From assembly GCA_903813345.2 (NCBI GenBank), contig CAIIXF020000009.1, positions 31,501,259 to 31,565,258 on the forward strand: a stretch of DNA of 64,000 bases, read 5' to 3'. Shown here in pieces: positions 1 through 64,000 of the stretch; position 1 is the stretch's first letter, and each line of letters begins with the position of its first letter. The notes below the pieces were generated by a model. That model was not told the origin of the DNA. It saw only the letters and a list, made by a program, of their open reading frames with translations, and ran no database searches. The DNA is from Owenia fusiformis (Eukaryota > Annelida > Polychaeta > Sabellida > Oweniidae). A program made the translations under genes and the position numbers.

Positions 1-238
1 TCAGCTGGTTTTGTCCTTAATTCCTCCTTGCCCAATGCTACCTAATGCAAATTTTAAAGTCAATGTCATCACTTCCTGTCTTAAATCTTTAAAGATGGTA
101 GCCTATTTGAAATTAACAGTACTCACCATATCAAAATATTTTGCTTTTAATATGGAAAGTATATACTGTATATGGTTATAGCTACTAAATCAGGAGAAAA
201 ATGGTCTGGCAAGGAATATTCCTTCAAGTTTGTTACTT
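1..238. mobile_element. Right half of AAAGGAATATTCC element at window edge
   Basis: Contains GTCATCACTTCCTGTCTTAA, TATATGGTTATAGCTACTAA and GGTCTGGCAAGGAATATTCC in the order of the right arm of 62389-62998. The left half would lie before the window. Confidence 0.75.
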
Positions 239-481
239 TTTTAAATGCCTTGACATGATTCAAAATGGTGGCCCTTCTTTCAAGTCTTTATTGGGCTCAC
301 ATGATAGGCCAATATGCGTAATCGTCCATTTATCCATCTGCACATCTGAAATAACGTGGGTACTGTGATATGAGCGTATTTTTCCCAAAAGGAGACACTA
401 CAGCCTTGTTATTATTTCTAGCATGAAATGTTCAAATAAAAATGAGCATTGCACATTTGTAAATTGTAGCACACTCCCAAT

Positions 482-3400
482 ATGTCCAGAACAACACTCC
501 ATACAGTAGATGTAGAATATAGTGCAGATTCTGTAGAATGGTGTCCTATAGGTGGCAGTCAACACATCCTGGCATGTGGGACTTACCAACTAGCAGATAA
601 TCCAGAAATTAAGGTTGGTCTATTGAATAACTGTTATGAGTTTGAATCTGACTAAATTGACACATCTTGATTCATCACTGATAGAACGTAGCGATTTGGC
701 GTGGGAACTGACAATGAAATTGACAAAGGATGAAAGGGTAGCCACATCAACTATATCTCTCTCACTGATGTAGCTGCATTTTATTGATATACTATCAATA
801 TGAGCTCAAATCCTGGACCAAGTGCCCCTACCATGGGGTAGGAAAAGTATGATTACAGAAAGTTCTATCAATTAATCATTCTGAAAATTCCCTGCTGTAT
901 AAGCCATATAAATTGTGTAAGATTTTCAAGTGATTTCCTCTTAAGAAAAAGATACAGCATTTTTATCAGAACTTCTGGATCGGCCTTTGTAGATATAGAA
1001 TTGTCATTTGTAACAAATACATCTCACATTGGTGTCTGCATTGACCTTAGATGCATAGATGCACCAGTAGGGTCTTTATTTATAAATCTGATATAGAAGG
1101 TACAATTGTCCAACTCATCAGAGCTGGGGCATCCCCTCTAGCATTGACCTAGCTAATAGAATTGTCACATCAAACATATGTCACACTGATGCCACTTTGG
1201 CTTTTTTGTCATAATGTAAAACATCGAATACATCTCAAACTAAAAAACTGTTAAGAGAATTCGCTTCAAGGATGCTATGTTAGATAAAAATAACTTCTTA
1301 TCAACCAGCTTATATTCCCAAAGAACTGTACAAAAGTCATATATTTTAAGAACTCCTTAAAAAGCTTCTATGTGATTTTCTATATGTCATAAAGTGTTTT
1401 CAGCTTCAAATAAATTATGTTTCATTGAGTGCATTATTGCGCTTCCAGGAAGGGGACCAAGAATCTGATGTTCCCAAAGCGCGACTTGGGCGACTTTTGC
1501 TTTACAATTTCAACACTTCACAACCCAAGACATCACTTACTGAGATATATAGACTAGATATGCCAGCTGTACTAGACATGAAATGGTGCCATAATAGCCT
1601 ATGTGACAGGCCAACCCTAGCTGTTGGGAATGCCTCTGGAGAGCTCCTGTTATATGGGCTACACGATATAGATGGGAGTAGTATATGCGAGCAAATGGAA
1701 TGCTTTCAAGCTGTGGAGGATGGACTATGTTTATCACTTGATTGGTCAACAGGAAAATATCCTAGGTGAACAAATTTCTCAATAAGATGCGAAATAATCA
1801 CTTATCTGGTCAAAAATTTTATTGATTTTTTTTATGTCACCACCACTGACCACAAGTGGTAACAAAGTGCTATAGTCTCTAACTTTTTTTTGGACGGCAA
1901 CCAGCGGATGGTGTTTAGTGTTTTTTGGTGGTCCGTGTTTGTAACAAATAGCAAATTATAATGTTTTGCATGTTAATGCCTTGTTGAATTTCCTCCTGAG
2001 TATTAGTCAAATCATAGACTATCAAGAATTGCCTTCTCCAAATTAAAAGCTATAAACCAGACTGTTTAATTCAATCTGAAATTCTTATTTTCCAAATGCA
2101 CCTCATTAATTGATCATCTTTAACCAGGATTCAGATTTTTAATTTCTGAGGATTGTAATGCTTTTAGCCAAACACCAGAAATCGTGTTCAGTGACTCCAA
2201 AGGAATGATTGGTATAATAGATGCCACTAGCAGTCCCAAAGTGCAACCTATCAAATGGAAAGCACATGATTTTGAGGCTTGGATTGCAGCCTATGATTAT
2301 CACGACACAAACATTCTCTATTCAGGTATGATGGATAATCTTGCATTGTTAGTATATTTTATGTGTGTAGTTTGAAACAGTGTCAATAGATGGCAATGTA
2401 GTGCTGAGTCGAATAAATTCAATAGTATGTTACAATTTCAGAAAAATAAATTGCATCGAAAATGTAAAAAATGATTTACTATTGATGCGAGATGTGTACA
2501 AGATGAAATTGTTTCTAGTTTCACTGTCATGATGCATTTTAAGTTTCAACAATGGAAACACTCCTGATCAGCCGTCTTGTTTTATACCATCTTATCGAGT
2601 TAACAAGGCCTTAATGTGATAAATGCATCAATAACTGGGAGATACACCTTGAAGATGTAGCAATAAATGTCACTCATCAACTGATTTATGAAGATCAATT
2701 GACACTTTTGTTGTCTAGTCCTTTATTCTCCTTTGCTAATTGTCCTGTATACATTAGTTCAAATGAAGTCAGTCATGATATCAGTTGTTATGATATTCAC
2801 ACATAGCTTGGCAATGGCAAGGTGTGTCCAATTCAAACCAATCCGAACACAGTATTTCATAAAACTGCACTGCATTATAATTAACCCAACAACACCTTAT
2901 TCAGAGGAATGATTCATCCACAATGCACTGAGTCCAGGGCTTCAATCTTTAAATATCGTTGTTGTCATAATTATGGTTTATGTCTTGCATCTCATATTCT
3001 TGCTTACTATACATGTATGAGGATTTATGATGTTGAATTTAATTACATACAAGAGGATTAGGATTGGTCACACATGTATGAAGATATTGAATGTTTGTTT
3101 ATATGTGAGCATGTTAACACATATGTTGATGCTGATTGTTTTTTTACATCTATGAAGATGTTGTTTGCTTCTACAAGTATGAGGATGTAGATGATTGTTC
3201 ACATGTATGAAAATATTCATTGTTTACATGTTTGAGGATGTTGTTTGTTCTTATATGTGTGAGAATATTGATTGTTCACATGTATGAGGATGTTATTTGT
3301 TTTTATATGTGTGAGAATATTCATTTCTTACATGTATGAGGATGATATGGTCTCCATTTTTTGTGACGGCGGTTAGTGTCTAACAAATGGTGGTGACATT

Positions 3401-6248
3401 TTGCATGTTAATGCCTTTTTTCTAAGTGTATGAGGATGTTGATTGTTTACACGTATGAGGATGTTGTTTCCTTACATGTATGAGAATATTGATTGTTTAC
3501 ATGTATGAGGATGTTGTTTGCTTACATGTATGAGAATATTGATTGTTTACATATATGAGGATGTTATTTTTCTTTATATGTGTGAGAATATTGATTTTTT
3601 ACATGTATGAGGATGTTATTTGTTTTTTACATGTATGAGAATATCCATTGTTTACATGTATGAGGATTATATGGTCTCCATTTTTTGTGACGGCGGTTAG
3701 TGTCTAACAAATGGTGGTGACATTTTGCATGTTAATGCCTTTTTTCTAAGTGTATGAGGATGTTGATTGTTTACACGTATGAGGATGTTGTTTCCTTACA
3801 TGTATGAGAATATTGATTGTTTACATGTATGAGGATGTTGTTTGCTTACATGTATGAGAATATTGATTGTTTACATGTATGAGGATGTTGTTTGCTTACA
3901 TGTATGAGAATATTGATTGTTTACATGTATGAGGATGTTGTTTGCTTACATGTATGAGGATGTTGATTGTTTACAGGTATGAGGATGTTGTTTCCTTACA
4001 TGTATGAGAATATTGATTGTTTACATGTATGAGGATGTTGTTTGCTTACATGTATGAGAATATTGATTGTTTACATGTATGAGGATGTTGTTTGCTTACA
4101 TGTATGAGAATATTGATTGTTTACATGTATGAGGATGTTGTTTGCTTACATGTATGAGAATATTGATTGTTTACATGTATGAGGATGTTGTTTGCTTACA
4201 TGTATGAGAATATTGATTGTTTACATGTATGAGGATGTTGTTTGCTTACATGTATGAGGATGTTGATTGTTTACATGTATGAGGATGTTGTTTGCTTACA
4301 TATATGAGAATATTGATTGTTTACATGTATGAGGATGTTGTTTGCTTACATGTATGAGAATATTGATTGTTTACATGTATGAGGATGTTGTTTGCTTACA
4401 TGTATGAGAATATTGATTGTTTACATGTATGAGGATGTTGTTTGTTTTTACACATATGGTGATATTCATATACACACATATGATGTTGATTATTTACATG
4501 TTTGCTTTTACACGTATGAGGATGCTGATTTTTTACATCTATGAGAATATTGATTGTTATACATATTTGAGAATGTTGATTGTTTACATATACATATATG
4601 TGAATGTTAATTGTTTACATGTTTGATGTTAACATGTACATTGTTTACTTGCATGAGGATGTTGGCCATTTATATTTGTGAGGTCATTGTTTGTTTATTT
4701 ATGTAGTGATGCTCATCATATTTTGATTGTTTTTATCTATGGGAGGTTGATTGTTTATATAGGTACATTATATTGATTGCTTATAGGGGGAGATGATTGC
4801 AAGTTCAAAGGCTGGGACAAAAGAATGGAGACAACTTTCCCAACATTTACTAGCAAAAGGTAACACTTACATTACAATTCTTAAAATAAGAACAGTATCT
4901 GAAAATACAGTATAAATCTGCCCTTTTTAGCCATCCTGGCATCGATTCATTTTTCCTTTTACTATATGTTTTTAGAAATGTGTCAAAATAATATATGTTG
5001 CATTATCCTCCTAATGCAGGGCCTATGGAAGAAGAAATAAATATGTGGATAACACTAAATATGAATATCGTTATAGTTACTATTTATGTTTGAATGGTGT
5101 TTTATTATATCCAATGAAAATATTAATAACAATGTTGTAGGCACAGCATGGGCGTGTGCAGTATACAGAGTAGCAAACACAGGGACAATATCATAGCCAC
5201 TGGAAGGTAAAATATTTTGAAATGATAGATCACAACATTTAGCGATCAATGATTAGATCTGCATTTGTTATAATGTAAATCTACTGGATCAACTTAGTCC
5301 AAGGAAATTTTCAAAATGGCATCCAAATTCAAAATGGCCACTGCTTGATGGATATGATACATACTAGAAGTATGATTATAAATGTTGCAAATTTCTTTTC
5401 AATTCCCCAATCATAATAATTAACAATTTTAATAAATAAAGAAATAAACATAACAGCAAAACACTTAAATTAACTACCGTTCTACAATTTTCAATTTATC
5501 TTCCAGCTATGATGAAAATATATTATTATGGGATTCACGTAATTGGAAGCACCCCCTCAGTGAGACGTCAGTAGGGGGTGGGGTGTGGAGACTAAAGTGG
5601 CATCCCAAGGATCCAAATATCTTACTAGCAGCTTGCATGCACAATGGATTCCATGTATTAGACTGCACTACAATATCAGGTTAGGGTTCTATATTCAATC
5701 AGGAAATATGTTAAATTCTCACAGCCTTTAATTTGAATATCTGCTTCAATATGCTCATATTGTTTTTTAATATGATGCTTTGCCAGTCATGTTAATTTAA
5801 ACACAACACTTAAAGTGTCATTAATTTGGATATGTTTAATCCGAGGTTCAAAACTCCCAAATCTGAGCATCTCCTAATCTAAATACTTTTATCTGGTCCT
5901 AACATGTCTTAATGAATGTTGTTTCTATTTTGTATAATAGAGGACTCACAGCCCATAATTGCGTATTATATGAACCACACATCACTGGCTTACGGAGCTG
6001 ACTGGTGCTATTTAGACACAACTCCAACAAATATGAGTCACCCTGTAGAACAAGATATCAATAAACAAAGTGACTCTGAACATTGTGATACAGGGGAACA
6101 AGAAGTGAACTCTGTTTGTCAAATGGTAGATCCCAAAAACGATAATCCAAATCAATGCTCAAGTGAGGTGCAAAAGGAGAAGAAATGTGCCAATAGTTTT
6201 ATCGCAACCTGCTCTTTCTATGACCATGTATTACATATATGGCGGTGA
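482..6248 (+). CDS. DPH7: DPH7 / WDR85-like diphthine methyltransferase, 7 exons
   Basis: Exons 482-613, 1449-1765, 2168-2325, 4787-4859, 5141-5206, 5507-5679 and 5941-6248 join in phase to 1227 nt (408 residues plus TGA). All introns are GT/AG. The product reads as a WD40 protein of the DPH7 family, which demethylates methylated diphthine on elongation factor 2 during diphthamide synthesis in the cytosol. Seen in the sequence: the N-terminal SVEWCP...[10 protein letters not shown] block (exon 1), GRLLLY and [13 protein letters not shown] blades (exon 2), [14 protein letters not shown] (exon 4), [11 protein letters not shown]...IATGS then [13 protein letters not shown] and [10 protein letters not shown] (exons 5-6), and [11 protein letters not shown] plus terminal [12 protein letters not shown] (exon 7). 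Length is slightly below the human protein (about 450). Intron 3 carries a large minisatellite. The order of blocks matches DPH7 throughout, so the call is firm; exact borders were not tested against transcripts. Confidence 0.93.
1832..1982 (+). repeat. GTCACCACC element, forward copy
   Basis: Starts TTATGTCACCACCACTGACC and ends TTTTGCATGTTAATGCC, about 150 bp, in DPH7 intron 2. It defines the family: an outer GTCACCACC, a middle 'gtctgtaacaaatggca' type segment and the GCATGTTAATGCC end. Confidence 0.7.
3005..4640. repeat. 25-bp / 50-bp higher-order minisatellite in DPH7 intron 3
   Basis: Two 25-bp monomers alternate: TGTATGAGAATATTGATTGT(TTACA) and TGTATGAGGATGTTGTTTGC(TTACA). From about 3760 to 4440 they form a near-perfect 50-bp dimer array; the flanks are degenerate. 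Two copies of a GTGGTGAC-family fragment (3345-3415 and 3668-3739) sit inside the array. Confidence 0.92.
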
Positions 6249-6274
6249 TTTTGTATGTGAGTATTGTAATTAAG

Positions 6275-6280
6275 AATAAA
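6275..6280 (+). promoter_or_regulatory. Polyadenylation signal of DPH7
   Basis: AATAAA lies 27 bases after the DPH7 stop codon, the first canonical hexamer downstream, so a short 3' UTR is likely. Confidence 0.55.
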
Positions 6281-6490
6281 TTTTGTTTACAGTTCAGTTG
6301 TGTTTGATAGTTAAGATTGTTATGAAAGTATATCAGACATTGAGGGCAGCATTTTCAAAAAATATATTTCATCCTCAAAATTCAAAAAATATTGTAAATA
6401 TTCAGGCATTTTGGGGGAAAATAAAGCCTAAGCATTGAGAAAGGCGCTTTTGTCAAAACTATAGAAGGCACTATGTAATTGCTGTCCTGT

Positions 6491-6620
6491 TATTATGTCT
6501 CAACCTGTCAAGTGGTGGCATATTGCTATGGTCTCCAGGTTTTTGTGAACAGTGTCTGGCATTTGGCAGTTGGTGTCTGTAACAAATGGCAGGTGATGAT
6601 CTATTGCATGTTAATGCCTT
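6491..6620 (+). repeat. GTCACC element, forward copy after DPH7
   Basis: TTATGTCTCAACCTGTCAAG ... GTCTGTAACAAATGGCAGGT ... TATTGCATGTTAATGCC. The 98-codon frame over it is a repeat translation. Confidence 0.65.
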
Positions 6621-7037
6621 GTATTACTTTTGTGCCTACACCAGCATCTATCCATTGCTTCATGGGGCTAAGATATTCTTTGTTTTCTTTGTTCAAACAC
6701 TATTTTTGGGTTTTTAGACATTGTCTTTATTTTGAAATAAGAAGTTGTTGCATGGCGATTTTTTTAATGTTTTAATATTTCACCAAGTTAATATAGTTTA
6801 GGTGTCTTGAAATATATTCAAATACCAACATCCAAACAAGATGAGAATGTTACAAACAACATCATCTCATTGATTAATGATTTCGGTTTATCAATGTCTG
6901 ATTACAGAGGAATCCACTCAGAAGCAACATTGATAAATTACATTTCAATCAGCCTTAAAGGCAAGATTTAAAGCTACAAAAAGATGTAACATTACATTAC
7001 TGATCAAATGTACACGCATGGGTTTTTACTAATAACA

Positions 7038-7446
7038 ATGAAACTTATCACAAGATTAATTCTCATCGCAGTGATTTTCCTCACAATTTTCATGTTTTGT
7101 ATCATTACTTTACAATATCAAATAGAAGACATTAAATATCAGTTACAAGAAACAAAGAATGAAAAACAAAATTCTTATCCAAATTTAAATCAAAATGACA
7201 ATAAAGTGTTATGGCATGAAGACACTAAACCTAAAAAGGATCGAGGCTCAAGTCCTTTACTACCAGTTTATAAAAGCATCAGGGATATACCTAGATATCA
7301 GGAATATATTTATGAACCTTTTCATGTAAAGCCACCATTGTTTATATCAAAAGATGACCGAGATATATTTTACAAAAATCCATGAGCAATATGGAACCAG
7401 TTTCAAAAGATAAACTTAGAGGAGTTATTGAAATTATTGAATTATT
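7038..7446 (+). pseudogene. Truncated tandem copy of GT61-like glycosyltransferase
   Basis: Starting at ATG 7038 this copies the first part of the gene at 8343 almost codon for codon: the same membrane anchor, the same lysine/asparagine-rich stem and the block RDIPRYQEY...FHVKPPLFISKDD. Against the intact copy it lacks about 7 nt after the codons for YKNP, so the frame runs straight into TGA at 7383-7385. Similarity continues out of frame to about 7446 and then stops, 28 bp before a repeat element begins at 7474. The catalytic part is absent. The region before the ATG (about 6964-7037) also resembles 8250-8342, so upstream DNA was duplicated too. It could be expressed as a 115-residue membrane stub, but a broken duplicate is simpler. 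Confidence 0.85.
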
Positions 7447-7473
7447 AAATGAGAGTTGAAAGGCAAATGATGG

Positions 7474-7978
7474 ACTGTACTCCCGGTTATTTTCACTTGC
7501 TACTTTGGCACTTTTCGCGAGTTTTGGAAAATTCGAGAAATATAATAGCCGCGAAATTCCAATAGTTCTAATTCACAAAATATAATAATCTCGAAATTCC
7601 TGGGAATTAATACTATCACTCAATGTTGACAATATTCTCATCGACCTGAGCTGGCAATAAAAGGTGGGGTTGTTGGGAGGTTACTGTATTCTTACATTTC
7701 GCTTTATGAAAGATTGTAATAAAATGAACAGTCACAAAATGGCTCAAAAAAAATTATGATGAAGGGAAAAGCATGGCTGATATTGAAATGGTGTTCTTTT
7801 GCATTCTTAAGGAATCGCCAACTTAAAAAGAGAAGCAGGACTATGGTCACAAATCTGCTAAAATTAATAGCTGTGAAATTTCAAAGAAGCTTGAAATTAG
7901 CAAAATATAATAGTCGCGAAATTTCAAAATCGCAAAAAGGTGAAATATAATAGTGTCAAATATTATTGGGAGTACAGT
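7474..7978. mobile_element. Non-autonomous inverted-repeat element next to truncated GT61
   Basis: The left end reads ACTGTACTCCC and the right end is its reverse complement GGGAGTACAGT. The 505-bp interior is AT-rich with several 'AATATAATAG(T/C)CGCGAAAT' variants and no real gene; the 64-codon frame at 7756-7950 has no recognisable domain. Confidence 0.6.
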
Positions 7979-8342
7979 ATAGTAAAACCTGTCTAATCTG
8001 AAAGCCACTGTCATCTAGGTTTTTTAACATGGAAGTCAACATTAATGAGACTGAAAAAGTGTTCAAATTAAGAGGTCTTCAGATAAGATGCTGTATATGA
8101 TTTACTGTACACATCCATCATAAACTTTATTATTATCCATTAATCACATTCACTGCTGACTTGTATTTAGACTCCTAAGGCCATACATAACTTAAAAAAT
8201 GTAACATCAGTGGACATAAGCTGCATGGATAAATTACATCTCAAAGGCTTCATAAATTAAACTCAAGATTTAAAACTACAAAAAAGGTGTAACATTAGTG
8301 GTCAATGGCTGCACACAAATCAAGTTTTATATACGAATAACA

Positions 8343-9665
8343 ATGAAACTTATCACAAGATTAATTCTTATAGCAGTGATTTTCCTCACAATTTTCATGT
8401 TTTGTATTATTACTTTACAGTATCAAATAGAAGACATTAAATATCAGTTACAAGAAACAAAGAGTGAAAAACAAAATACTTATCCAGGTTTAACTGAAAA
8501 TAAAAATAAAGTAGTGGAAAATGGAAATAAGTGGCATGAAGACTCTAAACCTAAAAAAGATAAAGCCTCAAGTGCTTTTCTACCAGTTTATAAAAGCATT
8601 AGGGATATACCTAGATATCAGGAATATGTTTATGAACCTTTCCATGTAAAGCCACCATTGTTTATATCAAAAGATGACCGAGATATATTTTATAAAAATC
8701 CTCAAGCCATGAGCAATATGGAACCAGTTACAAAAGATAAACTTAGAGGAGTTATTGAGATTATTGAAGATGGGAGTTTTAATGTAGAGTTTAAAAATAT
8801 AAAAATGGCATACGAGCCAGAATTTAATTGTGGATGGAATAGCAACAGGTCATTCTTTTACAAAGAACGGGATTTTTCGAAACGTTCTAGAAATGTCCGT
8901 GGACTTTTTCCACTGAATGTTCCAGAGGGATATGCCTTTCAGCTTTTTTTAAATGGAGTTCTTCCAAAAATTATTCAGGCTTTAAATGTTATTAGATGCC
9001 CAGATGTAAGGCTACTTTTAGAGACACCTGTTGATGGTATTATATATGAGATTCTTGATAAATTGAATCTCACAAATCAGGTTGTATTTCATGCTGAAAA
9101 GGATCCAACTCCATATGTTGGAGATCACATGATATTTGGATGTATAGCCCCTCCTCTACACCCTCAGCTCTGGCAAGCAATGAGGCACCATCTGGGTGTC
9201 AGTGATGAACAAAAGTATAACCAAAATCATGCAACTGTGGTGTTAATCACACGTGATCACGCTCGTAACAAGGGACGTGAAATTCAAAACACTGAAGCAG
9301 TTCAGAAATATTTATCAGAAAGATATAAAAACAATTTCAAAATATTCAATGGTGGCATGAACCTGGAAGAATCTCAAAACTTCTTTAGTCACACTAGAAT
9401 TATTTTAGGAGTGCACGGTGGTGCATTTTTCAACCTTTATTTTGCTCCGAAGACAACAACAATAGTTGAGATTGTTCCAATGAATGATGATGGATCTGTT
9501 ATACCCCCTAGTTTGACTAATTCACATACTATTGTTTGGATGATGGCTAATATGATTGGTCAGCCATATTGGAGGATCAGAGCAAATCCTTTGGATAGCA
9601 AAGGAAATCTTGAAGTTGATATTGACAAACTGGATGCAATTCTTAAAACAATTGATAATTCATGA
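8343..9665 (+). CDS. Glycosyltransferase family 61 (DUF563-like) type II membrane protein
   Basis: Single-exon gene of 440 residues. I chose ATG 8343, not the in-frame ATG 8298, because the duplicate copy is conserved from this ATG onward (MKLITRLILIAVIF) and because it places the membrane segment at residues 7-26, as expected for a Golgi/ER type II enzyme. A charged, low-complexity stem follows to about residue 70, then a globular domain. Family marks: YVGDHMIFGC and PPLHPQLW in the middle, VVLITRDHARNKGREI near residue 301, and GVHGGAFFNLYFAPKTTTIV near residues 355-375, which is the typical GT61/EOGT-POMGNT2-like C-terminal nucleotide-sugar site. Donor and acceptor sugars cannot be told from sequence. 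The absence of introns beside intron-rich neighbours may point to an old retrocopy or a lineage-expanded single-exon family. Confidence 0.85.
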   Translation: MKLITRLILIAVIFLTIFMFCIITLQYQIEDIKYQLQETKSEKQNTYPGLTENKNKVVENGNKWHEDSKPKKDKASSAFLPVYKSIRDIPRYQEYVYEPFHVKPPLFISKDDRDIFYKNPQAMSNMEPVTKDKLRGVIEIIEDGSFNVEFKNIKMAYEPEFNCGWNSNRSFFYKERDFSKRSRNVRGLFPLNVPEGYAFQLFLNGVLPKIIQALNVIRCPDVRLLLETPVDGIIYEILDKLNLTNQVVFHAEKDPTPYVGDHMIFGCIAPPLHPQLWQAMRHHLGVSDEQKYNQNHATVVLITRDHARNKGREIQNTEAVQKYLSERYKNNFKIFNGGMNLEESQNFFSHTRIILGVHGGAFFNLYFAPKTTTIVEIVPMNDDGSVIPPSLTNSHTIVWMMANMIGQPYWRIRANPLDSKGNLEVDIDKLDAILKTIDNS

Positions 9666-9774
9666 AAATTAGCCTTCATTTAGAATAGGTTGAGATTTTC
9701 AATTGAAATTCGAAAGTTAAATTATACTTCTCATTATTTATCTCAGTTTGACTTGCAGTTACACTTAAACCTGT

Positions 9775-9926
9775 GTAAGTGGAACACCTTTGGTACCTCT
9801 TAAAAGTGTTGCACTTGGGAGTTATTCCACTTACAAAGGTTCATTTAACAATAAGTGAATAGGCTGCTGAACTTCGAAAAGCATTCCACTTATGGAGTGT
9901 TCCGCATACAGAGGTTTCCACTTTTT
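9775..9926. repeat. AAGTGGAACACC inverted-repeat element, copy 1
   Basis: Starts AACCTGTGTAAGTGGAACACC and ends with the imperfect reverse complement (GTGTTCCGCATACAGAGGTT). No coding content. Related copies lie at 15623-15668 (partial), 24297-24455 and 48843-48982. Confidence 0.7.
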
Positions 9927-9961
9927 ACTGAATATTAATTCACATTTTGAAGAAATGCATG

Positions 9962-10759
9962 AAAGGGTCTAGTGCACTTTCCATTATGATTTCCCCATGA
10001 ACAAAATGAACCATTTTTAGGTGTAACATAAAGAATACAATGTCACATAATACTGTGGAAAATATTTAAGCGTTTGAACCCACATGGGCTGAGGTTGAGG
10101 TCATTAAGTTCAGCAAGGGTGTACTGACTTGCCATTGGATGTGCTCCATTGACTTAACATGTGGATATCGTCAGATTCCATTGGAGGCCATCGGTTTCTA
10201 TTGATTTTCATAAAAATACCTAAAATACACTATGACCTGAATCGATTGCAAATTAAATTGTTTCACAATATGACACAAATGGTATATCACATCAGATGTG
10301 CAAATATAAAGTTTGCAATCGATTCAGGTCATACTTCAAATTAAAAGATTATACATTTTTTCATCATTTTTTCCTACAAAATGGCTATAGAAAAATGCTT
10401 CAAAAGCAACTTTTACACTTATGAAATCCCATACAACTTTGTAAATCCAAAGATTATACTGTTATGTTTCATTAATTAATAACATATTTGGATAAGATGT
10501 AGGGATATATAGGATGCAAATGGATTTTGACAGACACAAAATGACTTCCTGGTTTGGCATCTCTACCCCTGTGCACTTTATGATTGAATATTGGCCCTAA
10601 TAAGTGGCCCATTCATCAATACAGTGCTGAATATAGGTCAACAAGATACTAGTGTAGATATAAATGTAATAATAAAAGCAGTATATTTATTTTGAAAAAT
10701 TAGATGATTTTATTTTTGTTCATGGGGAGATCATAATGGCGGGTGCACTAGATCCTTTT
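9962..10759. mobile_element. Inverted-repeat element with ~45-bp ends
   Basis: The left end (AAAGGGTCTAGTGCAC...TTCCCCATGAACAAAA) is matched in reverse complement at the right (TTTTTGTTCATGGGGA...GTGCACTAGATCCTTTTA). Inside, TGACCTGAATCGATTGCAAA at 10231-10250 is inverted at 10312-10331, a second nested palindrome. No transposase is visible. Confidence 0.75.
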
Positions 10760-13700
10760 AGTAAGTCAAAAGACTATTTAAAGTGCTGTAACATTGTGAC
10801 TATCAGTCTAATGGTCATGAACTATGATAGACTGGTAGAAAATTGAATGATGTACAACTATGCCATATATCAGGGAGTAATTTTCTAACATGACAAAGAT
10901 ACTAGGAAATTAGTAGGAGGATTTCCATTTTTGACCACCCTGTAATATGTTTGAATACGAGGAAAATTTCATGAAGAAAAATATCAAAAAACTTTGAAAT
11001 GAGAACATTTGTCTCTGAACTTATTGAACGACCTGGTAAGCTTTGTATTTAATACTTGAATTTTTACAGTATATGTACAATGTTTATTCAGTGACAGTGC
11101 TATTTTCTTACAAAAATAGTGACATTAGGAATAGACATATTATTGTGGTCAGGTTTTAATGAGAACTGTGGTCAGGTTTTAATTAGAAATGACATCAAAT
11201 AGAACAGTAGAACAATATCTGGTATATTATTTAGAACTTAAATTTTCAAAAGATATCTCGTTTTCACAGAATCAAAGCTCCCATGAAATAATCTAGTATA
11301 TATTTGTCTACACAATTGGTTATGTCTCTTCCTAAGCACAACTACATTATTGTACCTTGACTAAAAACATCATCACCATAACATTCTTCTAATGTCACTA
11401 AGCACTTAGTGCTATAAATCGATTTTAAGTATGTACTTATGAATGTATTACCTGTGTTTAAAATTTCAATATTGTCATGTTTATTTCTTTCCATTTCTCC
11501 TAATCTCAAATAAATATCAGATTTACTGATATTTTCACTCAAACAACAATGTGGAACTCACACCCATTTTCTTCAATACTCGCTCAATTTTCCCTGTTCA
11601 TTGTATTTTCCATAACAGTAGTGATATTTTATTGTTGAACTGTTGTATTAATTATAACAACTTCAAGTCCATAGACACATGCTTCAGACTTATTAGCAAA
11701 CCTTCTCAAGTGATCAAATATTAGTATTTCCATGTATACATTGTCTCCATCATTTCTGCAAAACTTACAGGGGAACTTTAATGTATGATAAAAAAATAAT
11801 GAAATTTGCACTTTCGTTACATCTATTTTTAGTAAGTAATTGTTTGAGGATGTAGGATATTGTTATATAATTTATGAGTATATATAATACCTATTAATAT
11901 TGGATTTGAGTTTTATTGATTTTCAATTGTTGTGTAATTTCTATTTGTGTAATGTTTGGTCTGGATATACAGTGTACAAAGAAACCAGACTCTGTATTGT
12001 AAAATCGGTCCGTAAAATCTTCAAGATCAGTTTACTTCAAAATAATGAATTTTACCAATGTATTTTATAAACAAAAAAGTAAGTTAATTCATTGGAGATT
12101 ATTAGCAGGTTCATGGAAGTTAAAAAAACGAAATGTTTATTTTGTGTTGTTTCTTGTATTATGACAACAAATCCACGATATAATTAAGATTTCAAAGGAA
12201 TTCTCTGCGTTGCACTAACAAATATACAGTATAGTAACACTTAAATATTTGGCTTGGTGGCTATGGTACAAATACAACAAATAAATGTTTGAATTCCACC
12301 AGCAAATATGTAAATAAAAGTTTTTCCTGAGATTTCAACCTCCTGAGTTCAAAATAAGCCTGGGATAGGGTGGTTCCGTTAAAGGCAGGGTAAATTTTAA
12401 ATGCCACACAGATATTTTTGGTGAATATGGTGAATTATGAAATAGCGTCACCAGAAAAATTAACCAAGTTTACAATTAATGTAAAATAACCTATATTCAT
12501 GGCCTTCAGAAAGTAAATGAGAGTAAAATTCAATTTTCTAAAAAAATATAGAAATAAAAATAATTCAAGCACAATCATGGCACTCCAGTGATACTTTTCA
12601 TTGTTTTAACAGGATACCAATTTAATCATATTTTATACCTCTTTGGTCACATTCTCAATATTTTGTTATTTCTTCAATTTTGTTCAAGTATGTCATGATA
12701 TATTTTTCAAGAGGGAGTGGCACCCAGTAGCTTTAATTCTGATGGGGTGATCACTGAACTCCTCTATGAGTCACTTAGAACTGCATGCAACACTGTAGTG
12801 AATTATAGGGCAGGTTGAGGTCAATAATTAGGTCAATCCATTATGTCCCACGTTAAACCTGTAGAGGATGATTACATAATATTCATATTTATATAAGTTT
12901 GAGGGAAATCTTATGTCACTGAGAAACTATTACTTATAGTCTAAGATACTGTATATATCTCCATGTGTAATGAGTGAATAAGTGTGCAAAATGTATATTT
13001 AATGCCATTGTGGAAATTTTCTCCGATTGTAACAAATAAAGCATATATTTCTTCTTCCAAAACAATTAATTAAATAATATAAAAAAGCCCAAGTTTTTTT
13101 CCTGTATAAGTTCCACATGGATCAAACATGCTTAATCCATTTAAAGGACTGTGTGATTAATCTATGGTGCACATATTTTTATGAGGGTATGTGTAATATA
13201 ATTGATATATTGTTTTTAAGTCAACACAAGAAACAGGTTATAGTCTCCAACTTTTTTTATGGTGGTGTTTGGTGGTTCGCAACAAATGGCAGGCTGTGAT
13301 ATTTTACATCTTAATGCCTCATATGAAGATTTGATTTAATTAATTTCGTCTTCACATATTATTTGCAAAGGTGAGGCATTGATATCTTCGGAAAAAGCGT
13401 ATGCTTGTACTCTGTCGTTATATGCACTATGAATCATCCTCATGAGTCAAAGCCTTTATTATGACAAATAATAAGTGTTTTCAAAAATGGGGCTTCTAAT
13501 TTCAAGTTTGCTTCTGTTGTTTGACACCTTGTAACTAAAACATTGCTCAGAAACTGTGCTCAGAAAGTGACCCATAAATTGACCGTTACTGTAAACCTGG
13601 ATTTGAAAGGTTATGAATGGTTAATATTTGTCTTAATCTACTACACTAAATTATTTATGTTTAATATTCCCTATCCAGTAAATATAAAACAAAAGTAGTA

Positions 13701-14681
13701 CATAATACATTATATGAATTTATTGATCATGTTTTCTCTATGGGATCTGACAATTAAAAATGCATGAAATAAGTTTTACAGTCCATAATTTTCAAAATTG
13801 TTGTTCTATTAATTATTATCTAAGTTCATGGGCTTTAATCACTAAGGTACTTTTGCTATTGATCTTTTGAAAGTCCAGGCCCATGGGGTCAGTTGGATCA
13901 ACATAATTCAAATCCAAGTATTGTTCCAAAGTTGTCTGTTTGGTGCTCACGATACAAATCAATGGATATCACTATTAGATATATAAATATTATGGGGCCT
14001 CACAAATGGATAGTTTCAAATGGTCAGTTTCATTTCATTTTCACTCTTGGTAAAATGAAAATCAAGAGTTTTTAAGGCTATTAAATTGAGTAATACATTA
14101 TAGAGAATTTGATAGGGGATTTATATAATGCATTTAACGAGACAATTTTTAATATTTTTTAGTTGGTGTGATTCTTCAAGTAGATTTTGTCCATTTTTTG
14201 GTCAATTTGAATGGAGTGATTTCCAGAATTGTAATTTTCCAATATTTTATGCATGTTCCTGGCCAAAGCTAGTTACTGCCAAACATTAAGATTTTGAGAT
14301 ATTTACCTTATGTATTAAGTTGAACACAATACCTTTACGTTAATATAATTTAGTTTTCCAATATTGATGTATTTAGGGAAGGTCTCAACATTACATGAAA
14401 CTTTCAAAATCTTAACATCATAAAAATAAATCTGTGATTAGCCTATTGATCATTTGCAATTAATTTATAGAGAATGATATCTAACTGTATAACCTCTCAT
14501 CATTTTTGAAACAAATATGATCATGCATTTCACAGTTGCAAATTCTACTCATATATCAGTATCAGTTACATAATTATTTCTGAAAGTTTTGGCACTATCC
14601 CTGAGAACTTCAACAGTGCCAAACACCTCAATATTTCTATTGCTCACTTTTAGAAGCAGGATTATCAAAGAAGCAGCAAAA
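10760..14681. other. Intergenic, no gene seen
   Basis: AT-rich sequence between the GT61 gene and the mesothelin-like gene. Only short frames (about 60 codons) without recognisable domains are present. A worn copy of the GGTGGTGAC family lies at 13239-13318. The promoter of the next gene should be near the right edge, but I see no clear TATA or initiator motif. Confidence 0.5.
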
Positions 14682-15826
14682 ATGAAGACTACAGTGAGCA
14701 CTGGAGTGATTTTATTATGTTTATATTTAGGTACGATATTTGCTTACTTTTGCTATTTCATATTTATATAAATTCTATATACATGTATTTAAAGTTTTTC
14801 ATCATTATCAGTTGAATTCTAGATAAACTAATAAAAATAATAAATATGTTTAGGGCATTTATGATAGAACTAGGAAAGGAGCACGTAGGTTATCGCAAAC
14901 AATTTAAGAAGGTTATATCTTGGATAATGACTATTTTCTGACAATGAAGACAGGTTTATCTTTTAGATCAATTCATTATCTCAAAGAAAATTATATACAG
15001 TAAAAATAAAATCAAACATACTCGGAGATATTTAACTAGCAATCAACCCATCAACACACTTTTTCAAAGATGTTGACCCCATTTTCACCAAAAATGCAAT
15101 CATGTTTAATGCATTACTATTTTCTATTTTGATGTATCAAATAGTTCTTGAAAGAAAAACTTAATTGCTTTAAGATAAGTGTTCCCCATGTTATTTCTCC
15201 ATTGAAAAATCTCATGCTATCCATTGGTTTCAGTTCATTTTGGTCATCCGAATTCAGTATCTTTAAAGTCCATGGAGCAATCAACTTTTCCTTTTAGGAA
15301 ATCAAACATGTCTCAAAGCACATTCTAATTATGCATTCTACAATATATTAAAAAGTTGCATTTTTGGTGAAAATTAGGTCAACATTTTTGAAAAAGTATG
15401 TTGATTGGTCCATTGCCCCTTCAATATCACTTAGGTCTGATTGACTAAATTATCAATATATAAACTTTTCTTGAAGATAATGAATGGATCTAAAAGATAC
15501 ACCCATGTTCATGATCAGAAAATATTCATAATTCAAGTTAGAATCATTTGAAATTGTTTGCGATAACCTACATGCTCCTTTGAACTTAGTTAATTTTGAA
15601 GTATCAATAGTGTTTAACAAAAACCTGTTCGATGAAACACTTGTTAGTGGAACACCTTCTTAAGTGGAACATTGTTCAAAATCACTGTTACACATTACAT
15701 AATGTGAATAAATCTTGATAATTCCCAGGTACACATATTTTACTGTACTCTGTATCTCATACCAGGTAATCATATCTATTAATGTTTTTCTTCCAGGATG
15801 TGTATCTGCTGTATCTATCGGCAGAG
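14682..15826 (+). other. Signal-peptide exons 1-2 of mesothelin-like gene
   Basis: Exon 1 (49 nt) and exon 2 (30 nt) join to MKTTVSTGVILLCLYLGCVS then AVSIGR. Cleavage is expected after CVSA (residue 21). The second half of the signal is made only after splicing, so single-exon searches would miss it. Confidence 0.8.
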
Positions 15827-18800
15827 GTATGTAACATTTTCATATTATTTTTTAATTTTTAACTTTTTTTTATGTATATTGCTTCTGACAAAAGTTTTCC
15901 TTTGTCAATCTTTACTTTATAATATCTTAAAATCTGGGGAGTAGATAAATTGGTTATATTTGGTTTTAAATACTACTGCATTGTTTTGTGAAGACGAAAC
16001 ACATATACCCTTTAGAATTTTCAATGTATACTTAAAAACATGACTCTGTGGTTTTTAATGTATAAATTGCCAAACTGCATGATTTTGGATTGATACTCAT
16101 CTAGCAATAGCTTTCTAGAGAGAAAATAATAGAAGGCCAAAAATTATCATGTACATGATATATAGCAATATGTATTATTAAGTCTACTGAGCCTCATGAT
16201 ATGAAACTTTCTCAAGTTATTCACAACATATTTGGACACAATTCTGCTAGCTTGAAAAGAAACCCAATACAATACAGCATCATTCCTGAAACATATGGAA
16301 CACCCTGTATTATGATACATTCTTAAAATATATAACAATATTGTTCCTGCATACATTTAAACCCTGGTCAACATTTAGAGGACATCCTCATATAAAGGTT
16401 GCTGATTAAGATGTTTCAGATATTGCTATGGTAGATTGTGATGAAAACTTCATATACAATAATGTTCAATTTCTTTTTCTTAAAGGGGCAACAAAGATTA
16501 CAGAAATGCTATATGAGAGTCACTTCTGAAAATATTGTAACAATTATACAATATTTGTTCACAACATTTCATAGTACTATCATGGCTATTTACCAAAATG
16601 TCAGTCCAGTTGTTCTGGGTTTATTTCATGATCAATCTCTGATGTCTTCTTGCAATACCTTTGAAAAGTTGATCCTTCAGTTTTAATGAATTTGGACATT
16701 ACAGCGCAACTTGAATCTTTATAATGTACTCACTTGGTCAGATTAGAATTGTAAGGAAAATATCAGCATGTGTGATTTTGAAAGTTTTATTATGTCACCA
16801 CCAAAAGTGGTGACATATTGTTGTGGTCCCTGTTTTTTGTGGGGGCTGTTGGTGGTTGGTGTTGGTCCGATTTGCAGTTGGCATCTGTAACAAACTTCCA
16901 ATTACTTAACAAATACTGTTTAGACTGAGTTCAAACTAAAACCATCTACAAGTCAGCCTTGTCAACCCTCACGCATTAGGCGTGATTGTCACGCATTTGC
17001 TGGAAAAATAGAAATCACGCATCAATTTAGCATGTATGATCAAATATCACGCAAAGCATGCATTATGTTGATATTTTTAAAAATTGTTTTTTTATAAAAT
17101 GCCGATACGGTGAAAATCCGAACGGCGAAAAAAAAGCGAATGCATCCCGTTCGGTTTTTGCATGCCATTGCTGTTTATGTCACAAAATATGTGTATATAT
17201 CACGCTTCTTTCAAAAATATTTACACCTCTCAGATGTTCAAATCTTCAACTTCAAATTGACCAAATTCAAAACTGAATTTTAGATGCCTTCAATGAACTT
17301 CTCAAGGCAAAAAGGTCAATAAGGTATTTTTTCAACTCGACCAATTTTTTCAAAATCATCCACAATGTCTCAGAAGTTCAAATCTGACTTAAATATGAAT
17401 TGATAATATAATATTAAAATCCTAACAAATGCCAAAGGATGAGTTGTCCAGGGGATGAGTCGTCTAGGAGATGAGTTATTCGGTTACCCACTATATATGA
17501 TGGAATTATCTCAAATTCAACCTAATAAGTGGAAATCAGTAATTATTTTATTGCATAGATAGACACAAAGAGAGATCTTCAAATTCATCAAAGATAAAAT
17601 GGCATTGAGTGTCTTATTTGAAAGCTATCAAATTTTGGTGTCCAAACTTAATAAGACTGAATTAATGGAGCTAATGAGTTTTCCCCATAGAAAAGAGATT
17701 TGTTGTTCTCCACCTTATAACAGTTCAATGCTGTTTCAATGCCCCTTTCGGTAAAATACTGACAAATTACAAAAAAAAACTTTTGATGAAGTAAAGAGGA
17801 GAAAAGAAATGTCCTCCTTTTAGAAAAAATATAGTAATCTGACATTGTGAAAAATGTCTAAAGATTTATTATTCCAATAGCTTATTACCTCAAAAATATG
17901 TCATTTTAATAAAAAATGTTGTATTTATGGTCAGAATAGTCTAGATTTAATGTAGTCAAATTATTTGCAATACCTGGTCTTTTCCATGTGAGGCAGCCAT
18001 GATACTATATATAAGGGTTATGTACTGTACTGGGAGGTTTTGGATACAGGGTTTATCCAAAGGGAAATATGTGTATATCCCAAGGGACCGGAATACACAC
18101 TGAACTTCATTGTATTATATCATATATCATGCTTTTAAAACAGCAAGGAGACAGCTTCCAGGGAGCGACGGAGGATCATTCTGGGATAAATTAGATGATG
18201 AGCTTACTGATGCAGTTGATGGGGCTCTTGAGCAGCTAGATTGTGGTGGACAACTATGTGATACATTTTTGGACACTTTTGACGATGCACAAAAAGGGCT
18301 CTTCCGTGAATTGGAGGGCTTAGGGGACAGTGAGTAATTCAAACCATGATTATCTTTATGTTCATTTTCCAGACTTTTATGATGAACAGTTCTACTAACT
18401 TATAATCGTAAAGTCCATGTCAAATTGTAATTATTATTTGGAATTCTGATTAATATAAAGTAGAAAAGTACTTTTATGTTTCATCTGGTACATTTTCATG
18501 TTAAAAAATTATCTAAAAAGCTAGGATTATATGCACAGTGTCTTATAAAAATATATTGGTAATCCAATGAAAATAAATTCTTTTAGAATGTAACTTGTAC
18601 ATTTTATCCTTTAAAATAAACATAATATGACTCATAACTTAAAATGTACTATGTTCCTATTGCATTTTATATATTAGCCTATAGTTTTTTATGTGGTCAA
18701 CATTTCTTATCTCATCAACGTCCTTGGTATCAATAATTAGCTTTTGGAAAATAACAGAATTAAAAACATGATCTAAATATTTATTATTACCACCTTGCCA

Positions 18801-21800
18801 GGCCTGTTCTAGGGATATTAGGGCTAGTTTAGAAGGCTTTTATTTTACTATATTGACCTGAGCAATATGTGACGTCATAGTGGAGGCCCAAAATGGATAT
18901 TTCAGCCTGGCAATTTTCCCCAGGAAATTATATATCATTAAGTGTGTATAATTTTCGTTCAGTGGCAGTCCATTTTTGCTATTTCAGCCCTGGACATAAA
19001 CAGTGGTAATAATACTAATAATGTCATTTCTGTGGGTAAAATAGTGAAATATTGGACCGAGGGCCTTTGGCCCTTGGTCTAATATTTCACTATATCGCCC
19101 TTTATCAACATTGTTAATATCAATAGTTAGTCATTGAAAAAGGACAAAATTGAACTCATGATCTAAATATTTATTTTTTGTTATATCAATAATTAGCCAT
19201 TGAAAATTTACAAAATTGAACACATGATCTAAATATTCATTTATTTATTTGATCAACATTGTTAATAAAAAACTTCAAAATTGAACCCATGAACTAAATA
19301 TTTCTTTACAGCCTTCAAATTTGTTGAGGATGATGTGATGCAACTGAGTCCTCAAGAAAGACAGGAAGTACAAGAGTTGAATCAGAAGAAATCACAGTTT
19401 GGGTTTAGTACTTTCAAGGACCAGTCCATGGAGAAAGAACTTCTTGATGATGCCATTCGTCACTTGTCAGAAGAATCGGAAGAAATGAGAGATGCAATCT
19501 TAAACATGACTAAAAAGCCAGAATTATTCACTCCTGAGATTGCAATGGATGTTGATATGGACATGCTCTGCTTTATGAATGTAAGCACTTTTTAGCTTGA
19601 AAACTTCACAATCGTCCAGTCTGATGTAATACATGTACATAAATAAATGAGGTATTTTGTATGAATTCACATGTATCAGGAAATATTGTTTAATGACATT
19701 TGGGATGAGTATTATTCAAAACGACTTATTTCCAAATCATTATCTATAATCGTGATTTATTTCTAAACTCATATTATATGGTTTAATAGATTATTAATTA
19801 AGAATACAGATATGTTTCATTTTTCATTGCACTTTTTTGACTCATATGAGTGTATTGAATCATTCAGTATCTTCATTTATACCTACCTGATGGTAACTTG
19901 TGTATAAAGTATATTATATTTATGAACCATTTTGCACCATGAGAGCCACTGCCACTTAATAGCATCATGATAAACCTTGACATCTTAAATCTTCTCAGCC
20001 CTGCAATGCCATAATATAATGAGCTTGATTTGGCGATCCACGAGAGCCCAAAATTGAGGATTTTTGAGATCTTTTATCCCAGCTCATATTTTATCTAATT
20101 GGGGTCATAAAACTTGTATAACTGTGCCTGTTGTCATCTTCACACGCTCGGTCTTCACTGCGTTCATCGACCGATGGGAGCCGAGTGAATGAAGATGGCC
20201 TGTATGTAATGTATTGACATAAGGTAAATGATTACACGATAACAATCACACTTATTGACAGTTATAACTCTTCCAATCTCATGTGCTCAGAACACAGAAT
20301 GTGCCCCTGTTTCAGGTGAATCAGAAAGAGTATCAGAATGCTTAATAGTGCCATTTGTAATCTATTCTCTTAATAAATGTTTCAGTTGACTGAATTGAAG
20401 GCTGCTGCTAATGTTATGACCAATGAGTCACGTGCAGTCATGTGTGCACGCTCTGCTAAGACGGAAGATATGCAGCCATGTGCTGCTCAGAGGATCGCTG
20501 AGATTGTTGATTGTGGGGAGTACTTTAATAAACTCCAGGTAAATTGACTTATACACCATCAGCTTTGTTTTGACATATAATTGTCAGGCCTCTAGCCTGG
20601 ATTTTACAATGGGTGTACACTTTTTAAAAATTTCCAGGGTGAGTTCACTTTTGACAGCTTTGCCCCAAAAATGGTCAAAATCACTTGAGAAGTGCTCAGA
20701 ATGGTGAAAAACTGCATGATTTTGAAAGAGTTTTTGGCAACGGGGGTTCACTCGAACCCCCTTAGCTGCAGGCCTGCATATAGCTTGTTTACCCATAGCC
20801 AACAATGGGTGTACAGTATTATGTATACAGATGATATATCATCTCAATACACATCAACAATTATCTTGTTGTTAACTACTATGAATTACATCAAAAATGA
20901 GTTGTTATTGGAACTGTTTTCTTGAAAATTAAATTGTAATATGTCACAGTCATAGGCATGGTTCCCAAGCACAATCAATGGAGGAACCATTCCCAAGACA
21001 TGCTGCATAGATCATATTCATTTTGTCGCACAAACATTCATGTAAAAGTTACAATGTATATGACATCGAAATAAACATTTTGTTTAACTTTATTGAATAA
21101 ATTTGACGTGATTCTCTACATTATTTATAATTTCTTTCAAAAGGTGAAACCAAGAGGTGCCGCTGCTGAGGCTTGCCTCTATGGAATCTTGCAACGTGCA
21201 GATTTTGATATCGCTAATTTTACTGATGCTGACTGGGACCAGGCCATGCTTTGCATTGATGGTTTAGAAGCTGAAATGATTATGCAGATACCTCTCCCTA
21301 TCATTAAAAGGAAGTAAGTAAAGTGGCCTTGTAGTTAGATTCCTTGTAGGAATAAACAATAGCACTAGACAGTCAAGTTGCTATAATTCGATAGGGTAAC
21401 ACGTTTAGGTATAAAATCATGTTTCATTTTCATCTGCAGCAATAGATTACCCAAAAATATTGTATAACATGTGAAATCTACTTCATATAATATACTAGAT
21501 GCGAGTAGAAATAATCTTGATTTACTTCATTTAATTTGTAAAATTGAGTTAAAGGGATGTCATATTTGAAGTCAACATGTAAAATTGCATCTAGAAATGT
21601 TGTTTAAAAAAGTATTTACCGACTGTGACTTCTAGGTCGGGGAGATTCCCCATAGACCCCATGTTACAAAATCACAAAAAGTGAAATATCCTTTCTTGTG
21701 TTGGGCAGATACTATGTTCTTTTAATGGACATATTTCCGTTTGTATTATTATCAGACACATAAGGATTGTATTTTTAGTATTTGTAAACTGAGTGGACTC

Positions 21801-24800
21801 CTAAGACCAAGTGAAATGGAGAAGGAAGTGAATTTAGAGGATCTGGACTTCACAGAATTCATGACTAATAAAACAAAAGTCCAAATTACCAAGGCAGCAA
21901 TGAATGAAAAGGCCAAGATGGCTCAGATGGCCAAGGCAAACAAGCCAAACTTTGATAGCGAGGTAAGCTTTTTTTGTTTTTAAATCACCGCCTAAAGAAG
22001 TGACATATTCGTAACAACCACCATATCTTGCAACTGGTACGACTGGTGGATCCAGAAGCTAACAAGGGGGGCCAAATTTTTTTTTCAGGAACAAGTGCGT
22101 AAAAACATTTAGAGTCTCTAAAACCCAAAATTGGGCCCATTTTTTGATAATTTTAACAGGCCTAAAAAGACCAAATTATGTTCAAAAAGGCCAAAAAATT
22201 TTGGGGCCTTAAATTTTTTTCTGGGCCCACAAAAGGGGGGGGGGGGCATGGACCCCCTGGATCTGCCAGTGGATACATAGCAGCATGTCTAGTGTCAAGT
22301 GCAAGCATCTGTAACAAATGGTTACAATTTTGTAATTACAGCCAAGTGGTGACATTTTTTCATGTTAATGCCTTATCTGTTTTAACTTTTATTATCCCAT
22401 CGAACGAAGTTCGGAGGGATATAGGGAACGCCTCCGTCCGTCCGTACGTACGTCCGTCCGTCCGTACGTCCGTCCGTCTGTCCGTCCATCCGTCCGGGCA
22501 ATAACTCATATACCATTGGCCCGATTTTGTTCATATTTTGTACACATATACCTTATGGGGATAGAAGTTCTGCTCGAAAGCCGATTTTCAAAATGGTCGC
22601 TCATTTCAAAATGGCGGCCATTTTAGTGCCGATTTTACAGTAATTTAGGTGCAATATGTAAAACTGTTATAGCAATATGTTTTAAATGTAAAAAAATTAT
22701 AAAGGACATTAATAATGCTACAAATGTAGATATTAAAGAAGCACATGGCAGCCATCTTGAAAAATGGTGGCCTTTACTCGTCATTTTACGATTTTTGCTA
22801 TAACTCAAAAAATAGTGGAGCGATTTTGTTCATATTTGGTATGTGAATACTATAAGCATTGTACACTGTCTTAAGACACTTTTGGTAGAAGGCAGCCATT
22901 TTGAAAAATGGCCGCCATTTTAACATGTTTTACTATAACTCGAAAAGTAGTAGAGCGATTTTGTTCATATTTGGTATGTGAATACTATAAGCATGGCACA
23001 CTGTCCTATGACACTTTTGGTAGAAGGCGGCATTTTGAAAAAAAATTTGAAAAATGACCGCCATTTTAACGTATTTTACTATTATTATCGAAAAGTAGTG
23101 GAGCAATTTTGTTCATATTTGGTATGTGAATACTATAAGCATGGCACACTGTCTATTTCTAATGACACTTTTGGTAGAAGGTGGCCATTTTGAAAAATGG
23201 CCGCCATTTTAACGTATTTCACTTTAACTCAAAAAGTAGTGGAGCGATTTTGTTCATATTTGATATGTGAATACTTTAAGAATGGCACATTTTCTAATAA
23301 AACTTTGGGGAGTAGTCGGCCATTTTGAAAAATGGCCACCATTTTTATGTGTGTTATTTTACAAGTACGTGTGCGATTTTTCAAAAATTCTTCTGATGAC
23401 AACTTGGCTAGTGAGCAACCATTTTGAAAATGGTGGCCTTTCTAATTATGTGTGTTGTTTTATGATATTTGCTATTCGTTTGTAAAAATGCCAGCCATTT
23501 CTGTTCGATGGGAATCGCTACGCTTTGGCGTTGCCGTTGTTCTGGTTTGTTTCCTTTTTTACACATATAACAAAAAACAACATATTTTATTATTGTATAG
23601 TATCATACATTTATATACTTTAACAATCATTAGAGAAATCTAGAATTGATTTGTTTCTTTCTGTAAGATATCACAAATCAAATTTTAATATATTAGAAAC
23701 CATTAATTAAATTATCATTATTCTGTGTAAATGTGTTTTCAGTATTTCAATCGATGTGACAAAGATGACTATGAGTGCTTGGAAGAAAAAGTTGAAGATC
23801 TTGGGGTTTCCCCTGATGTCCTAGGTGCTTTAGTTCAGCGTGTTACCAACATATTACGTCAGGAAAATGTTCAAGCATTCCCTGATGAAATGCTGCGGTG
23901 CTTTGCTCCCTTTTTCATGGAGTTCAAACCAACAGATATCTTAGCCATGCCAGATGCTGCTGTGAGTAAATTTTATATTATTTTCACAATTCGATTTCAT
24001 TTTCAGTTTTTTGTTGAATTATGGCATCCATGCACGTTCCTTTTATAATGAAAACTTAAATGACATGAGTCTGCAGTGTAAAGCGCTATTTTCAAACAGG
24101 TTTTATTCATTTCTAGTTATTCAAGTTCGCGGACTTCTTTGTTGATATTGAGTTTGATGAGTTCACACAAATAGAAGTCGTAGAAAGACTGAAGGCAGCT
24201 TTACCACCAATTGATACTTGGGATAAAGATATGATCATTGAGTAAGTATGACCCCCAAATAATCGACATCATGAGAAAATTAAGATTACACTAGATACTG
24301 CTAAGTGGAACACCTCACAAGTGGAACAGGTTTTTAAAAGTCCTGTGGCCCATTGATTCCATGTTAAAGAACCTCTGTAAGTGGAACACCTCACAAGTGG
24401 AACACTCTTGTGGTCCCAAGGGAGTTCCACTTACACAGGTTCTACAAGATAGCAGAGACAAATTATAATAGTTAGTTAGTTAGTTATGACATGGTAGATT
24501 TGTTGTTTTTCAGCAGTTCAGCTAATATTCCTTATTTTGTTAAAAGTTACTGAAAAACCGAAGTTAAAAAAGTCACAATCTAATGTTAATTGTAAAATAT
24601 TTCAGCCTGTTTAAAAATGTCAAGCTAGATGTTGGAATTATGGAAGGTCTAAATGCCAGTGGTGGACTGTTAGAAGCAATCAAGGATACAAACTTCCCCG
24701 AGTTTGAAGATGAGGCTGATGTAAGTAGATTTGAAATGCATACTTTGTATGATTTGCAGGCATTTTAGTCTTTCTCTTTTCTCACCAACAGAGGAAGGGT

Positions 24801-27800
24801 TATAGACACATGATTAATATGGTTCATACAGTTTGTGTATTTTATGTTTTTATGACCACAATTAAGGGTTATAGACACATGATTAATATGGTTCATACAG
24901 TTTGTGTATTTTATGTTTTTATGACCACAATTAAGGGTTATAGACAGTCACATGTTTAATATGGTTCATACAGTTTGTGTATTTTATGTTTCATCTGAAT
25001 GCCATTGAACTATATATTGAGAAGGCTATCGGAAAAAAACATGATCCAACCTTAGCTGTATTACAGCCTGAAAGAGATAAAGTTGTACATTGTTGGAAAG
25101 AATTCAAGAACATTATTCAGCCTGTGAAAAACATACAGATAAATATGTAATTTTGAAGCTGTCAAACTTTTATGGTCTCTCTGATATTTCAGTACATTCT
25201 GCTTCTTACAGACCTCAATCGAAGCAAATTTGTGTACATGAATCTAATGATTTCTAATTTTTTAGGGATTCCTCCTTGGAAAAATCGTAAGAGGCGTTGA
25301 ACAATTCATAAACGCTGAGAATATGACAGCTGATGATATTGTTGACATTAAGAAGGTTCTTCCAATTATGGGCATATCCATCTTCGAGAAGTTAAATGAT
25401 ACCGCATTGTTTGATGTCTTTGAAAACATTAGTGATGTGACTGGATGGCCAGATGACTTGGTGAGTTTTCTAAGGTTATTCTACAGAGTGTCAAAAAACA
25501 ACAGCACCCCCTCTACAGCAAAATGTACATATTGTGACATGGTGTGTCATATCCCATTTTAAAGACAATTAGATTCTGGATTCATCTGTAGCTATCTAGT
25601 ATCTATTAGGTGTATATTATAGAAATCAGAACAATTAAGCTAATTTAAAATTGACATTTCTGACGTTTGGATTCTTTACTTTAGAATACTCTTGGGTCTA
25701 TGTGTTGTTGACTTGAGTGCATGCATGCATGAAGAATGTCCTTAGTTTAAGTGTAATGTTAAAAATCACCATAGCAAAACATCCTCATCCATATTATGAG
25801 ACTATCAAAGAGCATAACTATTGTAAAAATAACTACAAAGGTAATATGTATATCTACAATAACAACCATAACATGCATATAACAATCAAATACATCTTAT
25901 AATATACCATAACCAACACAATGTATACCCTAGATGTACTTGAAATTCAAATTCCCATTAAAAAAACATCCAAAATAGCACTCATAAATTCCATCAACTC
26001 TAGAAAGGATTTGTAGTAAATAAATGGAAATATTAAAGAACACTATGTGCAGTTGTATTACTCTATGCATAAAAGCCTATAATATGTTTGGATGAAATAA
26101 ATTGTCCCTTGTATTCATTAACCACCAGTATATCACCTTTAATTCATGGATTATCACGTGCGTGATGGTCTTGTATGGTTTCTATCAAGAAAGTCAATGT
26201 AAGCAGCAATAGCATGTTTACACATAAATATAATCACACTACTATACCTAACACCTAGAAATGCATAAGATACTTTGTTTGTCTAATTGAATTGTTTAAT
26301 ATATTTTTGAAAGTGCCTTACTGGCATCTAATTTTCAACCGATAAACCATTCATAAGGAACAGACAAATAAAAACAAATACATAATTATTACTAATAAGC
26401 CAAATGGGTTGCTCATGAACACCAAATGCAAGGTATAGTAGTGTGATAATGTATGTTAATTGTTTATAGGGACGTGATATGGCCAAATTTGCTATTAAGA
26501 AAATGGGTGGAGCAAATAACTTGGACAGTGGTAAATTTGGAAAACTCGGGAGCCTTGGTGGTTACATGAACACTGATGAAATTGATATGCTGAGTGATGA
26601 CGTAATCTCAGATAATCTCGACTCCCTAAATAATCTGAGATTAAGTAAAGCTGGTCAGAAAAAACTTCTGAAAAAGGTCAGTGGAATTATAAATACATCT
26701 GAGTTACATACATCTGAGTTATTTTATAATTGATCAATATTTCGTTGTAAATGTTGAGAATTTGAATTTGAAAACAATTTTTGCGCACAGTTGATGGTCA
26801 TAACAAAGTTGTTTTAATTATTTCTAGACATTTTCATTCAAGATGCTGGATTGAAAGCCCATGTAGGCCAATATGACAATTTTCTATTTCCTATATATCT
26901 TGTTACAATTTCAACATGTCTTGAATGAGTGTCTACTCCTTTAAGGTCTTTTGTAGTTATATGTACAATAAAATAGGATGCAAATAAATACTGAGATAAA
27001 GAATAAGTTAATTTCCTTTACTTGGTGTATATTCCAAATAAGTTCAAAATATTTCTTTAGATGGAATCTGCAGGAGGTAACCTCTTAGAGAATGCTGTAC
27101 AAAATGGTACAGTGGGCAAACTGATGAAGAAATTGCCACTGAAGAAGTTGAAGGAATTGGGAGGAAGTGCGCTTGGGTTTCAACCAGAAAGCAGACCAAT
27201 GGACATTGAATGTGACAAGTCAACTGTAAGTATTGGTATAAACTAAATATTACTCTTTTATGTATAAAACCTTTTTAATCCCATTTAAAAGCAAAATGCT
27301 CATTTCTAATTCAGCGAGATAGACTTTACAATTCATTTTACATTATGAATTTACCAATTAATTTATAAGCTGTACATGTTTGCTTAAGCTTAGTTCATAT
27401 TCAAGTGCTCTACCTGGTCAAATGACCCAAATGTTGTCCAATCAGCCAGCATGATGTCATTAATTTGAAAATTTTGTTGATGATTTATGATTGATATTAT
27501 AGAGAAAGACAAAGCTACTAAGATCATATCAAAGAGGTAACCTAAATATGATACATATTTGAGGATTTAACTCAAAATAGGATGATAAAGAAATATTTCC
27601 TGTGATGTATTGATGGTTTTATTAACTCTGATTGTAGTGCAAGGAAATGTTTAAAATGACAAAAGCCAATGGACTTGGAGAAATATCCCAAAATGCAAGA
27701 AAGTACAATATGAAGACTATCAAGAATATGGGAAAAGTTGCCTGCGGTATGGGATGTCCAGAAATCATTGGTCTTCCAAAGAAAAGAGAAACTTTCAAGA

Positions 27801-30800
27801 TTGTCAAGCACATGGGAGAACTTAGATGTCTAGGAGAGGTGGAGGTGAGTGCTTCTCAGATGAAAATGTATAATTGACCAATCACATCAGATCATCTTAG
27901 AGTGGAACGCATAATTGACCAATCAGATTAGATCATCTCAGATGGAAATGTTTTTAATTGACCAATCAGATTAGATCATCTCAGATGGATATGTATAATT
28001 GCCCAATCAGATTAGATCATATTAGAGTGAATTGTATAATTGACCAATCAGATAAGATCATCTCTGATGGAAATGTATAATTGACCAATCAGATTAGATC
28101 ATATAAAAGTGAATTGTATAATTAACCAATCGGATTAGGTCATCTCAGAGTGAAATGTATAATTGACCAATCAGATTAGATCATGTCAGAGGGAAATATA
28201 TAATTGACCAATCGGATGAGATCAACTCAGATGGTATTGTATAATTGACCAATCGGATTAGATCATCTCAGATTGAAATGTATAATTGACCAATCGGATT
28301 AGATCAACTCAGATGGAATTGTATAATTGACCAATCAGATTAGATCAATTCCTGACATTGTCTAATTTAAAAAATTTGCAAAATGAGTGTAAATGTTTGG
28401 CTGGAACAGTCAAATATTCAGATCAGTTTCACCAGAGATCACTATTCTACCATGGCAACATGCATAGCATACCATGATTCTATGAGGAGAACTGTAAAGG
28501 TATTCTTGATATGACACTCTGGGTTGGGCTCCATCCATAGTGTGATGAACGCACCCCCCCCCCTCCCCCATAACTCCCATAAAAGAGCTTTGAAATGCTT
28601 TTATTTCAAATTTCTAGCTCAATTTTGAAGGAAGTTACATAAATATTAGTAAAATTCAAAATAAATCTTTAAAAAAAATTTTGACTTGCTAAATGCCCTG
28701 TTCACACCCCCTGACCAAAAACTGAATTTTGTTTTGACTATCACCCCCCCCCCCCCCCCTGGCTGAAAGCTGGTTACACCCATGCCCCATCTATTACTGA
28801 TGTTCCTATTATACATTCCTGTGGATTGTTTACCCTATACTATGTATTATGTTGTAGCAAAAGTGCATGGCTTACAAGATCAAATCTATGATGGAGTTTA
28901 ACAACCAGACGAAACTTAATCAATTTGCAACCAGAGAGAACATCAAGAGTGTTTCTCAATTCTTCAAATTTTTCAAGTGAGTAAGAAATTAGTACACAAA
29001 TTCTTGATTATACAGTCTTTTTCAAATTGCTGTTGTATTATTGGTGTTGTATTACCCAGTCATTTCTCAGAATTTAAGCATCCACTTTGGATCTGTTTCG
29101 CTAGAAAAACAAATAGTTTATAATATTCTTCTTCTTTGTCACTAGTGCTTCCGACTTGCGTAAGCTACCACAACAACGTTGCTACGATATCCTATCAGGA
29201 ATGGGCCGTGAGGATTTCAGTAAAGTACGACGCTCTCAATTGACCGAGTTGAAGAACTTTGCTCTTAGCTGCAAGGTAAGCAATACATTTTTCCAAAACA
29301 AATACAACACATAAAATATATTAATCATCCAAATATTTTGTTTGTCTAAGTGAACAGAAAATTTAATTTGTAATGTTCGTAAATGTTGAAATATGATTAA
29401 CAAATCAAATTGCTTCAACCATTTATAAAATATAATAATTTTGTATTCAGAGACATGTTTTTGTTTTTTTTATTCAACAGTAATATTACATACATTTAAT
29501 ACAACATTCTAACAGCTTGATATCCTTTTGGATATATAAAGCATTTAATTACAATAGTTTGTTCTTAAATAATGGCTTGTTCACTATACTACTTCTTGCT
29601 GAATCTTATAAAAAACTAAATTTGAATAAGGAAAGAAAGTGGAAAAATGAGAAATGCAGGTATTATATTACATTCAGCATTTTCTACATTATACTATCTT
29701 AATTTTACTCTATATTTATGATATAACATACATAACATACATGTTAATGATATGAATAAGTCTCTGATACAGTATATTAACTTAAGTGCTAAATAATGTA
29801 CTTATAGTCTTGCTCAAAGACTGTATCCACCCTGCCCCCCCCCCCCCCATCACCTTCACTCTCTTTACCTGGCAATATACAGAGAGAGGGATAAGGGGGG
29901 AGTACAGGGTCTTTTAAGCAAGACTAATGTACTTATAAAATACTAAATATCATTTTGTACAATAAAACAACATTTCAGAACAAGGAAGATGGAAATAGTT
30001 CAATCACAACAGATGATATGATGCTTATTGGAGACATTGCATGTGGAATGGAAGAAAAGGATGTTGCAAGGTTCAGTGTGGAGGCCATTACAGACATGCT
30101 CTTCAAATGGCAGGCTAGATGTGTCATTCAGCCACATATTGTCCGTGCTCTACTCAACAAAGTCAAAATGACCTTGAATATGTAAGTTTTGAAAAACATA
30201 TAAAAAGCATTGTATTAATTCACAGTAGGCATTTTAAATTGGTGCATGATTCTCATTTTTACCAAATTTTTCAGTCAGATAGCCTTATTTTTTTCTAATA
30301 GTGAGTGTTAATGGGTTTTCAGGTGGGTTCAATCCTATTTTAAAATTTCAGATGCGTAAAGCACCCATTTGCTTTAATACAAGGGAAATCCATGAAGATT
30401 TTTTAAATACTTAGTGCGTTTCAGGGAAATAATGGTAGAATTATGGATTTTTTCTCAAACTTGGAAGTTAATATCATTTAACCAGGTGCTGAACCCTTTT
30501 GCAAATATGAGAATTGCATACCACCCTGCTGAAAATGTGTTTGCATCCTGTTGAAATTGTGAAAAATTTGACTAAAACATGAAAAATTAGGATGATCGAA
30601 TAAAAAAAATTTGAGAAATTACAAAATTTTTCAATCTATTTCATGTTAAACCAACTTTCATCGTGTTTATAAGGGAAATATGAGACAAATCGGTTTTATA
30701 TGGATTGGATAATGATTATAGGTATAGGAATATGTAATCTTCTGCAGTGCCTGATGTATTAAGATTATCTCCCTCTGTTAAAAATATAGTTTTTTACAAA

Positions 30801-33800
30801 TCTAGATATATTTCGCAAGTATATTGGTGTGTCTTCACGAATAAAAATATATGCTCAGATCAAAACTTTTTATTTTATTTGCATGAGCTCCACATTTGAA
30901 ATTACATGTTTGTTTCAGTTCTGCTGGGGATCTAACACAGAAAGAAATGGTACAATTGGGTGCTTTCATGACATATTTGGAGCCTAGTGATTTTGCTCAG
31001 TTGAACAGGGTAGGTACTCATAAAAATGAAAATAGCGCATATACTATTTGATTGTTTCATCATGCATTGTATGCAATCTAAAATAAAAGCAGTGAAATTC
31101 AATTCACTTGAATTTCTGAGAAATAATCAATGCTAAATAATAGTGTAACCAAATAATATATTATATGCAGAGCAACAAAAATATACAAAAAGGCAGGGTA
31201 TATTATGAAAATTGATCTCTAAATTCCAGACTGAAGTGAGAAAAGCTATCCCTCGTTTAATGAAACAATTCCAAGCATTTGAGGGAATGCGCAAGCTTCG
31301 TGAGCATAACTATGTCATGGACTTGAACAGCACTGAGACTGCTGATCTACTGGCAGGAAGAGACGCTATTTATGGTGCCATCTTGGATGGTATTACATCA
31401 GATGGTCAATCAAGAAAGAAGAGATCTGGAAGTAAGCCCATTTGTATTTTAGTTATCTCGTAGGAATACTATACATATGTTTACCTGGTACTGGTTTGTT
31501 AATTAATATGGAACTACAACTGCTGTATTTATGATAGTTTATGTAGTGTTGTGCTAGTTATACAAAGCTTTTGTTAATGTTAACTTTTCCATGCCAACTT
31601 TTCTCATGTATTGTCAGCCTTGTGCTATATTGACTATATTATCAATTCATGCTTTTGAATATATTATCTATATGTATCTATCATGTAACTTGTGCTGTAT
31701 CTATCAGGGAACTTGTGCTGTATTTCTCATGTAATTTGTGCTGTATCAGTCAAACTTGTGCTGTATCTAGCATGTAACTTGTGCCGTATCTAGCATGTAA
31801 CTTGTGCTGTATCTATCAGGGAATTTGTGCTGTATTTCTCATGTAACTTGTGCTGTATCTATCACGAAACTTGTACTTTATCAATCATCAAACTTGTGCT
31901 GTATCTATCATGTTTCTTGTGCTGTATTTCTCATGTAACTTGTGCTGTATAAATCACAGAATTTGTGCTGGATCTATCATGTTTCTTGTGCTGTATTTCT
32001 CATGTAACTTGTGCTGTATAAATCACAGAACTTGTGCTGTATCTATCATGTAATTTGTGCTGTATCTATCATGTAACTTGTGCTATATCTCTCATGGAAG
32101 TTGACATATGATATATTTTGTGATATATATGTCATTAAACTTGTACTAAATCTTTTGTGGATCTCATGCTATAAACAACTTGCAGGCTCCCTTACATGCA
32201 GTGAGATTAAGATGTTGGATGACGCAGCTGCTCAGATGACCACAACTCAGCTCTCTAACCTCGCAGACAGTGACTTTGTTGACTGTGCAGCAACAATGGG
32301 TTCAAATGAAGGATGGAGTCAGGAACAGAAGGTTGCCCTTAGTGAAGTGGCTGGACGTGAAACTGTAAGCATCTGAAAATAAATTCTTTCTAAAAATCAG
32401 AGACTTTGTGTATGTATAAGCATCTTTAATTAACATTTTTAGTAAAAAATACATTTTGTTTCTGAAACACAATGCACTATTCGCCATTATACAGTGTCTG
32501 CATTGGGGTTAAGTATTGCACATTTGAGGACAGATTGTAGTCCCAGAGTAGTTATGGTTGAAATAATGTCTCACTTCATTGAATGCATCAATTGGCGGTC
32601 AAGAAAATGCTTTTTCATTCCACTGCCTGTGAATTTTGTAATGAATTTTCCCCATTTTTCTGAAACTTATATACAAGACACAATATTTATTATAATTGGC
32701 TAAATCTGTTGCACTATTCATATATATCATAACTTAGGTATGGGGTAGCCATTCTACATGGGACAATGATGATATCGCAAAGGCTGGCATCATGACCCAG
32801 GGTCTTAGTGCAGCCAACATTGCCATGCTTAATATCACCTCAGTTGACACACTGGCTTCACTTGGTCAGTATAGTGGATGGGAGGCAACACAGGTGAGTC
32901 AGCAATACAATACTATACAATGCAATACAGTGTAATGCAATGCAATACAATACAATACAAATGGAATGCAATGTAATTAAATCAATAGTATTATATTATA
33001 TATTATACTTGTATGCTCTTCATACACTACTGATATAATTTAAAGTGGCAGACAAGTTTATAGACTGTAAATTGTTGGAAACAATCGTTTTTAATAAACA
33101 TGCCATCATGCGCCTTTAACAATCCTTGATTTAATATTACTGGATATATACTGGATAAAATATGGGATTAATTGAAGGATTAAGATGCAGAAATGGTCAG
33201 TTCTTTAAAATACTGAAAATTGTGGCACTTACAAGAGATGAGTGGAAAATGTGTCTCATTATCAATTTTCCAAGAGAATATATCCAACTTTATTGATGGG
33301 AGCCATGTATTGGACATAATAAGAGATTTATTTAAAAACAAAGTAAATTAATTAATATTTGTTTTGTTTGTAGTTGGAAGCTGGATTCACAGCATTTTTG
33401 ACAAACACCAAAGGTGGATCTATTGGAAGTGTCGACTCTACAGATCTTGGTTCCATGGGAGAGTTTGGCTGTGGTGCCACCGTCAGTGAGATTGGTAGTA
33501 TGAGCACTGCATACGCGTAAGTCATCATATTACATCCTAAAGATCATGTTTTGAAATTAATAAATAATTATACAAAAGAGGGGAGTAAGGAGACAACTTG
33601 CAACTGTGAAATTGAAGTTCAATAAAGTATTTTATTCCATTAACAAAAACCTCATCTTTATACTGTTGCGGCGTGTTGCCTCACTTATTTTTTTGATATT
33701 ACTTTACAGTGAAGCTTCTAGTGATGTAGGTTCCCTGACTAGCTGTAGCTCTGAACAACAAGCTGCCTATGCTACACTAGCTGTCAGTGCATTCGGCTCT

Positions 33801-36800
33801 AACGTCACTGCATGGTCTGAATCCGATGTGGCATCAGTTGGTAACATGGTCGGTGGACTCAGTGAGTCAGACCTTACTAAACTCACAGAGACACAGATTC
33901 AAGCCATGAGTCCTGCGAGTGTTTCTAGCATCCCTGCGGCTAAGTTCAGTGTAAGTATCCCCAATCATTCTGATACTCATAGCATCTTTCTGTTTCACCT
34001 GAAACATGCTCTGATATTATGAGGCATATTCTGTGATCTGAGCACATCAGATGGGAAGAGTTATAACTGTCAAAAAGTGTGATAGTTATCATGTAATCAT
34101 TTACCTAATGTCAATACATTACATAATAGGCATTGTATTTAACAGCAGATATTAGCACAGGTACGTGTACACAGGTTTAATGACCCCAATTAAATGAAAT
34201 ATGAGCTGGGATGAAAGATCTCAAAAATCCTCAATTTTGGGCTCTCCTGGATCGCCAAATCAAGCTCATTATATCATGGCATCTCAGGGCTGAGAAGAAA
34301 TGAGATGTCATGGTATATCATGATGATCCCCAATAGGGTGGACTGACTTTTCAAATAAGCAATCGTTTTCATTGTACCTAAACAGGTAGAATATTGTCAC
34401 AAAGTTTGACAAACTTTTTTATGTCAGTATGTTTTAAAGGTGCAATAATTAGTGCAGAGGGGTCATTCAACGATCATGGACCAGTGTCAAAATATATTTA
34501 AGTTTGGATATTTCATCAAGACTAACATCTATTTTTATTATCTACAAAGATACCCCCTAGATAAACATTATTTTAGCTGATATTCCTCTTGAAACATAGT
34601 GGATCTTAAAAATATAAAAGTGGAAGTCCCCTTTTTCAAGCTTTGAACTGAATTTACACTTCTTAATGCTGAAATTGATAATTTATTCATACATTTTAAG
34701 AAAATAGGTATGTCAAAGAAGATGTTAAACCAAATGTTGCCTTGATAGCTCAGAAAAAATGAAAAAACTTTCCTATTTTCTCTACAGTCCTTATTGCCCC
34801 TTTAAGGCAAACCAGTTGACGGGTTGATATGAAGTTAGAGATCGTTTCTTGGTATACAAATTCAGAACTGATTAGTTTTTGGGTATGCTACATAAATTCT
34901 GAGATGTCTACTTTGGGTTTTAGGTACAAATTATTCACACTGTGTAGTGTGTGTTATACCGAGACAATTTGCTTTGTACATTTGACACTTGAGTGCTTTG
35001 CTTTGAATGATCATATTCAAGTTTAATTCATACGAAATTTTTTTTGTTTTACTTTTTTATCACACCATCGGTGGGATATAGTCGTCATACTGGTCGTGAT
35101 CGTGATCGTGGTCGTGATCGTGGTCGTGGTCGTGATCGTGATCGTCCCGCTTTTTGTCATCGCCGTTTAAGGAAAACTGCTCATCAGATTTTCTCCAAAT
35201 TCGCAGAGATGATAGAGCATATGAAGTACTAGAGCTGATTAACTTTTGGGTGGCCATCTTGTTTTCTGGCGGCCATTTTGAAGGTTTTTCGAAAAATCTT
35301 GTCATCGCCATTTCAGAAAAACCGCTCATTGGATTTCCTTCAAATTTACACAAATGATAGAGAATATCAAGTACTAGAGCTGATTAACTTTTGGGCGGCC
35401 ATCTTGTTTTCTGGCAGCCATTTTGAAGATTTTTCGAAAAATCTTGTCATCGCCATTTCAGAAAATCCGCTCATCGGATTTCCTTCAAATTTACACACAT
35501 GATAGAGGATATCAAGTACTAGAGCTGATTAACTTTTGGGCGGCCATCTTGTTTTCTGGTGGCCATTTTGAAGGTTTTTCGAAAAATCTTGTCATTGCCA
35601 TTTCAGGAAAACCGCTCATCGGATTTCCTTCAAAGGACAATTCTCGGTTTGGAGAACGAAGTTCATCAATCTAAATGAGCATTATTCCTGCTTCGGACAA
35701 ATTTGATTTTTTTTACATAATATAGATTTGAATGTCTTCTTTTGAATAGTCATAATTTAATTTGGGTAATATTTCTAGATTTTTCGCAAAAAAATATTAG
35801 CTCAGTACACTGATGGACTTCTTTCCCCGAATCGAGACTTGTATTTATATTGATTCGGTCTATTTGAGCATTATCCCTGCTTCAGACCAATTTGTTATCT
35901 TTACATCTTGTAGATTTAAATGTCCTCTTTTGAATATTCATAGTTTAATTTGGGTAATATTTCTATATTTTTCATGAAAAACATTATTAGCCCAGGAGAC
36001 TGTTCTCCAAACCGAGAGTCGTCCTTTACACAAATGATAGAGGATATCAAGTACTAGAGCTGATTAACTTTTGGGTGGCCATCTTGTTTTCTGGTGGCCA
36101 TTTTGAAGTTTTTTTGAAAAATCTTGTCATCGCCGTTTCAGGAAAACCGCTCATCGGATTTCCTTCAAATTTACACACATGATAGAGGATATCAAGTACT
36201 AGAGCTGATTAACTTTGTGGCAGCCATCTTGTTTTCTGGTGGCCATTTCAAGTTTTTACGAAAAAATCTTGTCATCGCCAATTTAGGAAAACCGCTCAAC
36301 GGATTTCCTTCAAATTCGCACAGATGATAGAGGATATCAAGTACTAGAACTGATTAACTTTTGGGCGGCCATCTTGTTTTCTTGTGGCCATTTTTAAGGT
36401 TTTTCGTAAAATCTTGTCATCGCCATTTCAGGAAAACTGCTCATCGGATTTCCTGTACATGATAGGGGATATCAAGTTCTAGAACTTATTAAATTTTGGG
36501 TGGCCATTTTGTTTTCTGGCGGCCATTTTGAAGGTTTTTCGATAAATCTTCGCATCGAAAACAATCCACTTTGTCATATTGCCTTAAATTTTAGCTCAAG
36601 ATGTGAGCACTTGATTAATATGACCACAGCCAACATTTTTTTCTTGTTCTTGAAATTTGTAAACATAATAGGAGAACAGTTTTCCTGGTTCATAGTGTCT
36701 GCCTATTTGATGGTGTGATCTCGTTCACGTCCTGTGCCTTGTTCTGAGTAGATGTTGATATGTGATAAATTAGTTCACAACATCGTAATAGTTGAGCAAT

Positions 36801-37476
36801 GCTTTATTTTGCTTTTATTCTGAATTCTAGGCCTTGTCAGCCACCCAGGTTGGAGCCATGTCTTCTTCCCAGGCTGCCTCCATCAGTGCCGACCAGCAGG
36901 CCAACATGAACAGTGATGCCTTGAGTGCACTTGGTAACAGTGGAGGTAACATTGTTGTACAGGACAATGGACTGACAACTGGTGCCCCAGGTGGAGGTGC
37001 TGGTCCTGGTGGAAATGGTAAGTTGATAACAATTTTGATCCAAATATACTTACTTACCTGATTAGCTTTGAAATGAACATTAAATATTTGACTCTGCTAA
37101 ACAGTGCATTGGACTCATTCTAAGCACTGGTTTAAGTAAATGAAATTTGAATGAATTGGAAACCACCCTAGCCCAGCACATATAGGAAAACATGGCAACT
37201 TGTCCATGGATCAGTTCTCAAGATTAGGTATAAACATCCTCATGATAAACTGATGAACTGTTTGAAAGCGACAGTTTGTTTCAAAGCATTATTGGCTATA
37301 TTTGACATTAGAAAGTGGAAAAATTCATATTAAAAAGTGAATGTTTTTTTTAATTTATTTCACAAATGCTCTACCTGGTAACTGTAATTTGACTATTTTC
37401 TATTTCAGGAGCTGGTCCTGTGAGCATCTCTCTTGCTGCCATCATTACCCTTCTGATTGCTGCATTCATTATGTAA
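14682..37476 (+). CDS. Mesothelin/stereocilin-like GPI-anchored surface protein, 25 exons
   Basis: Exons: 14682-14730, 15797-15826, 18144-18329, 19312-19580, 20386-20538, 21144-21313, 21779-21962, 23743-23961, 24117-24241, 24606-24720, 25266-25460, 26470-26676, 27061-27225, 27638-27844, 28858-28976, 29146-29275, 29979-30181, 30919-31009, 31230-31431, 32186-32364, 32738-32893, 33374-33516, 33710-33950, 36831-37017, 37409-37476. They sum to 3993 nt (1330 residues plus TAA) and every junction keeps phase. Residues 1-21 are a signal peptide (ATG 14682 chosen for this), followed by RARR (26-29). Residues 30-1000 are helical, leucine-rich and without known catalytic motifs. RKKR at 1001-1004 is a furin-type site. 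The remaining 326 residues are rich in Ser/Ala with repeats such as LSATQVGAMSSSQAASISAD, then a Gly/Pro linker and a 22-residue hydrophobic tail ending in AAFIM with no cytoplasmic part. This order matches the mesothelin precursor; stereocilin and otoancorin are relatives. Family assignment rests on architecture and repeat style, not on a search. Confidence 0.8.
14873..15584. mobile_element. Fold-back element in intron 1 of mesothelin-like gene
   Basis: AAAGGAGCACGTAGGTTATC with GCAAACAATTT at the left is repeated in reverse complement at the right (AAATTGTTTGCGATAACCTA, then CATGCTCCTTT). Similarity continues inward for over 200 bp on each arm, for example TTTCACCAAAAATGCAA against TTGCATTTTTGGTGAAA. 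No coding frame. Confidence 0.8.
16790..16905. repeat. GTCACCACC element copy, truncated
   Basis: Begins TTATGTCACCACCAAAAGTG and keeps the 'ggtccctgtttttt' and 'catctgtaacaaa' segments of the family but loses the GCATGTTAATGCC end. Confidence 0.6.
16958..17060. repeat. Cluster of four CACGCA(T/A) motifs
   Basis: CACGCATT, CACGCATT, CACGCATC and CACGCAAA recur every 20-40 bp in an intron. It may be a relic of a repeat; no gene could be made of it on either strand. Confidence 0.3.
17439..17489 (-). repeat. Solo end related to the 16-bp-unit terminal repeat element
   Basis: Three 16-bp units starting GATGAGT(T/C)GTC, then TTCGGTTACCC. Reverse complemented, the unit CCCTGGACAACTCATC resembles CCCAAGACAACTCGTA of the element at 51528-52511, and the outer GGGTAAC also agrees. 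I did not find a partner end nearby. Confidence 0.55.
19041..19093. repeat. Perfect-type hairpin, GTGAAATATT family
   Basis: ATAGTGAAATATT at the left and AATATTTCACTAT at the right flank a GAGGGCCTTTGGCCCTTGG core, forming a nearly continuous palindrome. The same GTGAAATATTTG arms and a GCCCTTCGGGC core occur at 60457-60593. Confidence 0.7.
19960..20300. repeat. Dispersed repeat, inverted relative to 34025-34330
   Basis: The segment containing CTTGATTTGGCGATCCACG, the 'aaaattgaggatttttgaga' string and CACACGCTCGGTCTTCACTG is found in reverse complement at 34040-34310, in another intron of the same gene. Confidence 0.65.
20585..20776. mobile_element. CAGGCC...GGCCTG element, copy 1
   Basis: Short inverted ends CAGGCCTCTAGCC / AGCTGCAGGCCTG. 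The interior shares AGTGCTCAGAATGGTGAAAA and 'aactgcatgattttgaaaga' strings with copies at 41905-42120 and 56439-56590 on the other strand. Confidence 0.65.
21985..22373. repeat. GTCACC-family copy split by a nested element
   Basis: The outer parts (ATCACCGCCTAAAGAAGTGA ... 'catctgtaacaaatgg' ... GTGGTGACATTTTTTCATG, TTAATGCC) belong to the GTCACCACC family. Positions 22041-22272 are a separate insertion with ends CGACTGGTGGATCCAG / CTGGATCTGCCAGTGG and poly-G runs. Confidence 0.6.
22395..23513. mobile_element. Element with TCCCATCGAAC ends, simple repeat and internal minisatellite
   Basis: Left end TCCCATCGAACGAAGTTCGG, right end GTTCGATGGGA. After the left end comes a CGTCCGTC(CGTA) simple repeat, then a tandem array of roughly 130-150 bp units containing GCGATTTTGTTCATATTTGG and GGCCATTTTGAAAAATGG. 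The open frame at 22178-22504 is just this repeat read as Arg/Pro/Ser. It lies in the intron between exons 7 and 8 of the mesothelin-like gene. Confidence 0.65.
24297..24455. repeat. AAGTGGAACACC element, copy 2
   Basis: Contains CTAAGTGGAACACCTCACAA twice in direct order and ends GAGTTCCACTTACACAGGTT. It is inside an intron. Confidence 0.65.
24796..24990. repeat. 69-bp tandem repeat, about 2.8 copies
   Basis: Unit begins GGGTTATAGACACATGATTA and includes 'cagtttgtgtattttatg' in each copy; the third copy has a 4-base insert (cagt) and a changed tail. Intronic. Confidence 0.85.
25461..26469. other. Long intron with no further feature seen
   Basis: Intron of the mesothelin-like gene. AT-rich; only short frames with no recognisable domain. 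Confidence 0.5.
27860..28350. repeat. ~41-bp minisatellite downstream of exon 14
   Basis: About a dozen units of the type ATGTATAATTGACCAATCAG plus ATTAGATCATCTCAGATGGA. The first unit overlaps the splice-donor region of exon 14 (27845 onward), so the array seems to have grown from intron sequence directly beside the exon. Confidence 0.85.
29806..29935. mobile_element. AGTCTTGC...GCAAGACT element, copy 1
   Basis: Inverted ends AGTCTTGCTCAAAGAC / GTCTTTTAAGCAAGACT around a poly-C tract. A second copy is at 38877-38991. Confidence 0.65.
31001..31440 (+). other. Exon 19 with furin-type cleavage site
   Basis: Exon 31230-31431 encodes residues 940-1006 and ends in GQSRKKRSG. The basic tetrad RKKR is followed by small residues (SGS after splicing), as favoured by furin. 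It sits at the boundary between the long helical part and the Ser/Ala-rich C-terminal part. Confidence 0.7.
31640..32110. repeat. ~23-bp tandem repeat array
   Basis: About twenty degenerate units of CTTGTGCTGTATCTATCATG, sometimes with CTCATGTAA variants, in the intron between exons 19 and 20. Confidence 0.85.
32900..32975. repeat. (CAATA/CAATG)n simple repeat
   Basis: Runs of AATACAATAC and AATGCAATGC just after the donor of exon 21. Confidence 0.75.
34025..34330. repeat. Dispersed repeat, inverted copy of 19960-20300
   Basis: See the entry at 19960. Two inverted copies sit about 14 kb apart within the same transcription unit. Confidence 0.65.
34436..34805. mobile_element. AAAGGTGCAATAATT element, copy 1
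   Basis: Ends AAAGGTGCAATAATT / TTATTGCCCCTTTAA are imperfect inverted repeats. The interior (TGTCAAAATATATTTAAGTT, 'tcatcaagactaacat') is repeated in the same orientation at 50207-50574. Confidence 0.7.
35059..36719. mobile_element. Element with ATCACACCATC ends and ~145-bp tandem array
   Basis: Left end ATCACACCATC, right end GATGGTGTGAT. A (GTGATC/GTGGTC)n stretch at 35085-35150 follows the left end, then about eight units of a 145-bp repeat with GATTTCCTTCAAATTTACAC, AGCTGATTAACTTTTGGG and GGCGGCCATTTTGAAG. The array is broken at 35637-36019 by another element. All frames here are repeat translations. It fills most of the intron between exons 23 and 24. Confidence 0.7.
35637..36019. mobile_element. 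TCTCGGTTTGGAGAAC element nested in the tandem array
   Basis: Begins GGACAATTCTCGGTTTGGAG and ends in the reverse complement (GTTCTCCAAACCGAGAGTCG then TCC). It interrupts one array unit exactly between CTTCAAA and TTTACAC. Internally it has two related halves. Another copy in reverse orientation is at 48990-49362. Confidence 0.75.
37409..37476 (+). other. Exon 25: GPI-anchor signal of mesothelin-like protein
   Basis: Encodes the hydrophobic tail (residues 1309-1330, GPVSISLAAIITLLIAAFIM) directly after a Gly-rich linker with small residues (GGNGAG), then stop. No basic cytoplasmic residues follow, which favours GPI attachment over a transmembrane anchor. Confidence 0.7.
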
Positions 37477-39239
37477 GAGCATTAGGATGGAGATATACAG
37501 CTATAAACAACAGCATAAATATAACAGCATACGTCTAAACAAACATAGACACTAGAACAGCATTTATGAAACCAAACAGCATTGACTACCAAAACAGCTT
37601 TGATTCAAACAGCATTGATAATCGAACATTGATTAAACCAGCTTTGACAATCAAAATGGACTTTTAAGTGGTGTATGAATTATCACAAACAGAAGGATAT
37701 TTAACCTTCCTAGCATCCTCACCTATTTACATTATTTTAGTTTTTGCTTCCATTCTCTGATCTGTACCCTCTGTTTATGAGTTCTAAAGTGTAAATACAA
37801 ATGTTTAATTTACAATTTCAAACATAGAACATTTTGTTTTATATAATCTTATGAATTGCCAAAACTAACAAAGTACCAAAATATACTCTTCATATATAAT
37901 TTTTTTAGATTCACTGTACATATTTTATTTTTTCTCTTTTTTACCTGTGTAAACATTTTATTCTTAGAAAAAGTAAATTTCTTCTCAGTTATATACACTG
38001 TTTGTTAGTGATTTTATGGTCTTGGTTAATATTCTGAAGCACTTATTTATTAATTATCATTATTATAATCATTGTTATAGCTTTCAATTGAATTTCATAT
38101 ATGGAATCAAAATTTTTCGTATTCACTGTACTGTTTTGTAATTTGCACAAACAATTTTGTATTTAGTCTACTAATACTCAGTATTGCACACTTTACACCT
38201 AACACTTTACCGTTTTCACCTTTCGAGTTTTCCAGTGTGTTTTACTGTAAAACTTCATATTTTATTTTGGCTTGTATACCAATTTTCTAGTTTGCACATT
38301 TTAATTTGTTATTTGCACATGTTTGATTTTAATTTGCACATTTTAGTTTTTATTAATTTGCACATCTAACCGAAGTTGAAACTTGTGGTTGCATAATACA
38401 ATAACCCATAGTAGCATAATAAATTTAATACTTCTTGTTTATTGTACCCTTTAACACAACTGTATCCACAACTCCCCCTTTATAATGCAGAAGGCATAAT
38501 ATATAAGAGAAATTCATAATATAGAGCCCATAATACATTTCCAATTTCCTTTTTGACTTTACTAATATAGGCAACATTTAAGAGTACTTAACATATATTT
38601 ATTTACAAGGTTGTTTCTAGGATGAAAAATTGCATATCTTTGAAGAATGAAATTATGTCCCAATTTTGGAAATAACCGTTTATGTATTAATCTAGCACAT
38701 TGCACTATACAAAGCATGTAGTATAGTAGCATACACTTTAACACTATAACACACACAGGTGTTTAATATTACATGTATATGGTTCTCAATTCTTTATTCA
38801 TGTCATATATGACGACTTTTATTTGATCGGGAAGTCTGATAGGACTGTCAGAGTTGAGGCATACAGTAGTTATAGTAGTCTTGCTTCAAGACCCTGGACA
38901 CCCCCCAACCCCCCCCCCCCCCAGCTTATCTACTTCAACAACTTCAGATGTTAGAAGTTGATGAGGGGGTCAAGGGTCCTGAAGCAAGACCATAATTAAA
39001 GCTTTACACTGATGCACCATCTAGGCCTTTAAAAAACATGATGATTTGAATATCCATTTCAACTAGGCTTAAATTTCTCAAAATGCAAAGTATGTACAAT
39101 TGCAGATTATATCAGTGTTATTTACATCATGCCCTGTACACGCATCCCAAACCTTGTTTCTAAAAACTGTACATGAAAAGTTTTTCTAAATTATTTTAAA
39201 AACTAAAGCTGATCTGTGATCTTTGAATTTTGAAATAAA
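37477..39239 (+). other. Probable long 3' UTR of mesothelin-like gene
   Basis: No coding potential. Several AATAAA hexamers occur, for example near 38417 and at 39234-39239. Where the transcript ends cannot be decided from sequence. The element at 38877-38991 lies within it if the last signal is used. Confidence 0.4.
38877..38991. mobile_element. AGTCTTGC...GCAAGAC element, copy 2
   Basis: AGTCTTGCTTCAAGACCCTG at the left, AGGGTCCTGAAGCAAGAC at the right, poly-C inside. Confidence 0.65.
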
Positions 39240-40163
39240 TTTTACTTTTGATTTTAATTTATTGTTGTTTTCAATGATTTTGATTCATAAACTCAATCAC
39301 TGCATGTCCCCCTCTCCCATGTATTTATTTGCCTTGATATGAACTGAGTGGGGTAACAAAGGCTTGATGCAAGATCTTTTCCTATTGCTTCATGTAAGAC
39401 CATGTAATGTGTGATTTGTGTGAAGTATAGCATACAGTAAAATCTGTGTATAAGGGAACATGTGCAGACTTCTCACATAGTTTACAGTTTGAATTTACTA
39501 CACAGCTCACACCCTGTATCCTATTTCATTAGTACTATACCCTGTATATTCAATTTATATTTCATGAAGAACTATATGTTGTGTATCATATTTCATGCCC
39601 AACTATCAAGTTAATTATATTCGCTCTCTCATGATTTAATATTTCAACAAAACACAAAATATAGTTATATGTATATCATACAAGTATATTTATATATAAT
39701 ATGCCTATTATACATTGCACTTCAAATTTTACAAAATAGGTACTGTTAGTGTATATTGTCTTAACATTCTCTCATCTAAATCGATCAATAATCATAATTC
39801 AGTAAACCCTCATACTACTCCCCGAAATCAATACATTCACTGTTCTAATGTTTCAGTCAGCAAAACTCATATACCATACTTCAGAGTATAAGTACTGAAG
39901 AAACTTGAAATACAAAAATTGATGCCCTCACTCTCAAATTGTACATTATTACCCCTGCCTCAAAATTTAACTGGCCCATAACATCATATTTGTTAGAGAG
40001 ATTGCATTTTTCAAAATTTCAACCCAAATAGAGAGGATGGCACCAAAAAGAAACTTGGAAATTTGGACAGTCGATTTTGAGCCAAACCCTGAAATATTAA
40101 TTTGCAAACGCTTGTTTTAAGTCAATGCAATAAAAATGCAGCTTAATTCAAATCGCCATGAAA

Positions 40164-43100
40164 TTATTCCGCAGATTCAAAAAAGCGGTCAATAAAACTA
40201 GAAACATCCTCCACAGTGTATTTAATGTATTTGTCTGGGTTCTTCGTGAAGTTCATATGCATGTATTTATTCCGAAACATCTTATATTTGTCCAGTATAT
40301 AGTCCTTATTGTCCTGTTTCATGCTTTTACGGAGATTTGGTTCTGGAACAGCGTATGCCTTTTGTAGGCGGTAAATATCCTCCATTTCCTTGTTAAAACC
40401 CTGAAGCAGAGAAGAATATGATTGGTTGAAATACCTCAAATGCAGGGGATGAAAAGGTAGAATCACCGTAGAATAAGATAAACAGACAAGTGGTCCATGA
40501 AATTTGTCAAGTATTTCAATATCATTGACACAATCAACTCTAAAATGTTAGGAACAGTAGGAAACTACTTCAATCCGTATTATTAGACACTAAGAAAAAC
40601 TTCAGCACAATCTAAATCTAAATCAACATTATTTTAAAACTCAATTTGCTTATAAGGTTTAACCTCAATTTCCTTATTAGGTTTAACCTCAATTTGCTTA
40701 TTAGGTTTAACCTCAATTTGCTAATTAGGTTTAACCTCAATTTGCTTATTGGGTTTAACCTCAATTTACTTATTAGGTTTAACCTCAATTTGCTTATTGG
40801 GTTTAACTTCAATTTACTTATCAGGTTTAACCTCAGTTTGCTTATTGAGTTTAACCTCAATTTACTTATCAGGTTGAACCTCAATTTGCTTATTAGGTTT
40901 AACCCCAATTTACTTATCAGGTTTAACCTCAATTTGCTTATTGGGTTTAACCTCAATTTACTAATATCAGGTTTAACCTCAATTTGCTTATAAGGTTTAA
41001 CCCAAATTTACTTATTAGGTTGAACCTTCACTTTGTATGAGATAAATTATTTTTACATTTTTACTTACTGTGAATTTGTCCTTTATAATCTGCCTGTCTT
41101 TATCTTTAAGCTGAAAGCAGAAAATGTGAATGAATTTCTGTTCAACGACAATATTTTTTTTCAGTAATCAGTAATCAGCCTATAAAATATTTCCATTTAT
41201 TCATTAACCACAATAAAAGTTTAATTGATTGTTTATTTGTTGATGATCCAGAAATAATTCTTTGTCACATCATGTATATCATACGTATAGATAATAAAAA
41301 TCATTAACAAAGAAACTATTTCACAGAAAATCGTGAATGATAACAGGTACAAATCCTATGTTGAACAACCTTAATTTTGACAAAAACAAAGAAATCTTAT
41401 AATACATGTAGTACAAGTACATTTGAACGGTAAGTCATTTTAAACCTGATGACTGTATATTATGTTATATTGAATATGGCATATTAATTTAGTAGGAACT
41501 CAGTCATGAAGATCAAAATGATGCCTCTGGTTCTACTCTTGATAAATGTCTGAATTGCTACTGATAAACATTTAAAGCAACATGTATTGAAATATCCCTG
41601 GTTACACATATATACATGTGTATACACAATTAATCATCTCCATGTATTGAATAAATGAATATTACATATAAGAAAATGCTATCAGTATGATACTTTTGTA
41701 CCCAATTAACATACAACATGGACATGTAAATACAATGTTTTCTACATACTCTAATTATTTATAAGCAGAACATACTAATTTACAATCAACAAGTTGATCT
41801 AACAACAACTAACAATATAATTGAAGATATTCTTTTAAAACCAGTAAGTGAGAACAGACACAGCAAAGTGTATGAGATTAGTGTATCTACATGTATGACA
41901 CATTCAGGCCAGTAGCCAGGGGGGTTCGCAGGGTTCGGGCAACCCCCCCCCCCTGGCCAAAAATCTTTCAAAATCATTCAGTTTTTCACCATTTTGAGCA
42001 CTTGTGATTTTAGCCATATTTGGGCCAAAATTGTCAAATGTGAACCCCCCCCCCCCCCCCCCTGGAACTTTTTGAAAACTGAACCCCTCCCTCCCTTGGT
42101 AAATCCTGGCTACGGGCCTGCCATTCCTTCTAGAAATCTAGAGGCTTCCAACTCAGATATAACAGAGTGATAAGAGAGATTTTCAATATGGTAAGTAAAT
42201 AAAAATCCCATTAGTGCAACTAAGAATGAGAATTAAAATAACTCATTTAATTGGGAGCCTCTTTTTGGTAAATATGTGACATTAGTTTTTTGTATTAAAT
42301 ACATGTATTAACTAATTTAGACTATTTCGAGACTGATATATCATTTGGGAGCCCCATTACTCAAAATAAAATAATTTTGGAAAACATTTAATATAGCATA
42401 AAGTTTCAAGGCACGAATCAACTTGAATGACTCTATCATATCTTCAAAATATTAAATTGTTGCGCTGAGACTGAAATGAATGCCCTTAATGTGTACATTT
42501 TAGAAATGAAGCCCTGATTATGAGTGTGTATAGGATATAAGTAGAATGTGACTGTTAGATTTATCTCAACAAAAATATCCTAATCTTGAAATGTAGAGAA
42601 CTTAATCTTAGTGAGCATGTTTGATCATAAGGAACGCAATGAAAATATTTAACATCATATTCATATTCATAATATCTCATCGCAATTTCTCAACTTAGTT
42701 AAAGTATTTCTCTTCACATAATGTGCAAAGCTAAAGATGCAGAGATGTCTAGAACACCATATACAAATATCAAAGTCAAACAACCACTGTAATTACAAAT
42801 TAACAGTTATTAGAATATTAGTATCACAACAACAGAATCCACATGTTAGAATAGGTGACCTTAAGTTTATGTATAAAGCACACCACAACTCATTACACAT
42901 GTTAATATGTCCAAATGTTAAGTCTATAAAACAAAGTTAAGAAGGACATTTAAGTATATATACTATTAACAACTGCCATGTTCACCAAACTCATGACTAC
43001 ATTGATATATGTGAAAACAATTCAGAGGTCTCATTAGCAACATGCCATTTTCTCAAGTTGTTTTTACCCAAATTGCCAGATTTTTGAGGAATTTTGCAAA

Positions 43101-46100
43101 TCAAATCAAAATTATTTCCAATACATTTGCTTGTTGTTTGCCTGTTATTTGAAATTCCAATGAAACCCATGAACGTGTTGTATTTTATGACAGGCAGGTT
43201 ATCAGAAATTTATCTGGGGCCTATTTACTAAATGTACATAGTTATGGAATTTTGTTTCCGGATATCACTCTGAGAACAACTAAAATCCATAAATCATGCT
43301 CCAATACAGATATAGGAAATAGACCCCTGTGTAGTCAAAATACAAACAACGCCATCTATCAGGCAACAGCGCCATCTATTAGGCAACAGCTCACCTCCAC
43401 TCCGCGTAAAAAGTCCTGTTTCCAAGCAAGACACACATTTCATAAATAATTAAGCTTAATAAAGCTAAAAGAGGAGGGAAAACCCCATGATTCAATTGAT
43501 GACATATGATTTTCTCCTTCGCGCACCTCCTTTACGTATATTTGTTTACCCTCCATCTTGGTTTTCAAAGTTTTCAAATTGACCTAGTTTTAAACCAATC
43601 AATGATCGACTCGCTAAACCAATCAGCGACGATGTCATCTCAATACAGATTTACATTATAAGCATATGTCATCTTTGAACCCTTGGGTTTCTCCTTCTTT
43701 CTTAAAGCTACGTGTCAACTTGGAATGACATATATTAAAATCATGCAAAATCAAAGTGAATTCAGAAAAACTAAAAACTAAATAAAATATCTGGCAAAAC
43801 ATGTCTCTAATTTCCTGGATTATCTTTGCGTTAATTGACAAACGTTACGTGAAATAAATATTGGATGTTTCTGGTCATGAAATAGATATAGTGATAAATT
43901 AATGTATGATTGAACGATGGCTATCAAATCATGCAGTCTATATATAGGTTTGATTCAAAACATATTTCAAATTAGTTATGGCTAAAATGACTAATTAATT
44001 TTAAAATAAATAATAATCGGTGAAAGACTGAGCCTCACCTTCATGTGTACTGAGGCGGGTGACTCTGTTTTCTGCTGGGATATGGGCTTGAAACCTTCCA
44101 TAACATAATGAAGCACACGACTCCAACTACAAATACACGCAGATTAAGATTACATAGATAATCTTATATCAAGGAAACAATATACATGAGATAAAATAAT
44201 ATAATGTAAATATGGTTATGTACTGAGTGGTTTTGAATATCAGGTTAATCCTGGAGGATGTATCTATATCTCTCCAAGGGACTGGTCATACATAACTTAC
44301 CTTTGTGAGTATCTGCGTTTCTGTTCCACAATCTGGTCGTCATAGTATTTTTCTACATCTGGATTCCACAAGTGGACCACACTTAACAGCCCTGACCTAC
44401 GATAAACATACAATCATGAATCTCATGCAATCTTAATGTTACAGATATTGCATTGTAACAAGTAATTATAATTAATTGTATATTTATACAATAGTAAAAA
44501 ATGCTGTTTTCAGTGATCTAACCAGCTTCGAAACACTGCTTTGTTATATTGAAAGTTCAAAACTGATTATCATTTAAACATGGTTGAGAATCTGCTGAAT
44601 ATACTGACATATATACTAAAATATTTATTGAACAAGCCATTAACATGCAGAATGTCACCACCTGCCATTTGTTATAAGCACAAACCACGGCACTCCGAAA
44701 ACCAACCACCATCCACAAAAAATTGTGGATGTGGTGGTGACATAATAACTTTATAGCTCTGTAATTGTTAATATATAGAAATAAATAGAATACATGAATA
44801 AATATATGTAGCTCTTACTTTTTCATTGACTTGAGTATATAGTTGTAGTTATTCAGCATGAATATGGCGCCCAGAGACTGGTCTGTGTAAACCTCTGACT
44901 TGTTGCTCATGTTCAACCCAAGTGCAGATAAAACTTTAGCTAGAAAATAAATGTTGTACACATCTGATAAGAACGCTATATGATTCAATGAACTGTCTCC
45001 TGCAGTGTGTGATGTATTTCATACGTATGGTATGAACTAGAATTCTGATTGATTACATTTGCATGATGTATAATCAAGTTGCTGTTAAAGTTTAATTGTA
45101 TTTTCTCAAGTTTCTGTTGCATTATTGACACTTAATTTTTTAGGACATTGAAAGACTCTTACTCATATATTCAGCCAATTTTTTAGAATGTTTGTTATCT
45201 TGTCTTGCAGAGGGATCAGCTGAAAATAAATGAATATGATGATTAATGCAAATTAGTAGTCATCAGTTAGTCATAAATTACTAATTAGACAATGTAGGAA
45301 TTATGACACTCTCTAGACAAAAAAAACATTCTAACTTAATATCATTCATCATAACATTCTGATGACAGAAATGAAAAATCTGTTAATATTATTTCACTGA
45401 GACTCTGTGAGTCATTGAATCATTGAATTTTCGGTATGAAGCTAGATATTCTAAAAGGTTTACTCACCCCCTTGTGTCATCAACATTGCCCCCACAGTGT
45501 CAGAATACTCCGCCAGCTGTTCTAAGAAATTAACAGTCTGAAAATATATGATATAAAAATATGATGTATTTCCAATATTATTTTATGTTATACCTCTCAT
45601 CGGGACTTTGAGTCAGTGGGAGAGGTACTATGGGCAAAGAACTAAGCCCTAAGAACTTATGTTACCAGAGTACATGTATACTGGTGTCAACGATTTCAAA
45701 ATATCACAAAAGAATATCACGTGTTACTATGCAAGATGTGTTAGCAAAAGTTATAAATTACAACCTTTAACATAAACCATCTCCCCATAAATACTGAGAA
45801 CTCACATTACTGGTCAGCTCATGAACAGTGCCATCTTTTGGGAGATTGTACGACTTATCTGGGTCATTCTGTAAAACAAAAGTAATTTTTAAATAAATGA
45901 TATATAACTGAAAGTCTTAATTGCCTTTTCATCATATTTTGTGACAAAAAAATTGTGACATCCAACTAATTCCTGTCAAAAACTAAATGAAGAAATCCAA
46001 AAACAACTTCTCCCTATTTTATGTCTAAAATAAATGTTGAAAAATTCACAAATAATTTATGTAGAGAAACTGATGCCCTACCTTGATTGTATCTATAAAA

Positions 46101-49100
46101 TCCTGCAATGCTTTTGATCCCTGCAAAATTGAATGGATAACATGAATAACAAACAATCATTGAACTTGTACTCACATGACTTCCATATTTTCAAGTTTCA
46201 CAAAAAGAGATGAACTCTAATATTATTATGCCACCAGTATTTAGGGTGTTTAAATTGTTTATATAAAAAGTAAATGAAATTTATGAGCATCTTCATACAC
46301 TCGGTTCCAGTCAGTCACAGTGAAGACTGAGTGTGCTAATATGATCAGAGAGAGCATGTAACAGTCAATGTACGATGTATATGGTGCTGCCGTCTTTCAA
46401 ACAGTATATATTATAAGTAAATTATATTTGTATTCATACACTCGGTTCCAGTCCAGAGTCGGTTGCAGTGAAGACTGAGTGCGCCAATTATATGATCAGA
46501 GAGAGCATGTCCATGTACCATGTGTATGGTGCTGCCATCTTTCAAACAGTACAATTATAAATCGAATACACAATATAAAGTTCATGTAAAAATAAATGCA
46601 TACTCACAGTTGAGTTTAGAGTTGTGACTAGACTTGTCAGCAATTGCCTTGTTGGAGCAGAGCAGCCCTATAAAAAAAGATTTAAACATTTTTAACATAC
46701 GAGTATTACACAGTATTTAGTTCTGAATCAATGAGACATTTGAGAATGCAATCAGCCCTCATGATTGGCAAAAAACACCCTCATGATTGGCAAAAAACAC
46801 CCTCATGATTGGCAAAAACCACCCCCATGCCACTGATTCATATATCTTGAAAAGTTCCATGAATGACACAAAAAGATTATTTCAAAATATCGAATTTATA
46901 ATATATTGCAATAAATAAACAAAGCATTAACATGCAAAATGGCATCACCTGTCATTTGTTACAGATGCCAAACACTGACCACCAAACACCAACCACCAAA
47001 CACCATCCACAAAAAGACCATAACAAAATCACCACTTATGGTGGTGACATACAAAATGTGATTTGAAAATGCTTAGAGAATATCCTAATTATATTGATAT
47101 AACAAGACCTGCCTAAATAAATAATAAAATACATAAACTAATTTCAATGTAGCTCTATAATACAGTCATACTTGAGACAGGATAAGAACTTCGGAGAAGT
47201 GATCATAGAATAGTTGTTTATGTCCATTCTGCAAAATGAGCTATATAAATATGATTAACGTAGAGTTAAGTGTCGATACCCTTTGTATTTCTTAGAATAT
47301 ACGTTAGAACTTCTGAGAAGAGACCAAAGAATAGTTGTTTATATCCATATAAGGCTCCAAAATGAGCTATATAAATATGATTTACATAGAGTTAAGTGTT
47401 GATACCTTTATACATTCACTTTCATTTCCCAAACACACAAACTCAACTTTTGTTACAATTTATACAACATTTTTGTAAAATGGCAGCAGCAATGAAGCAA
47501 TACTGCGCAAAACCACCCAGCGTTGCTATTTATGACCTAGAGGCAACTGGACTTGGTAAGCATTTATGTGTTTAATTTATTTCACATTTTTGGCCTTTAT
47601 ATTCCATATTCTTTATTTTTATACCCTCATCTCCATATTTGTTATCTTTCAGGGCATCATTTCCCTTATCAATCTGATTTCCAATATTCATATTTCCTAT
47701 TTTACATCCATCATGTTATATTTTGACCCCTTTCAAACACTTTACACTTTCTTCAATGAACTTAGATTTTCTGCTTTTAGAAAATTTTATGATGTCCATA
47801 AGAAAAAAACTTGAAACTAATTTCATATTATTTCAGGATTATAATATCACATATTTTTCACATAATGTAAATGTACTTAAATTACAGAAGACGATTCTCA
47901 GATAACACAGATATCTGTAAAGCTAGCGAATGGTGTGGTTTTCAACAGATATGTGAGGCCTACCATTGATATACCAGACAGAGTGGTGAGATTGACTGGT
48001 ATTCAAATAAGAGGTGACAAAATGTATGCTGATGGTAAACCTGTACCCAGTGTGCCTATAGCCGAGGCTTTGAAAGACATGGCAGAATTCCTATCTGAGA
48101 CCAAAGTGACCTTAACAGCTCATTATGGTAGGAACAAGCAAAAAACTCTTTTTTCTTAATTGTGTACCATATTTCCTCTTACATACACACATACTCCGAT
48201 GAACATACACTCAACTTTAGTGCCAAAGAGTGGGAACAATTGCAAACACTGTCATGATTTGTCTATAGCATTTTTAAGTACTCTCATCAGTCACGATAGC
48301 CTTTAAGTTTTTATTCAGCCCCCCCCCCCCCTTCCCCCAATTTTAAAACACCCGAAAATTTCATTTCAGGAGATAGGTTTGATCATCCAAAATTGATGAG
48401 AAATATTAAAGCATGTGGCCTCATAGATGACTTCCGTGCAAAAGTCGATGGGTTTGCAGATACATGGATTTTCTTCAAGAAAGTATGGCAATGCAGGAGC
48501 TACTCACAGGAGAACCTTGCTAAAGATAAACTACCACCTAATTTAACTTACAACAGTCACAATGCAATAGACGATGTCCATGTCTTACAATTATTGTTCG
48601 AAAAGGTAAGTTTGATAAAATTTAGGTAGTTTAATATTTGAAATTTGTATTTCAATGTACAGGGCTTTATGGATTACAAACAGTACTCGTGCATCAATAT
48701 TTTTTTTATTTTGGAAACATTGGATAGATGTTGAAGATCAATTCTACAGCTGTTATTTTAAAAATATGTTGGAATGTAAAACATCTGTATTTGAATCCCC
48801 ACAGTTACTGGGATTTGTGTATGGTGTTTTTATTAGTATAACAGTAAAACCTGTGTATGTGGAACACCTTTGGTACCTCTAAAAGTGTTCAACTTTGGAG
48901 GTTTTCCACATTCCAGTCTTGAGACTCTGGAAAGTGTTCAACTAACAGAAGTGTTCCACTTTACAAATTTCACTGTACAGGTCTCAGTTAGGCAGTTAGG
49001 AGAACAGTCTCCTGAGCTAATAATTTTTTTATGAAAAGTATAGAAATATCTCCTAAATTAAATTATGAATATTCAAAAGAGGACATTTAAATCTATAAGA

Positions 49101-52100
49101 TGTAAAAATATCATAATTGTCTGAAGCAGGCAGTGCAGTAGACCGATTCAATAAAATACAGGTCTGGATTTGGAGAAAGAAGTTCATCAGTGTACTGCGC
49201 TAATAATTTTTTTAAGAAGAATTTAGAAATATCACCCAAATTAAATTATGACTATTCAAAAGAAGACATTCAAATCTATATCATGTAATCAAATTTGTCC
49301 GAAGCAGGGATAACACTCAACTAGAGTGGTGAACTTCGTTCTCCAAACCGAGAATAGCCATTTGGCAAAATGAAAGCTAACTCTTTGAATTTGTCATAAA
49401 CTTCATAAAAAGCAATCAATATCATAATACAATATGAAACATTTCATTTTAGGCAATGCAAGACATGGGATCTACAGACAAACGAGAGATCCCAGCCAAC
49501 ACATTTGATTATGTACTCAGGAAAACACGGAAGTGCCCTCCTCCCAAGACTCACAAATCCACAGGACCAAAGCGACAACGAGGCAGAAAATCAGTGCCTT
49601 AACCAATGAAAAGAAAAATATTACTAATCCGAAAGTACTGTTATTGAGACATTCTAAATTATTACTTGAGTTTGATTCCAATAAACCTACATGTAATTGT
49701 GCAATACAAGAATAAGAGACCTTTATTATCTGTCTTTGTAAATATGTGCTGGACAATATAAATCATATAAAACCTAGACATAGTATGTGATAGATGTTAA
49801 TATTAGAGTCAATTTAATTAGAAAGTAAAACCAGTCACACATACACAGGACCGAACGTTCAATAAATATTGTACACTGTACAGACTAATATGGCATTGTG
49901 ATGACATCAGAGAGTCAATTTTAGATATATAAAACAACAAATTAAATCATGTTCCCAAGAGACTATTTTTACTTTTGTGGTAGTTATTTGCTCGATTTAA
50001 TATAAAAGTATTCTGTTGTAAATTACTCTCCAAGATCAAGTTCTCACAAATGAGTGTTACTTCATCTTATACTCTTATAAAATACATACTTCAGATACCA
50101 TAATATGTCAAGCACTTGACCTTTGAGATATTCCTCTTGACATTTTGATATTTTAATACTGATTGTTTTTAAATCACTCCACAAAAAAACTTCGCAGAAA
50201 GTAATTAAAGGTGCAACAATTATATGTAGGGGGGGGGGGGCATTCAACCATCACTGACTCGTGTCAAAATATATTTAAGTTTAGATATTTCATCAAGACT
50301 AACATATATTTTTATTATCTACAAAGAAACCCTCTGGATGAACATTATTTTAGCTAATATTCCTCTTGAAACAGGGTGGATCTTAAAAATCTATAAGTGG
50401 GACTCCCTTTGAACTGAATTTATACTTCTTAATGCTTAAATTCATAGTTTATCCATACATTTTAAGAAAATAAGTATGTCAAAGAGGATGTTAAGCCAAA
50501 TATTGACTTGATAGCTCAGAAAAAATAAAAAAATTTGAATTTTCTCTCTACAGTCCTTGTTTCCCCTACTTTAATAACTTACAAAGCTCAAAATACAACT
50601 GAGGATGTCAGACCCCTTCAGCTATTGTTTGAAAAAGGTATATTTATCCAGTATATTACAGTATATTGGGCCTCATTTAGTACAGTTTCTCAATATTTTT
50701 GAATCAGGAGGTCTCCAAGGGAGTTGTTAGATCATTTTTACAGCTGTGCAGTGCTGCATTTGAGTTTGTCTATATGTATAAACTGAATCAGTGTACAATT
50801 ACTTCTCTTTAGTAACAATTTGCTTATTACAACATACTGGTGGTTTTATAAGTTAATATTTGTTATTTGTTACAAAGAGTTATAAACTTGAAAGTTTAGG
50901 TTTATCAACATTTTGAACCTATCACAGGTAGACTATCGGTTATTGACCTATAGCAGCACCCCGGGAGCAGCACTTAACAATATTATGTTCTTGTCATGCA
51001 GGATGTTAAGTGGCATATTACATTCCTCTGAAATGACAGGCGACCAATTACAATTTATATAGTTCTTTTTATTATTTATCTTAAAACTATCTGTACTGCC
51101 TATATAGGTAGCAGTAGCAGTACATTGGTAGCAGATATTTCTATAGGAAATTCACTGATAAAAAGATGTAGGATGATCAAATTCAGGTAGTGGAGGAGAT
51201 GGGATCTCCTGACAACCAAGTTGTCCTAGCAATTACATCTGAACATTTCCTCAAAAGAAACACAGGGTATTGAACAGACAAATCCAAGTCTCTTATAGAA
51301 TAACAGAGCGCTAGCAAAATATGTTGATCTGATTGAGTTTATAGGTGCATATTTATCCAATCAGTGTAAATTATTAACCCTAGGTAAACTATAATCCTAT
51401 TCTAAAACATAAAATCTGAATTAAATATAATAATGTGGGTTCTGAATAAAGGTATGTACATAAATACATATTAAAGTTGAAAATTGTTTATATTGTATAT
51501 AACTATTGGTACTATATGCTATATTCGGTTCCTAGTCAACTCGTACCCAAGACAACTCGTACCCAAGACAACTCGTACCCAAGACAACTCGTACCCAAGT
51601 TTATTATCAGTATTAAGGGTGCATATTAGGAAAACAAATTGAGTTTGTATAATAATGTTTTCATGTTAAAATGTGAATCAAATAAGCCTCAATATTTTCT
51701 TTTTAATTTAGAAGACATTTTTTCTCAATTCATTGAGTTAAGCATTTTGATTTAACTTTTGAGTCACTTTTTTATATAAAATAAAAGAAGTACTTGAAGA
51801 GCTTGTTTCAACATTTTTTGTTAATAAATATAATTACAATTGTAACTTTTCTACAAATGAATCAAACAATTAATTTTGTGCATTTAGAGAAAGTTTAAAG
51901 GAAGTTTAATCTGTTAATTTCTTTTTTTCTACTTGGAACTAAATTGGATTATGTTTGAGCACATGTGAACAAAATGTATTATATCATGTATGAATATTAA
52001 TATTATAAATTAAAATATTTTATTGCTAAATGTCATGAATGTGACTTCTGATAATATGAAATCCTAGACAAATAGATTATCTGTTAATAAGAAATAAGGC

Positions 52101-55100
52101 CCAAGATTTGATAAATCTCTATTTTTATAATAATACCACCTTTCAAGATGAATTAGATCTGACACTTGTTCTAAACACTCATAAACATTTTGAAAAATGA
52201 TTAGAAATATGTGTAATAAACATAGGTCTCTTCACTCAAACATCCTGAATCTATGACCAATATAAAATAACAGTCAAAATAAATTGACAATCAAAGCTCA
52301 AAATGTCACAAAATTAAATTAATTTCTTTCGAAAATGCTTCTTCAAACTTTTAACTATTCTGAAGAGTATGTAACAATTATAATATGTATATCTTTTTAC
52401 ATTCCCAGTCCAACGTTTGATTCAAAACAAAATATATACTTGGGTACGAGTTGTCTTGGGTACGACTTGTCTTGGGTACGACTTGTCTTGGGTACGAGTT
52501 GACCAGTTACCCTATATTCAATGTTGACACTATTATGCTTCAGTCTAAGAAAAAAAAACTGATTATTTTCCATTGCTGGAACTGAGCCTGAGGACCTCTT
52601 GCTACTATCTTAGACAGATGCTAAGACCACCAGCAGCATCCAGACAATCAAACATGTATCATATTCACAAATGTTTCCAATGACCTCAGAAATAGTTCTT
52701 TATAAAACTTTTATAAAGTGATCACAGACTTACCTCTAATGTTATGTCAAAATCTGGCTTGATGGTTCGTAGATGTTTCAAGACATGGCACACAGACAAA
52801 ATGGCGGAGAAATCATGACGTCCTGTTGCCCATTTGGCCAATGAGGAGATATTCTGGAAAACAGATTATAACAATAACTAGACATGTAAATTGAACAAGT
52901 TCAATTTAAGACTCCAGATTTCAAACTTTTTTCAAGCTGAGTCATCCAATTAGCCTTTTGCGATCAGAATTCAGGAATTTTGTTTATGGATACTGTTGTC
53001 ATGTATTTTGTCTTATTGGTGTGACGTCATATAGAAATGATATTAGACATGATGGAATCACGAAATGGCGGACACGTGGCAGTTTTGTGCAAAAAATATT
53101 GTCGTTTCTTTTATGAAAACCATGGGTCGGATATTTACCAGGTATGCCGATTTGACTAGATCATGATTATATCTATATATGTGCGAAGTTTGGGTGAAAT
53201 TCATACTAAACATCGATGCCTATAAGCGCCCCCCGATTTCTTCAAAATCGGGGGGCGCTTAACCGCTATCTAAATCACGTCAGTAAGATCTTAGACTTGG
53301 TATGTACTTAGAATGAATGTTGATCTAGTCAAATAGAACGCTTTCGTGAAAAATAAATCAATAAAGCACGAAATATAGAAGATAATCTCTCAAAATCAAA
53401 CATCTAAAGCTGAGTGACCTAATTGTGACGTCACTTCAAGATAGAATCCATCCTGTGATCGCAAATCATCAATTACTTGTAAGCTGAGTCATTCAGAATA
53501 AGCTGAGTCAGCTAGAATATAGACATTTAGACAACTCTTAAGAATATTGTCCTGGACTCCATTGGCTTAACATGGGAATATCATCATATCGACTTTTCGA
53601 GACTTCAAACTGCTATAACTATCTAACCAGAAGTTGGATTGAAATTTGGTTAAAGATTCGGATTCCTGAGAATATTCTACCCTTAATTCATAACTCATAC
53701 GTTAAATTTGGAGAACTTTTTATTTTGACCTACATTTCGGACACCATATCTCAAAAGTGGGTCAAAACGCTTTTTGACAGCAAAAGGCTGACACTATTAA
53801 CACACTCTTCGCCACCTGTATAAAAAGTTTCGAAGCAAATCATTAAAGTGTAATGTCAGAATCGCAAAAATAAGGAAAAACTATGAATTTGACCTAAATT
53901 TTGACCTAGGCATTTTGGTGTCCAAATTTTAAAGCTAGATAGGCTTCGGGGTCCCCTTCTTTTATAGGCTTTCAGAATGTTAAGCTGTATTCAGTCTATA
54001 TCTGGTATTTTACACTTCAAAAAAATCTTTTTTCTCATTGACATAACATGGGGCACCAAATTAAGCGATTTTTGAGCCATAACTTTGGAACCGAAAGTCG
54101 AATTGAAATTTGGTTTGCAGATTCGGATTCCTGAGAAAATTCTACCCTTCATTCATAACTCATACGTTAAATTTGGAGAATTTTTTATTTTGACCTACTT
54201 TTCGGACACGCCATTACTTTGGAACCGGAAGTCAGATCGAAATTTGGTTTGCAGATTCGGATTCCTGAGAAAATTCTACCCTAAATTCATAACTCATATA
54301 ATAAATTTGGAGAACTTTTTATTTTGACCTACTTTTCGGACACCATATCTCAAAAGTGGGTCAAAATACTTTCTGACAACAAAAGGCTAACACTATAAGC
54401 ACACTCTTTGCTACACGTGTACAAAATTTCGAAGAATATAATTACAGTGTAGTGTCAGAATCGCAAAAATAAGGAAAAACTTTGAATTTGACCTAGATTT
54501 TGACCTAGGCATTTTGGTGTCCAAATTTTGAATCTATGTAGCTTTTGAGGTCCCCTTCTTTTATATACATTCATTATGTTAAGCTGTACTCAGTCTATAT
54601 CTTGTATTTTACACTTCGAAAAAGTCTTTTTTCCCATTGGCTTAACATGGGTACCAAATTTAGCGATTTTTGAGATTTCAAAACGCCATAACTTCCGAAC
54701 CGGAAGTCGGATCGAAATTTTGTTTGCAGATTCTGATTCCTGAGATAATTCTACACTTATTTGATGATTCACATGTTGAATTTGGAGAACTTTTTATGTT
54801 CTGACCTACTTTTCGGACACCATATCTCAAAATCGGTAAGAGTAATCAAAAAACGGTTTACCATTCGTAATAAGCTTTTTCTAAGGAACATGATGAAAAA
54901 AAACCGGAGTGAAAATACCGAAGGACGACTGAGAAAACTTGTAAAATAGTGAAAAACCACGATTTGACTTAGTTCTTGACCTTTGACCTAGATAAAAAGT
55001 TGACCTAATTTCCCAGAAACTAGGCCTCATTACCTAGTTGACTGTGTTAGCAGATTTAAGTAAGTCCTTCTAGTTACCGAGAAAACGTGACAAGAGAGAA

Positions 55101-58100
55101 AGAATAATAATAAGAAGAAAACTGGCAAAAGCAATAGACTCCAGATTTTCAATCTGGAGTCTAATAAGTTGATTGAATCAGTCCAACAATAAGGCATTTA
55201 TATGACAAAATGTCACTACAGGGTGGTCCAAAAAATGGGACACTCGTATTTCAAAAACAAATATTAATTTTCGTTGTATCAATGATGCTATTGACCAGTT
55301 TAAGCCAAAATTGAGGGCTATAATTGATCAAAGTGATGGATATATTGACTGTCTGTTTATGTAAATAAAGTTGACAAAAAAACTTGGTTTTTGCAAGTTT
55401 TGGAAAAACCTGTTTTGAAACGAAAATGACGTCATTTATATTATGGACACTGATTGACAGACATTATAATAAATTTGAACTTATAATATACCAAATTAAA
55501 TGTAAGTAAATTCCCTATCCACTGGTTTATAATATGACGTTTTCAGAAAAACCAATATAATTAATCTTTGAAATATGAGTGTCTCATTTTTTTGGACGAC
55601 CCTGTACATGTACCTTGTTACAATTGTGTAACCATTTGTTACAGAACCCAAAATGTCATAAAGGTGGTCACAAAAAATGGTGACATAACAATAAAACTAA
55701 ACTGTTGTAATGCACATGGGTATAGTCATTAGAAATCATTACATGTAAATTGGACACCATACATTATTCCTAGGACTTAATCTTTTATACTGTACCTCCC
55801 CATCATTTGTGAGAACTTTGAGGCCAGGTTGAACAAGGACATCAAAGATCTTTCTCTGGTGTTTTTCTGGAATAATCTCAGTCATAAGACTAGCCTCACT
55901 CTAAAAATATGCAAAATATAGTGTATACAATACATGTGTGTACAGTACATGTTCTACATGTAAATCATGTAACCATTTTAAGACTCATAGCATAAAAAGA
56001 ATCCAAATCATCCTACTGTAGTCCCCAAAAGACAAATCACTTTTTATTAAAAAAAAGGTTTGATCATTTATAGAATGGGTTTTTACATTAATATCTTTGG
56101 CGAAATAAATATGCATTTTATTTGTTTTGATATCTATGTTTCACACGCATCAAACATGGGTAACATGTCTAATGAGAATGAAATCAAAATATCTATGCCA
56201 CTGACTCTGAACAACTTAGACACATAATTATACCTGGAGTAGTTTTAAAAGAGCTGATGCTGTAACAACATAGACCTCAACCTCTATCTCAGGGATTTCA
56301 TCTTTAGCTACATCTGTTGGCTGCCCACTCACTGTACGTTTATGACCCATAGCCATACCTATAAGTATCATTTCATAAACTATGCTGTATAACAGTATTA
56401 CAAACGAAAGTATTGTGTAATTTTAGTCATATTCGCAACAGGCCCGTAGCCAGGGGGGGTTCTATGGCCAAAAAATCTTTCAAAATCATGCAGTTTTTCA
56501 CCATTCTAAGCACTTTTTAAGTGATTTTGGCCATTTTTGGACCAAAATTGTCACAAGTGAACCCCCCCTGGAATTTTTCAAAAAAATGTCAGTCAAGCAG
56601 TTGGTGAAACTCTGCCACAAATATGTGTACATGAAAATACACAATTTAATGAAAATACACAATTTAATGAAAATACACAATTTCAACTCATGCTACAAGT
56701 TTTAATACTCCTGGTGTAACATTTCAAACATATGATTTTTGTGATATATTTAAATTGTACATCACCTACAATTTGATTTTTATGATAATGTAAACTTGAT
56801 AACATTTTAGACACCACCTGCCATTTGTTACAACATCGGCTTTCTTTTTTTCTTGAATGCCCATGGTTACAGAGATCGACTACTCTTACACATGCCAAAC
56901 CCAAACACCAACTACCAAACACCAGTCACAAAAAGTATGAGACCATACAATGATACAATATGTCACCTCTTCTGGTGGTATATTAATATAATGGATATTG
57001 AATGGATTCTTGATCCATTTAATTAGGTGAATTAATTATATCAGGAATGATAAAATAATGTTTTTTCGTCTTTTCTAATTGAAAATACATTTCATAGTCA
57101 ATTTAGTGCTATTAAAGAATAGCGTCCGACTCTCAACAGGTGTGGAATAACAAAGCTAATTTTCTTTGAGGAGAGGGGTAAATGACAACTCAATAGTGTG
57201 TAAAACATCATTTTTGCCATATTTTGTCATCTTAGAGTATGGAGCATCTTCATTCACTCAGCTTCCATCAGTCTAAACGCAGTGAAGACAAAGTGTGTGA
57301 AGTTGATAGGGAGGGGATTTAACTAAAATGAAATTAACTTTGTTTTCCACCACTGATAACAAGTGGGCCTTGGCATGCAGACTTCAACCATATACTCCCA
57401 CCCTACCTAAAATCTCACTGTTAAAAAATGCACACACACAAATATTAATAGTTTTAAATCTACATTAAATTTCTCCCTCATGTAATCCAGCAGTATTTCC
57501 AACATTATACGAGGATACTGTGCAGTTTTGGATTATAGACACTCTTACTTTCTACGCATACATTTTTTAGTAAATAGTCCAGTGCAACATGGCCATTAAA
57601 AGACCATTAAATTGAATGGAGGGATCATTTTAGAATGATTTACATATGTTTCTTGGCGACTGGGGCCATGTGTTAGATTCATGGGTAGATTCATTCACAT
57701 ACTATTATACAGGGGTCATACATTGGTTATTAATTTGATCAAGAAAACCCCACAATACATAATGCATAATACAGACAGATGGACGAATGGGTTCCATTGG
57801 TGTATGTTGCCTCAATCAAATGTTCTAAACTCTTAATCATATCAATAACCAAATGTATAAGACTGTTGTTAAATTCCATGCTGTTATTTTTGTACAGAGG
57901 ATCCAAAGAGGGATTCATCTCAAATCATTTTTCAATATTTACCAATTTTCTCAGCCCCTGATGTTACCATCTTTATACCTGTTTAAGCAAGTTGTATGAA
58001 TGGATAAATGAATGATTGTGTTATGATTGATCAAATATATACATGTATGTAGAATTCAAGATGGATGCCAATTTAATGACAGAAACTTGACTTATTCAAT

Positions 58101-61100
58101 ACATTATGAGAGGTTCAAGAGTAGACATTAATATATTCTAAAGATGAACATGTATTCATGTTAATGAAATGAAATAAAATGAAACATTTGCAATATGATG
58201 ATGATGTTTAAACATGATGAAAGCATAAAATGTAAAATAAAAAAGTAAAGTAAAAAAATAAATAAAAAATAAAATAAAATGTAAAATAGATGTGCAAATA
58301 ATGAAAATCTATATACCTGCTTCCATTTTAAAGCCATGGAACTGCTGCTTAATAGTGGCAATAGACCCTTTCCTACTACCAAACTCTGCAAATCTGGAGG
58401 AAAGATTTTATTGGTTAGAGTCACAGCAGGTTAAACTATTTCTTCAAAAAACTTTGTAACAAAGAATTTTTTAATACACAGGCACAGAATCCTTTGCAAT
58501 GAAGCTTTTTCTCAAAGAGATTCATAACAAAGCAATTTAACCTTGCTATGTTACAGATATACCATTGTTAATACAGTAGTGTATTTTGTCAAACACCCTG
58601 AAGTTTAATGCAACACAAAATTTTTATTGCCTGAATTAAGGATCCTACCAAGAGTACCTATTGGTCCGTGCTCTTACACAAGTAAAATATAATTTATAAT
58701 CCAAGGCAAAAAACTTAAAAACTTTACTTTTAAAAATAACATTGCAACCATTTGAATCTCTATTTACACTCAAACAAATATAAAAGAATTTGGTATTTTG
58801 ACCAGAAATCAATAATATATTCGGCATATTATATATTAATATAATCATTTTGCAAACTATTCCATTCCTACATTTCAGCGCGAAGTTTGCTGAAACCGAC
58901 TTTTGATCATTTGAAAGTCTTACACAGGAGTATAATGGGTTTAAATTCAAGTTATGCTTACAAATATTGATTAAAATAACAATAAATTTCTATAATTCAT
59001 AAGATACACTTTCACCTGTTCTTCCTAGACTCCCTTCTGGCTGGTATGGGCTTCTGTGGAGTCCTGGGTTTGTTGCCCTACAACAAACATATGTGTGTCA
59101 TAAAACATGCAACTCTTCTCATTTTGAAATAACTTCATCATTAGACCTTTCAAAGAAACCCTGTCACCTTTTGGTACATCGAAGAAGCTATGATATATTG
59201 GCCAGATTGACGATGTCATATATGTTGTGCTTTTTCAGAATTAGCAAAAGGCCAAAACTGATCCTATTTTGACTCAGCAGATTACTCCCTACTTGTACAA
59301 CCTATGGAAAGGTATATTATAATTAAAAGGAATCGTCATGAATTCTCTTGTGATATGACAGAGTGCTCAATGAGTGTCATCTTTGGCAAATGTCTCAATG
59401 TCAAATGTGACATCTTGCACATGTAACAGTATTATAAGGTAAGGTACTCAGATAAAATCAGAGATAATTGAAATTATTAGATTTTAAATCAAAGTATTGA
59501 TTTAATTTTAAGGTTACTTACAACTGCAGGAGACAAAGGCATGTTGAAAGTGCCGCTACCCCCACTTCCTGTCTTCCCATGATCCTTCAGTCTGCAAATA
59601 ATAGTATTATAATATCATGTAACTATTTCAATATAGCATAAATTTGGATGAATCACAGATGAATAAAGCATAAGACATATGAGTTAACTTACAAAGACAC
59701 AATTGAATTGAACTTGTTCTAGGTGTTTCCAGATCTATGTGTTGAACTGTCAAAAATAATTTTACTCTGCTGTCATTTAATAAGCACCGTAAATTCTGAG
59801 TTTGTCAACTGTTTGTCTGAGTTTGTCAAAAGTCAAAATGAGCATATATAAACTATAAAGTACAGGTGTACTTACACTTCTAGTGATCTCGTGACAACAC
59901 CAGAGCGTATCTGTGCATATGCATTCATAAAATCATATGAATTCCCTTTAGTTGTCAGCCACTTGGATATTGTACTGAGGTCTTCAATTACATCTTGTGA
60001 TAGTGTTTCTAACTTGAGTGACTCATCCTCAGACTTTTCCTCTACAATATGAAGGCAAATGAAAAAGTCAATACATGAAATGGTTTTGATTTACATGTGA
60101 GCCACATCTGTGATTTTGAACCAAGAATAATCCAGATAGAATATTTAATTCTGAATATTATATATTATTATATCACTATCTAGCTAGCGACAGTATGATT
60201 GGTCAAAACCGGGTCACATGTCGTGGGATATCTGGCGATATTCAATGGCAATGCTAATCAGATAAGACAACCGTGAGATATCTAGCGATATCCCACGCTC
60301 CCGGGAATTTTCAAAGAATTTGTTTTCGTTCAGTGTAAATAATTTAGTTCAGTTTAAGTCAAAATGGCAGACGAACCGAGTAGATTCGTAAAAATATCTG
60401 AAGACTTAATGACTTAACAATATTAGGGATGTTTAGCTAGACAGTGATATAATAAAACAAATATTTCACTCTATTTTCGGTGAAAACCTGTAGCACTTTC
60501 ACAAGGTGATATTCCACTTGCCCTTCGGGCGTTGTGGAATATCACTTGTGAAAGATGTACAGGTATTCACCTCGATAGAGTGAAATATTTGTTCAGTATT
60601 CCATAAAATGCTTATTAGTTACATCTGCATATACGAGGGTTGTCCAAAAAGTATTGACATTATTGTATTAATATGAAGCCAGAATTCAAAAAATATTTAT
60701 TTATTTAGATTATTTAGGTAAGAGCTTGTTACAAATATTATTGAATGTTCCTTGTATATGCATCATATACAAATGTTCTTTGCATCACTCAAACAATCTA
60801 AATGGGTATTTCATATTAATAATTTATAATCCAAAATCTTATAGAATAAAAACATTTTTCTGACAATGTTATTACAATGTATTTTCATCCAATTTTGTCC
60901 AATCAGAGAAGGACCGACAGGATACAATGTACATATACAATAAGAAAACAACTTAACAGAAATAATAACATCATTCTATTCTGTAGTTAGAAAACTAATA
61001 TATTCAGTCATATTGGGTAAAACAATAACAGATATTCGTAATTGCAAGATAATTCAATGTCCAATCAAATACAATTTAGATGTATTCCACTAAATATTGA

Positions 61101-63831
61101 TTTTAATGTACATGTACAGGGTGTCCAATAAATAAGGTGAAAGATATTGTAACTTTCTTAATATTGCACCAATCTTGGTGAAATTTTCAGAGTTTGTAGC
61201 TCAAACCTATTTACCTTTATTCTGTGAATTTAAAGCGTCTTCTATTTGATTGGCCAGAGTTGTGGTTGCTATAGCAACCGAAACAACAAAATGGCGGGGC
61301 AAGTTTGTCTACGTCACAACTTTCCAAAACATATTTATTCTTTCTGATAGCTTTATTCATACTCCCAGGTCTATTACCATCACAAATACAATATAAAAAC
61401 AGTCCTAAAGTACAATTGTTATGAAAATAAGCTATTCAACATAATGTCCATCTCTAGCTTTACACTTCTTATGCCTATTCACCCACTCTCTAAACACACA
61501 CACTTTCAAACCCATTCTTGCCCATTTCCTGAAGTCCTGCTAAGACATGTGATCTGAGTTCATCAGTGCTTCCAAATTTATTTCCTCTCGAGTCACGCTT
61601 GAGGTCTGCATATAAGTAAAAGTCATTGGGTGCAAGGTCTGTGGAAAATGGAGAGTGTGCAAGTAGGGGTAGCCCAAGTGCCCTAATAGTTTCACTAGTG
61701 AGCATAGCTGTGTGTGAACTCAGATCACATGTCTCAGCAAGACTTCAGGAAATGGGGAAGAATGGGTTTGAAAGTGTGTTTAGAGAGTGGGTGAATAGGC
61801 ATAAGAAGTGTAAAGCTAGAGATAGACATTATGTTGAATAGCTTATTTTTATAACAATGGGACTTTAGGACTGTTTTATATCGTATTTGTGATAGTAGTG
61901 AGCTATCGACCTTGGGGAAGATGGCATCGGTCACTATAGAGGTTTTATCTTAACTTGGGATATATATTTCTTCACTATTTTAAATATGTGTGTTTTTATT
62001 CATTATTTCAATTTGTAACTTTATAATTGTAACTCTCTAGTGATTAGAGGTAAATAAATATACAATACAATACAATAGACCTGGGAGTATGAATAAAGCC
62101 AGCAGAAAGAATAAATATGTTTTGGAAAGTTGTGACGTAAACAAACTTGCCCCGCCATTTTGTTGTTTCGGTTGCTATAGCAACCACAACTCTGGCCAAT
62201 CAAATAGAAGACGCTTTAAATTCACAGAATAAAGGTAAATAGGTTTGGGCTACAAACTCTGAAAATTTCATCAAGATTGGTGCAATATTAAGAAAGTTAC
62301 AATATCTTTCACCTTATTTATTGGACACCCTGTATATCTTAATATTAGGAAGTTGGGTTAGGTCAGAAAAGAACTCAGAAGTTTAGCCTTAAAGGAATAT
62401 TCCTTGCCAAACCATCTCTCTCCTCATATGGTAGCTATAACCATATATATGCTTGCCATGTTTAGCAAAACACGCAAAAATGTTTTGATACGGTCAAATT
62501 TGATCACTTAGAAATGTGATGCTCAATTCCAGTAAGCTGCCATCTTTTAAAATTTCACACAGGAAGTGATGTCATCGACTCTCAACTTTGCATATAGCAT
62601 TAGGTGAGGAGCTATTAAGAATTACAAAACCAGCTAAATATTCTTTTTCAACTTTGTATCTTATTTAATCCTTCTGAAAATCTCTTCTTTTATTCTAAGT
62701 TGACAAGCCCTGAAAATATTTTTGCACAGAAAGTAATGATCACTTGTCTAGAAGTGATTTTGTGCTACTTTCCTATACTGTTATGGGCAAGGTTATAGAA
62801 GTTGAGAGTTGATGACATCACTTCTTGCAAGAAATCTTAAAAGATGGCAGCTCACTGGAAATAAGCACTAGATTTTTAAATGATCAATATTGACCATATT
62901 AAAACATTTTCCCATGTTTTGCTAAATATGGAAACTATATATATGATTATAGCTACCATATCAAGAGAGAAAGGGTCTGGCAAGGAATATTCCTTTAAAT
63001 CAATGACACTGTATAATATTACATTAAGGGATATACAAAGCATACCTTTTTGTCGGTCACAATACAATATTCAGCTATTATATATATTGGATTAACATAT
63101 GTTAAGCAAGCATAATATAACATATCAACAAAAACCCTGAATTATCATAATTTCACCAAAAGCCTATCACATTATCCCATGTCATAAGTTTATTTTGAAT
63201 TTCAGTGTAATTTTTCACAAACTGATTTCAATAATAAACTTTGACAATAGTTTTTTTTTAATTACGTTGGGATCTCCATTTTTTCCTCAAGTAAGTCGAT
63301 GGATCATCCTCCAATAGATTGGGATGTGTAACCTCTGATCCAAAAATCACATATTTATTCAAGAAAAATGTCAAGAGAAATCTTCAATAAATTTCTGTTT
63401 CAAAAACAATATGTTAAATTAGCAGTATATTTTCTTTATATCTATCTAATATTATATTGAAGAAACCTAAAAATTATGTATTATATTGTAGAAACCTAAA
63501 AACTATGTATTATATTGTAGAAACCTAAAAACTATGTATTATATTGTAGAAACCTAAAAATTATGTATTATATTGTAGAAACCTAAAAACTATGTGCTAT
63601 GATAATCATAATACTAAATGGAAATGGACACAATAATGATGTATTTTGATGACAGAATTTCGGAAACAAAACCATTTAAATATTTATAATTCATTATTGC
63701 TCATTATACATACCTTCCGTCTCTGATAGTTTATTCAAGAGAGCGATGGCTGGTACAGGCTTACTGTACTGTTGAAGAATGTCTTTGAATTCTCGCTCCA
63801 GTGAATCTTTCCCCGCTTCAAATAATGTGGT
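40164..63831 (-). CDS. EXOC7: EXOC7 (Exo70), exocyst subunit; last 19 exons, N-terminus outside window
   Basis: Exons in transcript order: 63831-63714, 60041-59876, 59591-59522, 59077-59016, 58393-58317, 56358-56234, 55900-55796, 52853-52734, 47228-47172, 46667-46608, 46120-46082, 45868-45806, 45537-45468, 45219-45163, 44939-44819, 44396-44301, 44120-44039, 41110-41069, 40400-40164. They join in phase to 1767 nt (588 residues plus TAA), so roughly the first 100 residues are missing. Exo70 helps tether secretory vesicles to the plasma membrane and binds phosphoinositides through its C-terminal domain. Diagnostic blocks: DFMNAYAQIRSGVVTRSLEV, SPAVGNKPRTPQKP, NDPDKSYNLPKDGTVHELTS, FMLNNYNYILKSMKKSG, LKDKDRQIIKDKFTGFNKEM and the terminal KNPDKYIKYTVEDVSSFIDR. 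At the 58393 acceptor, a nearer AG would create a stop; the chosen site keeps the frame (AG|A TTT GCA GAG). Confidence 0.93.
40636..41030. repeat. 24-bp tandem repeat in last EXOC7 intron
   Basis: About 16 units of AACCTCAATTTGCTTATTAG plus GTTT. It gives long meaningless frames on both strands (repeats of NLLIRF and LNLISK). Confidence 0.9.
41111..44038. other. EXOC7 intron without a further gene
   Basis: AT-rich. Contains the element at 41905-42120; small frames at 42737-42940 and 43252-43449 have no recognisable domain. Confidence 0.5.
41905..42120. mobile_element. CAGGCC...GGCCTG element, copy 2
   Basis: CAGGCCAGTAGCCAGGGGGG at the left and CCTGGCTACGGGCCTG at the right, with two long poly-C runs and the shared 'ttcaaaatcattcagttttt' core. 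Confidence 0.75.
44637..44750 (-). repeat. GTCACCACC element, reverse copy
   Basis: Runs from CATTAACATGCAGAATGTCA to TGTGGTGGTGACATAATAA, a fairly complete copy of about 110 bp in an EXOC7 intron. Confidence 0.7.
46924..47051 (-). repeat. GTCACCACC element, reverse copy
   Basis: Runs from GCATTAACATGCAAAATGGC to TATGGTGGTGACATAC, with 'aaacaccaaccaccaaacac' inside. Upstream at 46760-46825 the string CTCATGATTGGCAAAAA is repeated in tandem three times. Confidence 0.7.
47300..47360 (-). pseudogene. Decayed duplicate of an EXOC7 exon
   Basis: The exon at 47228-47172 (NGHKQLFYDHFSEVLILSQ) has a neighbour copy on the same strand reading YGYKQLFFGLFSEVL with the frame open. The flanking intron is duplicated too: 'aaaatgagctatataaatat' follows both copies. 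The acceptor TTTTGCAG of the active exon has become TTTTGGAG, with CCTTAT inserted. It is either a dead duplicate or a rarely used alternative exon. Confidence 0.6.
47480..49602 (+). CDS. DEDDh 3'-5' exonuclease, 4 exons, nested in EXOC7 intron
   Basis: Exons 47480-47555, 47888-48127, 48370-48605 and 49453-49602 join in phase to 702 nt (233 residues). RNase T / DnaQ-type fold: ExoI motif IYDLEATGL (residues 17-25, Asp and Glu), ExoII around HYGDRFDHPKL, ExoIII motif NSHNAIDDVHVLQLLF with His and Asp in the HxxxxD spacing of DEDDh enzymes. It is expected to remove nucleotides from 3' ends using two metal ions. The C-terminal exon ends in a basic tail (KRQRGRK) that could be a nuclear signal. 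The gene lies on the strand opposite EXOC7 within its 5.5-kb intron 47229-52733. In many invertebrates similar genes are annotated as PML-like or exonuclease-domain proteins; the true substrate is unknown. ATG 47480 is the first in frame and leaves a short N-terminus before ExoI. Confidence 0.87.
48843..48982. repeat. AAGTGGAACACC element, copy 3
   Basis: Starts AAACCTGTGTATGTGGAACA then CCTTTGGTACCTCT as in copy 1, and ends in GTGTTCCACTTTACAAATTT. It is in the last intron of the exonuclease gene. Confidence 0.65.
48990..49362. mobile_element. TCTCGGTTTGGAGAAC element, second copy
   Basis: Reverse orientation relative to 35637-36019. Contains AGGAGAACAGTCTCCTGAGC, the two half-units ('taaattatgaatattcaaaa' and 'taaattatgactattcaaaa') and ends GTTCTCCAAACCGAGAATAG. 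It directly abuts copy 3 of the AAGTGGAACACC element. Confidence 0.75.
49680..49685 (+). promoter_or_regulatory. Polyadenylation signal of nested exonuclease
   Basis: AATAAA 78 bases after the TAA; the first canonical hexamer downstream. Confidence 0.55.
50207..50574. mobile_element. AAAGGTGCAA element, copy 2
   Basis: Same orientation and about the same length as 34436-34805, including TCATCAAGACTAACATATAT. Its right end (CTACTTTAA) abuts the exonuclease exon relic. Confidence 0.7.
50574..51265 (+). pseudogene. Remains of a duplicated exonuclease gene (end of exon 3, and exon 4)
   Basis: 50574-50637 reads TYKAQNTTEDVRPLQLLFEK before GTATAT, matching TYNSHNAIDDVHVLQLLFEK of the active gene at exon 3 followed by its donor. 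51187-51265, after TTCAG, reads VVEEMGSPDNQ and then SEHFLKRNTG, matching AMQDMGSTDKR and FDYVLRKTRK of exon 4. The catalytic His is changed to Gln (HNAIDD to QNTTED). The 5' exons are gone, apparently replaced by the element ending at 50574. Confidence 0.7.
51528..52511. mobile_element. Element whose ends are four tandem 16-bp units in inverted orientation
   Basis: Left end: GGTTCCTAGTCAACTCGTAC then three more ACAACTCGTACCCAAG units to about 51600. Right end (52440-52511): four TTGGGTACGA(G/C)TTGTC units, then GAGTTGACCAGTTACC. The two ends are reverse complements including the outer GGT(TC/AA)CT(A/G)GTCAACTCG. The 840-bp interior is strongly AT-rich and has no coding frame. Confidence 0.75.
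52910..55161. mobile_element. Long element with GACTCCAGATT ends and internal direct repeats
   Basis: Left end GACTCCAGATT; the right end is a hairpin AGACTCCAGATTTTCAATCT followed by GGAGTCTAATAAG. Inside, a 200-450 bp block is repeated about four times: CATTGGCTTAACATGGG, GATTCGGATTCCTGAGA, TTTGGAGAACTTTTTATTTT and GACCTAGGCATTTTGGTGTC. Short frames there are repeat translations. It sits in one EXOC7 intron. Confidence 0.6.
53224..53260. repeat. Perfect GC-rich hairpin, 16-bp arms
   Basis: AAGCGCCCCCCGATTT, loop CTTCA, then AAATCGGGGGGCGCTT. An isolated GC-rich palindrome in AT-rich DNA, within the long element above. Confidence 0.9.
55217..55606. mobile_element. Mariner-type MITE
   Basis: Ends TACAGGGTGGTCCAAAAAAT / TTTTTTTGGACGACCCTGTA are inverted, with terminal TA dinucleotides, and extend inward (ACTCGTATTTCAAA against TTTGAAATATGAGT). 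A short frame near the left (55270-55363, containing DQFKPKLRAIIDQSDG) looks like a transposase C-terminal remnant. Confidence 0.75.
55619..55690 (-). repeat. GTCACC element, short reverse copy
   Basis: CATTTGTTACAGAACC...AATGGTGACATAAC beside the mariner-type MITE. Confidence 0.5.
56439..56590. mobile_element. CAGGCCCGTAGCCAGG element, truncated copy 3
   Basis: Shares CCAAAAAATCTTTCAAAATC and 'tgcagtttttcaccatt' with copy 2 but lacks the right inverted end. Confidence 0.65.
56812..56990 (-). repeat. GTCACC element, reverse copy
   Basis: CACCTGCCATTTGTTACAAC ... ACCAACTACCAAACACCAGT ... ATATGTCACCTC; diverged. Confidence 0.55.
56991..58316. other. EXOC7 intron with no gene seen
   Basis: AT-rich. 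A short GTGAAGAC/CAGTGAAGACAAAGTG segment near 57240-57310 resembles segments at 46290-46350 and 46436-46510; otherwise nothing recognisable. Confidence 0.4.
60168..60454. mobile_element. TATTATATCACT inverted-repeat element
   Basis: TTATATCACTATCTAGCTAG at the left is inverted at the right (TAGCTAGACAGTGATATAAT). Inside is an inner inverted pair GTGGGATATCTGGCGATAT / ATATCTAGCGATATCCCAC. Confidence 0.65.
60457..60593. repeat. Long hairpin, GTGAAATATT family
   Basis: AACAAATATTTCACTCTAT ... GGTGATATTCCAC, centre GCCCTTCGGGC, then GTGGAATATCAC ... ATAGAGTGAAATATTTGTT. Arms are about 65 bp. Confidence 0.85.
61490..61705 (-). pseudogene. Mariner-family transposase C-terminal fragment
   Basis: Contains LAHSPFSTDLAPNDFYLYAD, the conserved block before the last catalytic Asp of mariner (DD34D) transposases, then ELRSHVLAGLQEMGKNGFES. 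The N-terminal DNA-binding part and first catalytic residues are missing. An inverted twin lies at 61689-61841 (+). Confidence 0.8.
61689..61841 (+). pseudogene. Inverted twin of the transposase C-terminal fragment
   Basis: Reads ELRSHVSARLQEMGKNGFES then VFREWVNRHKKCKARDRHYV and a stop. It corresponds to the end of the same protein, on the opposite strand from the fragment at 61490-61705. Confidence 0.75.
62389..62998. mobile_element. AAAGGAATATTCCTTGCCA fold-back element, complete copy
   Basis: TTAAAGGAATATTCCTTGCC at the left is repeated inverted at the right end (GGCAAGGAATATTCCTTTAA). Arms of about 220 bp contain TAGCTATAACCATATATAT / ATATATGATTATAGCTA and GATGTCATC pairs. A right half of the same family opens the window at 1-238. 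Confidence 0.85.
63440..63600. repeat. ~29-bp tandem repeat, about 5 copies
   Basis: Unit ATTATATTGTAGAAACCTAA plus AAACTATGT, in the most upstream visible EXOC7 intron. Confidence 0.9.
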
Positions 63832-64000
63832 CTGAAAACAAAATGTTATTTCCTTATACCACTGTATCAGTCACTTTGCAGGTCCACAAAAGTGATTTAT
63901 CCAAGAGACACTTTTCATTGGATAGATAGAACATTATTTGGGATGTTGGAACTTATGACTGATTCTACTCGTCAATGTTCCCTTTCTATCTGTGTATTGA

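Follow-up and report, generated by a model that had tools for sequence, protein, structure and literature searches.

The window analysed here, 64,000 nucleotides of the annelid Owenia fusiformis (contig CAIIXF020000009.1, positions 31,501,259 to 31,565,258), carries a real gene whose product is a secreted member of the mesothelin/stereocilin family. The splice model was re-derived from the raw sequence and comprises 25 exons on the forward strand, from 14682-14730 to 37409-37476, with GT donors and AG acceptors in all introns; they join in phase to 1330 residues plus a stop codon, as the first-pass annotation had claimed. With the gene's own base composition the chance of an open frame of 1330 codons is log10 P ∼ −38.5, a value that overstates the significance because the exons were picked so as to keep the frame. 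The other two frames of the spliced gene contain 82 and 139 stops. Of the 25 matches listed by a genome-wide search with the predicted protein, 23 lie inside the window and follow the gene exon by exon. None of these 23 covers residues 1-24, and the signal-peptide exons 1 and 2 (49 and 30 nt) are therefore where the model is least secure. An Rfam scan of the window gave no family matches. Elsewhere in the genome, which comprises 498 Mb in 525 contigs, erythrocruorin-linker domains (PF16915), a family known from annelids, match above the cut-off at three places, at a fourth when taken together with its neighbours, and below the cut-off at two more, all near 27.03-27.05 Mb of contig C6; of 14 control genomes one, from an archaeon, also gave a match, below the cut-off. 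A search for mitochondrial COX1 had no hit, and a single C1-set immunoglobulin match, where many would be expected for a vertebrate, is weak evidence against a vertebrate source. The linker domains make an annelid the likely one.

Exons 1 and 2 (14682..15826, + strand; 14682-14730 and 15797-15826) would encode the signal peptide, MKTTVSTGVILLCLYLGCVSA, together with the start of an RARR motif, and the signal peptide split over two small exons that had been described before is present in the model, albeit on these less secure exons. Exons 3-19 (18144..31424, +) encode an N-terminal part of about 1000 residues, ending in RKKR at residues 1001-1004 (31413..31424, +). This predicted furin-type site lies at the end of exon 19 and is followed seven bases later by a phase-1 intron. 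The C-terminal part, residues 1005-1330 (the end of exon 19 and exons 20-25; 31425..37476, +), appears as a mesothelin-like module with cysteines at residues 1011, 1040, 1151 and 1178. Both the place of RKKR and the length of 326 residues for the C-terminal part were confirmed. The LS..Q-type repeats reported there are present, though confined to a short run near residues 1224-1270, in exons 23-24 (33710..37017, +), and because they also match a PDB entry for a designed repeat protein (9zem) they do not count as a sign of kinship.

With the C-terminal part as query, the genome gave weak exon matches elsewhere on chromosome C9, three of which are colinear at one place, and the relative loci were spliced by an alignment script scoring donors and acceptors. 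Relative A lies near 25.369-25.371 Mb (+ strand), relative C near 3.414-3.418 Mb (− strand) and relative D near 15.229-15.237 Mb (+ strand), with C-terminal parts 30%, 29% and 24% identical to that of the window gene, respectively. Relative B, near 3.334-3.336 Mb (− strand), is a near-copy of C at a distance of ∼80 kb from it; its model contains a stop in frame and lacks a credible cut-site exon, and it was left out of all counts. The C-terminal parts of the window gene, A, C and D share 22 invariant columns, among them all four cysteines of the window gene. In reverse searches window-gene exons are found by A at E = 1.1e-9 and by C at 3.9e-7, and by D at 2.2 only. Models of the N-terminal parts of A, C and D were unreliable, with low scores and repeat artefacts, and no count was drawn from them.

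By its sequence the window protein is a member of the mesothelin/stereocilin/otoancorin superfamily. It matches Pfam PF21058 (Stereocilin) at E = 4.6e-14 with a score of 52.8 bits, where the curated cut-off is 26.6; the match has five stretches, of which the best is residues 849-946. When the protein was scanned in pieces, residues 688-999 supplied most of the signal (1.6e-9, three stretches), and a piece from 688 to the end of the C-terminal part scored slightly higher (1.6e-11, four stretches); residues 356-687 gave a weak match below the cut-off (4.3e-4), and neither residues 22-347 nor the C-terminal part alone matched. Among the relatives, C and D have C-terminal parts with weak PF21058 matches below the cut-off (5.2e-4 and 7.5e-4); the C-terminal part of A, like that of the window gene, does not match.

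PF06060 (Mesothelin), the profile that the first-pass annotation had proposed for a check, does not match the whole window protein, its pieces, or the C-terminal parts of A, C and D; as a positive control, the human mesothelin precursor matches it at 1204 bits. Similarity to the mesothelin/stereocilin family was nevertheless found, in the PF21058 match and in a profile alignment of the C-terminal part to human mesothelin described below. Genome-wide searches for the family with PF06060 and PF21058 returned nothing, a silence that means little because even the window gene was missed. A PDB search with the whole protein listed mostly repeat proteins and no mesothelin.

The profile of the four C-terminal parts was compared to the mature chain of human mesothelin using hhalign, and aligned over 165 columns with a score of 44.5 (E = 1e-5, probability 82%). 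None of 400 shuffled mesothelins reached this score, the best of 200 global shuffles being 24.4 and the best of 200 shuffles in eight-residue blocks 23.4, and the reversed mesothelin sequence scored 15.0. The score stays above the shuffles when columns are taken from the first sequence (37.5, E = 1.2e-4) and when the repeat tail is removed (36.4). Five slices of the window protein's N-terminal part that end before the C-terminal part scored at most 30.5; two of the seven control slices (770-1073 and 920-1223) overlap the C-terminal part and were not used as controls. Each of the four C-terminal parts taken alone is not significantly similar to human mesothelin (scores of 16.7-23.7, inside the shuffle range), and the end-to-end alignment has a probability of only 41%. 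Identity in the aligned module is 18-19% between the window protein and human mesothelin. A PDB search with the C-terminal profile listed 46 sequences, none of them named mesothelin and with repeat proteins on top.

The four cysteines of the C-module lie at positions 7, 36, 147 and 174 of the predicted mature chain, compared to 7, 31, 147 and 173 in human mesothelin. Cysteines 1, 3 and 4 fall on the human ones in both MAFFT runs as well as in the end-to-end hhalign alignment; the second does so with hhalign only and is aligned in neither MAFFT run. The human disulfides are C302-C326 and C442-C468 (PMC10035497, in part), and, as far as positions go, cysteines for two such pairs are present at matching places in the window module.

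All four spliced genes have a basic site directly before the C-terminal part, RKKR in the window gene, RRKR in both A and C, and RRRRR in D, and a phase-1 intron follows 7, 1, 4 and 1 bases on, respectively. In all four, counting from the last arginine, the first cysteine stands at residue 7. The human mature chain starts at E296 and its first disulfide cysteine is C302, which is likewise residue 7 (PMC10035497, in part); judged as a motif, a furin-type site stands directly before the C-module in each of the four worm genes, in the human register. From these motifs we predict that the window precursor is cleaved into two products. The register of cut site and cysteines common to the worm family and human mesothelin suggests that the cleave-and-anchor design is ancestral in bilaterians. 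We note that, for A and C, the phase-1 intron at the basic site depends on a donor that falls short of a strong consensus.

Exon 25 (37409..37476, +) encodes a hydrophobic end, SISLAAIITLLIAAFIM, which resembles a GPI signal and lacks cytoplasmic residues. The hydrophobic end noted in the first-pass annotation is thus present; its tail, ISLAAIITLLIAAFI, has a mean hydropathy of 2.83 with one residue after it. The corresponding best 15-residue means are 2.71 in A and 2.47 in D, with four and two residues, respectively, between the hydrophobic stretch and the stop, so that three of the four spliced genes have a hydrophobic end directly before the stop, and in all three small residues suited to GPI attachment stand just before the hydrophobic stretch. 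Relative C showed no anchor-like tail in the ∼1.6 kb examined. GPI attachment of the window protein is a prediction from motifs and hydropathy rather than from a trained GPI predictor.

Residues 691-1004 of the N-terminal part, the cut site included, also resemble the C-module, with a score of 36.6 over 135 columns that none of 100 block shuffles equals (best 32.1). The likeness implies a precursor built of related modules, and from this comparison the last module of the N-terminal product appears to be a relative of the anchored one. Against the C-module, residues 23-360 and 341-700 are unremarkable, with 17 and 10 of 100 shuffles, respectively, scoring as high. Between the window N-terminal part and the MPF part of human mesothelin there is no detectable similarity.

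We are confident in the explanation that the window gene encodes an annelid secreted precursor of the mesothelin/stereocilin/otoancorin superfamily, with a predicted furin cut after RKKR, a putatively GPI-anchored C-module and a probable role in adhesion. The exon model, the profile membership, the four-cysteine C-module and the basic motif at its family position form the sequence-based part of this explanation. The signal peptide would bring the precursor into the secretory pathway, a furin-like convertase would cut it after RKKR in the Golgi, and the N-terminal product of ∼970 residues would be released or stay associated, while the C-module of ∼300 residues would be held on the outer cell surface by its GPI anchor. 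In that role it would most likely be an adhesion protein in the form of a helical solenoid, linking an epithelial surface with an extracellular gel or a mucin-like glycoprotein. An epithelial adhesion role for this helical-repeat protein is likely by analogy with otoancorin, stereocilin and mesothelin; a part in fastening cells to the tectorial membrane has been suggested for the first two, and mesothelin binds MUC16 (PMC2628672, in part).

An alternative is that the basic site stays uncut and that the protein is a stereocilin- or otoancorin-like surface protein forming one long anchored solenoid. Such a protein would fit with Stereocilin being the sole curated profile above its cut-off, mainly over the N-terminal part, and with a length of 1330 residues that is closer to those of otoancorin (1153) and stereocilin (1775) than to that of mesothelin (622; lengths from PMC2628672, in part). 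We think it unlikely, as the basic site is kept in all four spliced members, the other three of which are only 24-30% identical to the window gene in the C-terminal part, and the distance from basic site to first cysteine is the same in all four; an unused site is not expected to stay at an identical distance. The hydrophobic end could also simply span the membrane, with no GPI transfer, or the 3' exon model could be wrong, given that exon 25 has a length of just 68 nt and comes after a Gly/Pro-rich linker. That A and D also end in a hydrophobic stretch, with four and two residues behind its best 15, speaks against either possibility, and we regard this reading as improbable to much the same degree as an uncut precursor.

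The likeness of the C-terminal part to mesothelin could in principle reflect convergence of helical repeats of ARM/HEAT-like composition and not common descent, since the short tail repeats match designed helical repeats and no single-sequence comparison with mesothelin is significant. However, the profile score exceeds all the mesothelin shuffles and the five N-terminal slices, the piece 691-1004 reaching 36.6; the alignment is colinear over its 165 columns and stands above the shuffles even without the repeat tail; the cysteines and the cut-site register coincide with those of human mesothelin; and the N-terminal part matches PF21058 independently. We consider convergence very improbable.

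Compared with human mesothelin (MSLN; PF06060), the window protein shares a C-module that is colinear by profile alignment, the cysteine layout given above and a first cysteine at residue 7 of the mature chain; the human protein is GPI anchored (PMC10035497, in part), and the window protein has a tail that is GPI-like as judged by hydropathy. It differs in having no PF06060 match and an N-terminal part three to four times longer. With stereocilin it shares the PF21058 match and, by analogy, a probable attachment to the surface, although stereocilin is longer; with otoancorin it shares a similar length class (PMC2628672, in part, for both). Of the mesothelin-like architecture that the first-pass annotation proposed, family membership, the four-cysteine layout and the distance from cut site to first cysteine hold, whereas orthology to mesothelin itself, rather than a place on the stereocilin/otoancorin side, does not follow.

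Non-vertebrate relatives are already known at the level of annotation, as an 'otoancorin' of the crown-of-thorns starfish, a known exoprotein, has been listed among secreted proteins upregulated in testes (PMC9759900, in part). A literature search returned nothing, by title or abstract start, on cleavage or architecture of invertebrate members of the mesothelin family, and nothing was found on annelid otoancorin, echinoderm stereocilin, or stereocilin together with mesothelin in invertebrates, which may be in print elsewhere. What is new here is a small annelid family in which cut site and cysteines stand in a common register.

Mesothelin is of major importance as a tumour target, and both stereocilin and otoancorin are deafness proteins. 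We lean, with some caution, towards the view that vertebrates did not invent the 'cut, release and anchor' precursor seen in mesothelin. The cleavage register (the basic site, the phase-1 intron in the worm genes and cysteine 7) and the four-cysteine C-module would then already have been settled in the ancestor of bilaterians, ahead of the split between mesothelin, stereocilin and otoancorin; annelids would have kept a small family of this design on one chromosome, and the inner-ear and cancer-linked proteins would have specialised late, from an old adhesive of epithelial surfaces. With a protostome family that shares mesothelin's cut-site register and cysteine plan, there is comparative material from animals that have neither ears nor mesothelium, and in the annelid family the question of what the cleave-and-anchor design was for becomes testable.

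The window protein has further features that the first-pass annotation missed. RARR, at residues 26-29, is a second dibasic site directly after the predicted signal peptide and runs into exon 3, and the protein contains 18 N-glycosylation sequons.

Two tandem open frames lie 5′ of the mesothelin-family precursor gene, at window positions 6990-9665, and resemble each other over their first ~100 residues. A Pfam scan matched the longer of these, at 8274-9665, to PF04577 (4.8e-14), and its predicted product is a glycosyltransferase of family 61; a PDB search with this frame gave no match. Downstream of the precursor gene, a minus-strand open frame at 40164-40547 covers the last part of an exocyst gene of the Exo70 type, matching PF03081 (3.8e-20, Pfam scan) and the PDB entry 2pft. 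Additional exons of this gene are probably located upstream of the frame on the minus strand. The multi-exon gene at 47481-49602 (plus strand) resembles a DEDD-type exonuclease; a Pfam scan of one of its exons returned no match.

Inspection by eye revealed an intronic element of the precursor gene at 22390-23530 in which a stretch of the CCGTCCGT type occurs along with repeated units resembling 'ATGGCCGCCATTTT'; elements of this kind occur in other marine invertebrates. Tandem or dispersed repeat arrays of imperfect units were likewise seen by eye at 28050-28350, 31690-32080, 35060-36560 and 40640-41010, and these are distributed between introns of the precursor gene and the region downstream of it.

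Elsewhere on the same chromosome (G000:C9), the minus-strand relatives B (~3.334-3.336 Mb) and C (~3.414-3.418 Mb), which resemble the C-terminal part of the precursor, are near-copies with ~80 kb between them. One exon of relative B contains an in-frame TAG; B is possibly a duplicate undergoing decay. In segment L013 (G000:C9 15.223-15.233 Mb), an array with the repeated peptide LIDHVIQDKLARLYGR is present at ~2800-5100 of the segment, upstream of the exon with the predicted cut site of relative D, a further such locus.
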